DNA of 49,670 bases from Candidatus Methanoflexus mossambicus (GTDB taxonomy: Archaea > Methanobacteriota > Methanobacteria > Methanobacteriales > Methanobacteriaceae), in NCBI GenBank assembly GCA_031261915.1, contig JAISIT010000118.1, positions 1 through 49,670 of the forward strand, read 5' to 3'. The position numbers and the translations under genes are program-made. Positions 1 through 49,670 of this stretch are shown piece after piece. The notes beneath the pieces are model-generated. The model did no database searches and was not told where the DNA came from. It saw only the letters and a list, made by a program, of their open reading frames with translations. Positions within the stretch are counted from its first letter, which is position 1, and every line of letters starts with the position of its first letter.

Positions 1-39
1 TAAATCTTAAAATACTAATCACAAAGGTGCTACTACCTT

Positions 40-217
40 TTAATCCCAAACTTTACTTTCATCAAGATACCATTTTTCCATATTTCTCACACCATAGAAA
101 TATTTATATATGTTTAAAACAAAAATAGTAAGTAGTTCATAGTAAGCCCTTATAGTTTTTGTTGTCGCTCGGTGGCATACCCATTAAGTTGGAAGTGGCT
201 ATAGGGCTGTGAATCTA
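40..217 (-). pseudogene. Broken C-terminal coding remnant, possibly of a transposase
   Basis: On the minus strand a frame without stops runs from about 155 down to a TAA at 40-42 and encodes a protein-like tail containing RAYYELL, LNIYKYFYG and WYLDESKVWD. The stretch just upstream (about 153-217) continues the same kind of protein in another frame, with QPYSHFQLNGYATERQQKL, so a frameshift lies at about 150-155. Upstream of about 220 only stops are found. This is the decayed 3' end of a gene. The aromatic and basic tail is reminiscent of transposases, but I do not recognise the family. An inverted repeat (145-155 with 199-208) lies in the same DNA. Confidence 0.45.
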
Positions 218-684
218 ATTCTTATTTTTATTTTTTTATATTTTAATCTAATGTTAGCTATTTTTATTAATTTTTAATTAATTGTTATCTAAAATACTTG
301 TTTTAAATCAATTTTTCTATTTAAATATATTCTCTTAACTAAATTATTATTACTTATTCTATTTTTTTTATTATTTAAACATTTGTATTTTTTAATTATG
401 AACAGTTTTATTAATTTTTATGTTTTATAGAGCATCTAAATTGTTTAATACTTTTTTTCCTAACTCAGTTATTTCATATAATCTACTTTAATCTCTTTTT
501 ATAGATTTTTTTATGTGGAAATTGTGATTATTTTAAAAAGTTTAAAGAAAATATATAAAACAACTTTTCATTTGAATTATATAAAAAATAAATAAAAAAT
601 TTATATATGATGAGCGATATAAAAAAATATTAAATAAATAAACTATTTTATATTTAAACTTTATTTTTTTTTGAGATGATTTTT
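218..684. other. AT-rich intergenic region with one small gene remnant
   Basis: This stretch is almost pure A/T with frequent stops on both strands. The only recognisable content is the winged-helix gene remnant at 425-487, annotated separately. A T-rich run at 221-238 follows the remnant at the left edge. I see no other gene. Confidence 0.6.
425..487 (-). pseudogene. Duplicated 3' tail of a winged-helix regulator gene
   Basis: Read on the minus strand, the last 20 codons encode RLYEITELGKKVLNNLDAL plus one upstream residue and then a stop. This matches the C-terminus of the intact winged-helix protein at 2249-2515 (RLYEITGLGKKVLNNLDSL) with two substitutions. An in-frame TAA sits directly upstream, so nothing longer survives. 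It is a relic of a second copy of that gene, lost by deletion or decay. Confidence 0.75.
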
Positions 685-951
685 ATGTCTTATGTAATTG
701 AACCAAAGTTAATAGAGAAAATTCAAAAATTAGCTAAGAATAATAGTAAAAGTGAAAATCAAATTTTAAACACTGTTATTGCAATGGGTATTGAAGATTT
801 TCATGAAAATGAGTTATCTGATGAGTTATCTGATGAGTTATCTGATGAGCTTTTTAGAATTGAAAACGATATGAATAATGGAAATTATACTGAAATGGAT
901 GTTCCAGAGTTTGCAGAATTTTTAGGGCTGGATGGAAAACAATTTGAATAA
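685..951 (+). CDS. Small ribbon-helix-helix-like antitoxin candidate
   Basis: An 88-residue acidic protein. The N-terminal half (IEPKLIEKIQKLAKNNSKSENQILNT, given here only by its pattern at residues 5-30) resembles a ribbon-helix-helix DNA-binding unit as in antitoxins: a short strand, then a helix, a polar turn and a second helix. The middle holds three copies of ELSD, encoded by an exact 12-bp tandem repeat (811-846). The C-terminal acidic segment could be the toxin-binding tail. ATG 685 is preferred over ATG 676 because GAGATGAT lies just before it. The RelE-like toxin at 1476 is the nearest possible partner but is 524 bp away, so the pairing is uncertain. Confidence 0.5.
   Translation: MSYVIEPKLIEKIQKLAKNNSKSENQILNTVIAMGIEDFHENELSDELSDELSDELFRIENDMNNGNYTEMDVPEFAEFLGLDGKQFE
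811..846 (+). repeat. Three exact 12-bp tandem units inside the antitoxin-like gene
   Basis: The 12-mer gagttatctgat occurs three times in a row in frame, giving (ELSD)x3, followed by a partial fourth unit. Gain or loss of a unit would keep the reading frame. Confidence 0.9.
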
Positions 952-1475
952 ATAATATTTCAATAGTTAAATACTGTATGGATAACTTTTAAATGATGAA
1001 AAATGTAATTTTTACATTTTTTCACTAATCTAATGAGATTATTTAAACAATTTAAGATATAACATTATCACAGCACTGTTTTTTAAATATTTTTTTAAAG
1101 TTTATATTACTTTTGATATCATAGGTTATTACTTTTTTAAACATATTTACATTCTATATATATGACTTTAATGATTATTTGCATATATTTTTAAATAAAA
1201 ACTTAAAAAATTACTTATTTTTTCGTATAATGTTATAGAATGTATTTAAATTTCTATACAATTAATAAAAAGTTTTATATATTTCGAACAATAAATTATC
1301 TTATGTAATCTTAGTTTTTTTAAAAGTTTAGATATGAAAATTGAAACAGTTAAAGAATTATTAAAAATAATTAAATAAATTTAAAATAAATGTTAAATTT
1401 TTTAGATCATGTTTTATTAAAAAATTAAGGTTATAATAAACTTATGTTTTTACAGAATTTAAGGGAGTTTTTTAA
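952..1475. other. AT-rich gap with a terminator-like hairpin
   Basis: No convincing gene. A perfect inverted repeat at 1000-1008 and 1012-1020 (AAAATGTAA / TTACATTTT) followed by T residues is terminator-like for the upstream gene. A 14-codon ATG frame at 1334 (starts MKIETVKELL) is too short to judge. The TA-rich run at about 1440-1460 could hold the promoter of the RelE-like gene. Confidence 0.5.
1000..1020. terminator. Hairpin with T tail downstream of the antitoxin-like gene
   Basis: AAAATGTAA pairs with TTACATTTT across a three-base loop and is followed by T-rich sequence. It lies 49 bp after the stop at 951. The hairpin is AT-rich and so weak; the T run alone could end archaeal transcription. 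Confidence 0.4.
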
Positions 1476-1745
1476 TTGATCTATAAATTAAGATATTCAG
1501 AGAGTGTTAAAAATTATTTGATGAATTTAACAAAAAAAGATAAAAAAGCTACTGAAAAGATTTTAAAAGGGATTAAAGATATAGAACAGGATCCTCATAA
1601 GAATAAAGAACTTCAAGGAATGTTTAAAGGAAGTAAAGTTAAAAGAAAAGGTGATTATAGAATCATATATAAAATATATGAAGATTTAAATGTTATTTGT
1701 ATTTTGAAAATTGGTCATAGGAATAAGATATATAATAAACATTAA
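1476..1745 (+). CDS. RelE/ParE-superfamily toxin
   Basis: An 89-residue basic protein with the RelE/ParE pattern: an N-terminal strand (YKLRYSESV), a helix rich in K (LTKKDKKATEKILKGI), a DPHKNKELQGMFKG segment, then the typical core KVKRKGDYRIIYKI and the C-terminal strand ICILKIGHRNKIY. RelE-type toxins usually cleave ribosome-bound mRNA. The start is TTG, supported by GGGAG at 1463-1467; there is no ATG at a suitable place. A cognate antitoxin is not directly adjacent. The ribbon-helix-helix-like gene at 685 and the convergent small gene at 1829-2041 are the only candidates nearby. Confidence 0.8.
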   Translation: MIYKLRYSESVKNYLMNLTKKDKKATEKILKGIKDIEQDPHKNKELQGMFKGSKVKRKGDYRIIYKIYEDLNVICILKIGHRNKIYNKH

Positions 1746-1828
1746 AATTAAGAATCCTTAAATTGTCATAATTGATGAGTATGATATGATTTTACCATAT
1801 TTTTTTTTCTTTTGTTGTAATTAGGAGT

Positions 1829-2041
1829 TTATAAAAAGTGCTCGTCAAGTTTATCAACTTCTATTTCTATTCCTTTTCTAGAATCTATTTCTTTTTTTAA
1901 ATTTTTTAAATCATTCCAAAATTCACAGTCAGCTATTTTTAATTCTAACTCTCCATTAGTATTAATATGATATTTTTTAATTGTTTTACCTTCTATTTCT
2001 TCCAATATTGTTTTTGATAATGGTATGGTTATAGTTTTCAT
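1829..2041 (-). CDS. Small hypothetical protein, possibly antitoxin-like
   Basis: A 70-residue protein, starting MKTITIPLSKTILEEIEGK and ending in an acidic stretch (IEIEVDKLDEHFL). Its strand-helix start and acidic end resemble small antitoxins of the ribbon-helix-helix or AbrB type, but no diagnostic motif is visible. It is convergent with the RelE-like gene, 83 bp away. A promoter-like TA-rich stretch (ATTATAGTATATAA, about 2056-2069) lies upstream. The function is not established. Confidence 0.55.
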   Translation of the reverse strand: MKTITIPLSKTILEEIEGKTIKKYHINTNGELELKIADCEFWNDLKNLKKEIDSRKGIEIEVDKLDEHFL

Positions 2042-2248
2042 AGTTATCTGTTATGATTATTATAGTATATAAATTGCTATTGCTTCTACTTAAAAATTAT
2101 ATTTTAGTCAATTGATTTATTTAAATCATATTTAAATATCTTAAATTATTTAAATTTTAAATTTAAGTTTATTTAAGTGTTATTGGATAAATTAAATTTA
2201 TATTTTAAGAAAATAAAAAAGAATAAGAATAAATACTTAATTTTCATT

Positions 2249-2515
2249 TTATAAGCTATCTAAATTGTTTAATACTTTTTTCCCTAAGCCCGTGATTTCA
2301 TATAATCTACCTTGTTTTTCATTTTCATTTAAACAATGAACCAATTTCTTACTTTTCAACTCTTTCAAAGCCCGACTAACATCACTTCGCTGTAACCGTG
2401 TTTGATTAAAAATATCTCGGGGAAATTTAATCTCTTTTTCTAAGTTTTTCAAGACCTTTGTTCTATGTTCAGATCGTTTAACATAAGATATTAGGTTAAT
2501 ATATTTCAAGTCCAT
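2249..2515 (-). CDS. Winged-helix DNA-binding regulator (MarR/ArsR-like)
   Basis: An 88-residue protein that is essentially one winged helix-turn-helix domain: VKRSEHRTKVLKNL at the first helix, FPRDIFNQTRLQRSDVSRAL as the helix-turn-helix, ELKSKKLVHCLNE into the wing, and GRLYEITGLGKKVLNNL as the final strand and helix. It is probably a local transcription regulator. Arginine and cysteine codons are more frequent than in neighbouring genes. It is divergent from the BREX operon, with about 885 bp between the start codons. A scrap of a second copy lies at 425-487, so this border has been rearranged. Whether it regulates the island, as BrxR does in other BREX systems, is speculative. Confidence 0.75.
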   Translation of the reverse strand: MDLKYINLISYVKRSEHRTKVLKNLEKEIKFPRDIFNQTRLQRSDVSRALKELKSKKLVHCLNENEKQGRLYEITGLGKKVLNNLDSL

Positions 2516-2810
2516 ACTTAAAGTTTAATAGCTATTTTTAAATAATGGTATTGAAAAACTATTGTCATTTTATATTTATAATATTTAAAAACTATTAAAA
2601 AACTATTGTCAAACTATTATAATATATATGTCCAAATAGATAGATTGCATTTAATTAGAATTTAATTTGACAATAAAAGGATAATAGATTTAGTTTAAAA
2701 AATTAAATTTAATGAATTTATATTTAAAATAAATAGTTTAATAATAATTTTTTAAATAGAAAACATTTAATGTGAAACAGTTTAACAACAAAAAATATTC
2801 TTCTTTTATT

Positions 2811-3000
2811 TTATTTATACTTCTCTATAGATTTAACAAGTTTCTCCATTTCCTCTAACAAATATTTTACCTCCCTATAATCATTTTCATTAGAATCATG
2901 TAAATTAATAGCTATTTCATTTGTTAGAGCATCAATTTTATCCAAAATAGATTTAGATATATAAATCTTCTTTTTTATCTCTTCATCAAGTCTAAGACTA
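2811..3000 (-). pseudogene. Small gene remnant without a start codon
   Basis: On the minus strand about 63 codons are open and read like a real helical protein (RLDEEIKKKIYISKSILDKI, later NDYREVKYLLEEMEKLVK), ending at a TAA at 2811-2813. Upstream there is an in-frame stop and no ATG, GTG or TTG in a sensible place. It looks like the 3' part of a small ribbon-helix-helix or coiled-coil protein. A non-canonical start cannot be excluded. Confidence 0.45.
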
Positions 3001-3167
3001 TATTATTTTGTATGTTTTTTTATTATATTTATGTTATTTTATTGCTAATTTTAGGCATTAATATGAGGTTAATTTTTTTCAATAATAATAAAATTACAAG
3101 ATTTAACAGTTTATTTTAACTTTTAGCATTTATTTTTAGTTAATTTTTTATTTAAGTATATAATCAA

Positions 3168-3177
3168 GGGGGGGGGG
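3168..3177 (+). repeat. Homopolymeric tract of ten G in the BREX leader
   Basis: Ten consecutive G in a region that is otherwise nearly all A/T. It follows a TATA-like sequence (about 3154-3165) and is followed seven bases later by ATG 3184, which opens a 12-codon frame (MFLLGIIYFNLH), so the tract would also act as its ribosome binding site. Runs of this kind change length by polymerase slippage and are classic phase-variation elements. See the findings for the hypothesis that this sets BREX expression. Confidence 0.75.
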
Positions 3178-3400
3178 TAATATCATGTTTTTATTAGGTA
3201 TTATTTATTTTAATCTTCATTAAAAAGTTTTTAATCATTTAATAAACTTTATATAATGAGTTATACAAATAATTAAGCAGTAAATAATTTTCATTGAACT
3301 ATATACTTTTTATAATTATTTTTTACGTGTTGTGAATAAAATTAACTTGTAATATAATTTAATTTAAAAAATTAAAATGTGATGAAATCTGGGGATTTAT

Positions 3401-3862
3401 ATGGAATTTAGTTTAAATGAAGCTATTGATGATTTGAAAAAGGATATGTGGAATAAAGTCATCATAATAAATAAAAAGAGTTCGAAATATCAAAAAGAAT
3501 TTGAAAATCTTAACATTAAAAAAATTAATCTTTCTATAGAAATATCACATCTTGTAAGTGATTTATCTACTCGTGATAAAAAAATGAAAGGTGCAGATAT
3601 TTTAAAAAATTTTTTAGAGGAACAGGATGATGACATAATAGCTTTAGATGATATAAGTTATATATTTTCTCCAGAACTTGGTAAAATAGAGATAAGTAGT
3701 ACATTAAAATATTTTACTCGGGATGGGAAGATTGTAATCGTTTTTATTGATGGAAAGTTATCAGACAATAAATTAACTTATTCTTCTGTTGAAAAATTAA
3801 ATTATATTGAAATGGATGTTTCTCAAAATAAATATGTATTAGGGTGGGAAGATGAAGATTAA
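3401..3862 (+). CDS. brxF: BREX type 3 small P-loop-like protein BrxF
   Basis: A 153-residue protein, the usual BrxF size, and the first gene of the operon, as in type 3 BREX. The N-terminal KVIIINKKSSKY (residues 19-30) sits where the Walker A loop belongs but lacks GxGKT, so nucleotide binding is doubtful. The central block DDDIIALDDISYIFSPELG followed by a strand IVIVFIDGKL corresponds to the Walker-B-like core of BrxF proteins (LD-x-I-x-x-x-F-x-P-x-L). The start ATG 3401 follows GGGGATT. The 3' end overlaps brxC by 11 bp, indicating translational coupling. The exact role of BrxF in phage exclusion is unknown. The identification rests on size, motif and position. Confidence 0.78.
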   Translation: MEFSLNEAIDDLKKDMWNKVIIINKKSSKYQKEFENLNIKKINLSIEISHLVSDLSTRDKKMKGADILKNFLEEQDDDIIALDDISYIFSPELGKIEISSTLKYFTRDGKIVIVFIDGKLSDNKLTYSSVEKLNYIEMDVSQNKYVLGWEDED

Positions 3863-6800
3863 AGATCTTTTTACTTTTGAAGAAATACAACCAGTTATTA
3901 AAATTGGAAGTATTGAAAACGAAGAAAAGATGGTTAAAAATTTTGTTATCTCTTCAAATCTTAAAGATGATTTAATTTACTTTTTAGAATATCTTAATGG
4001 AAATAAAACAGATAAAAACACTTCTATTAATATTATTGGAAATTATGGAACAGGTAAATCTCATTTACTTGCATTTATTTCCTTACTTTTATCAAAAATA
4101 GAACTTAGAGAATATATTCAAGATGAGGAAATAAAAAATAGATTTAAAGAATTAGATAGAGAATTTTTAGTTGTTAAATATGAATTACCTGCAACACAAG
4201 ATAATTCTCTTGCAGATATTTTTTATTATCATGTTCAAGAACAATTATCGCAAAATTATGGTATTGAAATAGATGATTATGGTTCTGAAGGAGATAAAGA
4301 TTCTAAAAAAATTCTTAAAGACCCTAAACAAATCCTTGAAGAGATAATACTCAAAATTAAAGAAAAATATCCTGAAAAAGGATTAATAGTTATTTTTGAT
4401 GAATACTCTGATTTTATAAGACAAAAAAGCACAATAAATGACCAGCAATATGATTTAAATTTCACAAGACAATTGGCAGAAAGTTCATCTAATCAAGATT
4501 TTATTTTAATGCTTTCAATGCAGGAACATATATTTTCATCTCCAGAATATAAAGGGCATGCAGACTTAATTCGTAAAATAGAACAAAGATTCTTAAATAT
4601 TAATATAACCAGTGAAAATATTGAAGAAATTGTTTCAAAAAGAATAGTTAAGAAAAATGAAAATAAAATTCAAGAAATAAGAACTTTATTTGAAGATTTA
4701 AAGCCAAAATTTCAAAATTTATCAGTAGAAGAGGATAAATACATTGATTTATTCCCATTACATCCTTATGTAATAGAAGTTTTCTCAAAAATATCATTTT
4801 TTGAAAATAGATCAATTTTACAATTCATATCTGATGAGATTAGAAAAATATTGGATAAAGATTTTCCAGAATTTATAACCTATGATTTAATATATTCTTC
4901 AATGATTGAAAACCAGTATGGAATTAGCAATAGAGAAGATGTAAAACCAGTTGTAGCTGTTGTTAATTCCTTAAAAGATATTGTAAATAGTCTTGATGAT
5001 AGATATAAAAAGAATGCGAATAGATTAATAGAAAGTTTAGCTATTAAAAACCTTATATCTTCACCAGATAAAGATGGAGATAAAAAAGGAGGAGACAGTC
5101 CAGAGAAATTTGCAGAAAATTTATTTATAATTCCAAAATCTTCTATGATAAGTCCTGTGGATGATATAGATACGACTTTAAATATGTTAATTCAAAAATC
5201 CCTTGGACAATTCATTAATAAAGATGCAAAAAACAACATATACTACATAAATTTAAATGCAACAATAGATTATGAACAGATAATCAACAATAAAGCATCT
5301 AAACTTGGGGATTGGCAATCATTAAATGAAAAATTTGTTGAAGAGTTTTTACTTGATGAATTGGAATTTGAATTGGATAAAAACATTAACTTTTGGGATC
5401 CATCAAAAAAATACATCTTAAATGACACAGTTAAGTGGAAAGAAAGGAATTCATTTAGAGAAGGGAATTTTATTGTAGATATTGGAAATAAAATAGAAAT
5501 CAAAGATAAAGATTTCACAATTGTTTTACATGGCTATGCTCAAACTAATGGATATGACTCAAATTGTATTTTAATTAATCCAAAATACAATGATAATTTT
5601 TCAAAAGCTCTTAAAAGATTAGTAGCAACAATTGAATTAATAAAAACCCACACATACACAGATGTAATGAAAAATAAAAAGAGAACAATAATAGATAATG
5701 AATTAAAACCAGCATTTAATGAAGTTTTCTCAAAATCAACGATTAAATATAAACAAAAAGATTATTCACTTGAAGATTTAGGAATTAACAGTGAAATAAC
5801 CACAGAAATATTTTCACAAATAAAAGAAAAGCTATTATCAGAAGAATTAACGAATAAATATGATAAATATCCAAGATTTAAAGCAAAAATATCATATAAC
5901 AATATTGAAAATACAATAGATAGTGTTTTAAAAGTTATTCCAACAGAAGGAGCAGTAAAAGATTTAACAACACAATACACAAATATTCTAATTCCTCTAG
6001 AATTATATAAAGACAATCTACTGGATGTTACAAGTTCAGAGTATGCAAAAATAATTTTAAATAAATTAAATGATGATAAAAATTTGGATGTTAATGAAAT
6101 AATAGCAGAATTTAAAAAAGAACCTTATGGATTACAAAAAGAAATAGTATACTTAATAATAGCTATTCTACTTAGAAATGGAGATATAATTTTAAGTAAT
6201 AGAAATGGAAAAAGCTATTCATCAACAGAATTCAATCAAATAGACAGCATAAAAAAATTAGAAGACATAAAATACATTAAAAAAGAATCCGACATCCCAG
6301 TATCAAAAATCCAAGAACTCTTCAATGTTTTAGATTTAGATTCAAGTTTAATTTCCCTAAAAAAGAACAGACAAAAAGGATTTACAAGCTATTTAAGTAA
6401 AATAGAAGAAATATTAAATGATATTAATATTATAAATAGTGATTTTAAGAGTATAACATATTATAAACCTATGAGAGATGTTTTTAATGAAATAGATATA
6501 AAATTAAATCAAATAAACAAAGTAAATTTTGAAAAGTTAAAAATAAACAGTTTAATTGGATTTAAAAATTTAGACTATTCTAAAGAGCATTTAGAAGAAA
6601 TAAATGAAAATTATGAAGTAATTACTAATTTAAAATCTCTTTTTAAAGATATTCAAGAATATATTATTAATTCTATAAATTATATGAACGATGCTTTAAA
6701 ATTATTAAATAAATATGATTGTTTCTTTAAGAATACAAAAGAATTAAATCAAATATCTGATGATTTTATGGCTATTACAAGTAATTTAAGAAAATTATTA

Positions 6801-7511
6801 AAAGAAGATGAAAGAAACCCATTAAAAGGAAAAATAGAGCTATTTAAAAAGAAATATAAAGAAATTTATTACAATGCCCATAGAAATGCAGTAGGAGAAG
6901 GAGTAAATTGGAAGCTATTAGAAGAAATAGGACAATCATCAGAATATAATAAATTAAAGGCAATGAAAGGAATTAATTCCTTAAATTCCACAATATTCAA
7001 CAAAATTTTCATAGAAATAAATGATTTAAATGAGTTGCGCAAAGACGATCTAGTTATGGAAGAATTAAATGATTCACCAACAGCCACAAGCTCCAGTTTC
7101 CCAGATAAAAAATTCATAGCTATTGAAAGCCAAATTGAAGCACTATACGATGAAACAATAAACACATACAATCAATGGACAAAGCAAATATTAGAAGATG
7201 TAAGTGATAAAAAAGATAAATTAGAGCTATTAGAAGAAAATGAACAAAAAATAATTGGAGATATAATTAATGCAAAGGAATTACAAGATATAAATGAAAA
7301 TACAATAGCTGCAATAAATAATATATTAAAAGACATAGAAATTAAAGAAATTAATATGGATGAGCTATTTAGAGAAGTAACAAGAAATAAAGACACTCTA
7401 AAATTAGATGAATTCAAATCAAAGATAAACGAATATATAACTGAAAAAACTAAAGGATCAGACGAAGATAAAATAAGAATACTTGTGGTTAATGGTGATT
7501 CAGATGAATAG
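3852..7511 (+). CDS. brxC: BREX ATPase BrxC
   Basis: A 1219-residue protein of the large BREX P-loop ATPase family (BrxC/PglY), close to the usual 1200 residues. Walker A is GNYGTGKSH (residues 63-71) and Walker B is LIVIFDEYSDF (about 177-187). An AAA-like sensor region follows (FILMLSMQEH), and the C-terminal third is rich in predicted coiled coil (LYDETINTYNQW onward). BrxC is essential for phage exclusion in characterised BREX systems and is thought to power the complex that recognises or acts on phage DNA. It overlaps brxF by 11 bp and the KAP gene by 8 bp (ATGAATAG). Codon use is A-rich like its neighbours, and no frame break is seen. Confidence 0.9.
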   Translation: MKIKDLFTFEEIQPVIKIGSIENEEKMVKNFVISSNLKDDLIYFLEYLNGNKTDKNTSINIIGNYGTGKSHLLAFISLLLSKIELREYIQDEEIKNRFKELDREFLVVKYELPATQDNSLADIFYYHVQEQLSQNYGIEIDDYGSEGDKDSKKILKDPKQILEEIILKIKEKYPEKGLIVIFDEYSDFIRQKSTINDQQYDLNFTRQLAESSSNQDFILMLSMQEHIFSSPEYKGHADLIRKIEQRFLNINITSENIEEIVSKRIVKKNENKIQEIRTLFEDLKPKFQNLSVEEDKYIDLFPLHPYVIEVFSKISFFENRSILQFISDEIRKILDKDFPEFITYDLIYSSMIENQYGISNREDVKPVVAVVNSLKDIVNSLDDRYKKNANRLIESLAIKNLISSPDKDGDKKGGDSPEKFAENLFIIPKSSMISPVDDIDTTLNMLIQKSLGQFINKDAKNNIYYINLNATIDYEQIINNKASKLGDWQSLNEKFVEEFLLDELEFELDKNINFWDPSKKYILNDTVKWKERNSFREGNFIVDIGNKIEIKDKDFTIVLHGYAQTNGYDSNCILINPKYNDNFSKALKRLVATIELIKTHTYTDVMKNKKRTIIDNELKPAFNEVFSKSTIKYKQKDYSLEDLGINSEITTEIFSQIKEKLLSEELTNKYDKYPRFKAKISYNNIENTIDSVLKVIPTEGAVKDLTTQYTNILIPLELYKDNLLDVTSSEYAKIILNKLNDDKNLDVNEIIAEFKKEPYGLQKEIVYLIIAILLRNGDIILSNRNGKSYSSTEFNQIDSIKKLEDIKYIKKESDIPVSKIQELFNVLDLDSSLISLKKNRQKGFTSYLSKIEEILNDINIINSDFKSITYYKPMRDVFNEIDIKLNQINKVNFEKLKINSLIGFKNLDYSKEHLEEINENYEVITNLKSLFKDIQEYIINSINYMNDALKLLNKYDCFFKNTKELNQISDDFMAITSNLRKLLKEDERNPLKGKIELFKKKYKEIYYNAHRNAVGEGVNWKLLEEIGQSSEYNKLKAMKGINSLNSTIFNKIFIEINDLNELRKDDLVMEELNDSPTATSSSFPDKKFIAIESQIEALYDETINTYNQWTKQILEDVSDKKDKLELLEENEQKIIGDIINAKELQDINENTIAAINNILKDIEIKEINMDELFREVTRNKDTLKLDEFKSKINEYITEKTKGSDEDKIRILVVNGDSDE

Positions 7512-9465
7512 GCATATAGTTTCAGATGATGAAATAGATTTTTATGCCGAAGAGGATTTTTTTAATTTAACTAAGTATTCTGAAAATTTACTTGATTTGA
7601 TTTATAATAATGATTCACATAAAACAATTGTAATAGGGCTTTTTGGTGAATGGGGCAGAGGAAAATCATCAATTATTAAATCAATAGAAAGTAAAATTAA
7701 AGTCAAAAATGAAGAAGAGAATGAAAAAGTAGTTTTAGTAAAATATGATGCCTGGAAATATGAAAATGATTCATTTAGAAGAATGTTTTTAATGGAAATA
7801 GTAAAAAAATTAGGATTTGACGAAAAATCATTTAACGATAAATTTTATAAAAATACTTCTAAAGATGTGAATATAAAACTTGGAATTAATAATAAATGGA
7901 CAATATTAGCTATTATTGGAGTTATAATTGCTGTTATTTTTTTATTTTTTTTAAATTTAGACATATTCACAATTATAAATGAAAATTTAGGAAGTATTGG
8001 ATTAATTACTTTAATTAGTTTAATTATTTCAATTTTATCGTTTTTACTGGCATTATTTAAAGTTTTTATTGTTAATTTTAAAACAACTACAAGTAATCCA
8101 TATTTTTTTGCTCCAGAACAATTTGAAGAATGTTTTGATAGTTTAATATCTAAAATTTTTGAACCTAATGAATCAAATGGTATTAAAAATAAAATAAAGA
8201 GGTTATCTAAAAGATTTTTTAAAAAAAACAGTAAAAAACCATTATACAAAGAAAATATTAAAAAACTTATTTTTGCAATTGATAATATTGATAGATGCTC
8301 TCCAGATGTTGCTTACAAATTGTTATCAGACATAAAAACTTTTTTAAAAGATAACAATGAACAAATTATTTTTATTATTCCATTAGATGATGAAATTTTA
8401 AGAAAACATTTGTTGAATAGCAATAAATTTAATTTGAATTCAGATAGGGATAATGATGAAAATAATGTTTATGCTGATGAATTCTTTAGAAAATTATTTG
8501 ATATAATTATGAGAATTAAACCAATACAAAACAATGAAATTGGAGATTATGTTTATAAAATAAATAAAGATTTTAATTTTCAAACATCTACTTTATCCAT
8601 TATTTCAGAGGAATATGTTAAAAATCCTAGAAGAATAATTCATGTGTTTAATAATTTATCTACGGAACTTTGTAATTATGAAGAAGAATTTAGGAAAACT
8701 AATGAAGCAGCAATCTGCAAATACATGATATTAAAAGAAGAGTATCCTGAGGAGTATAATATGTTATTCACTGAATTTTATAATGATATAAATGGAGGTT
8801 TTCCAGAGTCAGATAATATTTTTTTTAATAGAACTGCTTTTGTTGAACGAGATATGGATAAAAATGTTTTTAATATAATTTTTGGTAATCTTGAGAATTA
8901 TAAGTCTATTCCTAAAAATATTTATTTTGACATAAAACATGGAAATACTGAGGGTATTGAAATATTTTTAATGACTGATAAAAAAAATCAAGATGAGATT
9001 ATTCATTATTTTGACATAGAACTCAAAGATAAATTGCATAGATTTCCTGAAATTTTTTTTAGAATATTGGATGTTTTAATGGAAATTCATGAAAAAATAG
9101 AAAAAGATAAGTTTAAACCAATTGAAAAACATTTTTTAGATATTCAAAATGATGAACTCATAGATCTTAAGTTTTTCACTGAAAAAACATCAAATATGGA
9201 GAATATTATTCATTTTGCAAAATATATTGATGAATTGTATTTGATAGAGTTTTTACATGGCAGATTATTTAAAAATGGAATAGAACAAGAAAAATATGCA
9301 AAGGATACATTAAAATCAATTATTTTAATTTTTAAAGATGATTGTAATGTTTTAAAGAGTTTTAAACCTATTTTTAGAAAATTTTCTAAATATGAATATA
9401 AAAAATGGGAAGAATTTATCAATAAAACAATTTCTCCAGATAAATTAAAGTGTATTCTGGATTGA
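7504..9465 (+). CDS. KAP-family P-loop NTPase with two membrane helices
   Basis: A 653-residue protein with the KAP NTPase design: Walker A GLFGEWGRGKSS (residues 45-56), the YDAWKYEND motif typical of KAP (about 81-89), two hydrophobic helices inserted in the NTPase domain (about 133-152 and 165-190), and Walker B LIFAIDNIDRC (254-264). KAP NTPases are membrane-bound on the cytoplasmic side and occur in many defence islands. ATG 7504 is chosen because GGTGAT lies at 7495-7500; it overlaps the brxC stop by 8 bp and ends 10 bp before the methyltransferase. This tight spacing makes it part of the BREX operon. It is not a standard gene of type 3 BREX. Its role, perhaps membrane anchoring or sensing, is inferred. 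Confidence 0.88.
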   Translation: MNRHIVSDDEIDFYAEEDFFNLTKYSENLLDLIYNNDSHKTIVIGLFGEWGRGKSSIIKSIESKIKVKNEEENEKVVLVKYDAWKYENDSFRRMFLMEIVKKLGFDEKSFNDKFYKNTSKDVNIKLGINNKWTILAIIGVIIAVIFLFFLNLDIFTIINENLGSIGLITLISLIISILSFLLALFKVFIVNFKTTTSNPYFFAPEQFEECFDSLISKIFEPNESNGIKNKIKRLSKRFFKKNSKKPLYKENIKKLIFAIDNIDRCSPDVAYKLLSDIKTFLKDNNEQIIFIIPLDDEILRKHLLNSNKFNLNSDRDNDENNVYADEFFRKLFDIIMRIKPIQNNEIGDYVYKINKDFNFQTSTLSIISEEYVKNPRRIIHVFNNLSTELCNYEEEFRKTNEAAICKYMILKEEYPEEYNMLFTEFYNDINGGFPESDNIFFNRTAFVERDMDKNVFNIIFGNLENYKSIPKNIYFDIKHGNTEGIEIFLMTDKKNQDEIIHYFDIELKDKLHRFPEIFFRILDVLMEIHEKIEKDKFKPIEKHFLDIQNDELIDLKFFTEKTSNMENIIHFAKYIDELYLIEFLHGRLFKNGIEQEKYAKDTLKSIILIFKDDCNVLKSFKPIFRKFSKYEYKKWEEFINKTISPDKLKCILD

Positions 9466-9475
9466 AGGTGACATA

Positions 9476-11983
9476 ATGACAAATAATGATTTTCAAAAGA
9501 AATTAGTAGCTGAAAAAGACGATTTTAAAGAATCTTTAAATTTAACTGAAGAAAAGATTAGAAAAGACCTTAAAAAGATGAAAAACATTGAAGGTTTCCC
9601 ATTAGGAGACATAGAAGATATTTTAGAATTTTCAAGAAGTCCTTACTATTTAACATGTCCTAATCCATTCATTCAAGAGTTTATTGAATACTATGGAGAT
9701 AGTTATGATGAAAAATGTGACGAATATAAGATTAAACCTTTTGCAGGTGATGTAAGTGAAGGTAAAAATGATCCTGTGTATATGGTGCATTCATACCATA
9801 CAAAAGTTCCACATAAAGCCATAATCAAATATATTCTGCATTACACTAAAGAAAAGGATATTATCTTTGATGGATTTAGTGGTACTGGTATGACTGGTGT
9901 TGCAGCACAATTAACTAATAGAATTCCAATATTGTCTGAAATTGGAGTAGCTCCTGCATTAATTTCAAAAAATTACAATGATTCTTTTGATTATAATGTT
10001 TTAGTGGAAATAGATAATATTATTAATGATTTAAGTACAGAATGTTCTTGGATGTATAAAACAAATCATATTAATAGTGATGGACAAAAAAAAGGAATTA
10101 TTAATTATTTAGTTTGGAGTGATGTCTTAATTTGTCCTTCTTGTGGAAAAGAAATAGTTTTTTGGGATGTTGCAGTTAATAGGAAAGAATATTCAGTTAA
10201 AAAAGAATTCAAATGTAGTACATGCAATATAAATTTAAAAAAAACAGACTGTGAACGGGCAACAGAGGAAATATTTGATTTTGGATTAGGGAATAAAATT
10301 ATTCAACCTAAAGAAGTTCCAGTTTTAGTGAATTATACGTATAATCGAAAAAGGTATGAAAAGATACCTGATGAAAATGATTTAAACTTAATTGAAAGAA
10401 TTCAAAACATGGAAATTCCTTATTGGTTTCCAACAAATGAGTTGCCTAAAGGTTATAATACAAAACAACCTATTAAATCTCATAATTTTACTAATGTTCA
10501 TCATTTTTATGAAAAAAGATCATTATATATCTTGAGTTCTTTATATGATAAAATAATTAAAAGTAAAAATAAAGACAAAAATATTATATATCTCACTTCA
10601 ATATCACAAAAATCATCTAAAATGAACCGATGGACAAAAAAACATGCCGGTCCATTAGCAGGAACATTATATATTCCATCTTTAAGGTTTGAAACCTCAA
10701 TTTTCAATTTATTAAAAAATAAGTATAAAATTTTCAAAATTCTCATTGAAAATTCAAACAATTATAAAAATAAATTTATAGTTACTAATCAATCGTCTAC
10801 GGATCTTTCTAATGTTCCTAAGAATTGTGTTGATTATATATTTACTGATCCTCCATTTGGTTCTAATTTAATGTATTCTGAATTGAATTTTATTTGGGAA
10901 TCTTGGCTTAAAGTGTTTACTAATAATAAAGAGGAAGCTATTGTCAATAATCAACAGAATAAAGACAATCATGATTACTATGAACTTATGACTTCTGCTT
11001 TTTCAGAGATGTTTAGAATTTTAAAACCTAATCGTTGGATTACTGTTGAATTTCATAATTCAAAAGCAGAAATATGGAAATTAATTCAAGAATCTATTGT
11101 TAAAGCAGGATTTATGATAGCTCAAGTCGCTGTTTTGGATAAAAAACAAGGTAGTTTTAAGCAGGTTACATCTCCAGGGTCAGTTAAGAATGATTTAATT
11201 ATTAATGCCTATAAACCTGTTGAATCTTTTACAGAAAGATTTAAACAAAAATCTGGAAGAGATATTGAGAAAGAATTTGTTAAAATGCATTTAAATAATC
11301 TTTTAATTGAATCTACTATTGAAAGAACTCATCAAATGTTGTATTCTCGAATCATAGCACATTATATTCAAAATGGATTTGAAATTCAAATGGATGCTTC
11401 AGATTTTTATGAGTTTTTAAATACAAATTTTGAAGAAAGAAATGGATTTTGGTTTAATGAAGATCAAATTGAAGAATATGAAAAAAATCTAAAACTTAAT
11501 GAAAATATTAATGATTTTGATTTAAATCAAAGAATTTTAGGAATTACTGATGAAAAATCAGCTATTATTTGGTTATCTCAGTTTTTAAAAGAACCTAAAA
11601 CTTATAATGATATTAGTATTGAATTTAATAAGCAATCTCTTAAGTCTGATGATAAAATTCCAGAATTAAAAACAATTTTGGAGGATAATTTTACAACTGA
11701 AGATGGAAAATATAGATTACCTTCTTCTATGGAGAGACAAGAGAAAGAAGAAGTCAGAAGTAAACGATTATTAAAAGAATTCAAAGAAATAATCGAAACT
11801 GCAAAATCTTCAAAGAAAAAGATTAAAGAAATTAGAAAAGAAGCTCTTACATTTGGTTTGATGAAATTATATAAAGAAAAAGATATTGATACTATTAAAC
11901 TGCTTGGAGAAAGAGTTGATAGAAAAATCATTGATAGTGATGATGATATTTCAGCTATTGTTGATTGGGCTATGTATAAATAA
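9476..11983 (+). CDS. pglX: BREX DNA methyltransferase with Zn ribbon (type 3 PglX)
   Basis: An 835-residue class I methyltransferase of the amino-methylating kind. The SAM motif is FDGFSGTGMTG (residues 131-141) and the catalytic motif is FTDPPFG (about 456-462). Between them lies a Zn ribbon with CPSCG (about 220) and CSTC (about 247). The C-terminal 250 residues are helical and charged, a likely target-recognition or partner-binding region. In BREX, PglX methylates an adenine in an asymmetric host site, marking self DNA. Type 3 systems use this variant (PglXI) rather than the type 1 form. GGTGAC at 9468-9473 precedes the ATG. The site specificity cannot be read from the sequence. Confidence 0.87.
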   Translation: MTNNDFQKKLVAEKDDFKESLNLTEEKIRKDLKKMKNIEGFPLGDIEDILEFSRSPYYLTCPNPFIQEFIEYYGDSYDEKCDEYKIKPFAGDVSEGKNDPVYMVHSYHTKVPHKAIIKYILHYTKEKDIIFDGFSGTGMTGVAAQLTNRIPILSEIGVAPALISKNYNDSFDYNVLVEIDNIINDLSTECSWMYKTNHINSDGQKKGIINYLVWSDVLICPSCGKEIVFWDVAVNRKEYSVKKEFKCSTCNINLKKTDCERATEEIFDFGLGNKIIQPKEVPVLVNYTYNRKRYEKIPDENDLNLIERIQNMEIPYWFPTNELPKGYNTKQPIKSHNFTNVHHFYEKRSLYILSSLYDKIIKSKNKDKNIIYLTSISQKSSKMNRWTKKHAGPLAGTLYIPSLRFETSIFNLLKNKYKIFKILIENSNNYKNKFIVTNQSSTDLSNVPKNCVDYIFTDPPFGSNLMYSELNFIWESWLKVFTNNKEEAIVNNQQNKDNHDYYELMTSAFSEMFRILKPNRWITVEFHNSKAEIWKLIQESIVKAGFMIAQVAVLDKKQGSFKQVTSPGSVKNDLIINAYKPVESFTERFKQKSGRDIEKEFVKMHLNNLLIESTIERTHQMLYSRIIAHYIQNGFEIQMDASDFYEFLNTNFEERNGFWFNEDQIEEYEKNLKLNENINDFDLNQRILGITDEKSAIIWLSQFLKEPKTYNDISIEFNKQSLKSDDKIPELKTILEDNFTTEDGKYRLPSSMERQEKEEVRSKRLLKEFKEIIETAKSSKKKIKEIRKEALTFGLMKLYKEKDIDTIKLLGERVDRKIIDSDDDISAIVDWAMYK

Positions 11984-12022
11984 GAGATATTCAGGTATTT
12001 TAATTTTGTATGGGGAATTGTT

Positions 12023-13357
12023 ATGGCTAAAGCAAAATATGGTAAATGGAAGCCAACAGGAGATACTATTGGTGAAGGAGGTCAAGGTCAGATTTTATTG
12101 GTTGAAAGTGAAGATTTTCAAGATAAAAAATTTGCTTTGAAATTTTTAATAAATATTAATCGAATTGATAGGATTGAAAAAGAAATCAATGCTTGTTTAG
12201 AACTTAATCACAAAAATATTGTAAATGTAGTTGATTATGATTTAAATAACACTCGTCCATATTTAGTAATGAATTATTATGGGAATGGAAGTTTAGATAA
12301 GTTTGATTTTGATAATTATGATTTAATGGTAAAGTTGGAACTTTTTAAAGAGATATGTGAAGGAATAGCTTATGCACATTTAAATGAACCTCCAATTATT
12401 CATAGGGATATTAAACCTGAAAATATTTTCTTAGATGATGAATTACATCCAATTATTGGTGATTTTGGCTTATGTTTTTATGATGATGATGGAGACAGGT
12501 TTACTTTAACTGAAGAAGCAGTAGGTTCAAGAAATTATATGTCTCCTGAACTTGAAGATGGGATAATAGACAATGTCATCAACTTAGCGATTATTTAAAA
12601 TAATATTTATTTTTTTGATTAAAAATTACAATTAATATTTGTTTTAAATTTATAAAAACTATTAATTTAATATATGTTCTTGTTTAATTATTAATTTTAA
12701 TATCAAACAATATAATGCTACTTATTTTAAAAATAAGTAGAATTAAAGAGTAAATTATATTGATAGTATTGTTTCAATGAATAAAAATAAAAATAATGTG
12801 ATTTTAGGCAATTAAAATTGGTTTAGAATTTATAAAAATTTTATAAAATATAAAAATAATTCCTATAATTCTCTTAAGTTGATGACAGTGGGATAATAGA
12901 TAAAATTAGTCCTGCATCTGATGTTTATTCTTTAGGTAAGCTTTTATATTGGTTAATTACAGGAAAAATATTCTCAAGAGAAAAACATCTTGAAGATAAA
13001 TATAATATTATTAATAAAATCCCTGAAAGAGAAGCTAATTTAATCAATGAATTATTAAATAAAATGATAGTTGCAGATGTTGATGAAAGATTTAAGGATG
13101 CGAAAGAAGTTTTAGATGAGGTAAATATAATGATAAATAGGATAAAAAGAGGAAACAATGCCATTGGTAAAAATTTAACTCAATATTGTATTTATTGTGG
13201 TAAAGGAAAATATTCCAAAAAAATAATTCCACAAAATTATGGATTTAATAAAAATAATCGTTTTGACAAACTTTTAGTTTGTGATTATTGTGGAAACATT
13301 CAAATTTTTGTTTGTGATGTCTGGAATGAGACTGTAAGTAAAAATGAAACTATCTAA
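12023..13357 (+). pseudogene. Ser/Thr protein kinase gene split by a MITE
   Basis: The first part (12023-12570) encodes a eukaryotic-like kinase: glycine loop IGEGGQGQ, ATP lysine in FALKFL (about 41), catalytic HRDIKPEN (130-137), DFG (147-149) and the SPE segment of the activation loop. A 320-bp insertion follows, after which the gene resumes in the same frame at 12901 (DKISPASDVYSLGKLLYWL) through the C-lobe to a Zn ribbon with CIYCG and CDYCG. Joining 12570 to 12901 gives one frame of 334 residues. As it stands, the product would stop at 12598 after 191 residues, without the C-lobe, and would probably be inactive. The gene lies 39 bp after pglX. Kinases also occur in type 2 BREX (PglW), but this one is much smaller. 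Confidence 0.88.
12571..12890. mobile_element. 320-bp MITE with 16-bp inverted ends and 10-bp target duplication
   Basis: The left end reads CAATGTCATCAACTTA and the right end, reverse-complemented, reads CACTGTCATCAACTTA, one mismatch in 16. The direct repeat ggataataga flanks it exactly (12561-12570 and 12891-12900). The interior is AT-rich with no long frame; an internal palindrome around cttattttaaaaataag (about 12721-12737) can form a hairpin. Its small size, inverted ends and lack of a transposase make it a non-autonomous element moved by a transposase encoded elsewhere. The intact target duplication suggests a recent insertion. Confidence 0.92.
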
Positions 13358-13468
13358 ATAGTAATTTTCAAAAATGAATTTAATTTTTTGTTAATATCAT
13401 AAATATAATATATCTTTTAGACTAACATTTATATCCAAATTATTTAAATAATTAAAATTGTGATGATT

Positions 13469-16279
13469 ATGAGTAATTTGAAGAATAAATTTAAATCTTT
13501 TACTGATTTCTTTTCAAGATATTTTGTTTCAGAAAATTATAAAATAGTGGGACATATAATTATTTGGATTATTATTCTGATTATTACATTACTTGTTGTT
13601 TATAATTTTGATTTTATTGAATTATTTGATTTGGAATTCTTTAAATATGTATTTAATGAAAGTATTTTTAAAGATTATTTAATAATGATTATATCTGCTT
13701 CAATTGCAATGTTATCAATAGTATTTTCATTATCTCAGTTTATTTTACAATCTATTGCTTCAAATATTTCTGAAAGAGTAAAAAGTGAATTTCAAAATAA
13801 TCATTTAGTTATACTGTTTTATTTAATTGAAATATTGTTAATTTTGGTTTGTTTTGTTGGTTTATGTTTAAAAATTATCAATTTTAATTTCTTAGATGAA
13901 TGTATTTGGATTATAACTGCCATATTATTTATTTTATCTATAATCTATTTGATTAAATATAGTCGATTGATGTTTTGTTATTTTGATCAGAAAGAGTATA
14001 TAAAATTATCTTTTGATAACGTAAATTCTATAGAAAGTTTTGAAAATGAAAATAACATTATAAAACTTGAAAATTTGGTTGTTATTGGTGATATTTCTAT
14101 AAAATCAATTAAGTCAAATGAAGATTTTATTTATAAATCAATTATGGGTGAATTTAAAAATTCGGTTAATAGTTTATTTGAAAAAAATGAATTAAGTTCT
14201 GAAAAAATTATTTTGACAGGAATATTAATTGAATTATATAGGATTTTTAAAAAAACTGTAGAACTAAAAGATTTAGAGTCTTCAAAAGAAATATTATATG
14301 TTTTTAAAGTAATTTCGTCTAAAATTATATATTCAAAAAAATATGAGTTTTTACCAATTGTTTATGGTAATGGGTCACTTAAAGCTTTTTTTGGAAATGA
14401 AGAAAACATATTTAAGTCTAATATGTATTTTATTGAATTTAATTTCAATGCATTTTTTAACTCATCCATTAATGAGTCAATAGATTTAATGAAATTCTTT
14501 TCTCAGTTAATTTTATCTTTTTGTGATGTATGGATTATTGTTGCTGAAAATTTTGAGAATAAAAACTTTACTAACGATAAAACAAAGGATGTTACTTTTA
14601 AATTAGTTGATTTGGATTGGCATAGAATTTTTAGTAATGTGATTTTTCAGTCACTAAGAATTGTCATTGATATTGATAATTTTGAAGTTTTTAAAATGAT
14701 ATGTGATGATTTTAAAAGAAAAAATCTTTTTAGTCCAGTATTAATGCGAAATGATATATTATCACTATCATTTAATGAAATTATTTCTAATTATGGGGAT
14801 AAATTATTTGAAGAGTATACAAAGGATATTGTTAATCAAAAAAGTGATTCAATAGATATTATGGGAAAGATTAACAATGTGGAGTCATGGTTTGATACTG
14901 TTATGAATGATAGTTTTAAAAATTTCACTGATTTAATGAATATTTATAATAATCCATTTGGTTTATCATTTGAAGATATAAGTGAGTTATTAAATGACTA
15001 TTTAGTAAATGCTTTAGTTTATAAACAGTTTTTCGCATTAGGCGCATATAGTATTTATTTTTTCGATTATAATTATGAAAATGAAAAATCAAATAAATAT
15101 ATTAAAGAAATTTGGTACTCTTTGGATTATGGTAAAACTTCAGTTAATGTTATTCCATCACATTTAAATGATTTTGATGAATTATGGTTATTTAATCTTT
15201 ATTTATTCGCTGGAAATGGAAAAGGATGGGGTGATGATTATATTTTAAGTAACTTTTTTGATTTCCACAGCTATTTAGATTTATATTTCATTTTATCTTT
15301 TGTAAATTCAACTCCGTATGAAAATTATGGTGCTTCATACCATTATGTTGTTCTTGATGGAATAATAAATAGCAAAGATTCTTTATTTAAAACATTGGAT
15401 CAATTTGAAAAGGATTTTGATAATTATTCCGAATTAATCAATGATAAACTTTCTGAAAAACTTAAAAATTATGAATTAAAGAGGATTAATGAGATTAATC
15501 TTATTTCTAAAACGAAACAATTAATTGATTCAAGATTTAATGAATTAAAAGTGCATTATTTAAAAATACTAAATGACTTAAGTTTAGATTCAAAACGAGA
15601 AGAAGAACTGAAAACTGAAATATTAAATAGTTATTGTAAATATAGTGATATTTTTGGTTTAAATTCATTCAAAATTAATTTTAGAAACTCCACCAGTCCT
15701 GAATATTTTTCTGTGAAGACAACATTGTTTTTTGATAAAAATTTTTTAGTTAAAGATTCTTCACTTCCTATAGTTTTTGCTATGCAGAATAAAGATGATT
15801 ATATTAAAGAATTTGCTATTCATGAACAAAATAAAATATTGGAAAAAATTCAAAATTTCGACATAATTCCGAATAAAGAATTAGGAGAGATTAAAGAGGA
15901 TAAATTAAATAATTTAATTAAAGAATCAATAAAATCTATGAGAAATAATAAATTAAATCCTAATTTAATAATTTTGCCTAAAAATCTTTCATTTAATAAG
16001 TTTATTCGTGAAAAAGATCATGATATAAAAGTTATTTATTCTGATAAAATAAAAGAAGATTCTATTTATATTCTTGATGGGAAAAAAATAATCTTAAATT
16101 ATATAGATCTTAATGAAAATGAATATAATAAAAAAATTCACATGATATTCAATGAGAAAAATGAGTTCTTAGGTGATAATCCACATCCATTTATAAAATT
16201 AGATATTATTTCAATTATTGATTTAGAAGTAGAAGATGAAAAAAGTATTTTTTTAATAAAATTTGGAGAGATTGAATGA
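13469..16279 (+). CDS. Large protein with four N-terminal membrane helices, function unknown
   Basis: A 936-residue protein that I cannot assign to a family. Four hydrophobic helices are visible at about residues 27-46, 69-94, 112-137 and 143-164; the remaining 770 residues are hydrophilic and aromatic/acidic-rich, predicted to be cytoplasmic. The N-terminal topology recalls DUF2254-like membrane proteins, but no motif proves this. ATG 13469 is preferred over upstream GTG 13460 because GTGATGATT then serves as the ribosome binding site. The end overlaps the helicase start by ATGA, so the two are translationally coupled. It is not a standard BREX gene. With the KAP NTPase it gives this island a membrane component. 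Confidence 0.7.
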   Translation: MSNLKNKFKSFTDFFSRYFVSENYKIVGHIIIWIIILIITLLVVYNFDFIELFDLEFFKYVFNESIFKDYLIMIISASIAMLSIVFSLSQFILQSIASNISERVKSEFQNNHLVILFYLIEILLILVCFVGLCLKIINFNFLDECIWIITAILFILSIIYLIKYSRLMFCYFDQKEYIKLSFDNVNSIESFENENNIIKLENLVVIGDISIKSIKSNEDFIYKSIMGEFKNSVNSLFEKNELSSEKIILTGILIELYRIFKKTVELKDLESSKEILYVFKVISSKIIYSKKYEFLPIVYGNGSLKAFFGNEENIFKSNMYFIEFNFNAFFNSSINESIDLMKFFSQLILSFCDVWIIVAENFENKNFTNDKTKDVTFKLVDLDWHRIFSNVIFQSLRIVIDIDNFEVFKMICDDFKRKNLFSPVLMRNDILSLSFNEIISNYGDKLFEEYTKDIVNQKSDSIDIMGKINNVESWFDTVMNDSFKNFTDLMNIYNNPFGLSFEDISELLNDYLVNALVYKQFFALGAYSIYFFDYNYENEKSNKYIKEIWYSLDYGKTSVNVIPSHLNDFDELWLFNLYLFAGNGKGWGDDYILSNFFDFHSYLDLYFILSFVNSTPYENYGASYHYVVLDGIINSKDSLFKTLDQFEKDFDNYSELINDKLSEKLKNYELKRINEINLISKTKQLIDSRFNELKVHYLKILNDLSLDSKREEELKTEILNSYCKYSDIFGLNSFKINFRNSTSPEYFSVKTTLFFDKNFLVKDSSLPIVFAMQNKDDYIKEFAIHEQNKILEKIQNFDIIPNKELGEIKEDKLNNLIKESIKSMRNNKLNPNLIILPKNLSFNKFIREKDHDIKVIYSDKIKEDSIYILDGKKIILNYIDLNENEYNKKIHMIFNEKNEFLGDNPHPFIKLDIISIIDLEVEDEKSIFLIKFGEIE

Positions 16280-19152
16280 AAATAGGAAGTCAAATTAGAA
16301 GTAAGGATTACCCAGAATACGGTATGGGGACTATAATTGAAATTGATAGTATTGGTGGGGAGAATTATTGTAAGGTTTTCTTTGATGATTTGAAGGAAAT
16401 TAAGCATCTTAAGGAGGATTCTTTGTCTTTGGTTGCTTCTGTTATTGAGAAGAGTGAGACTCGGGATTATGATGATCCTCTTTTGTTTTCTCTTTGTTTG
16501 TTGTGTGAGAAAATTGAAGCTCTTAATTATCAGAGTAAACTTATTTCTGCTAATAATTTTAATATTTTGCCTCTTCCTCATCAGATTTTGACTGTTAATC
16601 ATGTTTTGGAGAGTTTTTCTCCTCGTTATTTGATTGCTGATGAGGTTGGTTTGGGGAAGACTATTGAGGCGGCTTTGATTTTTGAGGAGTTGAAGTTGCG
16701 TAAGAAGGTTAATCGGGTTTTAATTTTATCTCCTTCTGCTTTAACTATGCAATGGAGGGATGAACTTAAGACTAAATTCAATGAGGATTTTTTAGTTGTT
16801 GATCGTGAGGTTTTCTCTGGTTTGGAGTCTATTCATGGTGATACGAATGTTTGGGAGAATTATAATCAGGTGATTTGCTCTATTGATTTTGCTAAACCTA
16901 AATCTATTAAAGATTCTTTATCTGAAAAAGTTAAAGCTTCTCGAAATCTGGATAATAAGCGAATAACTCAAAATCTTATTGATGCTAAGTGGGATATGGT
17001 TATTGTTGATGAGGCACATCATTTAAGTAAGGATTGGGATAAGTCTGAAACTGCACGGTATAAACTTGGTAAAGCTTTAGCTGAGTCAACTGAAAATTTA
17101 CTTTTCTTATCTGCAACTCCTCATCAGGGTAAGAGTGAGAAGTTTCTAAATCTCTTGGAGTTAATTGATCCTTATAAATTCTTTGATGCTGGTTCTTTAA
17201 CTCCTGATAATGTTAAATCTGTTACTGTTAAGAATGAAAAGCGTGCTGTTACTGATTTAGATGGTAATCTTATTTTTAAAGATAGAATTGTCCAGCTTGT
17301 TAAGATCCGTCGTGATAAATCAGATATTGAATCTATTCTTTATGAAAATGTTACTGATTATGTTTCTAAGTTTTATAATCTTGCATTAAGGGATAATAAT
17401 AGGACTTTAGCATTTTTACTTATTATTTATCAGAGAATGGTTTCATCATCTTCTAAAGCTATTCATGAGTCATTAACTAAACGGCTTAATATAATTAACA
17501 ATGATTTAAATAATATTTATAATTTAAAAAAAATAGATTATGATGAAATTGAGGATATTAATCTTCAGGAAGCTTATGATAAGATTATATCTCAAGAAAT
17601 CAAAGAGGATATTTCTTCTGGTGTTGATTTTTCATTAATTGAGAAGGATGTTGTTAAAGAAATGAATATCCTTGAAGATTGTGTTAAAATAGCTAAAAAA
17701 GCTTCTACTGGAAGACAAGATGCTAAAATAGTTAAGTTACTTGAAATTATTGATGAGGTTATTGCAAGAGAAGGAATAGACACTAAATTTATTATTTTCA
17801 CAGAATTTATCAAGACTCAAGAGTATATTGGTGAGATTTTAGAAAATTATGGTTATAAAGTCAGTTATTTCAATGGAAAAATGTCTTTAGATGAGAAGAT
17901 AGGATCTAAATCTAAATTTAAAGATGATCATCAATTTTTAATATCTACTGATTCTGGTGGTGAGGGTATTAACCTTCAATTTGCACATGTTATGATTAAT
18001 TATGATCTTCCTTGGAATCCTATGAAAATTGAACAAAGAATTGGTCGTATTGATAGAATAGGACAAGAAAAGGATGTTTTAGTTTTTAATTTTGTTATTG
18101 AAGATACTATTGAAGAGAGAGTTAGAGACATTTTAGATCGTAAGTTAGATATAATTTCTAATCAATTTGGGGATGATAAAAAGAGGGATGTTTTGAGTTT
18201 ATTAAATGAGGATTTTAATTTTGATAAATTATTTATTGAAGCTGTTAGAAAAAAGGAAGTTAAAACTAAGGAACTTCAAGAAATTGGAAATAAAATGAAC
18301 TCTCAAGCTAAAAACATTATTGAAAATCAACAGTTATTAATACCATTTTCTCAAAAAAAAGAAGAAAATCCAAAAAAATATATTTTAGATGATACTAAGC
18401 TATTAATTGAAAATTTAGTTAGAGCTTACCTTAGATATAAACATATTGATTTAATAGAATACTCTAATAAGAAAAATGTTTATTATTTGGAAAAACCAAT
18501 TAAAAATTATAGATGTAAAAACCTTGTTTTTGATAAAAAAATATCTTTAGAAAATGAAAAATATGAATATCTTAATTTATCTCATCCATTAATTAAAATG
18601 ATATTAAATGAAATAACATCTTTTAATTCACTTTCTTTTGATTTGAAGATAAATAATTACACTGATAATATCAATGGAACTTTATTTTTATATAGTTTAA
18701 AACTTACAAATAATGAAGATTTTATTAGAAAACATTTAATACCTGTTTTTATCAATAGTGCTGGGGATTATGATGAAAAGGTTAGTAATTGGTTTGTAGA
18801 TGATGATAATTTCAATATTAAGATGGATTTTGAAGATGATATTGGAGAAGCTTTAAAAGATATTAAAATTAAAGCTGAAAAGATAAAAGATCAAAAAATT
18901 AAGGATTATATGATAAATACGAGAATGGAGCTTTATGAAAAATTAGAAAAAGAAAAAGAAAAATATGATGTTTATTTTAAAAAGGAGGAAAAGGAAATTA
19001 ATAAACGAGGAATTGAAAATATAAGAGAAAGTATTTTAGAACAATTAAATTCACATAAAAATCAATTAGAATTAGATAGAAAGAAAAGAAAAGAGTTAGT
19101 TCCTCAAGTAGAGCTTTTTGCAATTGCTGAGATTACTTTAAATGATGAATAG
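16276..19152 (+). CDS. brxHII: SNF2-family helicase BrxHII
   Basis: A 958-residue SNF2/RapA-like ATPase. A small N-terminal beta domain (residues 1-50, SH3/Tudor-like) precedes Walker A ADEVGLGKTIEA (121-132), IVDEAHHL (about 242-249), FLSATPHQG, and the C-terminal helicase domain with DSGGEGINLQ and QRIGRIDRIGQ (about 587). The C-terminal 250 residues are helical. Type 3 BREX carries such a helicase (BrxHII), and a related SNF2 protein, DrmD, occurs in DISARM. The presence of brxF, brxC, pglZ and brxA decides for BREX. It overlaps the upstream membrane gene by 4 bp. The first 1.1 kb uses clearly more G-ending and C-containing codons than the rest. Confidence 0.87.
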   Translation: MKIGSQIRSKDYPEYGMGTIIEIDSIGGENYCKVFFDDLKEIKHLKEDSLSLVASVIEKSETRDYDDPLLFSLCLLCEKIEALNYQSKLISANNFNILPLPHQILTVNHVLESFSPRYLIADEVGLGKTIEAALIFEELKLRKKVNRVLILSPSALTMQWRDELKTKFNEDFLVVDREVFSGLESIHGDTNVWENYNQVICSIDFAKPKSIKDSLSEKVKASRNLDNKRITQNLIDAKWDMVIVDEAHHLSKDWDKSETARYKLGKALAESTENLLFLSATPHQGKSEKFLNLLELIDPYKFFDAGSLTPDNVKSVTVKNEKRAVTDLDGNLIFKDRIVQLVKIRRDKSDIESILYENVTDYVSKFYNLALRDNNRTLAFLLIIYQRMVSSSSKAIHESLTKRLNIINNDLNNIYNLKKIDYDEIEDINLQEAYDKIISQEIKEDISSGVDFSLIEKDVVKEMNILEDCVKIAKKASTGRQDAKIVKLLEIIDEVIAREGIDTKFIIFTEFIKTQEYIGEILENYGYKVSYFNGKMSLDEKIGSKSKFKDDHQFLISTDSGGEGINLQFAHVMINYDLPWNPMKIEQRIGRIDRIGQEKDVLVFNFVIEDTIEERVRDILDRKLDIISNQFGDDKKRDVLSLLNEDFNFDKLFIEAVRKKEVKTKELQEIGNKMNSQAKNIIENQQLLIPFSQKKEENPKKYILDDTKLLIENLVRAYLRYKHIDLIEYSNKKNVYYLEKPIKNYRCKNLVFDKKISLENEKYEYLNLSHPLIKMILNEITSFNSLSFDLKINNYTDNINGTLFLYSLKLTNNEDFIRKHLIPVFINSAGDYDEKVSNWFVDDDNFNIKMDFEDDIGEALKDIKIKAEKIKDQKIKDYMINTRMELYEKLEKEKEKYDVYFKKEEKEINKRGIENIRESILEQLNSHKNQLELDRKKRKELVPQVELFAIAEITLNDE

Positions 19153-19225
19153 CATTTAAATTGTTTAATTTTTGCTCAGTTTTTTCTATTTAGTATACTT
19201 ATACTTTTTTAACAAGTTTTGAAAT
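18985..19225 (+). repeat. brxHII 3' end, duplicated at 21655-21897
   Basis: The last 156 coding bases of brxHII (18985-19140) match 21655-21810 at 146 positions, about 94 percent. Weaker matching continues past the stop to about 19225 (shared CTTATACTTTTTT and AGTTTTG). This is the left member of a direct repeat that brackets the RhuM/YhcG cassette. Confidence 0.85.
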
Positions 19226-19419
19226 CATAGTTTTTAATATTTACAAAAATTTAAATATGATAAAAACCATAAAAGATATTAAAAAATTTTATTGCAATTA
19301 AAAAAAGTTAACCAACTTTGGAACACAACCAAAAATTTAACCACCCCACTTTTTGACAAAACCAAATAATGTGCATAAATTAAAAATATCAATGATTTAA
19401 ATTATTTAAAGGTGTTTTA

Positions 19420-20451
19420 ATGGAAAATAATAAGGTGATAACACGAACTTTGTTTTATAATGGTGTTGAAGGTGCAATTACTGGAGATTTCATTATTGAT
19501 AATAAAAATGAAACTTTATGGGCTACTCAAAAAACAATTTCAAAACTATTCAATGTGGATAGAACAGTTATTACAAGGCATTTAAAAAATATTTATTCTG
19601 AAGAAGAATTAGATGAAATTTCAACTAGTGCAAAAATTGCACATGTTCAAAATGAAAGTGGTAGAGATGTAAAACGTACTTTAAAATTCTATAATTTAGA
19701 TGCTATAATTTCAGTAGGGTATCGTGTGAATTCTAAAGAAGCTACACGATTTAGAAAATGGTCAACAGATATTTTAAAGCAATATATGGTTAGAGGCTAT
19801 GTTTTAGATAAAGAATTGTTAAAAAATGATGGTAGATTTGGTGTAGATTATTTTGAAAACCTATTAGAAGATATTAGAGAAATTAGATCTTCAGAAAGGA
19901 AGTTCAATCAAAAAATTACTGACATATATGCAACAAGCTATGATTATAATAAAGATGCAAAATTAACTAAAGAGTTTTTTGCAACAGTTCAAAATAAATT
20001 AATATATGGAGTAACAGGATTTACAGCCGCAGAAATAATAGCAAATAGGAGCGATAGTGAAAAATCATTCATGGGTTTAACTTCATGGAGAAATCCTAAT
20101 GGAAAAATAGTAATGAGTGATGTTGTTATATCTAAAAACTATTTAACTAAGAAGGAATTAGAAAATTTAAATAGAATAGTAGAAGCTTTTCTTAATGTTG
20201 CAGAATATAGGGCTTTAAATGAAATGGTAACAACTATGAATGATTGGAAAGAATTTTTAGATAATTTTATTAATTTAAATCAATTAAATCTTTTACAAAA
20301 TAAAGGCAGTATTGATGCTAATTCAGCAAAAGAAATAGCTATTAATGAATATAAGAAATTTAAAAAAATTCAAGACAAAAACTTCCAATCAGATTTTGAT
20401 AAAATGATAGAAGAATTAAAAAGAATTGAAGGCAAAACAGAAAATAAATAA
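19420..20451 (+). CDS. rhuM: RhuM-family protein
   Basis: A 343-residue protein with the RhuM (virulence/phage-related) signature: LWATQKTISKLFNVDRTVIT at the helix-turn-helix region (about residues 29-48), HLKNIYSEEELDE, then KRTLKFYNLDAIISVGYRVN and ATRFRKWSTDILKQY, which is the phage antirepressor-like core. The C-terminal third is helical (YNKDAKLTKEFFATVQNKL). RhuM homologues often sit among type I restriction genes and other defence loci; the biochemical function is not settled. GGTG at 19412 precedes ATG 19420. It is the first gene of a cassette bounded by duplicated brxHII ends. Confidence 0.9.
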   Translation: MENNKVITRTLFYNGVEGAITGDFIIDNKNETLWATQKTISKLFNVDRTVITRHLKNIYSEEELDEISTSAKIAHVQNESGRDVKRTLKFYNLDAIISVGYRVNSKEATRFRKWSTDILKQYMVRGYVLDKELLKNDGRFGVDYFENLLEDIREIRSSERKFNQKITDIYATSYDYNKDAKLTKEFFATVQNKLIYGVTGFTAAEIIANRSDSEKSFMGLTSWRNPNGKIVMSDVVISKNYLTKKELENLNRIVEAFLNVAEYRALNEMVTTMNDWKEFLDNFINLNQLNLLQNKGSIDANSAKEIAINEYKKFKKIQDKNFQSDFDKMIEELKRIEGKTENK

Positions 20452-20468
20452 TATTTATGTTGGATATA

Positions 20469-20543
20469 ATGAGATTTAAACCATATACCAAATACAAAGA
20501 TTCTAAAAATGATTTTGTGGAAAATAGATTTAAAATCAGTTAA
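20469..20543 (+). pseudogene. Start fragment of a type I restriction specificity subunit (HsdS)
   Basis: A 24-codon frame opens with MRFKPYTKYKDS, the very characteristic start of many HsdS subunits (M-x-F/Y-K-P-Y-x-K-Y-K-D-S). After KND the similarity ends, and the frame runs into a stop at 20541 inside the next gene. The HsdS body has been deleted and the remaining start joined to the nuclease gene. The call rests on this short motif only. Confidence 0.6.
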
Positions 20544-21480
20544 TGTTGAACTTATTAATTTATATTGGGAAATTGGAATGGCTATTAATTCTAAAGCGTC
20601 TTGGGGAAAATCTATTGTAGTTAAATTATCTAAAGAATTGCAAAATGAATTTCCAGGCATTAAAGGATTTTCTGTAAGTAATATATGGAATATGGTTAAA
20701 TTTTATAAAACATATAATGGAGATGAAAAACTCCAACCACTGGTTGGAGAAATTAGTTGGACTAAACATGTTCTTATTATGGAAAAGTGTAAGGATTCTC
20801 AAATGAGAGAATTTTATATTTTAGCTACTAAGAAATTTGGATGGTCTAAAAATGTTTTAATTCATCAAATTGAAACTAATGCTTATGAAAGGTTTTTAAT
20901 TAATCAAACTAATTATGATGAAACTATTTCTAATGAAATTAAAAATCGTGCATCAATAGCTGTTAAAGATGAGTATATTTTTGATTTTTTAGATTTAAGT
21001 GAAAATTATTCAGAAAAAGAAATGGAATTTGAATTGGTTAAAAATATTAGAAAGTTTTTACTTGAAATGGGGAGCCAATTTACATTTATTGGAAATCAAT
21101 ATAAATTAGAGTTAGGGGATAAAGAGTATTTCATTGATTTATTATTATTTCACAGACAATTAAAATGTTTAGTAGCTATTGAACTTAAAATTGGAGAATT
21201 TATTCCAGAATATAAAGGCAAAATGGAATTCTATTTAGAAATTTTAAACGATAAAGTTAAATTACCTGATGAAAATGATTCTATTGGAATAATAATATGC
21301 AAAGAAAAGAACAGAACTGTAGTTGAATATTCACTTAGAAGTTCTAAATTGCCAATATGTGTTGCAAGTTATGAAACTTCATCTAAATTACCAAAAGATT
21401 ATGAAAACTTATTGCCAAGTAACGAAGAAATAGCAGGTAAAATGGATTATTTTTTCAAATCAAAAGATAAAAACTTATAA
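20509..21480 (+). CDS. YhcG/DUF1016-type PD-(D/E)xK nuclease, N-terminus shortened
   Basis: A 323-residue protein of the YhcG (DUF1016) family: an N-terminal DNA-binding half with VELINLYWEIG, GIKGFSVSNIWNMVKFY and SWTKHVLIMEKC, and a C-terminal nuclease domain with YFIDLLLFHRQLKCLVAIEL followed by KIGEFIPEYKGKM, supplying the D and ExK residues. Family members are linked with type I restriction loci and defence islands. Here the protein starts only about 12 residues before the VELINLYWEIG block, where relatives have a longer helix. The gene begins inside an HsdS start fragment, and ATG 20509 has no good ribosome binding site. The 5' end has probably been lost by a fusion deletion, so activity is uncertain. 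Confidence 0.82.
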   Translation: MILWKIDLKSVNVELINLYWEIGMAINSKASWGKSIVVKLSKELQNEFPGIKGFSVSNIWNMVKFYKTYNGDEKLQPLVGEISWTKHVLIMEKCKDSQMREFYILATKKFGWSKNVLIHQIETNAYERFLINQTNYDETISNEIKNRASIAVKDEYIFDFLDLSENYSEKEMEFELVKNIRKFLLEMGSQFTFIGNQYKLELGDKEYFIDLLLFHRQLKCLVAIELKIGEFIPEYKGKMEFYLEILNDKVKLPDENDSIGIIICKEKNRTVVEYSLRSSKLPICVASYETSSKLPKDYENLLPSNEEIAGKMDYFFKSKDKNL

Positions 21481-21553
21481 TATTTGGTAAATTTTTACAA
21501 AAGAGACCAAGATATTTACACAATCGACAAAATATAAAAATATTCGGTTTCAA

Positions 21554-21631
21554 ATGCTTTCTTGGATTTCATACAGTACAGTTGAATATTTGGGATTATG
21601 GGAAAAATTAAATAATTTAAATTTTAAACCC
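21554..21631 (+). pseudogene. KilA-N domain fragment
   Basis: One frame encodes MLSWISYSTVEYLGLWEKL followed by NNLNFKP, matching the KilA-N pattern (T-x-E-F/Y-L-G-x-W-E-x-L-N-N-P-N-F-x-P) of phage-type DNA-binding proteins. Upstream (about 21500-21550) RDQDIYTIDKI in another frame could be the preceding part. Downstream it runs into a hairpin (21627-21652) and the duplicated helicase tail. It is a small decayed piece, consistent with a shuffled phage/defence junction. Confidence 0.6.
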
Positions 21632-21652
21632 CACATATATGTGTGGTTTAAA
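21627..21652. repeat. Near-perfect palindrome at the cassette's right junction
   Basis: TAAACCCCACATA and TATGTGTGGTTTA form an inverted repeat with one mismatch and no spacer, placed 2 bp before the duplicated brxHII tail begins. It may be a junction scar or a hairpin terminator for the nuclease gene, although no T run follows. Confidence 0.6.
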
Positions 21653-21654
21653 CT

Positions 21655-21897
21655 GAGGAAAAAGAAATTAATAAATGATGAATTGAAAATATAATGGAAA
21701 GTATTTTAGAACAATTAAATTCTCATAAAATTCAATTAGAATTAGATAGAAAGAAAAGAAAGGAGTTAGTTCCTCAAGTAGAACTTTTTGCAATTGCTGA
21801 AATTACTTTAATTAATTAGTTCGCTTTTAATCTTGCTTAATTTTGTTTATTTTTCTTCTATTATTCCTTATACTTTTTTTTTAAGTAAAGTTTTGGA
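21655..21897 (+). pseudogene. Second, mutated copy of the brxHII 3' end
   Basis: Positions 21655-21810 repeat the last 52 codons of brxHII (10 differences in 156 bases), with two consecutive TGA codons where the gene has CGA GGA. The C-terminal reading (KRKELVPQVELFAIAEITL) is otherwise kept, ending at TAG 21817-21819. Weaker similarity extends to about 21897. This is a non-coding relic and is the right border of the RhuM/YhcG cassette. Confidence 0.88.
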
Positions 21898-22066
21898 CAC
21901 CCATTAACAAAATATTTATATTGTTAATTTATATATTATAATATAATTATTACAGAAATATTAATTTGAAAAACTTATTTTAATTATTTTATGTTTATTT
22001 TTTTATATTTAATTTAATAAATACTTTTTAAATAGACACATTTTTTATATTAAACGAGGAACAATA

Positions 22067-22390
22067 ATGAGTAATAAAAATAATAGGAAACAGATAGCTA
22101 TTGATTTTGCTAAGTCTTTAAATAATCCAGAAATTGAAAAAATCATTTTATTTGGTTCTGTTGCTCGTGGTGAGGATAATATTAATTCGGATATTGATAT
22201 TTTGATACTTACAACCAATGATGATGATCAACTTAAAATTAGGGATAGTATTTATACTAAAGTTATGGATATTCTTATTAAAACAGGAGAAAGAGTTTCT
22301 CTTAAATTTAGATCTTTAAATGATTATATTAAATATAAAGATTTTTCATTTTTTTCTAATGTAACTAAAGATGGAATTATATTAAAGTAG
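22067..22390 (+). CDS. MNT-type nucleotidyltransferase (MntA-like antitoxin)
   Basis: A 107-residue minimal nucleotidyltransferase. The polymerase-beta-type motif GSVARGEDNINSDIDI (residues 30-45) gives the GS and the DxD metal ligands. In HEPN-MNT pairs of known function the MNT protein AMPylates and silences the HEPN toxin. GAGG at 22055-22058 precedes the ATG. The HEPN gene follows 98 bp later. A paralogous pair lies in opposite orientation at 27260-27944; the two MNT proteins share KQIAIDFA, IEKIILFGSVARG and SDIDIL. Its position between brxHII and pglZ suggests the pair is a resident of the BREX operon. Confidence 0.88.
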   Translation: MSNKNNRKQIAIDFAKSLNNPEIEKIILFGSVARGEDNINSDIDILILTTNDDDQLKIRDSIYTKVMDILIKTGERVSLKFRSLNDYIKYKDFSFFSNVTKDGIILK

Positions 22391-22488
22391 TTAGTTAACT
22401 TTTGATTTTTTAATAAATTAATTTCAGGAAAAGTTTGTAATTATCAATATAATGATAAATAAATATAGATTTAGTAGATGTGGTAGAT

Positions 22489-22863
22489 ATGAATCTTGAT
22501 GAAGTTAAAACATGGATGAATAGTGCATTTGAAGCCCTTGAAGATTCTAAAATAGCTTTGGATAATGAAAGATATAAAATGTCTCTTAATCGTTCGTATT
22601 ATGCTACTTTTTATGCTGCAACTGCATTATTGGTTAAAAAAGGAATTTATGTAAAAACACATTCTGGAACTATACAAAGATTTGGATTTGAATATGTTGT
22701 TAATGGTAATTTCGATGGAGAAATAGCTAAGATTTTCTCTGATTTAGAAGATGATCGTGAAAATGCAGATTATGAATCTAATTATTTTATTAGTGAAGAT
22801 CATGCCATTGATAACTATGATAAAGCTGAAATTTTTGTTTTTGAATGTGAAAATTATATCTAA
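22489..22863 (+). CDS. HEPN-domain protein, partner of the MNT gene
   Basis: A 124-residue helical protein of the HEPN class: SAFEALEDSKIALDNERY at the first helices, NRSYYATFYAATALL at the signature and KTHSGTIQRFGFEYVVNG in the second half. The usual RNase signature has a histidine six or so residues after the arginine (R-x4-6-H); here the place is tyrosine (RSYYATFY), so RNA cleavage by the standard mechanism is doubtful. ATG 22489 is preferred over GTG 22480 because GGTAGAT immediately precedes it. Its TAA overlaps the pglZ ATG (TAATG), which implies translational coupling to pglZ. Confidence 0.85.
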   Translation: MNLDEVKTWMNSAFEALEDSKIALDNERYKMSLNRSYYATFYAATALLVKKGIYVKTHSGTIQRFGFEYVVNGNFDGEIAKIFSDLEDDRENADYESNYFISEDHAIDNYDKAEIFVFECENYI

Positions 22864-24575
22864 TGATTCAAATGAATAAATGGTATCAATATTTTTTAAA
22901 TCAATTAAAATATCATAATCGAGTATTTGTTTATGATGAACATGGATTATTGAAATCTATGGATTTTTACAAGGATTTATCAAGATTTTATGAAATAAAT
23001 AAATATGAAAATGAAGGAAATTTGCATTTATTTTTAGATAAAAATAAAGATAAACCAATATTAGTATATTCTAATGAAAAAATAAGGTTAAAATTTATTG
23101 AAGATAATTTTGATACTTATATCTTAGATTTAAATAAAATATTTCCAGATTTAGATATAAATACTTTAAATAACATGAATTTAAATGATTTACAGGAAAT
23201 ATATGATTATTATGATGATTTAAAATCTAAAAATAGTTTCATGGATAAAATTAATTTAAATGAAATATTGTTATCTCAAAAACTTAACAATAATAAACAA
23301 AAAATTAAAGATAATAAACAAAAAACTGAAAATAATCATCAAGAACTTAAAGATAAGTTAAAAATAGATATTGAAAACTTTAATAATCATTTAAACTCTT
23401 TTAATAATAGTTCAAATTCAGATAATTCAGATTCAGATGATTCAAATTCAAATGCTTTAGATTTAGATAATGTAAACCAAGATAATGAATTTTATATTGA
23501 TTCATTTGATTTAGAACGAATTGATGATTTATTTGTTTTATCCAAATCTTTTTTTGAAATTATTTATACCATTCAATACAATAAATTCTCTTTTAATGAT
23601 TTTATTGATATTGATGGTGTTTATGGTAAATTAGATTCTATTTTTAAAACTATTGTTAAAGAAAATGTTTTTGATAAACTTATTCATTATCCCCATAATA
23701 AAAGACCATATACATTAAATAAATTATTAGATCACATATATTACAAATTTAAGGAAGATAAGGTTGCTTTAATTGTTATGGATGGAATGAGTTATGATGA
23801 ATGGTTTATTTTAAAAAATTATCTTGAATCATTTAAAATAACTGAAAATGAGTCATTTGCAATTTTACCAACTGTTACTGCATATTCAAGAACTTCAATG
23901 TTTTCTGGAAAACTTCCTAAATTCTTTATGGATGATAATTTTAATGTTATGCAAAATGTAGAAGAAAAAGGATTTGAAGAATACTTTAAAAATAAAAATG
24001 TTGATGAAAAAGACATATTATTTGGAAGAATTGATTTAAACAATAATAAAATTATTAAAAATATTAATTCAAATAAAGAAGAAATAGAATTTGAATATTT
24101 AAAAGGATATAAAGCTATTGGTCTTATTTCAAATCTTTTTGATGATAATGCCCATACTAATGAAGGGTTTGGAGCTAATAAATCAAATTTATATAATGAT
24201 ATTAAAAATGATATTGAATCGTCATCATTAATTCATTTATTTGAAAAATTAAAAGAATTTGGATATAAAATCATTTTAAGTTCAGATCATGGAAATTTAT
24301 ATTGTAAAGGTAATGGAATTAAATTTAATAAAAATTTACAATTTGATAAAAAGTCTAAAAGAGTTTTAATATATGATGAGGAAGTTTTTGCAAATAAGTT
24401 AATCAATGAAAATGGTGAAAAATTAATTAAATATCAATCTAAGGCATTTCCAAAAGAATTGTATTTTATATTAGCAAAATATAATGAATTTTTCTCAAAA
24501 ACTGATAGCTATTCAATTACACATGGTAGCTATTCTCCTGAAGAATGGATTGTTCCTGTGGTGATTCTTGAATGA
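22863..24575 (+). CDS. pglZ: BREX alkaline-phosphatase-superfamily protein PglZ
   Basis: A 570-residue protein with the PglZ core: LIVMDGMSYDEW (about residues 300-311, first metal Asp), LPTVTAYSRTSMFSGKLP (the nucleophile region), AHTNEGFG, LSSDHGNLY (about 472-480) and THGSYSPEEWIVPVV at the end (metal His). PglZ is essential in BREX and belongs to the metal-dependent phosphodiesterase fold; relatives show nuclease-like activity in vitro. The N-terminal 180 residues end in a low-complexity linker of N, K, S and D (about 140-205). ATG 22863 overlaps the HEPN stop; ATG 22872 is an alternative. The 3' end overlaps brxA by ATGA. It is shorter than type 1 PglZ proteins, as expected for type 3. 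Confidence 0.9.
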   Translation: MIQMNKWYQYFLNQLKYHNRVFVYDEHGLLKSMDFYKDLSRFYEINKYENEGNLHLFLDKNKDKPILVYSNEKIRLKFIEDNFDTYILDLNKIFPDLDINTLNNMNLNDLQEIYDYYDDLKSKNSFMDKINLNEILLSQKLNNNKQKIKDNKQKTENNHQELKDKLKIDIENFNNHLNSFNNSSNSDNSDSDDSNSNALDLDNVNQDNEFYIDSFDLERIDDLFVLSKSFFEIIYTIQYNKFSFNDFIDIDGVYGKLDSIFKTIVKENVFDKLIHYPHNKRPYTLNKLLDHIYYKFKEDKVALIVMDGMSYDEWFILKNYLESFKITENESFAILPTVTAYSRTSMFSGKLPKFFMDDNFNVMQNVEEKGFEEYFKNKNVDEKDILFGRIDLNNNKIIKNINSNKEEIEFEYLKGYKAIGLISNLFDDNAHTNEGFGANKSNLYNDIKNDIESSSLIHLFEKLKEFGYKIILSSDHGNLYCKGNGIKFNKNLQFDKKSKRVLIYDEEVFANKLINENGEKLIKYQSKAFPKELYFILAKYNEFFSKTDSYSITHGSYSPEEWIVPVVILE

Positions 24576-25306
24576 TTATAGGATTAGATAAAGTTTTTAA
24601 ACCGATTTGGGTTTATAAAATATTAAAATTAACAAAACCCGGTATTGAAGTAAAATCTCTTCAAGATGAATTTTATGATATAATTGAATATGATGGTTTA
24701 ACTGCTAAAAGAAAGACATTAACAATTATTAAACGATATTATCTAAATATTGAAAAGAATAAAGGAAAATTCTATTTTGCAAGTAGCTATTTACATAAAC
24801 TTTCACTTAAATATTCTTATGAGTCTTTAAAAACTCTTTTATTGTTTGTATTGCTTATGAATTGTCCAATAGCTAATTTTTTAACCTTAAAAATTAATAA
24901 GTTATTTATAACTACTGAAGAAATTAATTCAGATATTCTAAGATCAATTGCAAAGGATAAATATGGGGATAGACGAATAGTAAGCTTTGCTGTAAATTAT
25001 TTTTTAACAATATTAAGCTATTTTGATGTTTTAAATAAAGATAAAAATAAATATATTTGGAAAAATAGAAAATTAACAGTTTCAAATGATATTTTAAAGG
25101 AAATATTGATTTTATATGCTCAATTTAGAGATAATTTTGAAATAGATATTAGTTCTATTTATGATGATATTTCCTTTTCATTTATTGATTTAAATAATTT
25201 AGAATCAGTTTTAATGGAATATAATGGTGTTGATTGGGTTTATCAGAAAAGATTTAATTCAAAGAAAGCTATTGTAAAAAATAAGTATAAGCATTTAAAA
25301 ATTTAA
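24572..25306 (+). CDS. brxA: BrxA-family protein of the BREX system
   Basis: A 244-residue helical basic protein. Size (BrxA is about 200-250 residues), place directly after pglZ with an ATGA overlap, and pattern (IWVYKILKLTKPGIEV, KRKTLTIIKRYYL, AKDKYGDRRIVSFAVNYFLTIL) fit the type 3 BrxA (DUF1819-related). BrxA is an all-helical, NusB-like DNA-binding protein in the solved structures. The family assignment is by context and weak motif reading. It is the last gene of the operon; the following 150 bp are T-rich and then carry the VapB promoter. Confidence 0.7.
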   Translation: MIIGLDKVFKPIWVYKILKLTKPGIEVKSLQDEFYDIIEYDGLTAKRKTLTIIKRYYLNIEKNKGKFYFASSYLHKLSLKYSYESLKTLLLFVLLMNCPIANFLTLKINKLFITTEEINSDILRSIAKDKYGDRRIVSFAVNYFLTILSYFDVLNKDKNKYIWKNRKLTVSNDILKEILILYAQFRDNFEIDISSIYDDISFSFIDLNNLESVLMEYNGVDWVYQKRFNSKKAIVKNKYKHLKI

Positions 25307-25394
25307 ACATTTAAAAATTTTAACATTCAAAAACTTAAACAATTAAATATTGGAAAGTTTTAATTTTTCATACCTCAGTAATTTTAATTCTTAT

Positions 25395-25458
25395 CTGATA
25401 ATTATATTTTATCTAAAACTTTATATATTATCAGGTATATATAATAATATCAGGTGAT
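25395..25458 (+). promoter_or_regulatory. Promoter and operator-like repeats before the AbrB/VapC pair
   Basis: CTGATAAT at 25395-25402 is the inverse of ATTATCAG at 25427-25434, and a third related half-site (AATATCAGG) lies at 25446-25454. A TATA-like TTATATATTA (25421-25430) lies between them, and GGTGAT (25453-25458) is the ribosome binding site for ATG 25462. The layout suits autoregulation by the toxin-antitoxin complex. Confidence 0.6.
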
Positions 25459-25461
25459 ATA

Positions 25462-25710
25462 ATGGGAGATGTTACTAATTTATATAAAGGTTTTCAAACT
25501 GTAGTTCCTGCAAATATTCGTAAAAAACTTAATTTAGATTTAGATTATATTTTGGAATGGAATATCTCTGATGAAAATAAAGTTGAAGTTGAATTTAGGA
25601 AAAAAACTAATGTTAATGATTTAATTGGAATTTTTTCATCAAAAGAACCTACTGATGCAGTTGATCTGCAAAGAAAAATGAGAAATGGTGAAGATGTAGA
25701 TATTCCTTAA
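25462..25710 (+). CDS. vapB: AbrB/SpoVT-type antitoxin (VapB-like)
   Basis: An 82-residue protein. The N-terminal 45 residues have the swapped-hairpin AbrB pattern: NLYKGFQTVVPANIRKKLNL then DYILEW and a strand KVEVEF. The C-terminal part (DLIGIFSSKEPTDAVDLQRK) is the flexible toxin-binding arm. It is followed by a PIN-domain toxin gene and preceded by operator-like repeats. GGTGAT is optimally placed before the ATG. It probably neutralises the VapC at 25878 and represses the shared promoter. Confidence 0.85.
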   Translation: MGDVTNLYKGFQTVVPANIRKKLNLDLDYILEWNISDENKVEVEFRKKTNVNDLIGIFSSKEPTDAVDLQRKMRNGEDVDIP

Positions 25711-25740
25711 TTTATTATTTGAATATTTTAGATATTTTTT

Positions 25741-25825
25741 TAATGTCTTTTTATTTTTTTTATATTTTTTTATATTTTTTTATATTTTTTTTATATTTTT
25801 TTATATTTTTCTATATTTTTTATAT
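25741..25825. repeat. 10-bp phased T-tract repeat between antitoxin and toxin genes
   Basis: Several near-perfect copies of tatatttttt in a row with a period of about 10 bp. Regularly phased A/T tracts bend DNA. Stops and low complexity show that it is not coding; although a frame is open through it into the toxin gene, that N-terminal part would be only F, Y, L and I. Confidence 0.8.
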
Positions 25826-25877
25826 ACATTATTTAATTGTTATTAATGGATTAAGAATATGGATATTAGTGTTTAAT

Positions 25878-26267
25878 ATGATATTTTTGGATACTTGTTT
25901 TATTGTTGCTTTAGCAAATAAAAGTGATGGTAATCATAAAAATGCTCAATTTTTATTTAAACAAATTCAAACAGAAGATTTAGTAATTTCTAATGTAATT
26001 ATTATAGAAGTTTTAAATTTACTTCGCAAACATAAAAACGGAAAACTTAATAAAGAAGTTTATATGATAATGAAAGATAATTTTAAGATTCAGGATGAAA
26101 ATTTAAATCTTTATGATAATGCTTTAAGAATTCAATTAAAATATAAAGGAAAATTAGGCTTTGCAGATTGCATTATTTTAGAAACTATGAAACGATTAAA
26201 TATAACTAAAATAGCTTCTTTTGATGAACATTTCGATGGTAAAGAAGGAGTTATAAGAATATTTTAA
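25878..26267 (+). CDS. vapC: VapC-type PIN-domain toxin
   Basis: A 129-residue PIN-domain ribonuclease. Acidic active-site residues are visible in IFLDTCFIVAL (Asp5), VIIIEVLNLL (Glu), LGFADCIILE (Asp, about 96) and ASFDEHFD (Asp, about 115). VapC toxins cleave tRNA or rRNA. ATG 25878 starts directly at the conserved first strand; an in-frame extension upstream to 25719 is low-complexity DNA and was rejected as coding. There is no strong ribosome binding site, and 167 bp of phased T tracts separate it from vapB, which is unusual for a vapBC pair. Confidence 0.88.
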   Translation: MIFLDTCFIVALANKSDGNHKNAQFLFKQIQTEDLVISNVIIIEVLNLLRKHKNGKLNKEVYMIMKDNFKIQDENLNLYDNALRIQLKYKGKLGFADCIILETMKRLNITKIASFDEHFDGKEGVIRIF

Positions 26268-26324
26268 TAATTTTTAAGTTATATAGAAAATTTAAAAAAT
26301 TCAATAATTTGGGTTATAGGAAAA

Positions 26325-27236
26325 CTAAGTTATAAAAAAATCTTTAAGTTGATAAATTTCTTCTTTTAATTCATTTAAACTATTAACAACAACTTCATCA
26401 ATAAGTAAATCAACAGTAGGTTTCATAATTAAAAAGCTATCTATTTTTAATTCATCAGCAGCCAATAGCTTTTCACACATTCCTCCTTCAATTCCACTTT
26501 CTTTAGTTAAAATAGCTCCAATATTATATTCTTTCATTATTGATTTGTTAAACTCTTTTGAAAATGTTCCTTCAATAGCTATTATATTTTTACTATTTAT
26601 TCCAAGTTCAATGGATTTTTTAATTGAATATATTTGAGGTAAAATCCGTATAAATAGATTTTCTTTTTTCACATATTTTAAAACTTCTTGGGTTGTGGAT
26701 ATTCCTCCTAAATGGAGTATATTTTTTCTTATATCATTTTTTGAATTCGTTTTTTGGTTTTTTTCTTTGTTTTCTTTGTTTTTTTCTATATTTTCTCTTA
26801 TTATCTTTCCTGCTTGGCTAAATGAACTTACTTTATGAATATTTTCTGGATGTTTTAAATTAAGTTTGTTTAAATCTAATTCTTCTCTTTCATATCTAAT
26901 ATATTTGGTATTTGTTTCTTTTGAGGCATTTATTCCACTTATTGTTGCATTTACCGCAAATGGGTGGCTTGCATCTATAATTAAGTCAATTGAATAGCTA
27001 TTAATGAAATCTATTAAACTTTCATTACTTTGACTTCGAGATATTGCAATGTCTGCACCGTTTTCAATAGCTATTTCTTTGCCATGATTTGTTGTTGTGG
27101 TTGTGAGAATAAATAGCTTATCTTTGAATTCTTTTTTGCATTTTAAGAACTTTAAAATAGCTATTGATTCTGATGTTCCTCCTATTATGAGGATTTTTAA
27201 TTTTTTTTCATTTAAATTATTCATTTTAATACTCAT
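26325..27236 (-). CDS. cbiJ: Cobalt-precorrin-6A reductase CbiJ
   Basis: A 303-residue protein of the CobK/CbiJ family, which reduces precorrin-6A (or its cobalt form) with NAD(P)H in corrinoid synthesis; methanogens need corrinoids for methyl transfer. Motifs: ILIIGGTSESIAI at the N-terminus (Rossmann loop), ADIAISRSQ, IIDASHPFAVNATISG (about 85-100), YIRYERE (about 110), LHLGGISTTQEVLKY, and GIEGGMCEKLLAADEL near the end. A lysine/asparagine-rich insert of about 20 residues (around 150-170) is low complexity. The gene lies 23 bp after HEPN2 and could be co-transcribed with the second MNT-HEPN pair. ATG 27224 is an alternative start. Confidence 0.9.
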   Translation of the reverse strand: MSIKMNNLNEKKLKILIIGGTSESIAILKFLKCKKEFKDKLFILTTTTTNHGKEIAIENGADIAISRSQSNESLIDFINSYSIDLIIDASHPFAVNATISGINASKETNTKYIRYEREELDLNKLNLKHPENIHKVSSFSQAGKIIRENIEKNKENKEKNQKTNSKNDIRKNILHLGGISTTQEVLKYVKKENLFIRILPQIYSIKKSIELGINSKNIIAIEGTFSKEFNKSIMKEYNIGAILTKESGIEGGMCEKLLAADELKIDSFLIMKPTVDLLIDEVVVNSLNELKEEIYQLKDFFIT

Positions 27237-27259
27237 TTTTTTTATAATTGTAATATTAT

Positions 27260-27640
27260 TTATAACTGTTTTTCACATTCTAAAACAAAACTTTCTGTTT
27301 TTTCTAAAATATCTTCAGCTATTTCTTCATTAGCATTATAATATGCATCGTAATCATAATTTTCTCTATAATCCTCTAGCTCTGAAAAATATTCTGCTAT
27401 TTTGTTATTGAAATTACCATTGACAACATATTCTAATCCAAATTGTTGTATTGTTCCACTATGTGTTTTAGGATTATTATTTTTTAAAAGTAAAAGTGAT
27501 TTAGCAGCATAAAAACAAGTGGAATATGATCTATTGGCTGATAGATTATATCTTTTGTGTTCTATTGCAAATCTTGAATCTTCAAGTGTTTCAAATGCTA
27601 TTTCAAAAAATATTTTTGATTCATTATCCAATGATAACAC
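27260..27640 (-). CDS. HEPN-domain protein, second pair
   Basis: A 126-residue paralogue of the HEPN protein at 22489, sharing FEALEDS/FETLEDS, the NRSY signature, KTHSGTIQ, GLEYVVNGNF and SDLEDDREN/SELEDYREN. Its signature reads RSYSTCFYAA, lacking the histidine and also one tyrosine of the usual motif, so it is probably not a standard RNase. It overlaps the MNT gene by 17 bp. The pair is on the opposite strand to the first pair, and the two flank pglZ, brxA, vapBC and cbiJ. Confidence 0.82.
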   Translation of the reverse strand: MLSLDNESKIFFEIAFETLEDSRFAIEHKRYNLSANRSYSTCFYAAKSLLLLKNNNPKTHSGTIQQFGLEYVVNGNFNNKIAEYFSELEDYRENYDYDAYYNANEEIAEDILEKTESFVLECEKQL

Positions 27641-27944
27641 CGTCCTTTATAACATTTGATAAAAATGAGGAATTAATATATTTTTGATAAAATTCTTTTG
27701 TTCTTATTTTAACAGATATTCTTATTTTTTCATTCATAAGCACATTAAAAACTTTTTCATATATTTCTTTTTTAATACTAAATTCAGAAGTAGGATCTTT
27801 AACAATAATTAAAATATCAATATCTGAATCTTCAGTATCATCTCCACGAGCAACAGAACCAAATAAAATAATTTTTTCTATTGATTTATTGTTTATTGAT
27901 TGTGCGAAGTCTATTGCAATTTGTTTTCTTATCATTTTATCCAT
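27624..27944 (-). CDS. MNT-type nucleotidyltransferase, second pair
   Basis: A 106-residue minimal nucleotidyltransferase with GSVARGDDTEDSDIDI and the same N-terminus as the first copy (RKQIAIDFAQSINN). It is likely to modify or bind the adjacent HEPN protein. The two genes overlap by 17 bp, unlike the first pair, which is separated by 98 bp. A purine-rich AAAGGAAAA lies just upstream of the ATG. Confidence 0.86.
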   Translation of the reverse strand: MDKMIRKQIAIDFAQSINNKSIEKIILFGSVARGDDTEDSDIDILIIVKDPTSEFSIKKEIYEKVFNVLMNEKIRISVKIRTKEFYQKYINSSFLSNVIKDGVIIG

Positions 27945-28259
27945 TTTTCCTTTAAATATAATATTTTATTTAAATTTCAAATATACTTTTTTTTTTATTT
28001 TGATTATGTTTATATTTTATTATGTATATAATAAATAGTTTTATATACTCTTATATTTTTTATATTATTTAAAAATTTTATTAAAATAAAAATTATTTAT
28101 ATTATAAAAATAGTTAAAATTTAAAAAAAATTTAAAAAAATTTAAAAATAAAATTTTAAAAAAAAGAATAAAATAAAATTTATAACTTTATTAAGTTATA
28201 AATTTATTAAGTTATAACATTATTAAAATTATAAATTTATTAAAATATTATAATGTTAT
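27945..28259. other. AT-rich intergenic region with short repeats
   Basis: About 97 percent A/T. It holds runs of A and T, an aaatttaaaaaaa-type repeat at about 28118-28150, and several copies of ttataa/attaagttataa at about 28180-28255 that may act as the terminator of the P-type ATPase gene. I see no gene or recognisable RNA. Confidence 0.6.
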
Positions 28260-30905
28260 TCAAGGTGTTAATTTAACTAATCTCTTCATTATTCTATCTG
28301 AAACAAAGATTGTGGCTGCAACAATAACTATCATTATCCATTCAACAGGTCCAATAGCTACTGTTCTAAAAATAGCTTGAAGTGGAGCTAAATATAAAAC
28401 TAATAGTTGTAATATGAATGATCCAATTACAGAAATCCAAAAGACATTATTTTTTTCTTTTGATTTTGCTCTGCTGTTTAATGCATTAAATAGCTGATAA
28501 ACAACAAACAATGTGAATGCTATTGTTGCTGCTTGGCGAACATTAAATGAACTGGATATTAAATCTGTTGCTGGATTAAATGCCCCATTAAAGAATAAAT
28601 AGTAAATAAATACTCCAATTGTTCCAAGAGCCATCACGATTCCTGCTACAAAAATATGGGTCATTGTTTTTTTATTTAAAATACTTCCATGTTCTGGAGG
28701 GCGATTCATAATATTTTCTTCTGCACCTTCTATACCCAAAGATTGGGCTGGTGGTCCGTCCATAAGTATGTTTATCCATAGTATTTGTATTGGATTAAAT
28801 GGAATAGGAAGTGAAAGTAAGGATGTAGACACAATAGCTAAAATAGCTCCTATATTTGTTGATACTTGGAATTTTACAAATCTTTTTATGTTATCATAGA
28901 TTTTTCTACCTAATGCTACTGATTTAACAATTGTTGAGAAGTTATCATCTTGAATAACCATATCTGCAGCTTCTTTTGCAACATCTGTTCCACTTCCCAT
29001 AGCAACACCAATTGAAGCATTTTTAAGAGCTGGAGCATCGTTAACACCGTCTCCTGTCATTGAAACTATGTTACCACTCGTTTGGAGTGCTTTAACAATT
29101 CTAACTTTTTGTTCTGGGAAAACACGAGCATATATTTGAACGTCTTCAACAATTTTTTGAAATTCATCATCATCTATTTCATCAAGATCATTTCCTGTTA
29201 AGACTTTTCCATCGGTTAAAATTCCAATTTCACGACCAATAGCTGCAGCAGTGTCTTGATGGTCTCCTGTAATCATTACAACTTTTATTCCTGCAGCTTT
29301 ACATTCTTTAACTGCTTGTTTAGCTTCTTGCCTTGGTGGATCCATCATTCCAACTAAACCAACAAATATTAAGTCTTTTTCTACTTCTTCTTGGAAATTT
29401 ATCTCTTCATTGTTTAAAAGATTATCATCAAGTTTTTTATATGCCAAACCTAATACTCTAAGGGCAGATGAGGTCATATCATTAATATTGGCTATTATCT
29501 CTTCTCGTTTATCATTAGTTAGCTCTGTAATTTCTCCATTGTTATCAATATATTTGGATAATGAAAGAATGATTTCAGGAGCACCCTTTGAAAATACATC
29601 AAGATGGGATTTTTTATGTTTGGTATCTTTATCTAATTCAACATCCCTATGAATTGTAGTCATTCTTTTTCTTGAACTATCTAAAGCTATTTCTTTTATT
29701 CTTTGATATTTTAACTCTAAAGTTTCTTTATTATATTTATTATCTTCTGCAAAGTTCATAACTGAAATATCAGTTGGATCACCAATTTCTTTTCCATCTT
29801 TTATACTTGCATTGTTACAAAGAGCAGAAACTGTATATGCTTTGTCATTATTGTATAAAACATTTTTGGTAACTGTCATTTTATTAAGTGTGAGTGTTCC
29901 AGTTTTATCAGAACAAACAACTGTGCAAGAACCAAGGGTTTCAACAGCTAATAATTTACGAACAATAGCTTTATTTTTAGCCATTTGTTGCATACCTAAA
30001 GCAAGAGTTAAGGTTAAAACTGCAGGTAATCCTTCAGGAACTGCAGCAACAGCTAATGAAACAGCAGCCATAAATGGTTCAGTAAGTTCTTCTAAAGATA
30101 CATTAAATCCAAGGGCAGCACATTGTAATATGAACACAATTACACATACAATAACTGCAATAAGTCCTAAAGTTTTTCCTAAACTTGCAATTTGTTTTTG
30201 AAGTGGTGTTTCAGTATCTGCTTCTTGAATCATCGTAGCTATTTTTCCAATAGATGAATTCATTCCAATAGCTTTGACTATTCCAAGTCCTCTACCATTT
30301 ACAACATTTGATTCCATATAAGCTATTTTATTTTTAACATTTTCATCTCGAGAACTATCTATATTTGCAATGTCAAAATCATTATCATAATCGCTTATTT
30401 TTGAAACAGGCAAAGATTCTCCAGTAAGTGATGATTCATCAATCATTAAATCTGCAGATTCAATTAAAACAATGTCTGCTGGAACTTTATCTCCTTCTTC
30501 AATAGCTACAATATCTCCAATTGTTAATTCTCTAGCAGGAACTTTTTTAAGCTCACCCTCACGTTTAACAACTGCTTCACTAGATATTAAGCTTTTTAAT
30601 TTTTCCATTGCTTTTTCTGCTCTATACTCTTGGCTAAATCCTATAATTGCATTTAATAATACTACAATTAATATTACAACTGCATCAAGTATATCTCCAA
30701 TGAAAAAAGCAGCTATTGCAGCCACAATAAGTAAAACTATTAAAATATCAACGAATTGCATTAAAAAAACTTTTATCAATGGATCTTTTTTATCCTCTGA
30801 TAGTTCATTAAAACCATATTCATTTAAACGACCTTGAACTTCATCATTATCAAGTCCTGTTGATTTGGTCTTATATTTATTTAAAATTTCATCAATTATC
30901 GACAT
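28260..30905 (-). CDS. P-type cation ATPase, Ca2+-pump-like (P2A/P2 class)
   Basis: An 881-residue P-type ATPase with a complete domain order: N-terminal cation-ATPase domain, two helices, actuator domain with [10 protein letters not shown]4 with PEGLP, phosphorylation site [12 protein letters not shown], nucleotide domain, TGDHQDTA and [13 protein letters not shown] hinge, then six C-terminal helices. M6 contains [13 protein letters not shown], giving the Asn and Asp ligands of Ca2+ pumps. It probably exports Ca2+ or Mn2+. The length and motifs are normal and there is no frame break. The substrate is inferred, not proven. It is monocistronic, with long AT-rich regions on both sides. Confidence 0.92.
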
Positions 30906-31316
30906 ATAATCACAATAACTCCGTATTTAAACATATTTAAGTATTAATATTATTAATTCTATTAGTAGTATATTTATTATTTTTTTATTTTTTATTTATA
31001 TTATTACTATTAGATTCTTATTATATTATTATTTGTATTATTACTTATATTATTAAAGTTTATATTAATATCATAATTAAATTTATTAAATATCTTAAGT
31101 ATATATTTCATATTAAATTTATTTTTATTATTAATACATTTTTTTATATTTTTTTAAAAAATATTAAAATTAATAATATGTAAATTGATATTATTAGAAT
31201 TGATATTATTAGAATTGATATTGCTAAAACTAGTGTTATTGAAATTGATATATAAATTTAACAAGTTTATTTTTTTTATTTTAAATATTTTCCTAATTTC
31301 ATCTATGATTTAAAGT
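30906..31316. other. AT-rich intergenic region
   Basis: About 410 bp of A/T-rich sequence with irregular repeats of ttattatta and of attgatattattagaa (about 31186-31225, three related units). It should contain the minus-strand promoter of the P-type ATPase and the end of the downstream gene's transcript. No gene is seen. Confidence 0.6.
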
Positions 31317-32186
31317 TTAAGACATAATTGCATTATCATAATATTTATCAATCATCTTTTGAACTAACAATACTTGTTTTGCTCTTGATTTGGCATCTAA
31401 TTCGCTTGTATTCCAATTATGGCTTTTAGCTATTGAACCTCCAGTTTTTAAATAAACTGGTGCAGCTACTTTTATTATTTCTGGAACTTCGTAATGTCGT
31501 ATAAATCCTCCAGAAGATTTAGGATTTTCTGTATGAATATCTAAAGGAATATTAATAGCTTTTCTAAGTGAAGAAAGCATAATTGGACTTAAATCTCTCA
31601 CAGGATTAATTGAATTTGCTCCAATAGATTCTAATAGCTTCATTGATGCTGGATTTCCATGACCTGTATGTGCAGACACTTTAAAGTGAACATCATCGGG
31701 TATTTCATTATTTTCTCTCATTTTATTGAGTGTAAATAATAATCCTTCATCATACAATAAAATTCCACGAACTCCAAGAGAAATAGCTCTTTTCACATCT
31801 TCTATTGCATATACTAAGTTTTTATATCCTCTTAATCTATAAGCTATTCGTGATCCTTCTTTTGTTTGTGCTGTTGCACTGGTATCATAAGTTGCTCGTG
31901 GACCTACACTTAAAAATAGATCGATATTATTTGAATTAGATAGATCTACCATTTCTTGAATTTCTTTATCACTTAAAAGCATAATTCCTTTTGTTTGTGT
32001 TATTCTATGGATTTTTAAATCATAATCATCAATACTGCTTATCAAAGATTCCATTGATTGTGGAGATTGGATTCCAGGAACTTCAAAACGATATTGTCCG
32101 CCGTCATTAAATCGTTTAGGAGATATATAATCTTCTTTTCCTTTTTCTATTCCAATAGACTTTAAAATTTTTTTTGTTTCTTTCAT
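31317..32186 (-). CDS. Peptidase U32-family-like protein
   Basis: A 289-residue protein with the pattern of the U32 group found in methanogens: YRFEVPGIQSPQSMESLI near the N-terminus, DLFLSVGPRATYD, a TIM-barrel-like run with IEDVKRAISLGVRGILLYDE, VHFKVSAHTGHGNPASMKLL, GANSINPVRDLS, and IPLDIHTENPKSSGGFIRHYE. U32 relatives include collagenase-like peptidases and radical-independent tRNA/ubiquinone hydroxylation factors, and the archaeal subgroup is uncharacterised. The start is ATG 32186. The gene is alone, with AT-rich gaps of over 400 bp on both sides. Confidence 0.75.
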   Translation of the reverse strand: MKETKKILKSIGIEKGKEDYISPKRFNDGGQYRFEVPGIQSPQSMESLISSIDDYDLKIHRITQTKGIMLLSDKEIQEMVDLSNSNNIDLFLSVGPRATYDTSATAQTKEGSRIAYRLRGYKNLVYAIEDVKRAISLGVRGILLYDEGLLFTLNKMRENNEIPDDVHFKVSAHTGHGNPASMKLLESIGANSINPVRDLSPIMLSSLRKAINIPLDIHTENPKSSGGFIRHYEVPEIIKVAAPVYLKTGGSIAKSHNWNTSELDAKSRAKQVLLVQKMIDKYYDNAIMS

Positions 32187-32612
32187 AGTTTCACATATTT
32201 TAATTATTTTACATATTTTTTTAATAATTTTTTATATTTTTACTTTTTTATTAAATACTGATTTATTGAGTTATGTACTTATTGTATTGTAAATACATAT
32301 TAATATGTTATTGTGAATTTTTTTTATTGTGAGTTGGAATTTTTAGTTTAATTTTGTTTAAACATTGATTTTTAAAATTTATAAACTTTTTTATTTTTTA
32401 AGTTGATAGGTTTTTTTGTATTTTTGTATTTATTGTTAATAAAAAAAAGGATAAAGTAATATATATGTACAGAAAAATAAATATATGTATAAAATAATAA
32501 ATATATGTATAAAATAATAAATATTTTTATAAAAAAATAACAGAATTAAATAAAAATATTTATATATGAAAACTTTTATATAAGTTATTATACAGTTTAA
32601 TTGGAGTATAAT
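32187..32612. other. AT-rich divergent region with tandem repeats and a promoter
   Basis: Divergent intergenic region. At about 32477-32522 the unit aataaatatatgtataaaat occurs twice in tandem with partial copies around it. A TATA-like TTTATATATG (about 32560-32569) and TTTTATATAAG (32575-32585) lie upstream of the ribbon-helix-helix gene and look like its promoter. GGAG at 32603-32606 is its ribosome binding site. No other gene is seen. Confidence 0.6.
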
Positions 32613-32798
32613 ATGAGTAAAGAAAATAAAAGAATTCAAGTAAATTTCACACCTGAGCAATATGAATTAATTCAAAAACTTAAAGGAGAATTAGGTGGAA
32701 GTGATGCAGATGTTGTTAGAAATATTGTAATAAATTGGTTGACTGAAAAATCATTTATTTCCACAACTTTGAAAGAAAAAATTTTTGGAAAGAATTAA
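32613..32798 (+). CDS. Ribbon-helix-helix regulator of the restriction module
   Basis: A 61-residue protein with a CopG/Arc-type fold pattern: strand KRIQVNFTPEQYELIQKLKG, turn ELGGSDADVVRN, second helix IVINWLTEKS. It precedes two cytosine methyltransferase genes by 70 bp and is a likely controller of the restriction-modification module. ATG 32613 is chosen over TTG 32601 because GGAG lies six bases before it. The sequence around its start (GGAGTATAATATGAGTAAAG) is nearly repeated at the start of the facing nuclease gene, suggesting a shared operator. Confidence 0.75.
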   Translation: MSKENKRIQVNFTPEQYELIQKLKGELGGSDADVVRNIVINWLTEKSFISTTLKEKIFGKN

Positions 32799-32868
32799 TA
32801 AAAATTCATAAAAAATAAATATGTTTAAGAATATAAATATTATTAATAATGTTATGTGGTGAAATATT

Positions 32869-33945
32869 ATGGAAAATAAACCAAAAGTTATGGATCTATT
32901 TTGTGGAATTGGTGGATTTAGTAAAGGCTTTGAAATGGCAGGATTTGATGTTGTTCTTGGAATAGATAATTGGGATCCAGCATTAGAAACATTTAAAAAT
33001 AACCATGAAAATACTAAAATTTTAAATAAAGATATTTGTGAAATTGATGATGAATTTTATAAAGAGTATTCTTCAAATGTAGATGTTATCATTGCTGGTC
33101 CTCCATGTCAGGGGTTTTCCATGTGTGGAACAAGAAATATTAATGATTCAAGAAATAGTCTTTTTAGGGAGGTTATTAGGGCTGTTAAAATTGTTAACCC
33201 TAAAATTGTTGTTATTGAGAATGTTGTTGGATTAATGTCTATGAAAAGTCCTGAAGGAGAATATGTTAAAGACATTATTCATAGAGAATTAGAACAATTA
33301 GGATATGATGTTGAAAATAAAATTTTAAATGCTGATGATTATCATGTTCCTCAATCAAGAAAGAGAGTTTTTTTTATAGCTTCAAAAATTGGAAAAGTGA
33401 ATTTTCCTAAAAAAAACAATACTAAAATCAATGTTTTAGATGCATTAAGCAATATTCCAAATAGTGATAAAAATGAATATTTAAACCCAAAAAATGATTT
33501 TCAAAAGCTTATGAGTAATAATGCTAAAATTATATATAATCATGAAGCAATGAATCATAATAAAAATGTTTTAGAAAAAATAAAACATGTTCCACAAGGA
33601 GGAAACTGGAAAGATATACCTCCAGAAATTTATGGAGATGTTGGAAATCATAGTAACAATTATAGGAGATTGAATCCAAATAAACCTTCAATCACAATAA
33701 AACATGCTACTAAATCAATGATTATTCATTATGATTATGATAGAGTTATTACTGCAAGAGAAGCTGCAAGATTACAGTCTTTTCCAGATTCATTTATAAT
33801 ATCTGGTAATAAAAGTGATCAACATCAACAATTGGCTAATGCTGTTCCTCCATTATTAGGTTTTGCTATTGGAAAACAAATATTAAATAGATTAAATGGT
33901 AAAAAAGAAAAAATAGAATATCAAACTAATTTTTCAAATTTTTAA
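32869..33945 (+). CDS. DNA (cytosine-5-)-methyltransferase, first of two
   Basis: A 358-residue m5C methyltransferase with all main motifs in order: VMDLFCGIGGFSKGFE (motif I, residue 8 onward), IAGPPCQGFS (motif IV, catalytic Cys about 80), IENVVGL (VI), QSRKRVFFIA (VIII), a variable target-recognition region (about 185-270), REAARLQSFPDS (IX) and QLANAVPPLLG (X). It would protect host DNA. A second, different m5C methyltransferase follows after 10 bp, so each probably methylates one strand of an asymmetric site. GGTG precedes the ATG. Confidence 0.93.
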   Translation: MENKPKVMDLFCGIGGFSKGFEMAGFDVVLGIDNWDPALETFKNNHENTKILNKDICEIDDEFYKEYSSNVDVIIAGPPCQGFSMCGTRNINDSRNSLFREVIRAVKIVNPKIVVIENVVGLMSMKSPEGEYVKDIIHRELEQLGYDVENKILNADDYHVPQSRKRVFFIASKIGKVNFPKKNNTKINVLDALSNIPNSDKNEYLNPKNDFQKLMSNNAKIIYNHEAMNHNKNVLEKIKHVPQGGNWKDIPPEIYGDVGNHSNNYRRLNPNKPSITIKHATKSMIIHYDYDRVITAREAARLQSFPDSFIISGNKSDQHQQLANAVPPLLGFAIGKQILNRLNGKKEKIEYQTNFSNF

Positions 33946-33955
33946 GTTAGATATT

Positions 33956-34978
33956 ATGAATAATAATGAAAAAAATGAATTTCAAAGTGATTTATCTTAT
34001 TTTACAGACAAATCATTAGCAAAAAATAAAAATAAAAATCTTGAATTCACATTCATTGATTTATTTTCTGGAATTGGTGGATTTAGATTAGCATTTGAAT
34101 CGATTGGTGGAAAATGTGTTTTTAGTAGTGATATAGATAAATGGGCTAATGAAACATATTTTTTAAATTTTGGAGAATATCCTAAAGGAAATATTGAAGA
34201 AATAAATGCTGATCAAATTCCAGATCATGATATTTTATGTGCTGGATTTCCATGCCAACCATTTAGCATTGGAGGATATAGAAAAGGTTTTTGTGATACA
34301 AGGGGAACTTTATTTTTTGAAATTGAACGAATTTTAAGAGATAAATTACCAAAAGCATTTATTTTAGAAAATGTTAAAGGTTTAATCAATCATGATAAAG
34401 GAAATACATTTAAAATAATTAAAAAATCATTAAAAAATTTAGGTTACAGTTTATTTTATGATGTTCTCAATTCAAAAGATTATGGGATTCCTCAAAATCG
34501 GGAAAGAATATATATTGTTGGATTTAAAGAAAAAATAAACAATTTTAAATTCCCAGAAAAAATAAATGAAAAAACTAATGCTATGAATGTTTTAGAGAAA
34601 AATTTAAATGGATTTTCAATTAGTGAAATAGCTGAAGGGCATCTAGAACATCATTTCGGAGATTATAAAAATAAAAAAAAGATCAAAAAACAATATCCTC
34701 TTTTCGCATCGGAAATAAGACCATCAAGATGTTCATTTAGAAATGATGGTATAAGTCCATGTTTGACTGCTAAAATGGGAACTGGTGGAAATAATGTTCC
34801 AATTTTAGTAGATGAAAAAAGAAAATTGTCTGTTAGAGAATGTTTAAGACTTCAAGGATTTCCTGAAAGTTATAAAATGAAAGAAAATTATTCTCAAAGC
34901 TATAAACAAATAGGAAATAGTGTTACAGTTCCAGTTATAAAATATATTGGAGAAAAAATGATAAAAACAATTTTTTAA
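33956..34978 (+). CDS. DNA (cytosine-5-)-methyltransferase, second of two
   Basis: A 340-residue m5C methyltransferase: FIDLFSGIGGFRLAFE (motif I, after a 28-residue lysine/asparagine-rich lead), CAGFPCQPFSIGG (IV), LENVKGL (VI), PQNRERIYIVGF (VIII), a short target-recognition region, RECLRLQGFPESY (IX) and QIGNSVTVPVI (X). It is only distantly similar to the upstream enzyme, so it is not a recent duplicate. It ends 2 bp from the facing nuclease genes. With its neighbour it fits a type II system recognising a non-palindromic site. Confidence 0.93.
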   Translation: MNNNEKNEFQSDLSYFTDKSLAKNKNKNLEFTFIDLFSGIGGFRLAFESIGGKCVFSSDIDKWANETYFLNFGEYPKGNIEEINADQIPDHDILCAGFPCQPFSIGGYRKGFCDTRGTLFFEIERILRDKLPKAFILENVKGLINHDKGNTFKIIKKSLKNLGYSLFYDVLNSKDYGIPQNRERIYIVGFKEKINNFKFPEKINEKTNAMNVLEKNLNGFSISEIAEGHLEHHFGDYKNKKKIKKQYPLFASEIRPSRCSFRNDGISPCLTAKMGTGGNNVPILVDEKRKLSVRECLRLQGFPESYKMKENYSQSYKQIGNSVTVPVIKYIGEKMIKTIF

Positions 34979-34980
34979 TT

Positions 34981-35754
34981 TTATTTTGGTTTTAAAACAA
35001 TTGTAAAATCTCCTCTACTTCGACCTGACCCAGTTGTAACTGAAAATGGAATTTTACAACTATTTTTCAATTCTCCTTTTTCAAATAAGTAATGGGCTGT
35101 GTAAGGTTCTTCAAAATTACCAATTCCCTGAAAAACAAAGTTAGAAATGTTTTCATCAGTTTGTATAATATTTGAAATTTTTTTTATAGCATATTTTTTT
35201 ATTAATTTTGCATCATTCAAATTAAAATCTTTTTGATTCTTGGAAATTTCCAACCCTTTGTTTAAAAAAAATGATAAAACATTATTTAAATCTGTATTCC
35301 AACCTTCAATAACTTTAAAATTTTTATTGAAATCTTTTTCATTTTTAGAATATAACGATGCTCCAGCACCAAGCTCATAATTATCAAAAATTTTCTTAAA
35401 TGTTGTTGGTGTGAATTTTTGGATTGTATAACTTTTAGAGTCTGAAAGTTTAACTGATATTCCAGTTTTTGTTATAGGTGTGAGATCATACTTTTCTATT
35501 TGAGTATCGTCCACATAATAATCTATTTTTTCAAGAATATGATTATCAATTTTGCCTTTAGCGATAAAAATATCTGCTTTTGGAAAAACTTTATATTTAC
35601 TTATCTTTCCTTTTTGTTGTGTTTTAACATGAACTGCAAAGTGTGTTTTAAAATCTAAGTTCAATATTTTCCATAAATCTGATTGCTTTTGATTCAATTT
35701 TTTTACAAAAGCAACTTCTTCATCAGTTCCTTCTTTGGTTCCACGATTAGCCAT
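34981..35754 (-). CDS. Restriction endonuclease subunit candidate (second gene)
   Basis: A 257-residue protein that I do not recognise by name. It carries a PD-(D/E)xK-like arrangement: KADIFIAKG (Asp) followed about 35 residues later by GISVKLSDSKSYTIQKF (the x-K position in SVK). The C-terminus is basic (TGSGRSRGDFTIVLKPK). The start at 35754 (MANRGTKEG) follows GGGAG and overlaps the upstream gene by 8 bp; the longer version from 35775 lies inside the other gene. The position facing two m5C methyltransferases makes a cognate nuclease subunit the best reading. Confidence 0.65.
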   Translation of the reverse strand: MANRGTKEGTDEEVAFVKKLNQKQSDLWKILNLDFKTHFAVHVKTQQKGKISKYKVFPKADIFIAKGKIDNHILEKIDYYVDDTQIEKYDLTPITKTGISVKLSDSKSYTIQKFTPTTFKKIFDNYELGAGASLYSKNEKDFNKNFKVIEGWNTDLNNVLSFFLNKGLEISKNQKDFNLNDAKLIKKYAIKKISNIIQTDENISNFVFQGIGNFEEPYTAHYLFEKGELKNSCKIPFSVTTGSGRSRGDFTIVLKPK

Positions 35755-36487
35755 ATTTATTCTCCCAAATTTCATTTAAATCATTAGCTATAGATCCCCA
35801 TTTTAGTTGTATCACTCCTCTTCTATTTTCAGTTTTATTTCCTCCTTTTATGTTTCTATTCCATGCTTGAAAAGTTAATTTACTCATACCAATAGAAGAT
35901 GTAGGTTGTTTTAAAAGCCATTCAATTGTATCATTTATAGAAATACCAATACCCTCTTCACAGGTTCCATAATAAATATAATCGGGTTCAATTACACTTT
36001 CTGTTCCTTTAATTAAAAAACGGCTTATTAATTCTTCTTTATGTTCATTAAAAAAATTATTTATATCTTCAATTATTTTCGGATAATTTTTCTTTAATTC
36101 TCGTGCATTTAAACGATTTTTAATTTCTCCAGTTCCATCAATTGTTCCATCACCCCAAATATAAAATCTTAAACTATTTGCCGTGTTTTTATCAAGATTA
36201 TACTCTTTTTTTAAAAAATCAATAAATACTTCAAGTTTTTCTTGATGGATACTATTACCACTACCTTTTTTCACACTTACAAAATGTCTTTCATCATTGA
36301 TTTTAATACAAATATCTGATTTTTCTACTCCTGTAATTTTACATGCATAAACAGTATCAGCATTATTAATTTTTGATTTAAACATAACATTTAATAATTT
36401 TGTCATGTTTTGATTTAGATCTTTAAATTTTCGTTTATTTAAATAATTTACAATTTGATGTTCATTTTCAAATCCATCTTTGCTCAT
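35747..36487 (-). CDS. Restriction endonuclease subunit candidate (first gene)
   Basis: A 246-residue protein with a PD-(D/E)xK-like core: ITGVEKSDICIKINDERHF then VSVKKGSGNSIHQEK, resembling the D...SVK block of the neighbouring gene and so suggesting two related subunits. The later part (FYIWGDGTIDGTGEI, LTFQAWNRNIKGGNK) may bind DNA. ATG 36487 is preferred over 36499 because GGAG lies six bases upstream. It overlaps the second gene by 8 bp (ATGGCTAA), so the subunits are probably made in equal amounts. A single large enzyme split in two is an alternative. Confidence 0.65.
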   Translation of the reverse strand: MSKDGFENEHQIVNYLNKRKFKDLNQNMTKLLNVMFKSKINNADTVYACKITGVEKSDICIKINDERHFVSVKKGSGNSIHQEKLEVFIDFLKKEYNLDKNTANSLRFYIWGDGTIDGTGEIKNRLNARELKKNYPKIIEDINNFFNEHKEELISRFLIKGTESVIEPDYIYYGTCEEGIGISINDTIEWLLKQPTSSIGMSKLTFQAWNRNIKGGNKTENRRGVIQLKWGSIANDLNEIWENKYG

Positions 36488-36636
36488 ATTAAACTCCATA
36501 ATTATTCTTTTTGTTAAACTACATACAAATAAATAAGCATATAATTTAAATTTTTAGTATTATTTGTCGTGTTTATTAATGAAATATTTATTATATTTGC
36601 ATATTTGTATATTTAAATATTTTTATATTTTGATTG

Positions 36637-38103
36637 TTATTTTGAATTAATTATTTTCATAAAGTCATAAATCTCATAATCTTCAATATTTTCAATAATT
36701 TTTAATTTATCAATATTATATTGTGGATTTAAAGTTTTAAATTTATCTAAAATATCGTTTTTATTAAATTTATTTTTTCCTTCGCCTTTAGGATTTAAAG
36801 TCATTTTTTCTATTGTCTTTCCATTTTTAAATTTTAAAATTACTTTTGAAGGTCGTTTTGGATATAATTTATTTAAATTTTCATCTTCAACAATTATAAT
36901 TTTACTTAAAATATTATTAATTTCATTATTAATTTCATTATTAATTTCATAACCAGTATTAATGGTTTTAGTTATTAAATTAATATTTAAATCTCCAAAT
37001 AATAATGAAATGGCTATTGAATAAGCTAAACTTTGTCTAAGCTCTTCTTTGTTTTTAGGAGTATAATTGTTATGTTGTGAAGCTATTTTATAAGTTTTAA
37101 CAATAATTTTATCAATATTTTTTATTGATTTATAATATTCTTCTGTATTTCTGTTAATTTCATTAAAAATTTCAATACTTGATTCAATTGAGGAATGTAA
37201 ATGTCTACAAACAGGATATTTCTTTAAATAAACATCATTTATATGAAATTTTCCAAGATTATTTGATAAATAGCTATTTAAATCTTTTTCAGTTTTATTG
37301 GTTTTTTCTTCAATATCATTAAAATTTTTAATATTTTCATAAGATTTAATACTCATTGCTTTTAAAAATCCTTCATTTCCATCAATAATAGATTCAACGC
37401 CAGTAAAACCCTTTTTTGCTAAAAATCCACATTTTATTCCATTTGAAACTGCATTTCCAGCATGTAATGCTTTCCCCATGCTGCCTCCATGATCAGATTC
37501 CAATAAACCTGCAGCTGTTGTTCCACATAGCCCTAAACAATTTATCATTTGCTTTTTATTAAGTTTTAATAACTTTCCAGCTGTTGCTCCAGCAGCTATT
37601 GTTCCAATTGTGCCTGTGCTATGAAATCCTTGATTTCTATGTTCTGGATTTGCTAAAATTGAAAGAACAATAGCTATTTCATATCCTCCAACAATTGCTT
37701 CTAAAAATTCTTCTCCATTTCTATTTTTAAATTCTGAAATAGCTATTGCTGTAGAAAATACTGTAGATCCTGGGTGAATTTGTCCTAAAGAATGCCCATC
37801 ATCTAAATCTAAAGTGTGTGATGCAATTCCATTAATAAATCCTCTATTTATTGGATTTTTAGTTTCATTAAATATTATGTAATCATTATTTTGAGCATTA
37901 TTGGATTTATGGGAAGAGGTATATTGATTAAGTTCATTTATTGTTTTAATAGCTATTTGTGTGCTTTCTTCTTCCATTCCTCTAAATGTATTTCCAAGAT
38001 AATCTAAAAATAATAGTTTTCCATTATTAATAACTTTTTTTGATATTTTAGAATATTTTAAAGTTATAATAAAATCTGCAAAATTTTCTATTATCATTTT
38101 CAT
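36637..38103 (-). CDS. MmgE/PrpD-family protein
   Basis: A 488-residue protein of the MmgE/PrpD family, which includes 2-methylcitrate dehydratase and the immune-responsive cis-aconitate decarboxylase. Motifs: LLFLDYLGNTFRG near the start, NGIASHTLDLDDGH (about 92-105), HPGSTVFSTAIAISE, GGYEIAIVL, GFHSTGTIGTIAAGATAGKLL (about 157-177), GLCGTTAAGLLESDHGGSMGKALHAG and KKYPVCRHLHSSIE. The C-terminal part holds a low-complexity NEINNEINNEIN insert. The reaction in this organism is not evident. Alternative ATG 38097 is close. Confidence 0.88.
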   Translation of the reverse strand: MKMIIENFADFIITLKYSKISKKVINNGKLLFLDYLGNTFRGMEEESTQIAIKTINELNQYTSSHKSNNAQNNDYIIFNETKNPINRGFINGIASHTLDLDDGHSLGQIHPGSTVFSTAIAISEFKNRNGEEFLEAIVGGYEIAIVLSILANPEHRNQGFHSTGTIGTIAAGATAGKLLKLNKKQMINCLGLCGTTAAGLLESDHGGSMGKALHAGNAVSNGIKCGFLAKKGFTGVESIIDGNEGFLKAMSIKSYENIKNFNDIEEKTNKTEKDLNSYLSNNLGKFHINDVYLKKYPVCRHLHSSIESSIEIFNEINRNTEEYYKSIKNIDKIIVKTYKIASQHNNYTPKNKEELRQSLAYSIAISLLFGDLNINLITKTINTGYEINNEINNEINNILSKIIIVEDENLNKLYPKRPSKVILKFKNGKTIEKMTLNPKGEGKNKFNKNDILDKFKTLNPQYNIDKLKIIENIEDYEIYDFMKIINSK

Positions 38104-38760
38104 AGCTTTTTTTTTGATTATTATGAATTATTTGATTTAATTAATTATTAATTTATTTAAACTTTATAGTCCATAAATTAAATTCATCATAATTATATTT
38201 ATATATTTTATTATCTATTTTAGCAAGTTATTAACTATTTTAATAATCTATATGTATTATTTTTTCTCATGAATAATACTATTTTATATATATGGAAAAT
38301 CAATATAGTTATAAGTAATAAAAAAAGTTTAATGAGTAATATATTTTAAATATTGATTATATTTTTTTATATTTAAACATATATGATATTATTGCTAATG
38401 TCAAAAATTATTAAAAAAAAGTTATATTGAAATATAAAATTTAGAAAAAGAATTAAAAATATGAAAGTTAGGAAGTATAAAATAACTTCCTATCATACAT
38501 ACAACATACATTTTAAAGTTTAAAATTCATAGTATTTAAATATATGGATTGTTTTAATTTTATTTGAAAATAAAATTTTAAATAAAAATTTTTAATAATC
38601 GGTTATATGTTTTAATAATTGTGGATTGTATCTTTGAAGTAAGAAAAAGCAGTTAAATCATTGTTTAATTGGGTAAAATGCAGTAATGTGATTTTACAAA
38701 TCTGGAAGTCATACATACAACATTAATCGTCTGGCTTTACTAAATACGGAGGTTTCCATT
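38104..38760. other. AT-rich gap with a hairpin and a spaced 15-bp direct repeat
   Basis: No gene is seen up to the short peptide at 38761. AGGAAGT and ACTTCCT (38470-38491) form a hairpin. The 15-mer tcatacatacaacat occurs at 38493-38507, directly after the hairpin, and again at 38709-38723. The region from about 38610 on is less AT-rich than the rest and looks like an imported leader. A minus-strand TATA-like sequence for the MmgE gene lies at about 38190-38210. Confidence 0.55.
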
Positions 38761-38850
38761 ATGGATGTGATCCAATTATTGAGTTTAGTGCTGACTATTC
38801 TTCTAATAATCTGGACTTTCATTCAAATTGTCACTTCATTTAAAAAATAA
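38761..38850 (+). CDS. 29-residue hydrophobic membrane peptide
   Basis: The frame encodes one membrane helix (MDVIQLLSLVLTILLIIW, continuing TFIQIV) ending with TSFKK. A strong ribosome binding site GGAGG lies at 38748-38752, eight bases before the ATG. The shape (short, one helix, Lys end) matches type I toxin and holin-like toxin peptides of Firmicutes, such as TxpA-like peptides. The base composition is richer in G/C than the surroundings. No antisense RNA can be shown from sequence. Nothing similar is annotated nearby. Confidence 0.55.
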   Translation: MDVIQLLSLVLTILLIIWTFIQIVTSFKK

Positions 38851-38950
38851 AACCTACGACTTCGAAATATGATCCACAAATAATTATTTTGATATATTGA
38901 TTTTATAACTTTAATTTTTACAATCAGAATATTAAAAAATATTTTTTTAA

Positions 38951-39158
38951 AGAGGCTGTCCCACAATTAGTATTTTTAAAAAATCATTAAAATAAATTTC
39001 AATATAACTAAGTATTAATTGAATTAATTAAAAATAAATAGATTAATGGCTTTATTTTTTAAAAATAAGACATTTAAATTAATTATAACTTATTTTAGTA
39101 ATTTTAATAACTTTAATTTTTCATGAAAAATGCAATTTTGTTTTGTGGGACAGCATCT
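38951..39158. mobile_element. 208-bp MITE with 16-bp inverted ends
   Basis: Left end AGAGGCTGTCCCACAA (38951-38966) and right end, reverse-complemented, AGATGCTGTCCCACAA (39143-39158), one mismatch. The ends resemble GAGGCTGTCCCA-type termini common in IS1182-family elements. The inside is AT-rich with no coding frame. No clear target duplication is visible beyond AA. A transposase must come from elsewhere. Confidence 0.82.
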
Positions 39159-39395
39159 AAAATGAAAAATAATGAATAAAAATAATTTTAAAAAAGAATT
39201 AAAAATTCGCAATCCTAAAATCTCATATTTTATCCTCAAAAGTAAAGAGATATTTCCTAAAACAATTGTTTAAGTTGGATTTGGTCTTATTTTTTTAGTT
39301 GTTGATAAAAATAGATGTTTTAATTCATTGAATATGAAAAAATGCTGTGAAATTTATAGGGATTTAATAATATGAGTATTAAATGAAATAATTCA

Positions 39396-39634
39396 ATGAC
39401 ATTTTTTGATTTAAAATCAGATAAGTGTATAAGTAAAAGTTATTTGGAAAAATTTAATTTAAAAATAGCAAGTAATCAAAAAACTAATTTAAAAATTAAT
39501 TATACTGATATTGAAAAATTTATAGCTATTCAAACATCTGATAGTATTTCTGGTGCAGTTTTAAAAATGTTTTGGATAAAGATAATTCTTCTTTGGAATT
39601 ATTAAAAAATAAGCATAAAATAATTGAGTATTAA
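39396..39634 (+). pseudogene. Frameshifted small gene remnant
   Basis: Two frames together give one protein-like reading: from ATG 39396 (MTFFDLKSDKCISKSYLEKF ... DIEKFIAIQTSDSISGAVLK) and, after a frameshift near 39570, VLDKDNSSLELLKNKHKIIEY to a TAA at 39632-39634. I do not recognise the family. It lies next to a MITE in a gene-poor stretch, so a decayed mobile gene is plausible. Without the frameshift idea the first frame alone would encode 69 residues. Confidence 0.35.
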
Positions 39635-39642
39635 CTGTTTTG

Positions 39643-39705
39643 CCTTAAAGACACTTTTACTCATTTAAGAGCTTGGTTGTCTAATGGCAACACAGGTCTT
39701 TAAGG
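39643..39705. ncRNA. Possible structured RNA or terminator
   Basis: CCTTAAAGAC (39643-39652) pairs perfectly with GTCTTTAAGG (39696-39705). Between them GTTG and CAAC around tctaatgg form an inner hairpin, and CTC/GAG around atttaa a second short one, giving a three-arm shape. The stretch is richer in G/C than its surroundings, and a T run (gtttttttaac) follows at about 39729. It is not a tRNA: acceptor length and T-arm are wrong. It could also be a bidirectional terminator between 39634 and the radical SAM gene. Confidence 0.35.
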
Positions 39706-39768
39706 TCTTACTGAACATAATATTATTGTTTTTTTAACTATTTAAACTTTTCATTTTAATTATGGGAT

Positions 39769-41526
39769 TTAGTCACTATTTTCCATATTTTTAAGTTCTC
39801 TTTTCAAATATCTATCTGTAACACTAACATTTATATTTTTCCAAGGTAAATTCTCGTTTATATTATGTTCTGTTAGATATTTTTTCCATAAATTGAAATC
39901 TAAATTCAATTTATTGATATTTTCGAGAGTATCATTATTTAAAACAGTTGGAATTGATTTTTCAATTAATTCTCCAATTTCCCGTCCTTTAGTTGATAAA
40001 ACATATTGAATTAATCCAAATCGAGGGGAATCAAATTTAATATTTATTTTGTCATTTATTTTATCTGTTTTAGTTATTTTATTGCTTATTTTATATGTTT
40101 TATTGCTTATTTTGTTTTTTTTATTGTTTTTATTCTGTGTTTTATTTGTTTTATTGTTTTTATTTGATAGTTTTAAATTTTTTTGAAGGATTTTATATTT
40201 AGATTTAATATCATTTAAATTATAGCTTGTCCATTGAAATGGAGTGTGTGCTTTAGGAATTAATGGATTAATTGAGAATTTAAACTTAGATTTTGGGTTA
40301 ATTTCATTTTTCATATTGTTTAAATATTTAATATATTCTGAAAGTTCTTCAATATCTTCTTTTGTTTCATTCATTATTCCGATTAAAAAATAAAATTTAA
40401 TATTAAAATCAAGATTTAATGCATTTTCAATGACTTCAAAGATTTTTTTATCACTTATATCTTTATTCAATGATTTTCGAAGAGAATATATTGATTCTGG
40501 GGCTAATGTAATTGATTTTGCTCCACTTTCCTTTAAATTAATTAATATTTCTTTTGTAAGTGATTCTATTCTTATTGATGGTGTTGAAACTTTAAATCCT
40601 TCTTTTAATAGTTTTTTTGTAAGTGTTTCTATTTGAGAGTAATCTGAAACAGATGGACCAATAAGTGATACTTTATTTATTCCTGTATTGTTTCTTGCTT
40701 CTTTTGCTACGGACATTAACTTTTTTAAAGAAGTTTCTCGCATAGGACGATACATATATCCACTCATACAGAATCTACATCCTCGAATACAACCTCTTGA
40801 TACATTTAATAAAATGGAATTCCCAAGTGAGGGTAAATATTCTTCATCATTGGTTTTAACAACTATTGGATTTGTTATATGCCATGCGTTATCCATATCT
40901 TTTACAATAGCTATTTCTGACTTTTTATCGTAGATATAAACTCCTTTAATATCTAAATATGCATCTAAATCATAAGGATTTTCAAGGGAGTTATACCTAT
41001 CTAAAAAATTATTTAAAACTTCTTCTGCTTCTCCAAGTATAAATATGTCAATAAAATCACTAATTGGGAGAGGATTAGATGTGACACAAGGTCCTCCAGC
41101 AATTATAAGTGGATATTCAGAGTCATTTGTTTTATTTCTTTTAGTCGTTTTATTTCTTTTAATTGTTTTATTTTTGTCATTGGAGTTGTTTGTTTTGTTT
41201 TCATTTGCTTTATTTTCACGTTCTTCTCTTTTTAATGGAATCCCATTTAGTTTTAATAGCTTTAACATATTAAAATAGTCTTGTTCATATTGTATTGTAA
41301 AGCTAACAATATCAAAATCTTTTAAAGAGCTATTTGTTTCTACACTTTTAGGATTTGGATAAATAACTCTCTCACAATAGCTATCTTCTCGTGAATTAAC
41401 CATATCATAAATTATTTGATAACCTAAAGAGGACATAGCTATTCGGTAGATATTAGGGTAACAAGAAGCAAATCGGATATTAACTTTTCTTGGATTTTTA
41501 ATTATTACATTTTCTTCATATATCAT
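39769..41526 (-). CDS. B12-binding-type radical SAM protein
   Basis: A 585-residue radical SAM enzyme. The N-terminal 200 residues have a B12-binding-like Rossmann pattern (VNIRFASCYPNIYRIAMSS, FDIVSFTIQYEQDYFNML, PLIIAGGPCVTSNPLPISDF, FILGEAEEVL). The Fe-S motif is GCIRGCRFCMSG (C-x3-C-x2-C, about residue 245). Downstream ITLAPESIYSLRKSLNK and FKFSINPLIPKAHTPFQW fit the large TIGR03960-like group. Two low-complexity inserts of K, N and T (about 110-130 and 440-480) are unusual. The substrate is unknown. The gene is alone on the minus strand. Confidence 0.87.
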   Translation of the reverse strand: MIYEENVIIKNPRKVNIRFASCYPNIYRIAMSSLGYQIIYDMVNSREDSYCERVIYPNPKSVETNSSLKDFDIVSFTIQYEQDYFNMLKLLKLNGIPLKREERENKANENKTNNSNDKNKTIKRNKTTKRNKTNDSEYPLIIAGGPCVTSNPLPISDFIDIFILGEAEEVLNNFLDRYNSLENPYDLDAYLDIKGVYIYDKKSEIAIVKDMDNAWHITNPIVVKTNDEEYLPSLGNSILLNVSRGCIRGCRFCMSGYMYRPMRETSLKKLMSVAKEARNNTGINKVSLIGPSVSDYSQIETLTKKLLKEGFKVSTPSIRIESLTKEILINLKESGAKSITLAPESIYSLRKSLNKDISDKKIFEVIENALNLDFNIKFYFLIGIMNETKEDIEELSEYIKYLNNMKNEINPKSKFKFSINPLIPKAHTPFQWTSYNLNDIKSKYKILQKNLKLSNKNNKTNKTQNKNNKKNKISNKTYKISNKITKTDKINDKINIKFDSPRFGLIQYVLSTKGREIGELIEKSIPTVLNNDTLENINKLNLDFNLWKKYLTEHNINENLPWKNINVSVTDRYLKRELKNMENSD

Positions 41527-41782
41527 GTAAAAAAAGAGTTTTATATAAAAAATAATTAAAATTTATTATAAATTATTAAATATAATTGAGTTATAACATT
41601 TAATTGAGTTATAATTTAAAAATAGGTATATATTATTTAAATTTAATTTTTTAAAAAAAACATTAAAAAACATTATTTAAACTAAAAATTAAGCAGTATA
41701 ATAACTGTTTATTAATATAAAATTATAAATTAAATAAAAAAATATAAATTAAATAAATAAAATATAAATTAAATTATATGAT

Positions 41783-41875
41783 CTATTCTTGATCTATCAT
41801 TTCACCGTAAACGATTTCAATTTCGCATCCTTTAGGACCACAACAGAAATGTTGTAAATCGAGTTCAATTAACAC
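41783..41875 (-). CDS. 30-residue cysteine-rich microprotein
   Basis: Minus-strand frame with GTG start and an ideal archaeal ribosome binding site GAGGTG (41881-41886). It encodes an N-terminal strand (LIELDLQHF), a CCGPKGC cluster, another strand (EIEIVYGE) and an acidic end (MIDQE), followed by TAG. The stretch has far more G/C than the surroundings, a sign of coding constraint. Three Cys and a His in a beta-hairpin setting suggest metal binding, but no partner or function is known. It is too short for most gene callers. Confidence 0.55.
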   Translation of the reverse strand: MLIELDLQHFCCGPKGCEIEIVYGEMIDQE

Positions 41876-41886
41876 TTTTTCACCTC

Positions 41887-42368
41887 TGATAAAGATTATA
41901 TCTATTTTAAAAATTTTAATACTTTTAAATATTTTATTAAATATTATTATTTAAATAATATTTCAATATTATATTATTTTATTAAATATAAATATTTTTT
42001 GTAATAAAAAAATTCTTTATAAACATTATTCACATACTTAATAATGGAATTATGAATATAAAAATAAAATACAAAATTTTTATAAAAAATTTTATATACT
42101 TTTGTACACATAACAATTGTTATAATATTGGATAATCAAATATATCTTTTATATTCTTTCATATTTTCTCTTATTTTCTGTTGAAATTGATTAAAATATG
42201 ATTAATATTAAATATTTCTAATTTTATTATTTTAAAATTCTTTAAATATTCTTAATATTATTATTTTAAATATAAATCATATAATTTTCAAATAAATCAT
42301 ATAATTTTAAATATAAATCATATATACTTATTTAAAAATAGTGTTTTTATAAAAATTTAGGTGATAGA
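41887..42368. other. AT-rich promoter region of the GMC oxidoreductase gene
   Basis: No gene is seen. Three copies of aaatcatata(attttaaat) occur at about 42262-42325. A TATA-like CATATATAC lies at about 42318-42326 and GGTGAT at 42360-42365 just before the ATG. The part before 42250 is A/T-rich with no clear structure. Confidence 0.6.
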
Positions 42369-43577
42369 ATGGTATTAATTGTTGGCTCTGGTGTTGGAGG
42401 ATCAATGGTTGCTCTTGAACTTGCAAAATCTAATATTCCTGTAACAATAATTGAAAAAGGTCCATTTGCAAAAGTAAAGGATTCTGCAAATTACTATAAT
42501 GATGAAACCAATGAAAATATTGATCTTTTAAAAACAACAATTGTTGGAGGATCAAGTGTTGTTGCAGCTGGAAATGGTGTAAGGATACTTGAAGATGAAA
42601 TGGCGAAAATTGGAATTGATATTTCTAAAGAATTAGATGAAATAGAAGAGTTATTAGCTATTCATCAATTAAATGATTCTCATATTGGAAATGGAACTAG
42701 AAAGTTCATTGAAAGCGCAAAATCTCTTGGTTTAAATGTAATGAAAATGCCAAAATTTATACGAGAAGAAGATTGTCTTAAATGTGGAAAATGTGCATGG
42801 GGATGTCCTTATGATGCTAAATGGAGTGCACAAGATTTTATTAAACAGGCAATTGAATTAGGGGCAAATTTAATGGATAATGCTGAAGTAATTGAAATAA
42901 TTACTCAAGATAATAAAGTTAAAGGACTTAAAATAAAAACAAAAAATGGTGAAGAAATTATAGATGATGAAACAATTGTTTTAGCTGCTGGAGCTATTGA
43001 TTCAGCTATTTTATTACAAAAATTAGGATTAAAAGCAGGAGAAAAGCTATTTGTTGACCCATTTGTTACTATTGGAGGTGTAATTCGAGATATTGGATAC
43101 AACAGTGAAGTTTCAATGAATGCACTTCATATTGGACGTAACTTTGTTTTAGCTCCACATTATTCAATGTTTATCACACAAAATGCCGGAGAAAATGTTA
43201 ATCCTGGAGATATATTAGGAATCATGGTTAAAATACCAGATGACACTTTAGGAAGAATTGTAAATGGAAAAGTTATTAAAAAAAATACAACTAAAGATAT
43301 AAGGTTCATTGCAGAAGGTGCAGCAACAGCAGGAGCTATTTTAACTGCTGCAGGTGTAGATCCAACAACTATAACATCCACACATCTAAGAGCAGCACAT
43401 CCTGGAGGAACAGCAGCTATTGGAGACGTAGTGGACACAAATTTAAAAACAGAAATAGATGGCCTTTATGTTGGAGATGCAAGTGTTATTCCAAAAGCAC
43501 CAGGAGCACCTCCAATAATAGCTATTTTAGCTTTAGCAAAAAGATTAGGTAAACATTTAGTTAAAGAACTTTCTTAA
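42369..43577 (+). CDS. GMC-family oxidoreductase with an Fe-S cysteine cluster
   Basis: A 402-residue flavoprotein. FAD is bound by IVGSGVGGSMVALELAKS (residues 4-21) followed by an IIEKG turn; VVAAGNGVR follows. CLKCGKCAWGCPYDAKWS (about 138-155) is a four-cysteine ferredoxin-like cluster. The C-terminal part has the GMC signature: HPGGTAAIGD (about 341-350), GLYVGDASVIPKAPGAPPII, ILALAKRLGK. Members oxidise alcohols or sugars; an Fe-S-carrying archaeal subgroup is uncharacterised. The start follows GGTGAT. A role in dehydrogenation of a cell-envelope alcohol is speculative. Confidence 0.85.
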   Translation: MVLIVGSGVGGSMVALELAKSNIPVTIIEKGPFAKVKDSANYYNDETNENIDLLKTTIVGGSSVVAAGNGVRILEDEMAKIGIDISKELDEIEELLAIHQLNDSHIGNGTRKFIESAKSLGLNVMKMPKFIREEDCLKCGKCAWGCPYDAKWSAQDFIKQAIELGANLMDNAEVIEIITQDNKVKGLKIKTKNGEEIIDDETIVLAAGAIDSAILLQKLGLKAGEKLFVDPFVTIGGVIRDIGYNSEVSMNALHIGRNFVLAPHYSMFITQNAGENVNPGDILGIMVKIPDDTLGRIVNGKVIKKNTTKDIRFIAEGAATAGAILTAAGVDPTTITSTHLRAAHPGGTAAIGDVVDTNLKTEIDGLYVGDASVIPKAPGAPPIIAILALAKRLGKHLVKELS

Positions 43578-43672
43578 GTTCTTTTTTTTATTTTACTTTA
43601 TTAAAATAATTAATATAGATATCATGGTCTTATATTGTGGTATTTAAGAGAAAATAATAAAAAAATAGGTTA

Positions 43673-44128
43673 TTATTTGCAATTTCTTAAAGAATCTTGA
43701 AAGTCAGTGTTTTTTATTTTTTTAATTATCTTACAAGAACTATCTAGTTCTGATTTTTTATAATCATCAACTCTTTTAACTTTTGCTTCAATTCCTCTAT
43801 CTTTAAGATTGTCTTTTAACTTTTCAATATTAAAATCTTGGTCATTTCCAATAGCGATGATGTCAGGTTTTATTTTTTTAACAATATCAAACATATCTCC
43901 GTTGTTTCCTAAAAATGCTTCATCTACGGGTTTTAACATTTTTATCATTTCTAAACGTTGATTTTCATCAACTATTGGGATTCTTTTTCTTTTTTGCACT
44001 GTTGAATCAAGAGCTACAACAACAACTAATTTCGCATCACTTCCTCCCAACTCTTTTGCTTTTTCAAGATATAATCCATGTCCAGGATGTAAAATATCAA
44101 ATGTTCCAGTTGCCATAACTACTTTCAT
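43673..44128 (-). CDS. ribL: FAD synthetase RibL
   Basis: A 151-residue cytidylyltransferase-fold protein that converts FMN and a nucleotide to FAD (archaeal RibL). Motifs: [20 protein letters not shown] (residues 5-24, with the HxGH nucleotide-binding motif), a turn [20 protein letters not shown] (about 34-53) and the end [12 protein letters not shown]. The family's usual length is about 145-150 residues, so it is complete. hisA lies 120 bp upstream on the same strand. Confidence 0.92.
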
Positions 44129-44248
44129 TTTATCTCCGTCATTTATAATTGTCTATAATTATTTATATTTGCTAGAATAATATGAATTTATTATTTTATT
44201 TATTTCATTTATTTATTTTATTTTTACAAAAATATAATATTTCGAGGT

Positions 44249-44980
44249 TTATTGTAGTTTAATAGCTTCTTTAAGGTCAATTTTATTTTTATATAATGCA
44301 GATCCAATAACAACACCATTAACGTTTGTTTTTTTTAATTCTTTTAAATCATTAATGGAACTAACTCCTCCAGAGTAAACAATAGGAATATTACTATTTT
44401 TCATTAAACCAATTAAAGGATCAACATAAAAACCATCTAATAAACCTTCAACATCTACATTTGTAAAAAGAACACTTCCAGCCCCAGCTATTTCAAAATC
44501 TTTAACCATTTCTTTTGGTTTTTTATTAATGTTTTCTTTCCATCCTTTAATTAAAACCTTATCATTTTTACTATCTAATGAAATCATTATTCTATCTTTG
44601 CCGTATTCTTCTGATAGTGAGGTAATTGTTTTTGGATTTTCTATACCCATTGTTCCAATGATAATTCTTTCAGTATCTAAATCTAATAGCTTTTTAGCAT
44701 ATTCAATGGTTCTAATTCCACCACCAACTTGAATAGGGACAGATAATTCATTTATTATTTTTTTAATTGCAGGTAAATTTGTTTTATTGTCAATAGCTCC
44801 ATCTAAATCAATCAGATGGATTATTTCAGCACCAACATCTTCCCAATTTCTAGCAACAAGTTCAGGATTGTCAATTTTAACCATTTCACTTCCAGGAACT
44901 CCTTGAACTAATTGAACACATTTACCATCTTTAATATCGACAGCAGGCATAATTAACATTTTATCATCATAAAACGGCAT
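44249..44980 (-). CDS. hisA: HisA, ProFAR isomerase of histidine synthesis
   Basis: A 243-residue TIM-barrel enzyme converting ProFAR to PRFAR in histidine biosynthesis. MPAVDIKDGKCVQLVQG (about 11-27) carries the catalytic Asp, then IHLIDLDGA, VGGGIRTIEYA (phosphate loop), IIIGTMGIENP, IMISLDSKNDKVLIKGW (second catalytic Asp, about 130), and YSGGVSSINDLK with GVVIGSALY for the second phosphate loop. Length is normal. The minus strand continues with ribL; the two genes need not be co-regulated. Confidence 0.94.
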   Translation of the reverse strand: MPFYDDKMLIMPAVDIKDGKCVQLVQGVPGSEMVKIDNPELVARNWEDVGAEIIHLIDLDGAIDNKTNLPAIKKIINELSVPIQVGGGIRTIEYAKKLLDLDTERIIIGTMGIENPKTITSLSEEYGKDRIMISLDSKNDKVLIKGWKENINKKPKEMVKDFEIAGAGSVLFTNVDVEGLLDGFYVDPLIGLMKNSNIPIVYSGGVSSINDLKELKKTNVNGVVIGSALYKNKIDLKEAIKLQ

Positions 44981-45215
44981 ATAATCACATTAATATACTT
45001 TAAGTTTTATTTTTATATTTTTAAGTTTATTTTTATATTTTAAGTTTATTTTAATTTAATTTAAATTTTAAAACTTGTAATGTTATTTGTAATAAACATA
45101 ATTTTTAATAAATATAAATTATATAATTATTAATATTATATATTTTATGATGTTTATACTAATTTAATTGAAAATTTATTGGGATATTTAAAAAATTAAA
45201 TATTTTTTTTAAATA

Positions 45216-46667
45216 ATGGTAAAATTTATGGATAAAATTAATAATAAATCCGATATTGAAGATATTAAATCTAATAATAGTGTTATTAACAATAATAATG
45301 AAATTAAAGAAACTAAAGGAGTTTCAACATTATTGGGCGATCCAAAGAATGCTGTTTTAAAGATGTCAATACCTATGATAATAGCTATGGTGATTAACTC
45401 TCTTTATTCAGTTATTGATGGTGTTTGGGTTGCGGGTTTGGGAGGATCAGCTCTTGCAGCTATTGGTTTTGTAAATCCAATATATATGATCGTTTTTGGT
45501 TTTGCTAATGGTTTGGGTGCTGGTGCAACTGCAATTATATCTCGTTATATTGGTGCAAAAAATAAAAAAATGGCAGATAATGCAGCATTACATGTAATTA
45601 TTTTAACAATCATAATGGCTATTATTTTCACAATAATCTTTACTTTATTTTTAAGACCAATACTTTTAACAATTGGAGCTGGGCAAACAATAGATTTATG
45701 CATGGATTATGGTCAAATATTATTTACTGGATCAATATTTATTGTATTCTCTTCAAGTGGCTATGGATTGCTTAGGGCTGAAGGAAATGTTAATAAAACC
45801 ACTTATGCTATGTTTGTAGGTGCTGTTTTAAACATGGTTCTTGATCCATTATTTATTTACTATTTAAACCTTGGTGTTAGTGGTGCAGCAATAGCTACAC
45901 TTTTATCTATGGCATTTGTTTGTGTAATTTTATTATATTGGTTTAAAGGAGAAACTTACATTGATTTCAACCTTAAAAATTTTATTTATTCAAATAAATT
46001 AATTAAACAAATTTTAAGTGTTGGACTACCAGCAGGTGCTGAATTTCTAATTATAGCTATTTTATCTGGAACTTTAAATCTTATTTTGGCTATTGTTGCA
46101 GGTATTGACGGTGTTGCAGTATACACTGCGGGTTGGAGAGTTGTTTTAATTGGAATGGTTCCACCAATATCTATTGGAATAGCGATTGTTGCTGTTACTG
46201 GTGCAAACTTTGGTGGAGCTCGCCTGCATAATTTAAAGATTATTCATAATTATGGAATTAAATTAAGCTTTTTAATAGCTTTAGCTATTTCAATAATTGT
46301 TTTTATAGCTGCGCCATATATTAGCTATATTTTTGCATATTCCCCAGAAACAGCAGGTCTAAGAGACACTATAACTGATTTTTTAAGGGTGACAAGTCTA
46401 TTTTATATTTTCCTACCTTTAGGTGTTTCTTCTGCGTCAATCTTTCAGGGTTTAGGTAAAGGTTTACATTCATTAACTATTACTATGATAAGAATTTTAA
46501 TTTTAGAAGTTTTATTTGCTTATATTTTAGCTATTCCACTTAATATTGGTCAATATGGTGTTTGGTATGGAATGGTAATTGGAAATGCCATAGGTAGCAT
46601 AATAGCTTATGTTTGGGCTAAATTGCATATTAAAAAACTTCATAATTCAAATATTGGTGGAGGATAA
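45216..46667 (+). CDS. MATE-family efflux transporter
   Basis: A 483-residue membrane protein with about twelve helices and the MATE pattern: DPKNAVLKMSIPMIIAMVIN, SLYSVIDGVWVAGLGGSALAAIG (helix 1-2), ANGLGAGATAIISRYIGAK, a second-half GLPAGAEFLIIAILSG and VTGANFGGARLHN. MATE proteins export cationic compounds by exchanging Na+ or H+. The N-terminal 30 residues are N/K-rich and cytoplasmic. The start is ATG 45216, or 45228 (MDKINNKSD); neither has a strong ribosome binding site. It is monocistronic. Confidence 0.92.
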   Translation: MVKFMDKINNKSDIEDIKSNNSVINNNNEIKETKGVSTLLGDPKNAVLKMSIPMIIAMVINSLYSVIDGVWVAGLGGSALAAIGFVNPIYMIVFGFANGLGAGATAIISRYIGAKNKKMADNAALHVIILTIIMAIIFTIIFTLFLRPILLTIGAGQTIDLCMDYGQILFTGSIFIVFSSSGYGLLRAEGNVNKTTYAMFVGAVLNMVLDPLFIYYLNLGVSGAAIATLLSMAFVCVILLYWFKGETYIDFNLKNFIYSNKLIKQILSVGLPAGAEFLIIAILSGTLNLILAIVAGIDGVAVYTAGWRVVLIGMVPPISIGIAIVAVTGANFGGARLHNLKIIHNYGIKLSFLIALAISIIVFIAAPYISYIFAYSPETAGLRDTITDFLRVTSLFYIFLPLGVSSASIFQGLGKGLHSLTITMIRILILEVLFAYILAIPLNIGQYGVWYGMVIGNAIGSIIAYVWAKLHIKKLHNSNIGGG

Positions 46668-46776
46668 TTAAATAATTTTAATATTTCATGTTTTTAGTTT
46701 ATTTTAGTTTATTTTAGTTTATTTTTATTTATTTTTATTTATTTTAATTTTAATAAATGTTTTAGTTGGTTTTATT

Positions 46777-47013
46777 ATGGGTTTATTTAGTAAAAAAGAG
46801 AAGTCTGAAGAAGAAAAATTAGTTAAATTTTTAGTTGGAACAGGATTTTCCATGAGTAAGAATTTAACAAGTCAAAGAGATAATCTGAATTCAGTGGCAA
46901 TGCAATTTATTAAAGATGCTGTAATTAAAGCTTGGAAAGATGGTAAATCTGTTAATAAAATTCAAAAAGTATATGATGATACTTTAAATGAATTTTTAAA
47001 AGTTAAAAAATAA
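46777..47013 (+). CDS. Small conserved-looking hypothetical protein
   Basis: A 78-residue charged helical protein (MGLFSKKEKSEEEKLVKFLV, then GFSMSKNLTSQRDNLNSVAM and AVIKAWKDGKSVNKIQKVYD). No membrane helix or motif. GGTTTTATT precedes the ATG. The amino-acid composition looks like a real protein rather than chance. The function is unknown. The region before it (46690-46760) consists of a tandem repeat of ttttagttta and similar units. Confidence 0.65.
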   Translation: MGLFSKKEKSEEEKLVKFLVGTGFSMSKNLTSQRDNLNSVAMQFIKDAVIKAWKDGKSVNKIQKVYDDTLNEFLKVKK

Positions 47014-47102
47014 AATAACAGATAATATAATTTTATTTTTAATAATTTTATTTTTAATAATTTTATTTTTAATAATAATTTTTATAATGTTTTTATTTTT
47101 GA

Positions 47103-47220
<118 letters not shown>

Positions 47221-47295
47221 CTTGATTATAATAAGTTTAATAATGATATAAATAATAAAAATAATTTATTTTAATATCGTAATTTTATAGATACT

Positions 47296-48231
47296 ATGAA
47301 AAATACTTTATTTAAGGTTGCATATATTGGAACAGACTTTTATGGTTTTCAAAGACAATTAAATCATCGGACTGTTGAAGGAGAGATTATAAAGACCTTA
47401 AAATCATTGAAATTAATTGATAATCCTAAAGATGCTCATTTTAGGATAGGTGGAAGGACTGATAAGGGTGTTCATAGTTTAGGAAATACTTTTAGTTTCA
47501 TGAGTGAAAAAGAGATTTATATAAATCAAATTAACGATCAACTTCCTGATGATATTGATATAATAGCTAGAGCTCCTGTTCGATATGGATTTAAACCACG
47601 ATATGCTGAAATGAGACATTATAAATATTTTTTTAATAAAAATAATAATTTAAATATTGATTCCCAGAGTATTGAAAAATTGGAGAAACTTGCTAAATTA
47701 TTTGAAGGAACTTATGATTTTTCTAATTTTACTAAAAAAAATCCTAAAACTCCTGTTAGAACAATAAATAAGATTAATTTGAATTTTAATAATAAAAATG
47801 GTGATGATAATAGGGTTAATGATTCTGTTAATGATTCTGTTAATGATTTTGTTAATGATTTTAATTTTAATAAATTTGATAATATTTTTAATAATGATCT
47901 TATTTTAACTGTTGACATTTATGGTGAGAGTTTTTTATGGAATATGGTTAGAAAAATGATGAAAGTTTTTAAAGATGTTGCAAATGGGGATATGGATTTA
48001 TGTGATGTTGAAAAACTTTTTAATAGTGAAAATAAAGTTGTTATAAAACCTTTAGATCCTGAAAATCTTATTTTAATGGATATTAAATATCATAATATTA
48101 AGTTTCAATATGATGATTATGCAATAGAAAAATTTAGAAGAAGTTTAAAAGAATATATGGATGATTATCAAAATAAATATAATGTAACCAATACAGTTTT
48201 AGATTTATTTAATGGTTTAAATTTTAATTAA
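47296..48231 (+). CDS. truA: tRNA pseudouridine synthase TruA
   Basis: A 311-residue enzyme that makes pseudouridine at tRNA positions 38-40. The catalytic Asp is in FRIGGRTDKGVHSLGN (about 50-65). Other motifs: VAYIGTDFYGFQRQ at the N-terminus, YKYFFN, FEGTYDFSNFTK, and FLWNMVRKMMKVFKDVANGD (about 212-231). A 40-residue N/D-rich insert (VNDS repeated, about 170-200) interrupts the second domain, an expansion not expected in the family. Two AT-rich repeats flank the gene. Confidence 0.92.
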   Translation: MKNTLFKVAYIGTDFYGFQRQLNHRTVEGEIIKTLKSLKLIDNPKDAHFRIGGRTDKGVHSLGNTFSFMSEKEIYINQINDQLPDDIDIIARAPVRYGFKPRYAEMRHYKYFFNKNNNLNIDSQSIEKLEKLAKLFEGTYDFSNFTKKNPKTPVRTINKINLNFNNKNGDDNRVNDSVNDSVNDFVNDFNFNKFDNIFNNDLILTVDIYGESFLWNMVRKMMKVFKDVANGDMDLCDVEKLFNSENKVVIKPLDPENLILMDIKYHNIKFQYDDYAIEKFRRSLKEYMDDYQNKYNVTNTVLDLFNGLNFN

Positions 48232-48392
48232 TTTAAACGAATAATAACTAATAATAAATAATAATAAATAATAATAACTAATAATAACTAATAACATCAT
48301 TAATGATAAATAATAAATAAATAAGAGTAAATAATAGATTAATTAATAATTTAACAATAATTTAATAATATTTTAACAAATAAATATGGGAT
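48232..48392. repeat. Irregular taataa repeat between truA and the aminotransferase
   Basis: A run of aataataactaataataa-type units covers 48240-48300 and AT-rich sequence continues to the next gene. It contains no gene and presumably holds the promoter of the aminotransferase and the T-poor end of truA. Repeat length is likely unstable. Confidence 0.6.
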
Positions 48393-49541
48393 ATGAATAT
48401 GATAAATGTGGCTAAAAGATTAGAATCAATAGAATTATCTCAAATAAGGAAAATGTTTGAAGCAAAGCCAGAAGGTGCTATTAATTTAGGGCTTGGAGAA
48501 CCCGATTTTGATATTCCAGAAAATGTAAAAATAGCTATGAAAAATGCATTGGATGAGGGTTTTACTCATTATACTCATAATATGGGAATGATAGAGCTTA
48601 GAGAAGCTATTGCATCTAAGTTAAAATCGGATAACAACATTAAAACTAATTCTGATTCTGTTATGGTTACTGTTGGAGCAAGTGAAGCATTATTTATTAC
48701 TTGTCAAGGTTTATTTCAAGAGGAGGATGAGGTTTTAATTCCAGATCCTGGTTTCGTGTCTTATACTGGTTGTGTTAATTTATCTGGTGCGAATCCTGTT
48801 TTTTTTGATTTAGATTTTGATAATAGCTATAAAATGACAGTTGAGGATATTCAAGATAAAATTTCATCAAAAACTAAAGGACTTATTTTAAATTCTCCAT
48901 CAAATCCAACTGGGGCAGTTATGGATAAAAAAGATATTAAAGCTATTTGTGATTTAGCAACAGACTATGATTTTACTATAATTAGTGATGAAATTTATGA
49001 AAAAATTGTTTATGATGCTAAACATTATTCTCCTGGAGAATTTAGTGATAATGTTATTACTATTAATGGATTTTCTAAATCTTATGCTATGACAGGTCTT
49101 AGAATAGCTTATTTGGCTGGAAATCAAGAGATTGTTGATGAGCTATTAAAGGTTCATCAGTATAATATTGCATGTGCAAGTTCTATTTCACAAATTGGAG
49201 CACTTGAAGCACTTAAAGGTCCACAAAATTATGTTAAGAATATTGTTAATGAATTTAAAAATAGGCGAGATTTAATAACTAATAGGTTAAATAATATGGG
49301 TCTTACTTGCTCTAAAACTCAAGGAAGTTTCTATGTTTTCCCTAAAGTAAATGCTATTGATGAAAATAAAACAAAATTCAATGATGGGATTGATTTTGCA
49401 AATAAATCTTTAGATGCAGGTGTTGTAACAACTCCTGGAGGAGCTTTTGGTAAAAATTCGGTTAATAATGTTAGAATGTCTTATGCTACAAGTTTTAATG
49501 AAATCGAAGAAGCTATGGATAGATTAGAAACAATTACATAA
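48393..49541 (+). CDS. Class I/II aminotransferase, aspartate-type
   Basis: A 382-residue PLP-dependent aminotransferase. GAINLGLGEPDFDIP (about 29-43), YTHNMGMIELREAIA, VTVGASEALFITCQGL (phosphate-binding loop), LNSPSNPTGAVMDKKD (Asn contacting PLP), IISDEIYEKI (Asp/Tyr), and NGFSKSYAMTGLRIAYL with the PLP lysine in SKS. The Arg in VRMSYAT binds the substrate carboxylate. Methanogen members transaminate aspartate, aromatic or related amino acids; which one is not determined. The start is ATG 48393 or 48399. A 10-bp tandem array follows its end. Confidence 0.9.
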   Translation: MNMINVAKRLESIELSQIRKMFEAKPEGAINLGLGEPDFDIPENVKIAMKNALDEGFTHYTHNMGMIELREAIASKLKSDNNIKTNSDSVMVTVGASEALFITCQGLFQEEDEVLIPDPGFVSYTGCVNLSGANPVFFDLDFDNSYKMTVEDIQDKISSKTKGLILNSPSNPTGAVMDKKDIKAICDLATDYDFTIISDEIYEKIVYDAKHYSPGEFSDNVITINGFSKSYAMTGLRIAYLAGNQEIVDELLKVHQYNIACASSISQIGALEALKGPQNYVKNIVNEFKNRRDLITNRLNNMGLTCSKTQGSFYVFPKVNAIDENKTKFNDGIDFANKSLDAGVVTTPGGAFGKNSVNNVRMSYATSFNEIEEAMDRLETIT

Positions 49542-49550
49542 TTTTTCTTT

Positions 49551-49670
49551 TATTAATATTTTTTAATATTTTTTAATATTTTTTAATATTTTTTAATATT
49601 TTTTAATATTTTTTAATATTTTTTAATATTTTTTAATATTTTTTAATATTTTTTAATATTTTTTAATATT
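49551..49670. repeat. 10-bp tandem repeat running off the window
   Basis: ttttaatatt is repeated eleven times without error at 49561-49670, after one imperfect copy at 49551. The period of exactly 10 bp is close to one helical turn, so the T tracts are all on one face and the DNA should be curved. It begins 10 bp after the aminotransferase stop and continues past the edge. Confidence 0.95.

Follow-up and report, generated by a model that had tools for sequence, protein, structure and literature searches.

Probable recent insertion of an IS4-type MITE into an accessory kinase gene of an archaeal BREX cluster

The window considered here is a stretch of 49,670 nucleotides from Candidatus Methanoflexus mossambicus (contig JAISIT010000118.1), and it carries a BREX gene cluster read from the forward strand. 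In order, the cluster comprises brxF and brxC (DUF6079; 3401-7511), an extra gene for a KAP-family P-loop NTPase (7483-9465), the methyltransferase gene pglXI (9476-11983; PDLC02541, E 3.5e-272), a kinase gene in two parts, an intact gene for a 939-aa protein of unassigned family immediately downstream of the kinase (13460-16279), a SNF2/RapA-like BREX helicase gene (16276-19152), and pglZ with brxA, both intact (22863-25306). According to the profile matches, the six gene kinds of the BREX type III core are present and all are open. The best PADLOC model for the helicase is BrxHI, yet the protein is SNF2/RapA-like, which is how BrxHII of the type III core set has been described (PMC12839542). 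The window therefore resembles BREX type III in having BrxF, BrxC, PglXI, a BrxHII-type helicase, PglZ, and BrxA, and differs from it in the addition of the KAP NTPase, the broken kinase, the 939-aa protein, RhuM, a DUF1016 nuclease, and an MNT/HEPN pair. The kinase gene is the only one found interrupted; it is an accessory gene of a type-III-like BREX cluster that is otherwise free of interruptions.

Some of the neighboring genes deserve a brief mention. The 939-aa protein has hydrophobic stretches near its N terminus that probably span the membrane; it gave no Pfam or PADLOC match, and no relative of it was found in 151 genomes of the order, except for one weakly matching stretch (31%) in its own genome. 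The genes for RhuM, the DUF1016/YhcG nuclease, and the MNT/HEPN pair lie between the helicase and pglZ (19420-21480 and 22067-22863) and look like extra defense cargo. Downstream of the BREX cluster, two adjoining DNA cytosine-5 methyltransferase genes (TIGR00675; 32869-34978) are perhaps part of another restriction-modification locus.

The 5' part of the kinase gene (12023-12570, + strand) encodes the N-lobe, the HRDIKPEN catalytic loop, and the DFG and SPE motifs, and matches Pkinase (PF00069) with an E value of 5e-28 over profile positions 5-168 of 263. The 3' part (12901-13357, + strand) encodes the C-lobe, with the motif DVYSLGK, and a C-terminal zinc-ribbon-like domain of the form CxxC...CxxC. 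With the intervening DNA in place, the open reading frame of the 5' fragment runs to a stop within that DNA (12023-12598, + strand), and the kinase frame ends after 191 aa; downstream of it, 152 codons are open, and the CxxC residues and DVYSLGK are retained. When 12023-12570 and 12901-13357 were joined in a script, they gave 335 codons whose sole stop is the last, that is, 334 residues, with NYMSPELEDGII meeting DKISPASDVYSLG at the junction. A sequence-only reading of this DNA, made before our analysis, had proposed that a single kinase gene is split here, and the rejoined 334-codon frame bears this out, as do the distant homologues at three other loci (L086, L035, and L047), which read straight through the junction and have the same C-lobe and two C-terminal CxxC pairs. 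Because the kinase architecture, from the catalytic loop through the C-lobe to the CxxC pairs, is conserved, and uninterrupted, in these homologues, both fragments belong to one gene.

The kinase itself is not readily matched with a named one. Its best PADLOC profile is mad6, and it is like MAD6 and PglW in having a Ser/Thr kinase domain; it differs from them in its length (334 codons against 600-1,400), in its zinc-ribbon-like C-terminal tail, and in scores that lie far under the cutoffs, namely 72 bits against 460 for MAD6 (NF047741, where it was the N-terminal part that scored) and 43 bits against 990 for PglW (NF033442), whose multidomain architecture it also lacks. Kinase searches returned only distant homologues, of about 30-38% identity, and in a comparison with the window proteins the homologues fetched had no BREX genes alongside. 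No empty site or orthologous kinase was found in the genus, the family (139 genomes), the genome_contigs collection, viral contigs, phages, or plasmids, nor was an orthologous kinase with the adjoining 939-aa protein found in the order (151 genomes). In an unrelated bacterium (L086, 8471-10897), a RhuM gene stands directly upstream of the homologous zinc-ribbon kinase gene, echoing the RhuM of the window.

The DNA that separates the two parts is an element of 320 bp and 14.7% GC (12571-12890), which its ends, its genomic repeat family, its composition, and a six-frame check identify as a non-autonomous, IS4-type MITE. Its 16-bp inverted ends, CAATGTCATCAACTTA and TAAGTTGATGACAGTG, are complementary at 15/16 positions; the left terminal inverted repeat (TIR) occupies 12571-12586 on the + strand, and the right one, which reads CACTGTCATCAACTTA inward from the - strand, occupies 12875-12890 with one mismatch to the left. 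Abutting both TIRs is a perfect target site duplication, GGATAATAGA, of which the left copy (12561-12570) and the right copy (12891-12900) agree in 10/10 bases. It is important to note that the direct repeat around the element appears to be 12 bp long, TGGGATAATAGA, only because the last two bases of the right inverted end are TG and GGATAATAGA was preceded by TG in the target as well; other, independent copies show that the duplication is really 10 bp long and lies exactly at the TIR boundary. A scan for exact 10-bp repeats directly bordering 16-bp inverted ends, one mismatch being allowed in the latter, gave a single case in the window, the element at 12571-12890; 60 first-order Markov controls gave 0 on average. 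Coordinates and scan alike thus agree with the 320-bp element, 16-bp ends with one mismatch, and perfect 10-bp duplication that had been read from the letters. The same reading had attached weight to the fact that element and one duplication together make 330 bp, a number divisible by 3. We do not, because removing an element with one copy of its duplication restores any target. The position of the junction, between activation loop and C-lobe, was likewise rejected as meaningful, as an exact duplication restores the target wherever it is placed. The longest stop-free stretch of the element in six frames is 31 codons, and an Rfam scan of the window gave no match.

That this element is a MITE, as had been proposed, is confirmed by the recurrence of its ends and duplication in independent copies and by the existence of a transposase-coding relative. 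With inverted ends, a short non-coding body, dispersed copies, and a target duplication, it belongs to a dispersed repeat family as one of its non-autonomous members. In its own genome there are 11 matching stretches on 11 contigs (E<=1e-20, the window element included), and the internal sequence is conserved among copies. The other copies are 72-90% identical to the window element, and the best of them over the whole length reaches 86%. A near-identical source copy was not found in this assembly and, with the best assembled copy only 86% identical, the donor is either gone, left out of the assembly, or resident in a different host. In the best-preserved other copies of the same genome (C231 and C164), the duplications are no longer recognizable.

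The family extends beyond this genome. The 17-base inverted end, with at most one mismatch, is present in 27/139 genomes of the host family, with reversed-pattern controls near zero, and a search of viral contigs for the TIR pattern gave a match in one contig. Copies of 129-152 bp in three other genomes (G106, G128, and G131) are bordered, exactly at their ends, by perfect 10-bp duplications, and five independent copies from these genomes show five different duplications (ATATTATCAC, GTTTCAAATT, TGCTAATGAC, GTTTAAATAG, and TGTTTTACAC); several further copies have degenerate ones. G128 and G131, which belong to another genus, have 24-25 matches each to the same inverted end. Many of their copies are MITEs of 129-153 bp, several with perfect duplications, and this MITE population is recently active. 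A related 129-bp MITE in G131 (contig C151, locus L161, 478-606), with the perfect duplication TGTTTTACAC, lies just before CRISPR-array-like sequence; at the corresponding position, G128 (L204) has other inserted DNA. For two young copies of the other genomes, sisters were searched for an empty site without a clean one being found: one sister contig ended within the element and the other had different inserted DNA.

Relatives with their own transposase allow the family to be assigned. An element of 1,884 bp in G060 has ends CAATGTCGTCAACTTA, one base off the MITE end (15/16), and a 10-bp duplication, CTAATAATTC, at the same offset as in the MITE copies. It encodes a 437-aa IS4-family transposase (NF033592, 153 bits versus a cutoff of 115) with a DDE_Tnp_1 match and an intact Y(2)R(3)E(6)K motif, seen as Y-NL-R-WGI-E-TNYNTM-K. 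A second element, of 2,012 bp, was found in a sister species (G001), with the closely related ends CACTGCTGTCAACTTAAGAA and the duplication GGAAATAATT; the ends of the autonomous relatives show CAATG and CACTG. The IS4 family is described as having the YREK motif, duplications of ~10 bp, and, in most subgroups, 5'-CA ends (De Palmenaer et al. 2008, PMC2266710), and a DDE transposase with YREK, direct repeats of ~10 bp, and 5'-CA ends are what the autonomous relative has. The MITE end CAATGTCATCAACTTA, with its 5'-CAATG, also fits the ends given for the IS4 subgroup, -AATR--------WTW, and the 10-bp duplication agrees; however, the autonomous relatives, at 1,884 and 2,012 bp, exceed the size listed for that subgroup (1,400-1,650 bp; PMC2266710), and for this reason we record a likeness and do not file them there. 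Unlike the transposase-bearing IS4 elements, the window copy has no coding content.

The host's own assembly (94%-complete, 316 contigs), to which the sequence-only reading had looked for further TIRs and a full-length parent, supplied the family copies and no transposase with exactly matching ends. The only intact transposase relative in it, on C83, has 36% identity and differing ends (CAATTCTGTCAACTTT/CAATGCTGTCAACTTT). Fragmented assemblies often lose insertion sequences.

With the element family, its ends, its duplication, and the split of one conserved gene established, the best explanation is that a recent insertion of an IS4-type MITE inactivated an accessory kinase of the BREX cluster, to which we assign a probability of about 0.92. 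An IS4-family transposase, presumably acting in trans, would have pasted the non-autonomous MITE into the accessory Ser/Thr kinase gene, and a staggered cut would have given rise to the 10-bp target duplication. The insertion cuts the protein short after 191 residues, at a stop within the element and past SPE; as this takes away the entire C-lobe together with the zinc-ribbon-like tail, the kinase is almost certainly inactive.

How long ago this happened requires more caution. That the inactivation is recent, as had been suggested, is favored but not proven: we take the insertion to be young relative to the other copies because its duplication is perfect where those in the same genome have decayed, and because the 152-codon downstream frame is intact. 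Should the insertion instead be ancient, the gene would be long dead and fixed, and its downstream half open merely by chance. The element indeed differs by at least 14% from each of the other near-complete copies and, since a random substitution in the 3' part creates a stop in about 6.3% of cases, the open frame excludes only heavy decay; the probability of no stop is still 0.28 with 20 neutral substitutions and drops to 0.04 at 50. An old dead gene must nevertheless account for a duplication identical in 10/10 bases, when the best-preserved other copies of the genome have lost theirs, and for a 3' part that has kept its CxxC residues and DVYSLGK as well as its reading frame. We regard it as unlikely, though it fares best among the alternatives.

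Slightly less probable again is that the element serves as a regulatory or expression module, which would terminate transcription in the kinase gene or drive the downstream genes from TTTATAAA motifs. A T7 tract lies close to 12610, and TTTATAAA is matched at three places within the element, but the element is 85% AT, and across the window the motif is not enriched (17 seen versus 23 expected).

The least probable reading, and one that we consider very improbable, is the on/off switch that had been offered as an alternative to inactivation, in which the element would regularly leave by exact excision, through a transposase or through slippage between the duplications, and insert again, toggling the kinase in the population. 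None of our results speaks positively for it. Given its exact duplication, its inverted ends, and its two intact halves, the locus could revert exactly, yet exact restoration says nothing for a switch because every insertion with a target duplication has that property, and one-way insertion predicts the identical sequence. The interrupted allele is, moreover, the only kinase copy in the assembly, in which, fragmented as it is, no matching transposase was found, and re-insertion at one 10-bp site requires strong site specificity, whereas the duplications observed all differ. The published literature deems an occasional exact loss of archaeal elements possible; in Sulfolobus plasmids, however, elements were lost mostly imprecisely and exact excision was rarely detected (PMC4390865). 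In one of these plasmids, pTC1, a MITE lies within ORF108, and a natural element-free variant keeps a single repeat (PMC4390865). The likeness to the present case is that of an archaeal MITE inserted in a reading frame; the difference is that pTC1 has a natural empty site and imperfect repeats, and here the repeats are perfect and only the filled allele is assembled. The MITE may rarely revert by slippage without being a regulated switch. That it reverts at a useful rate, so that a minority with intact kinase would let the population hedge one BREX-linked arm of defense, seems just as improbable.

The recent MITE insertion that we prefer looks like an ordinary gene disruption by a known kind of element. 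Its value lies in being a clean natural knockout, in which one insertion removes an accessory kinase and all recognized BREX core genes stay open; this suggests that the host can do without the kinase, or that the kinase carries a cost there. The case also documents, in a probably methanogenic archaeal group, an IS4-type MITE family that has been active recently enough to leave perfect duplications; composition and gene content suggest that the host is probably a low-GC methanogen of the Methanobacteriaceae type. If the site proves to be polymorphic, clusters that have the kinase and clusters that lack it could be compared directly in natural strains.
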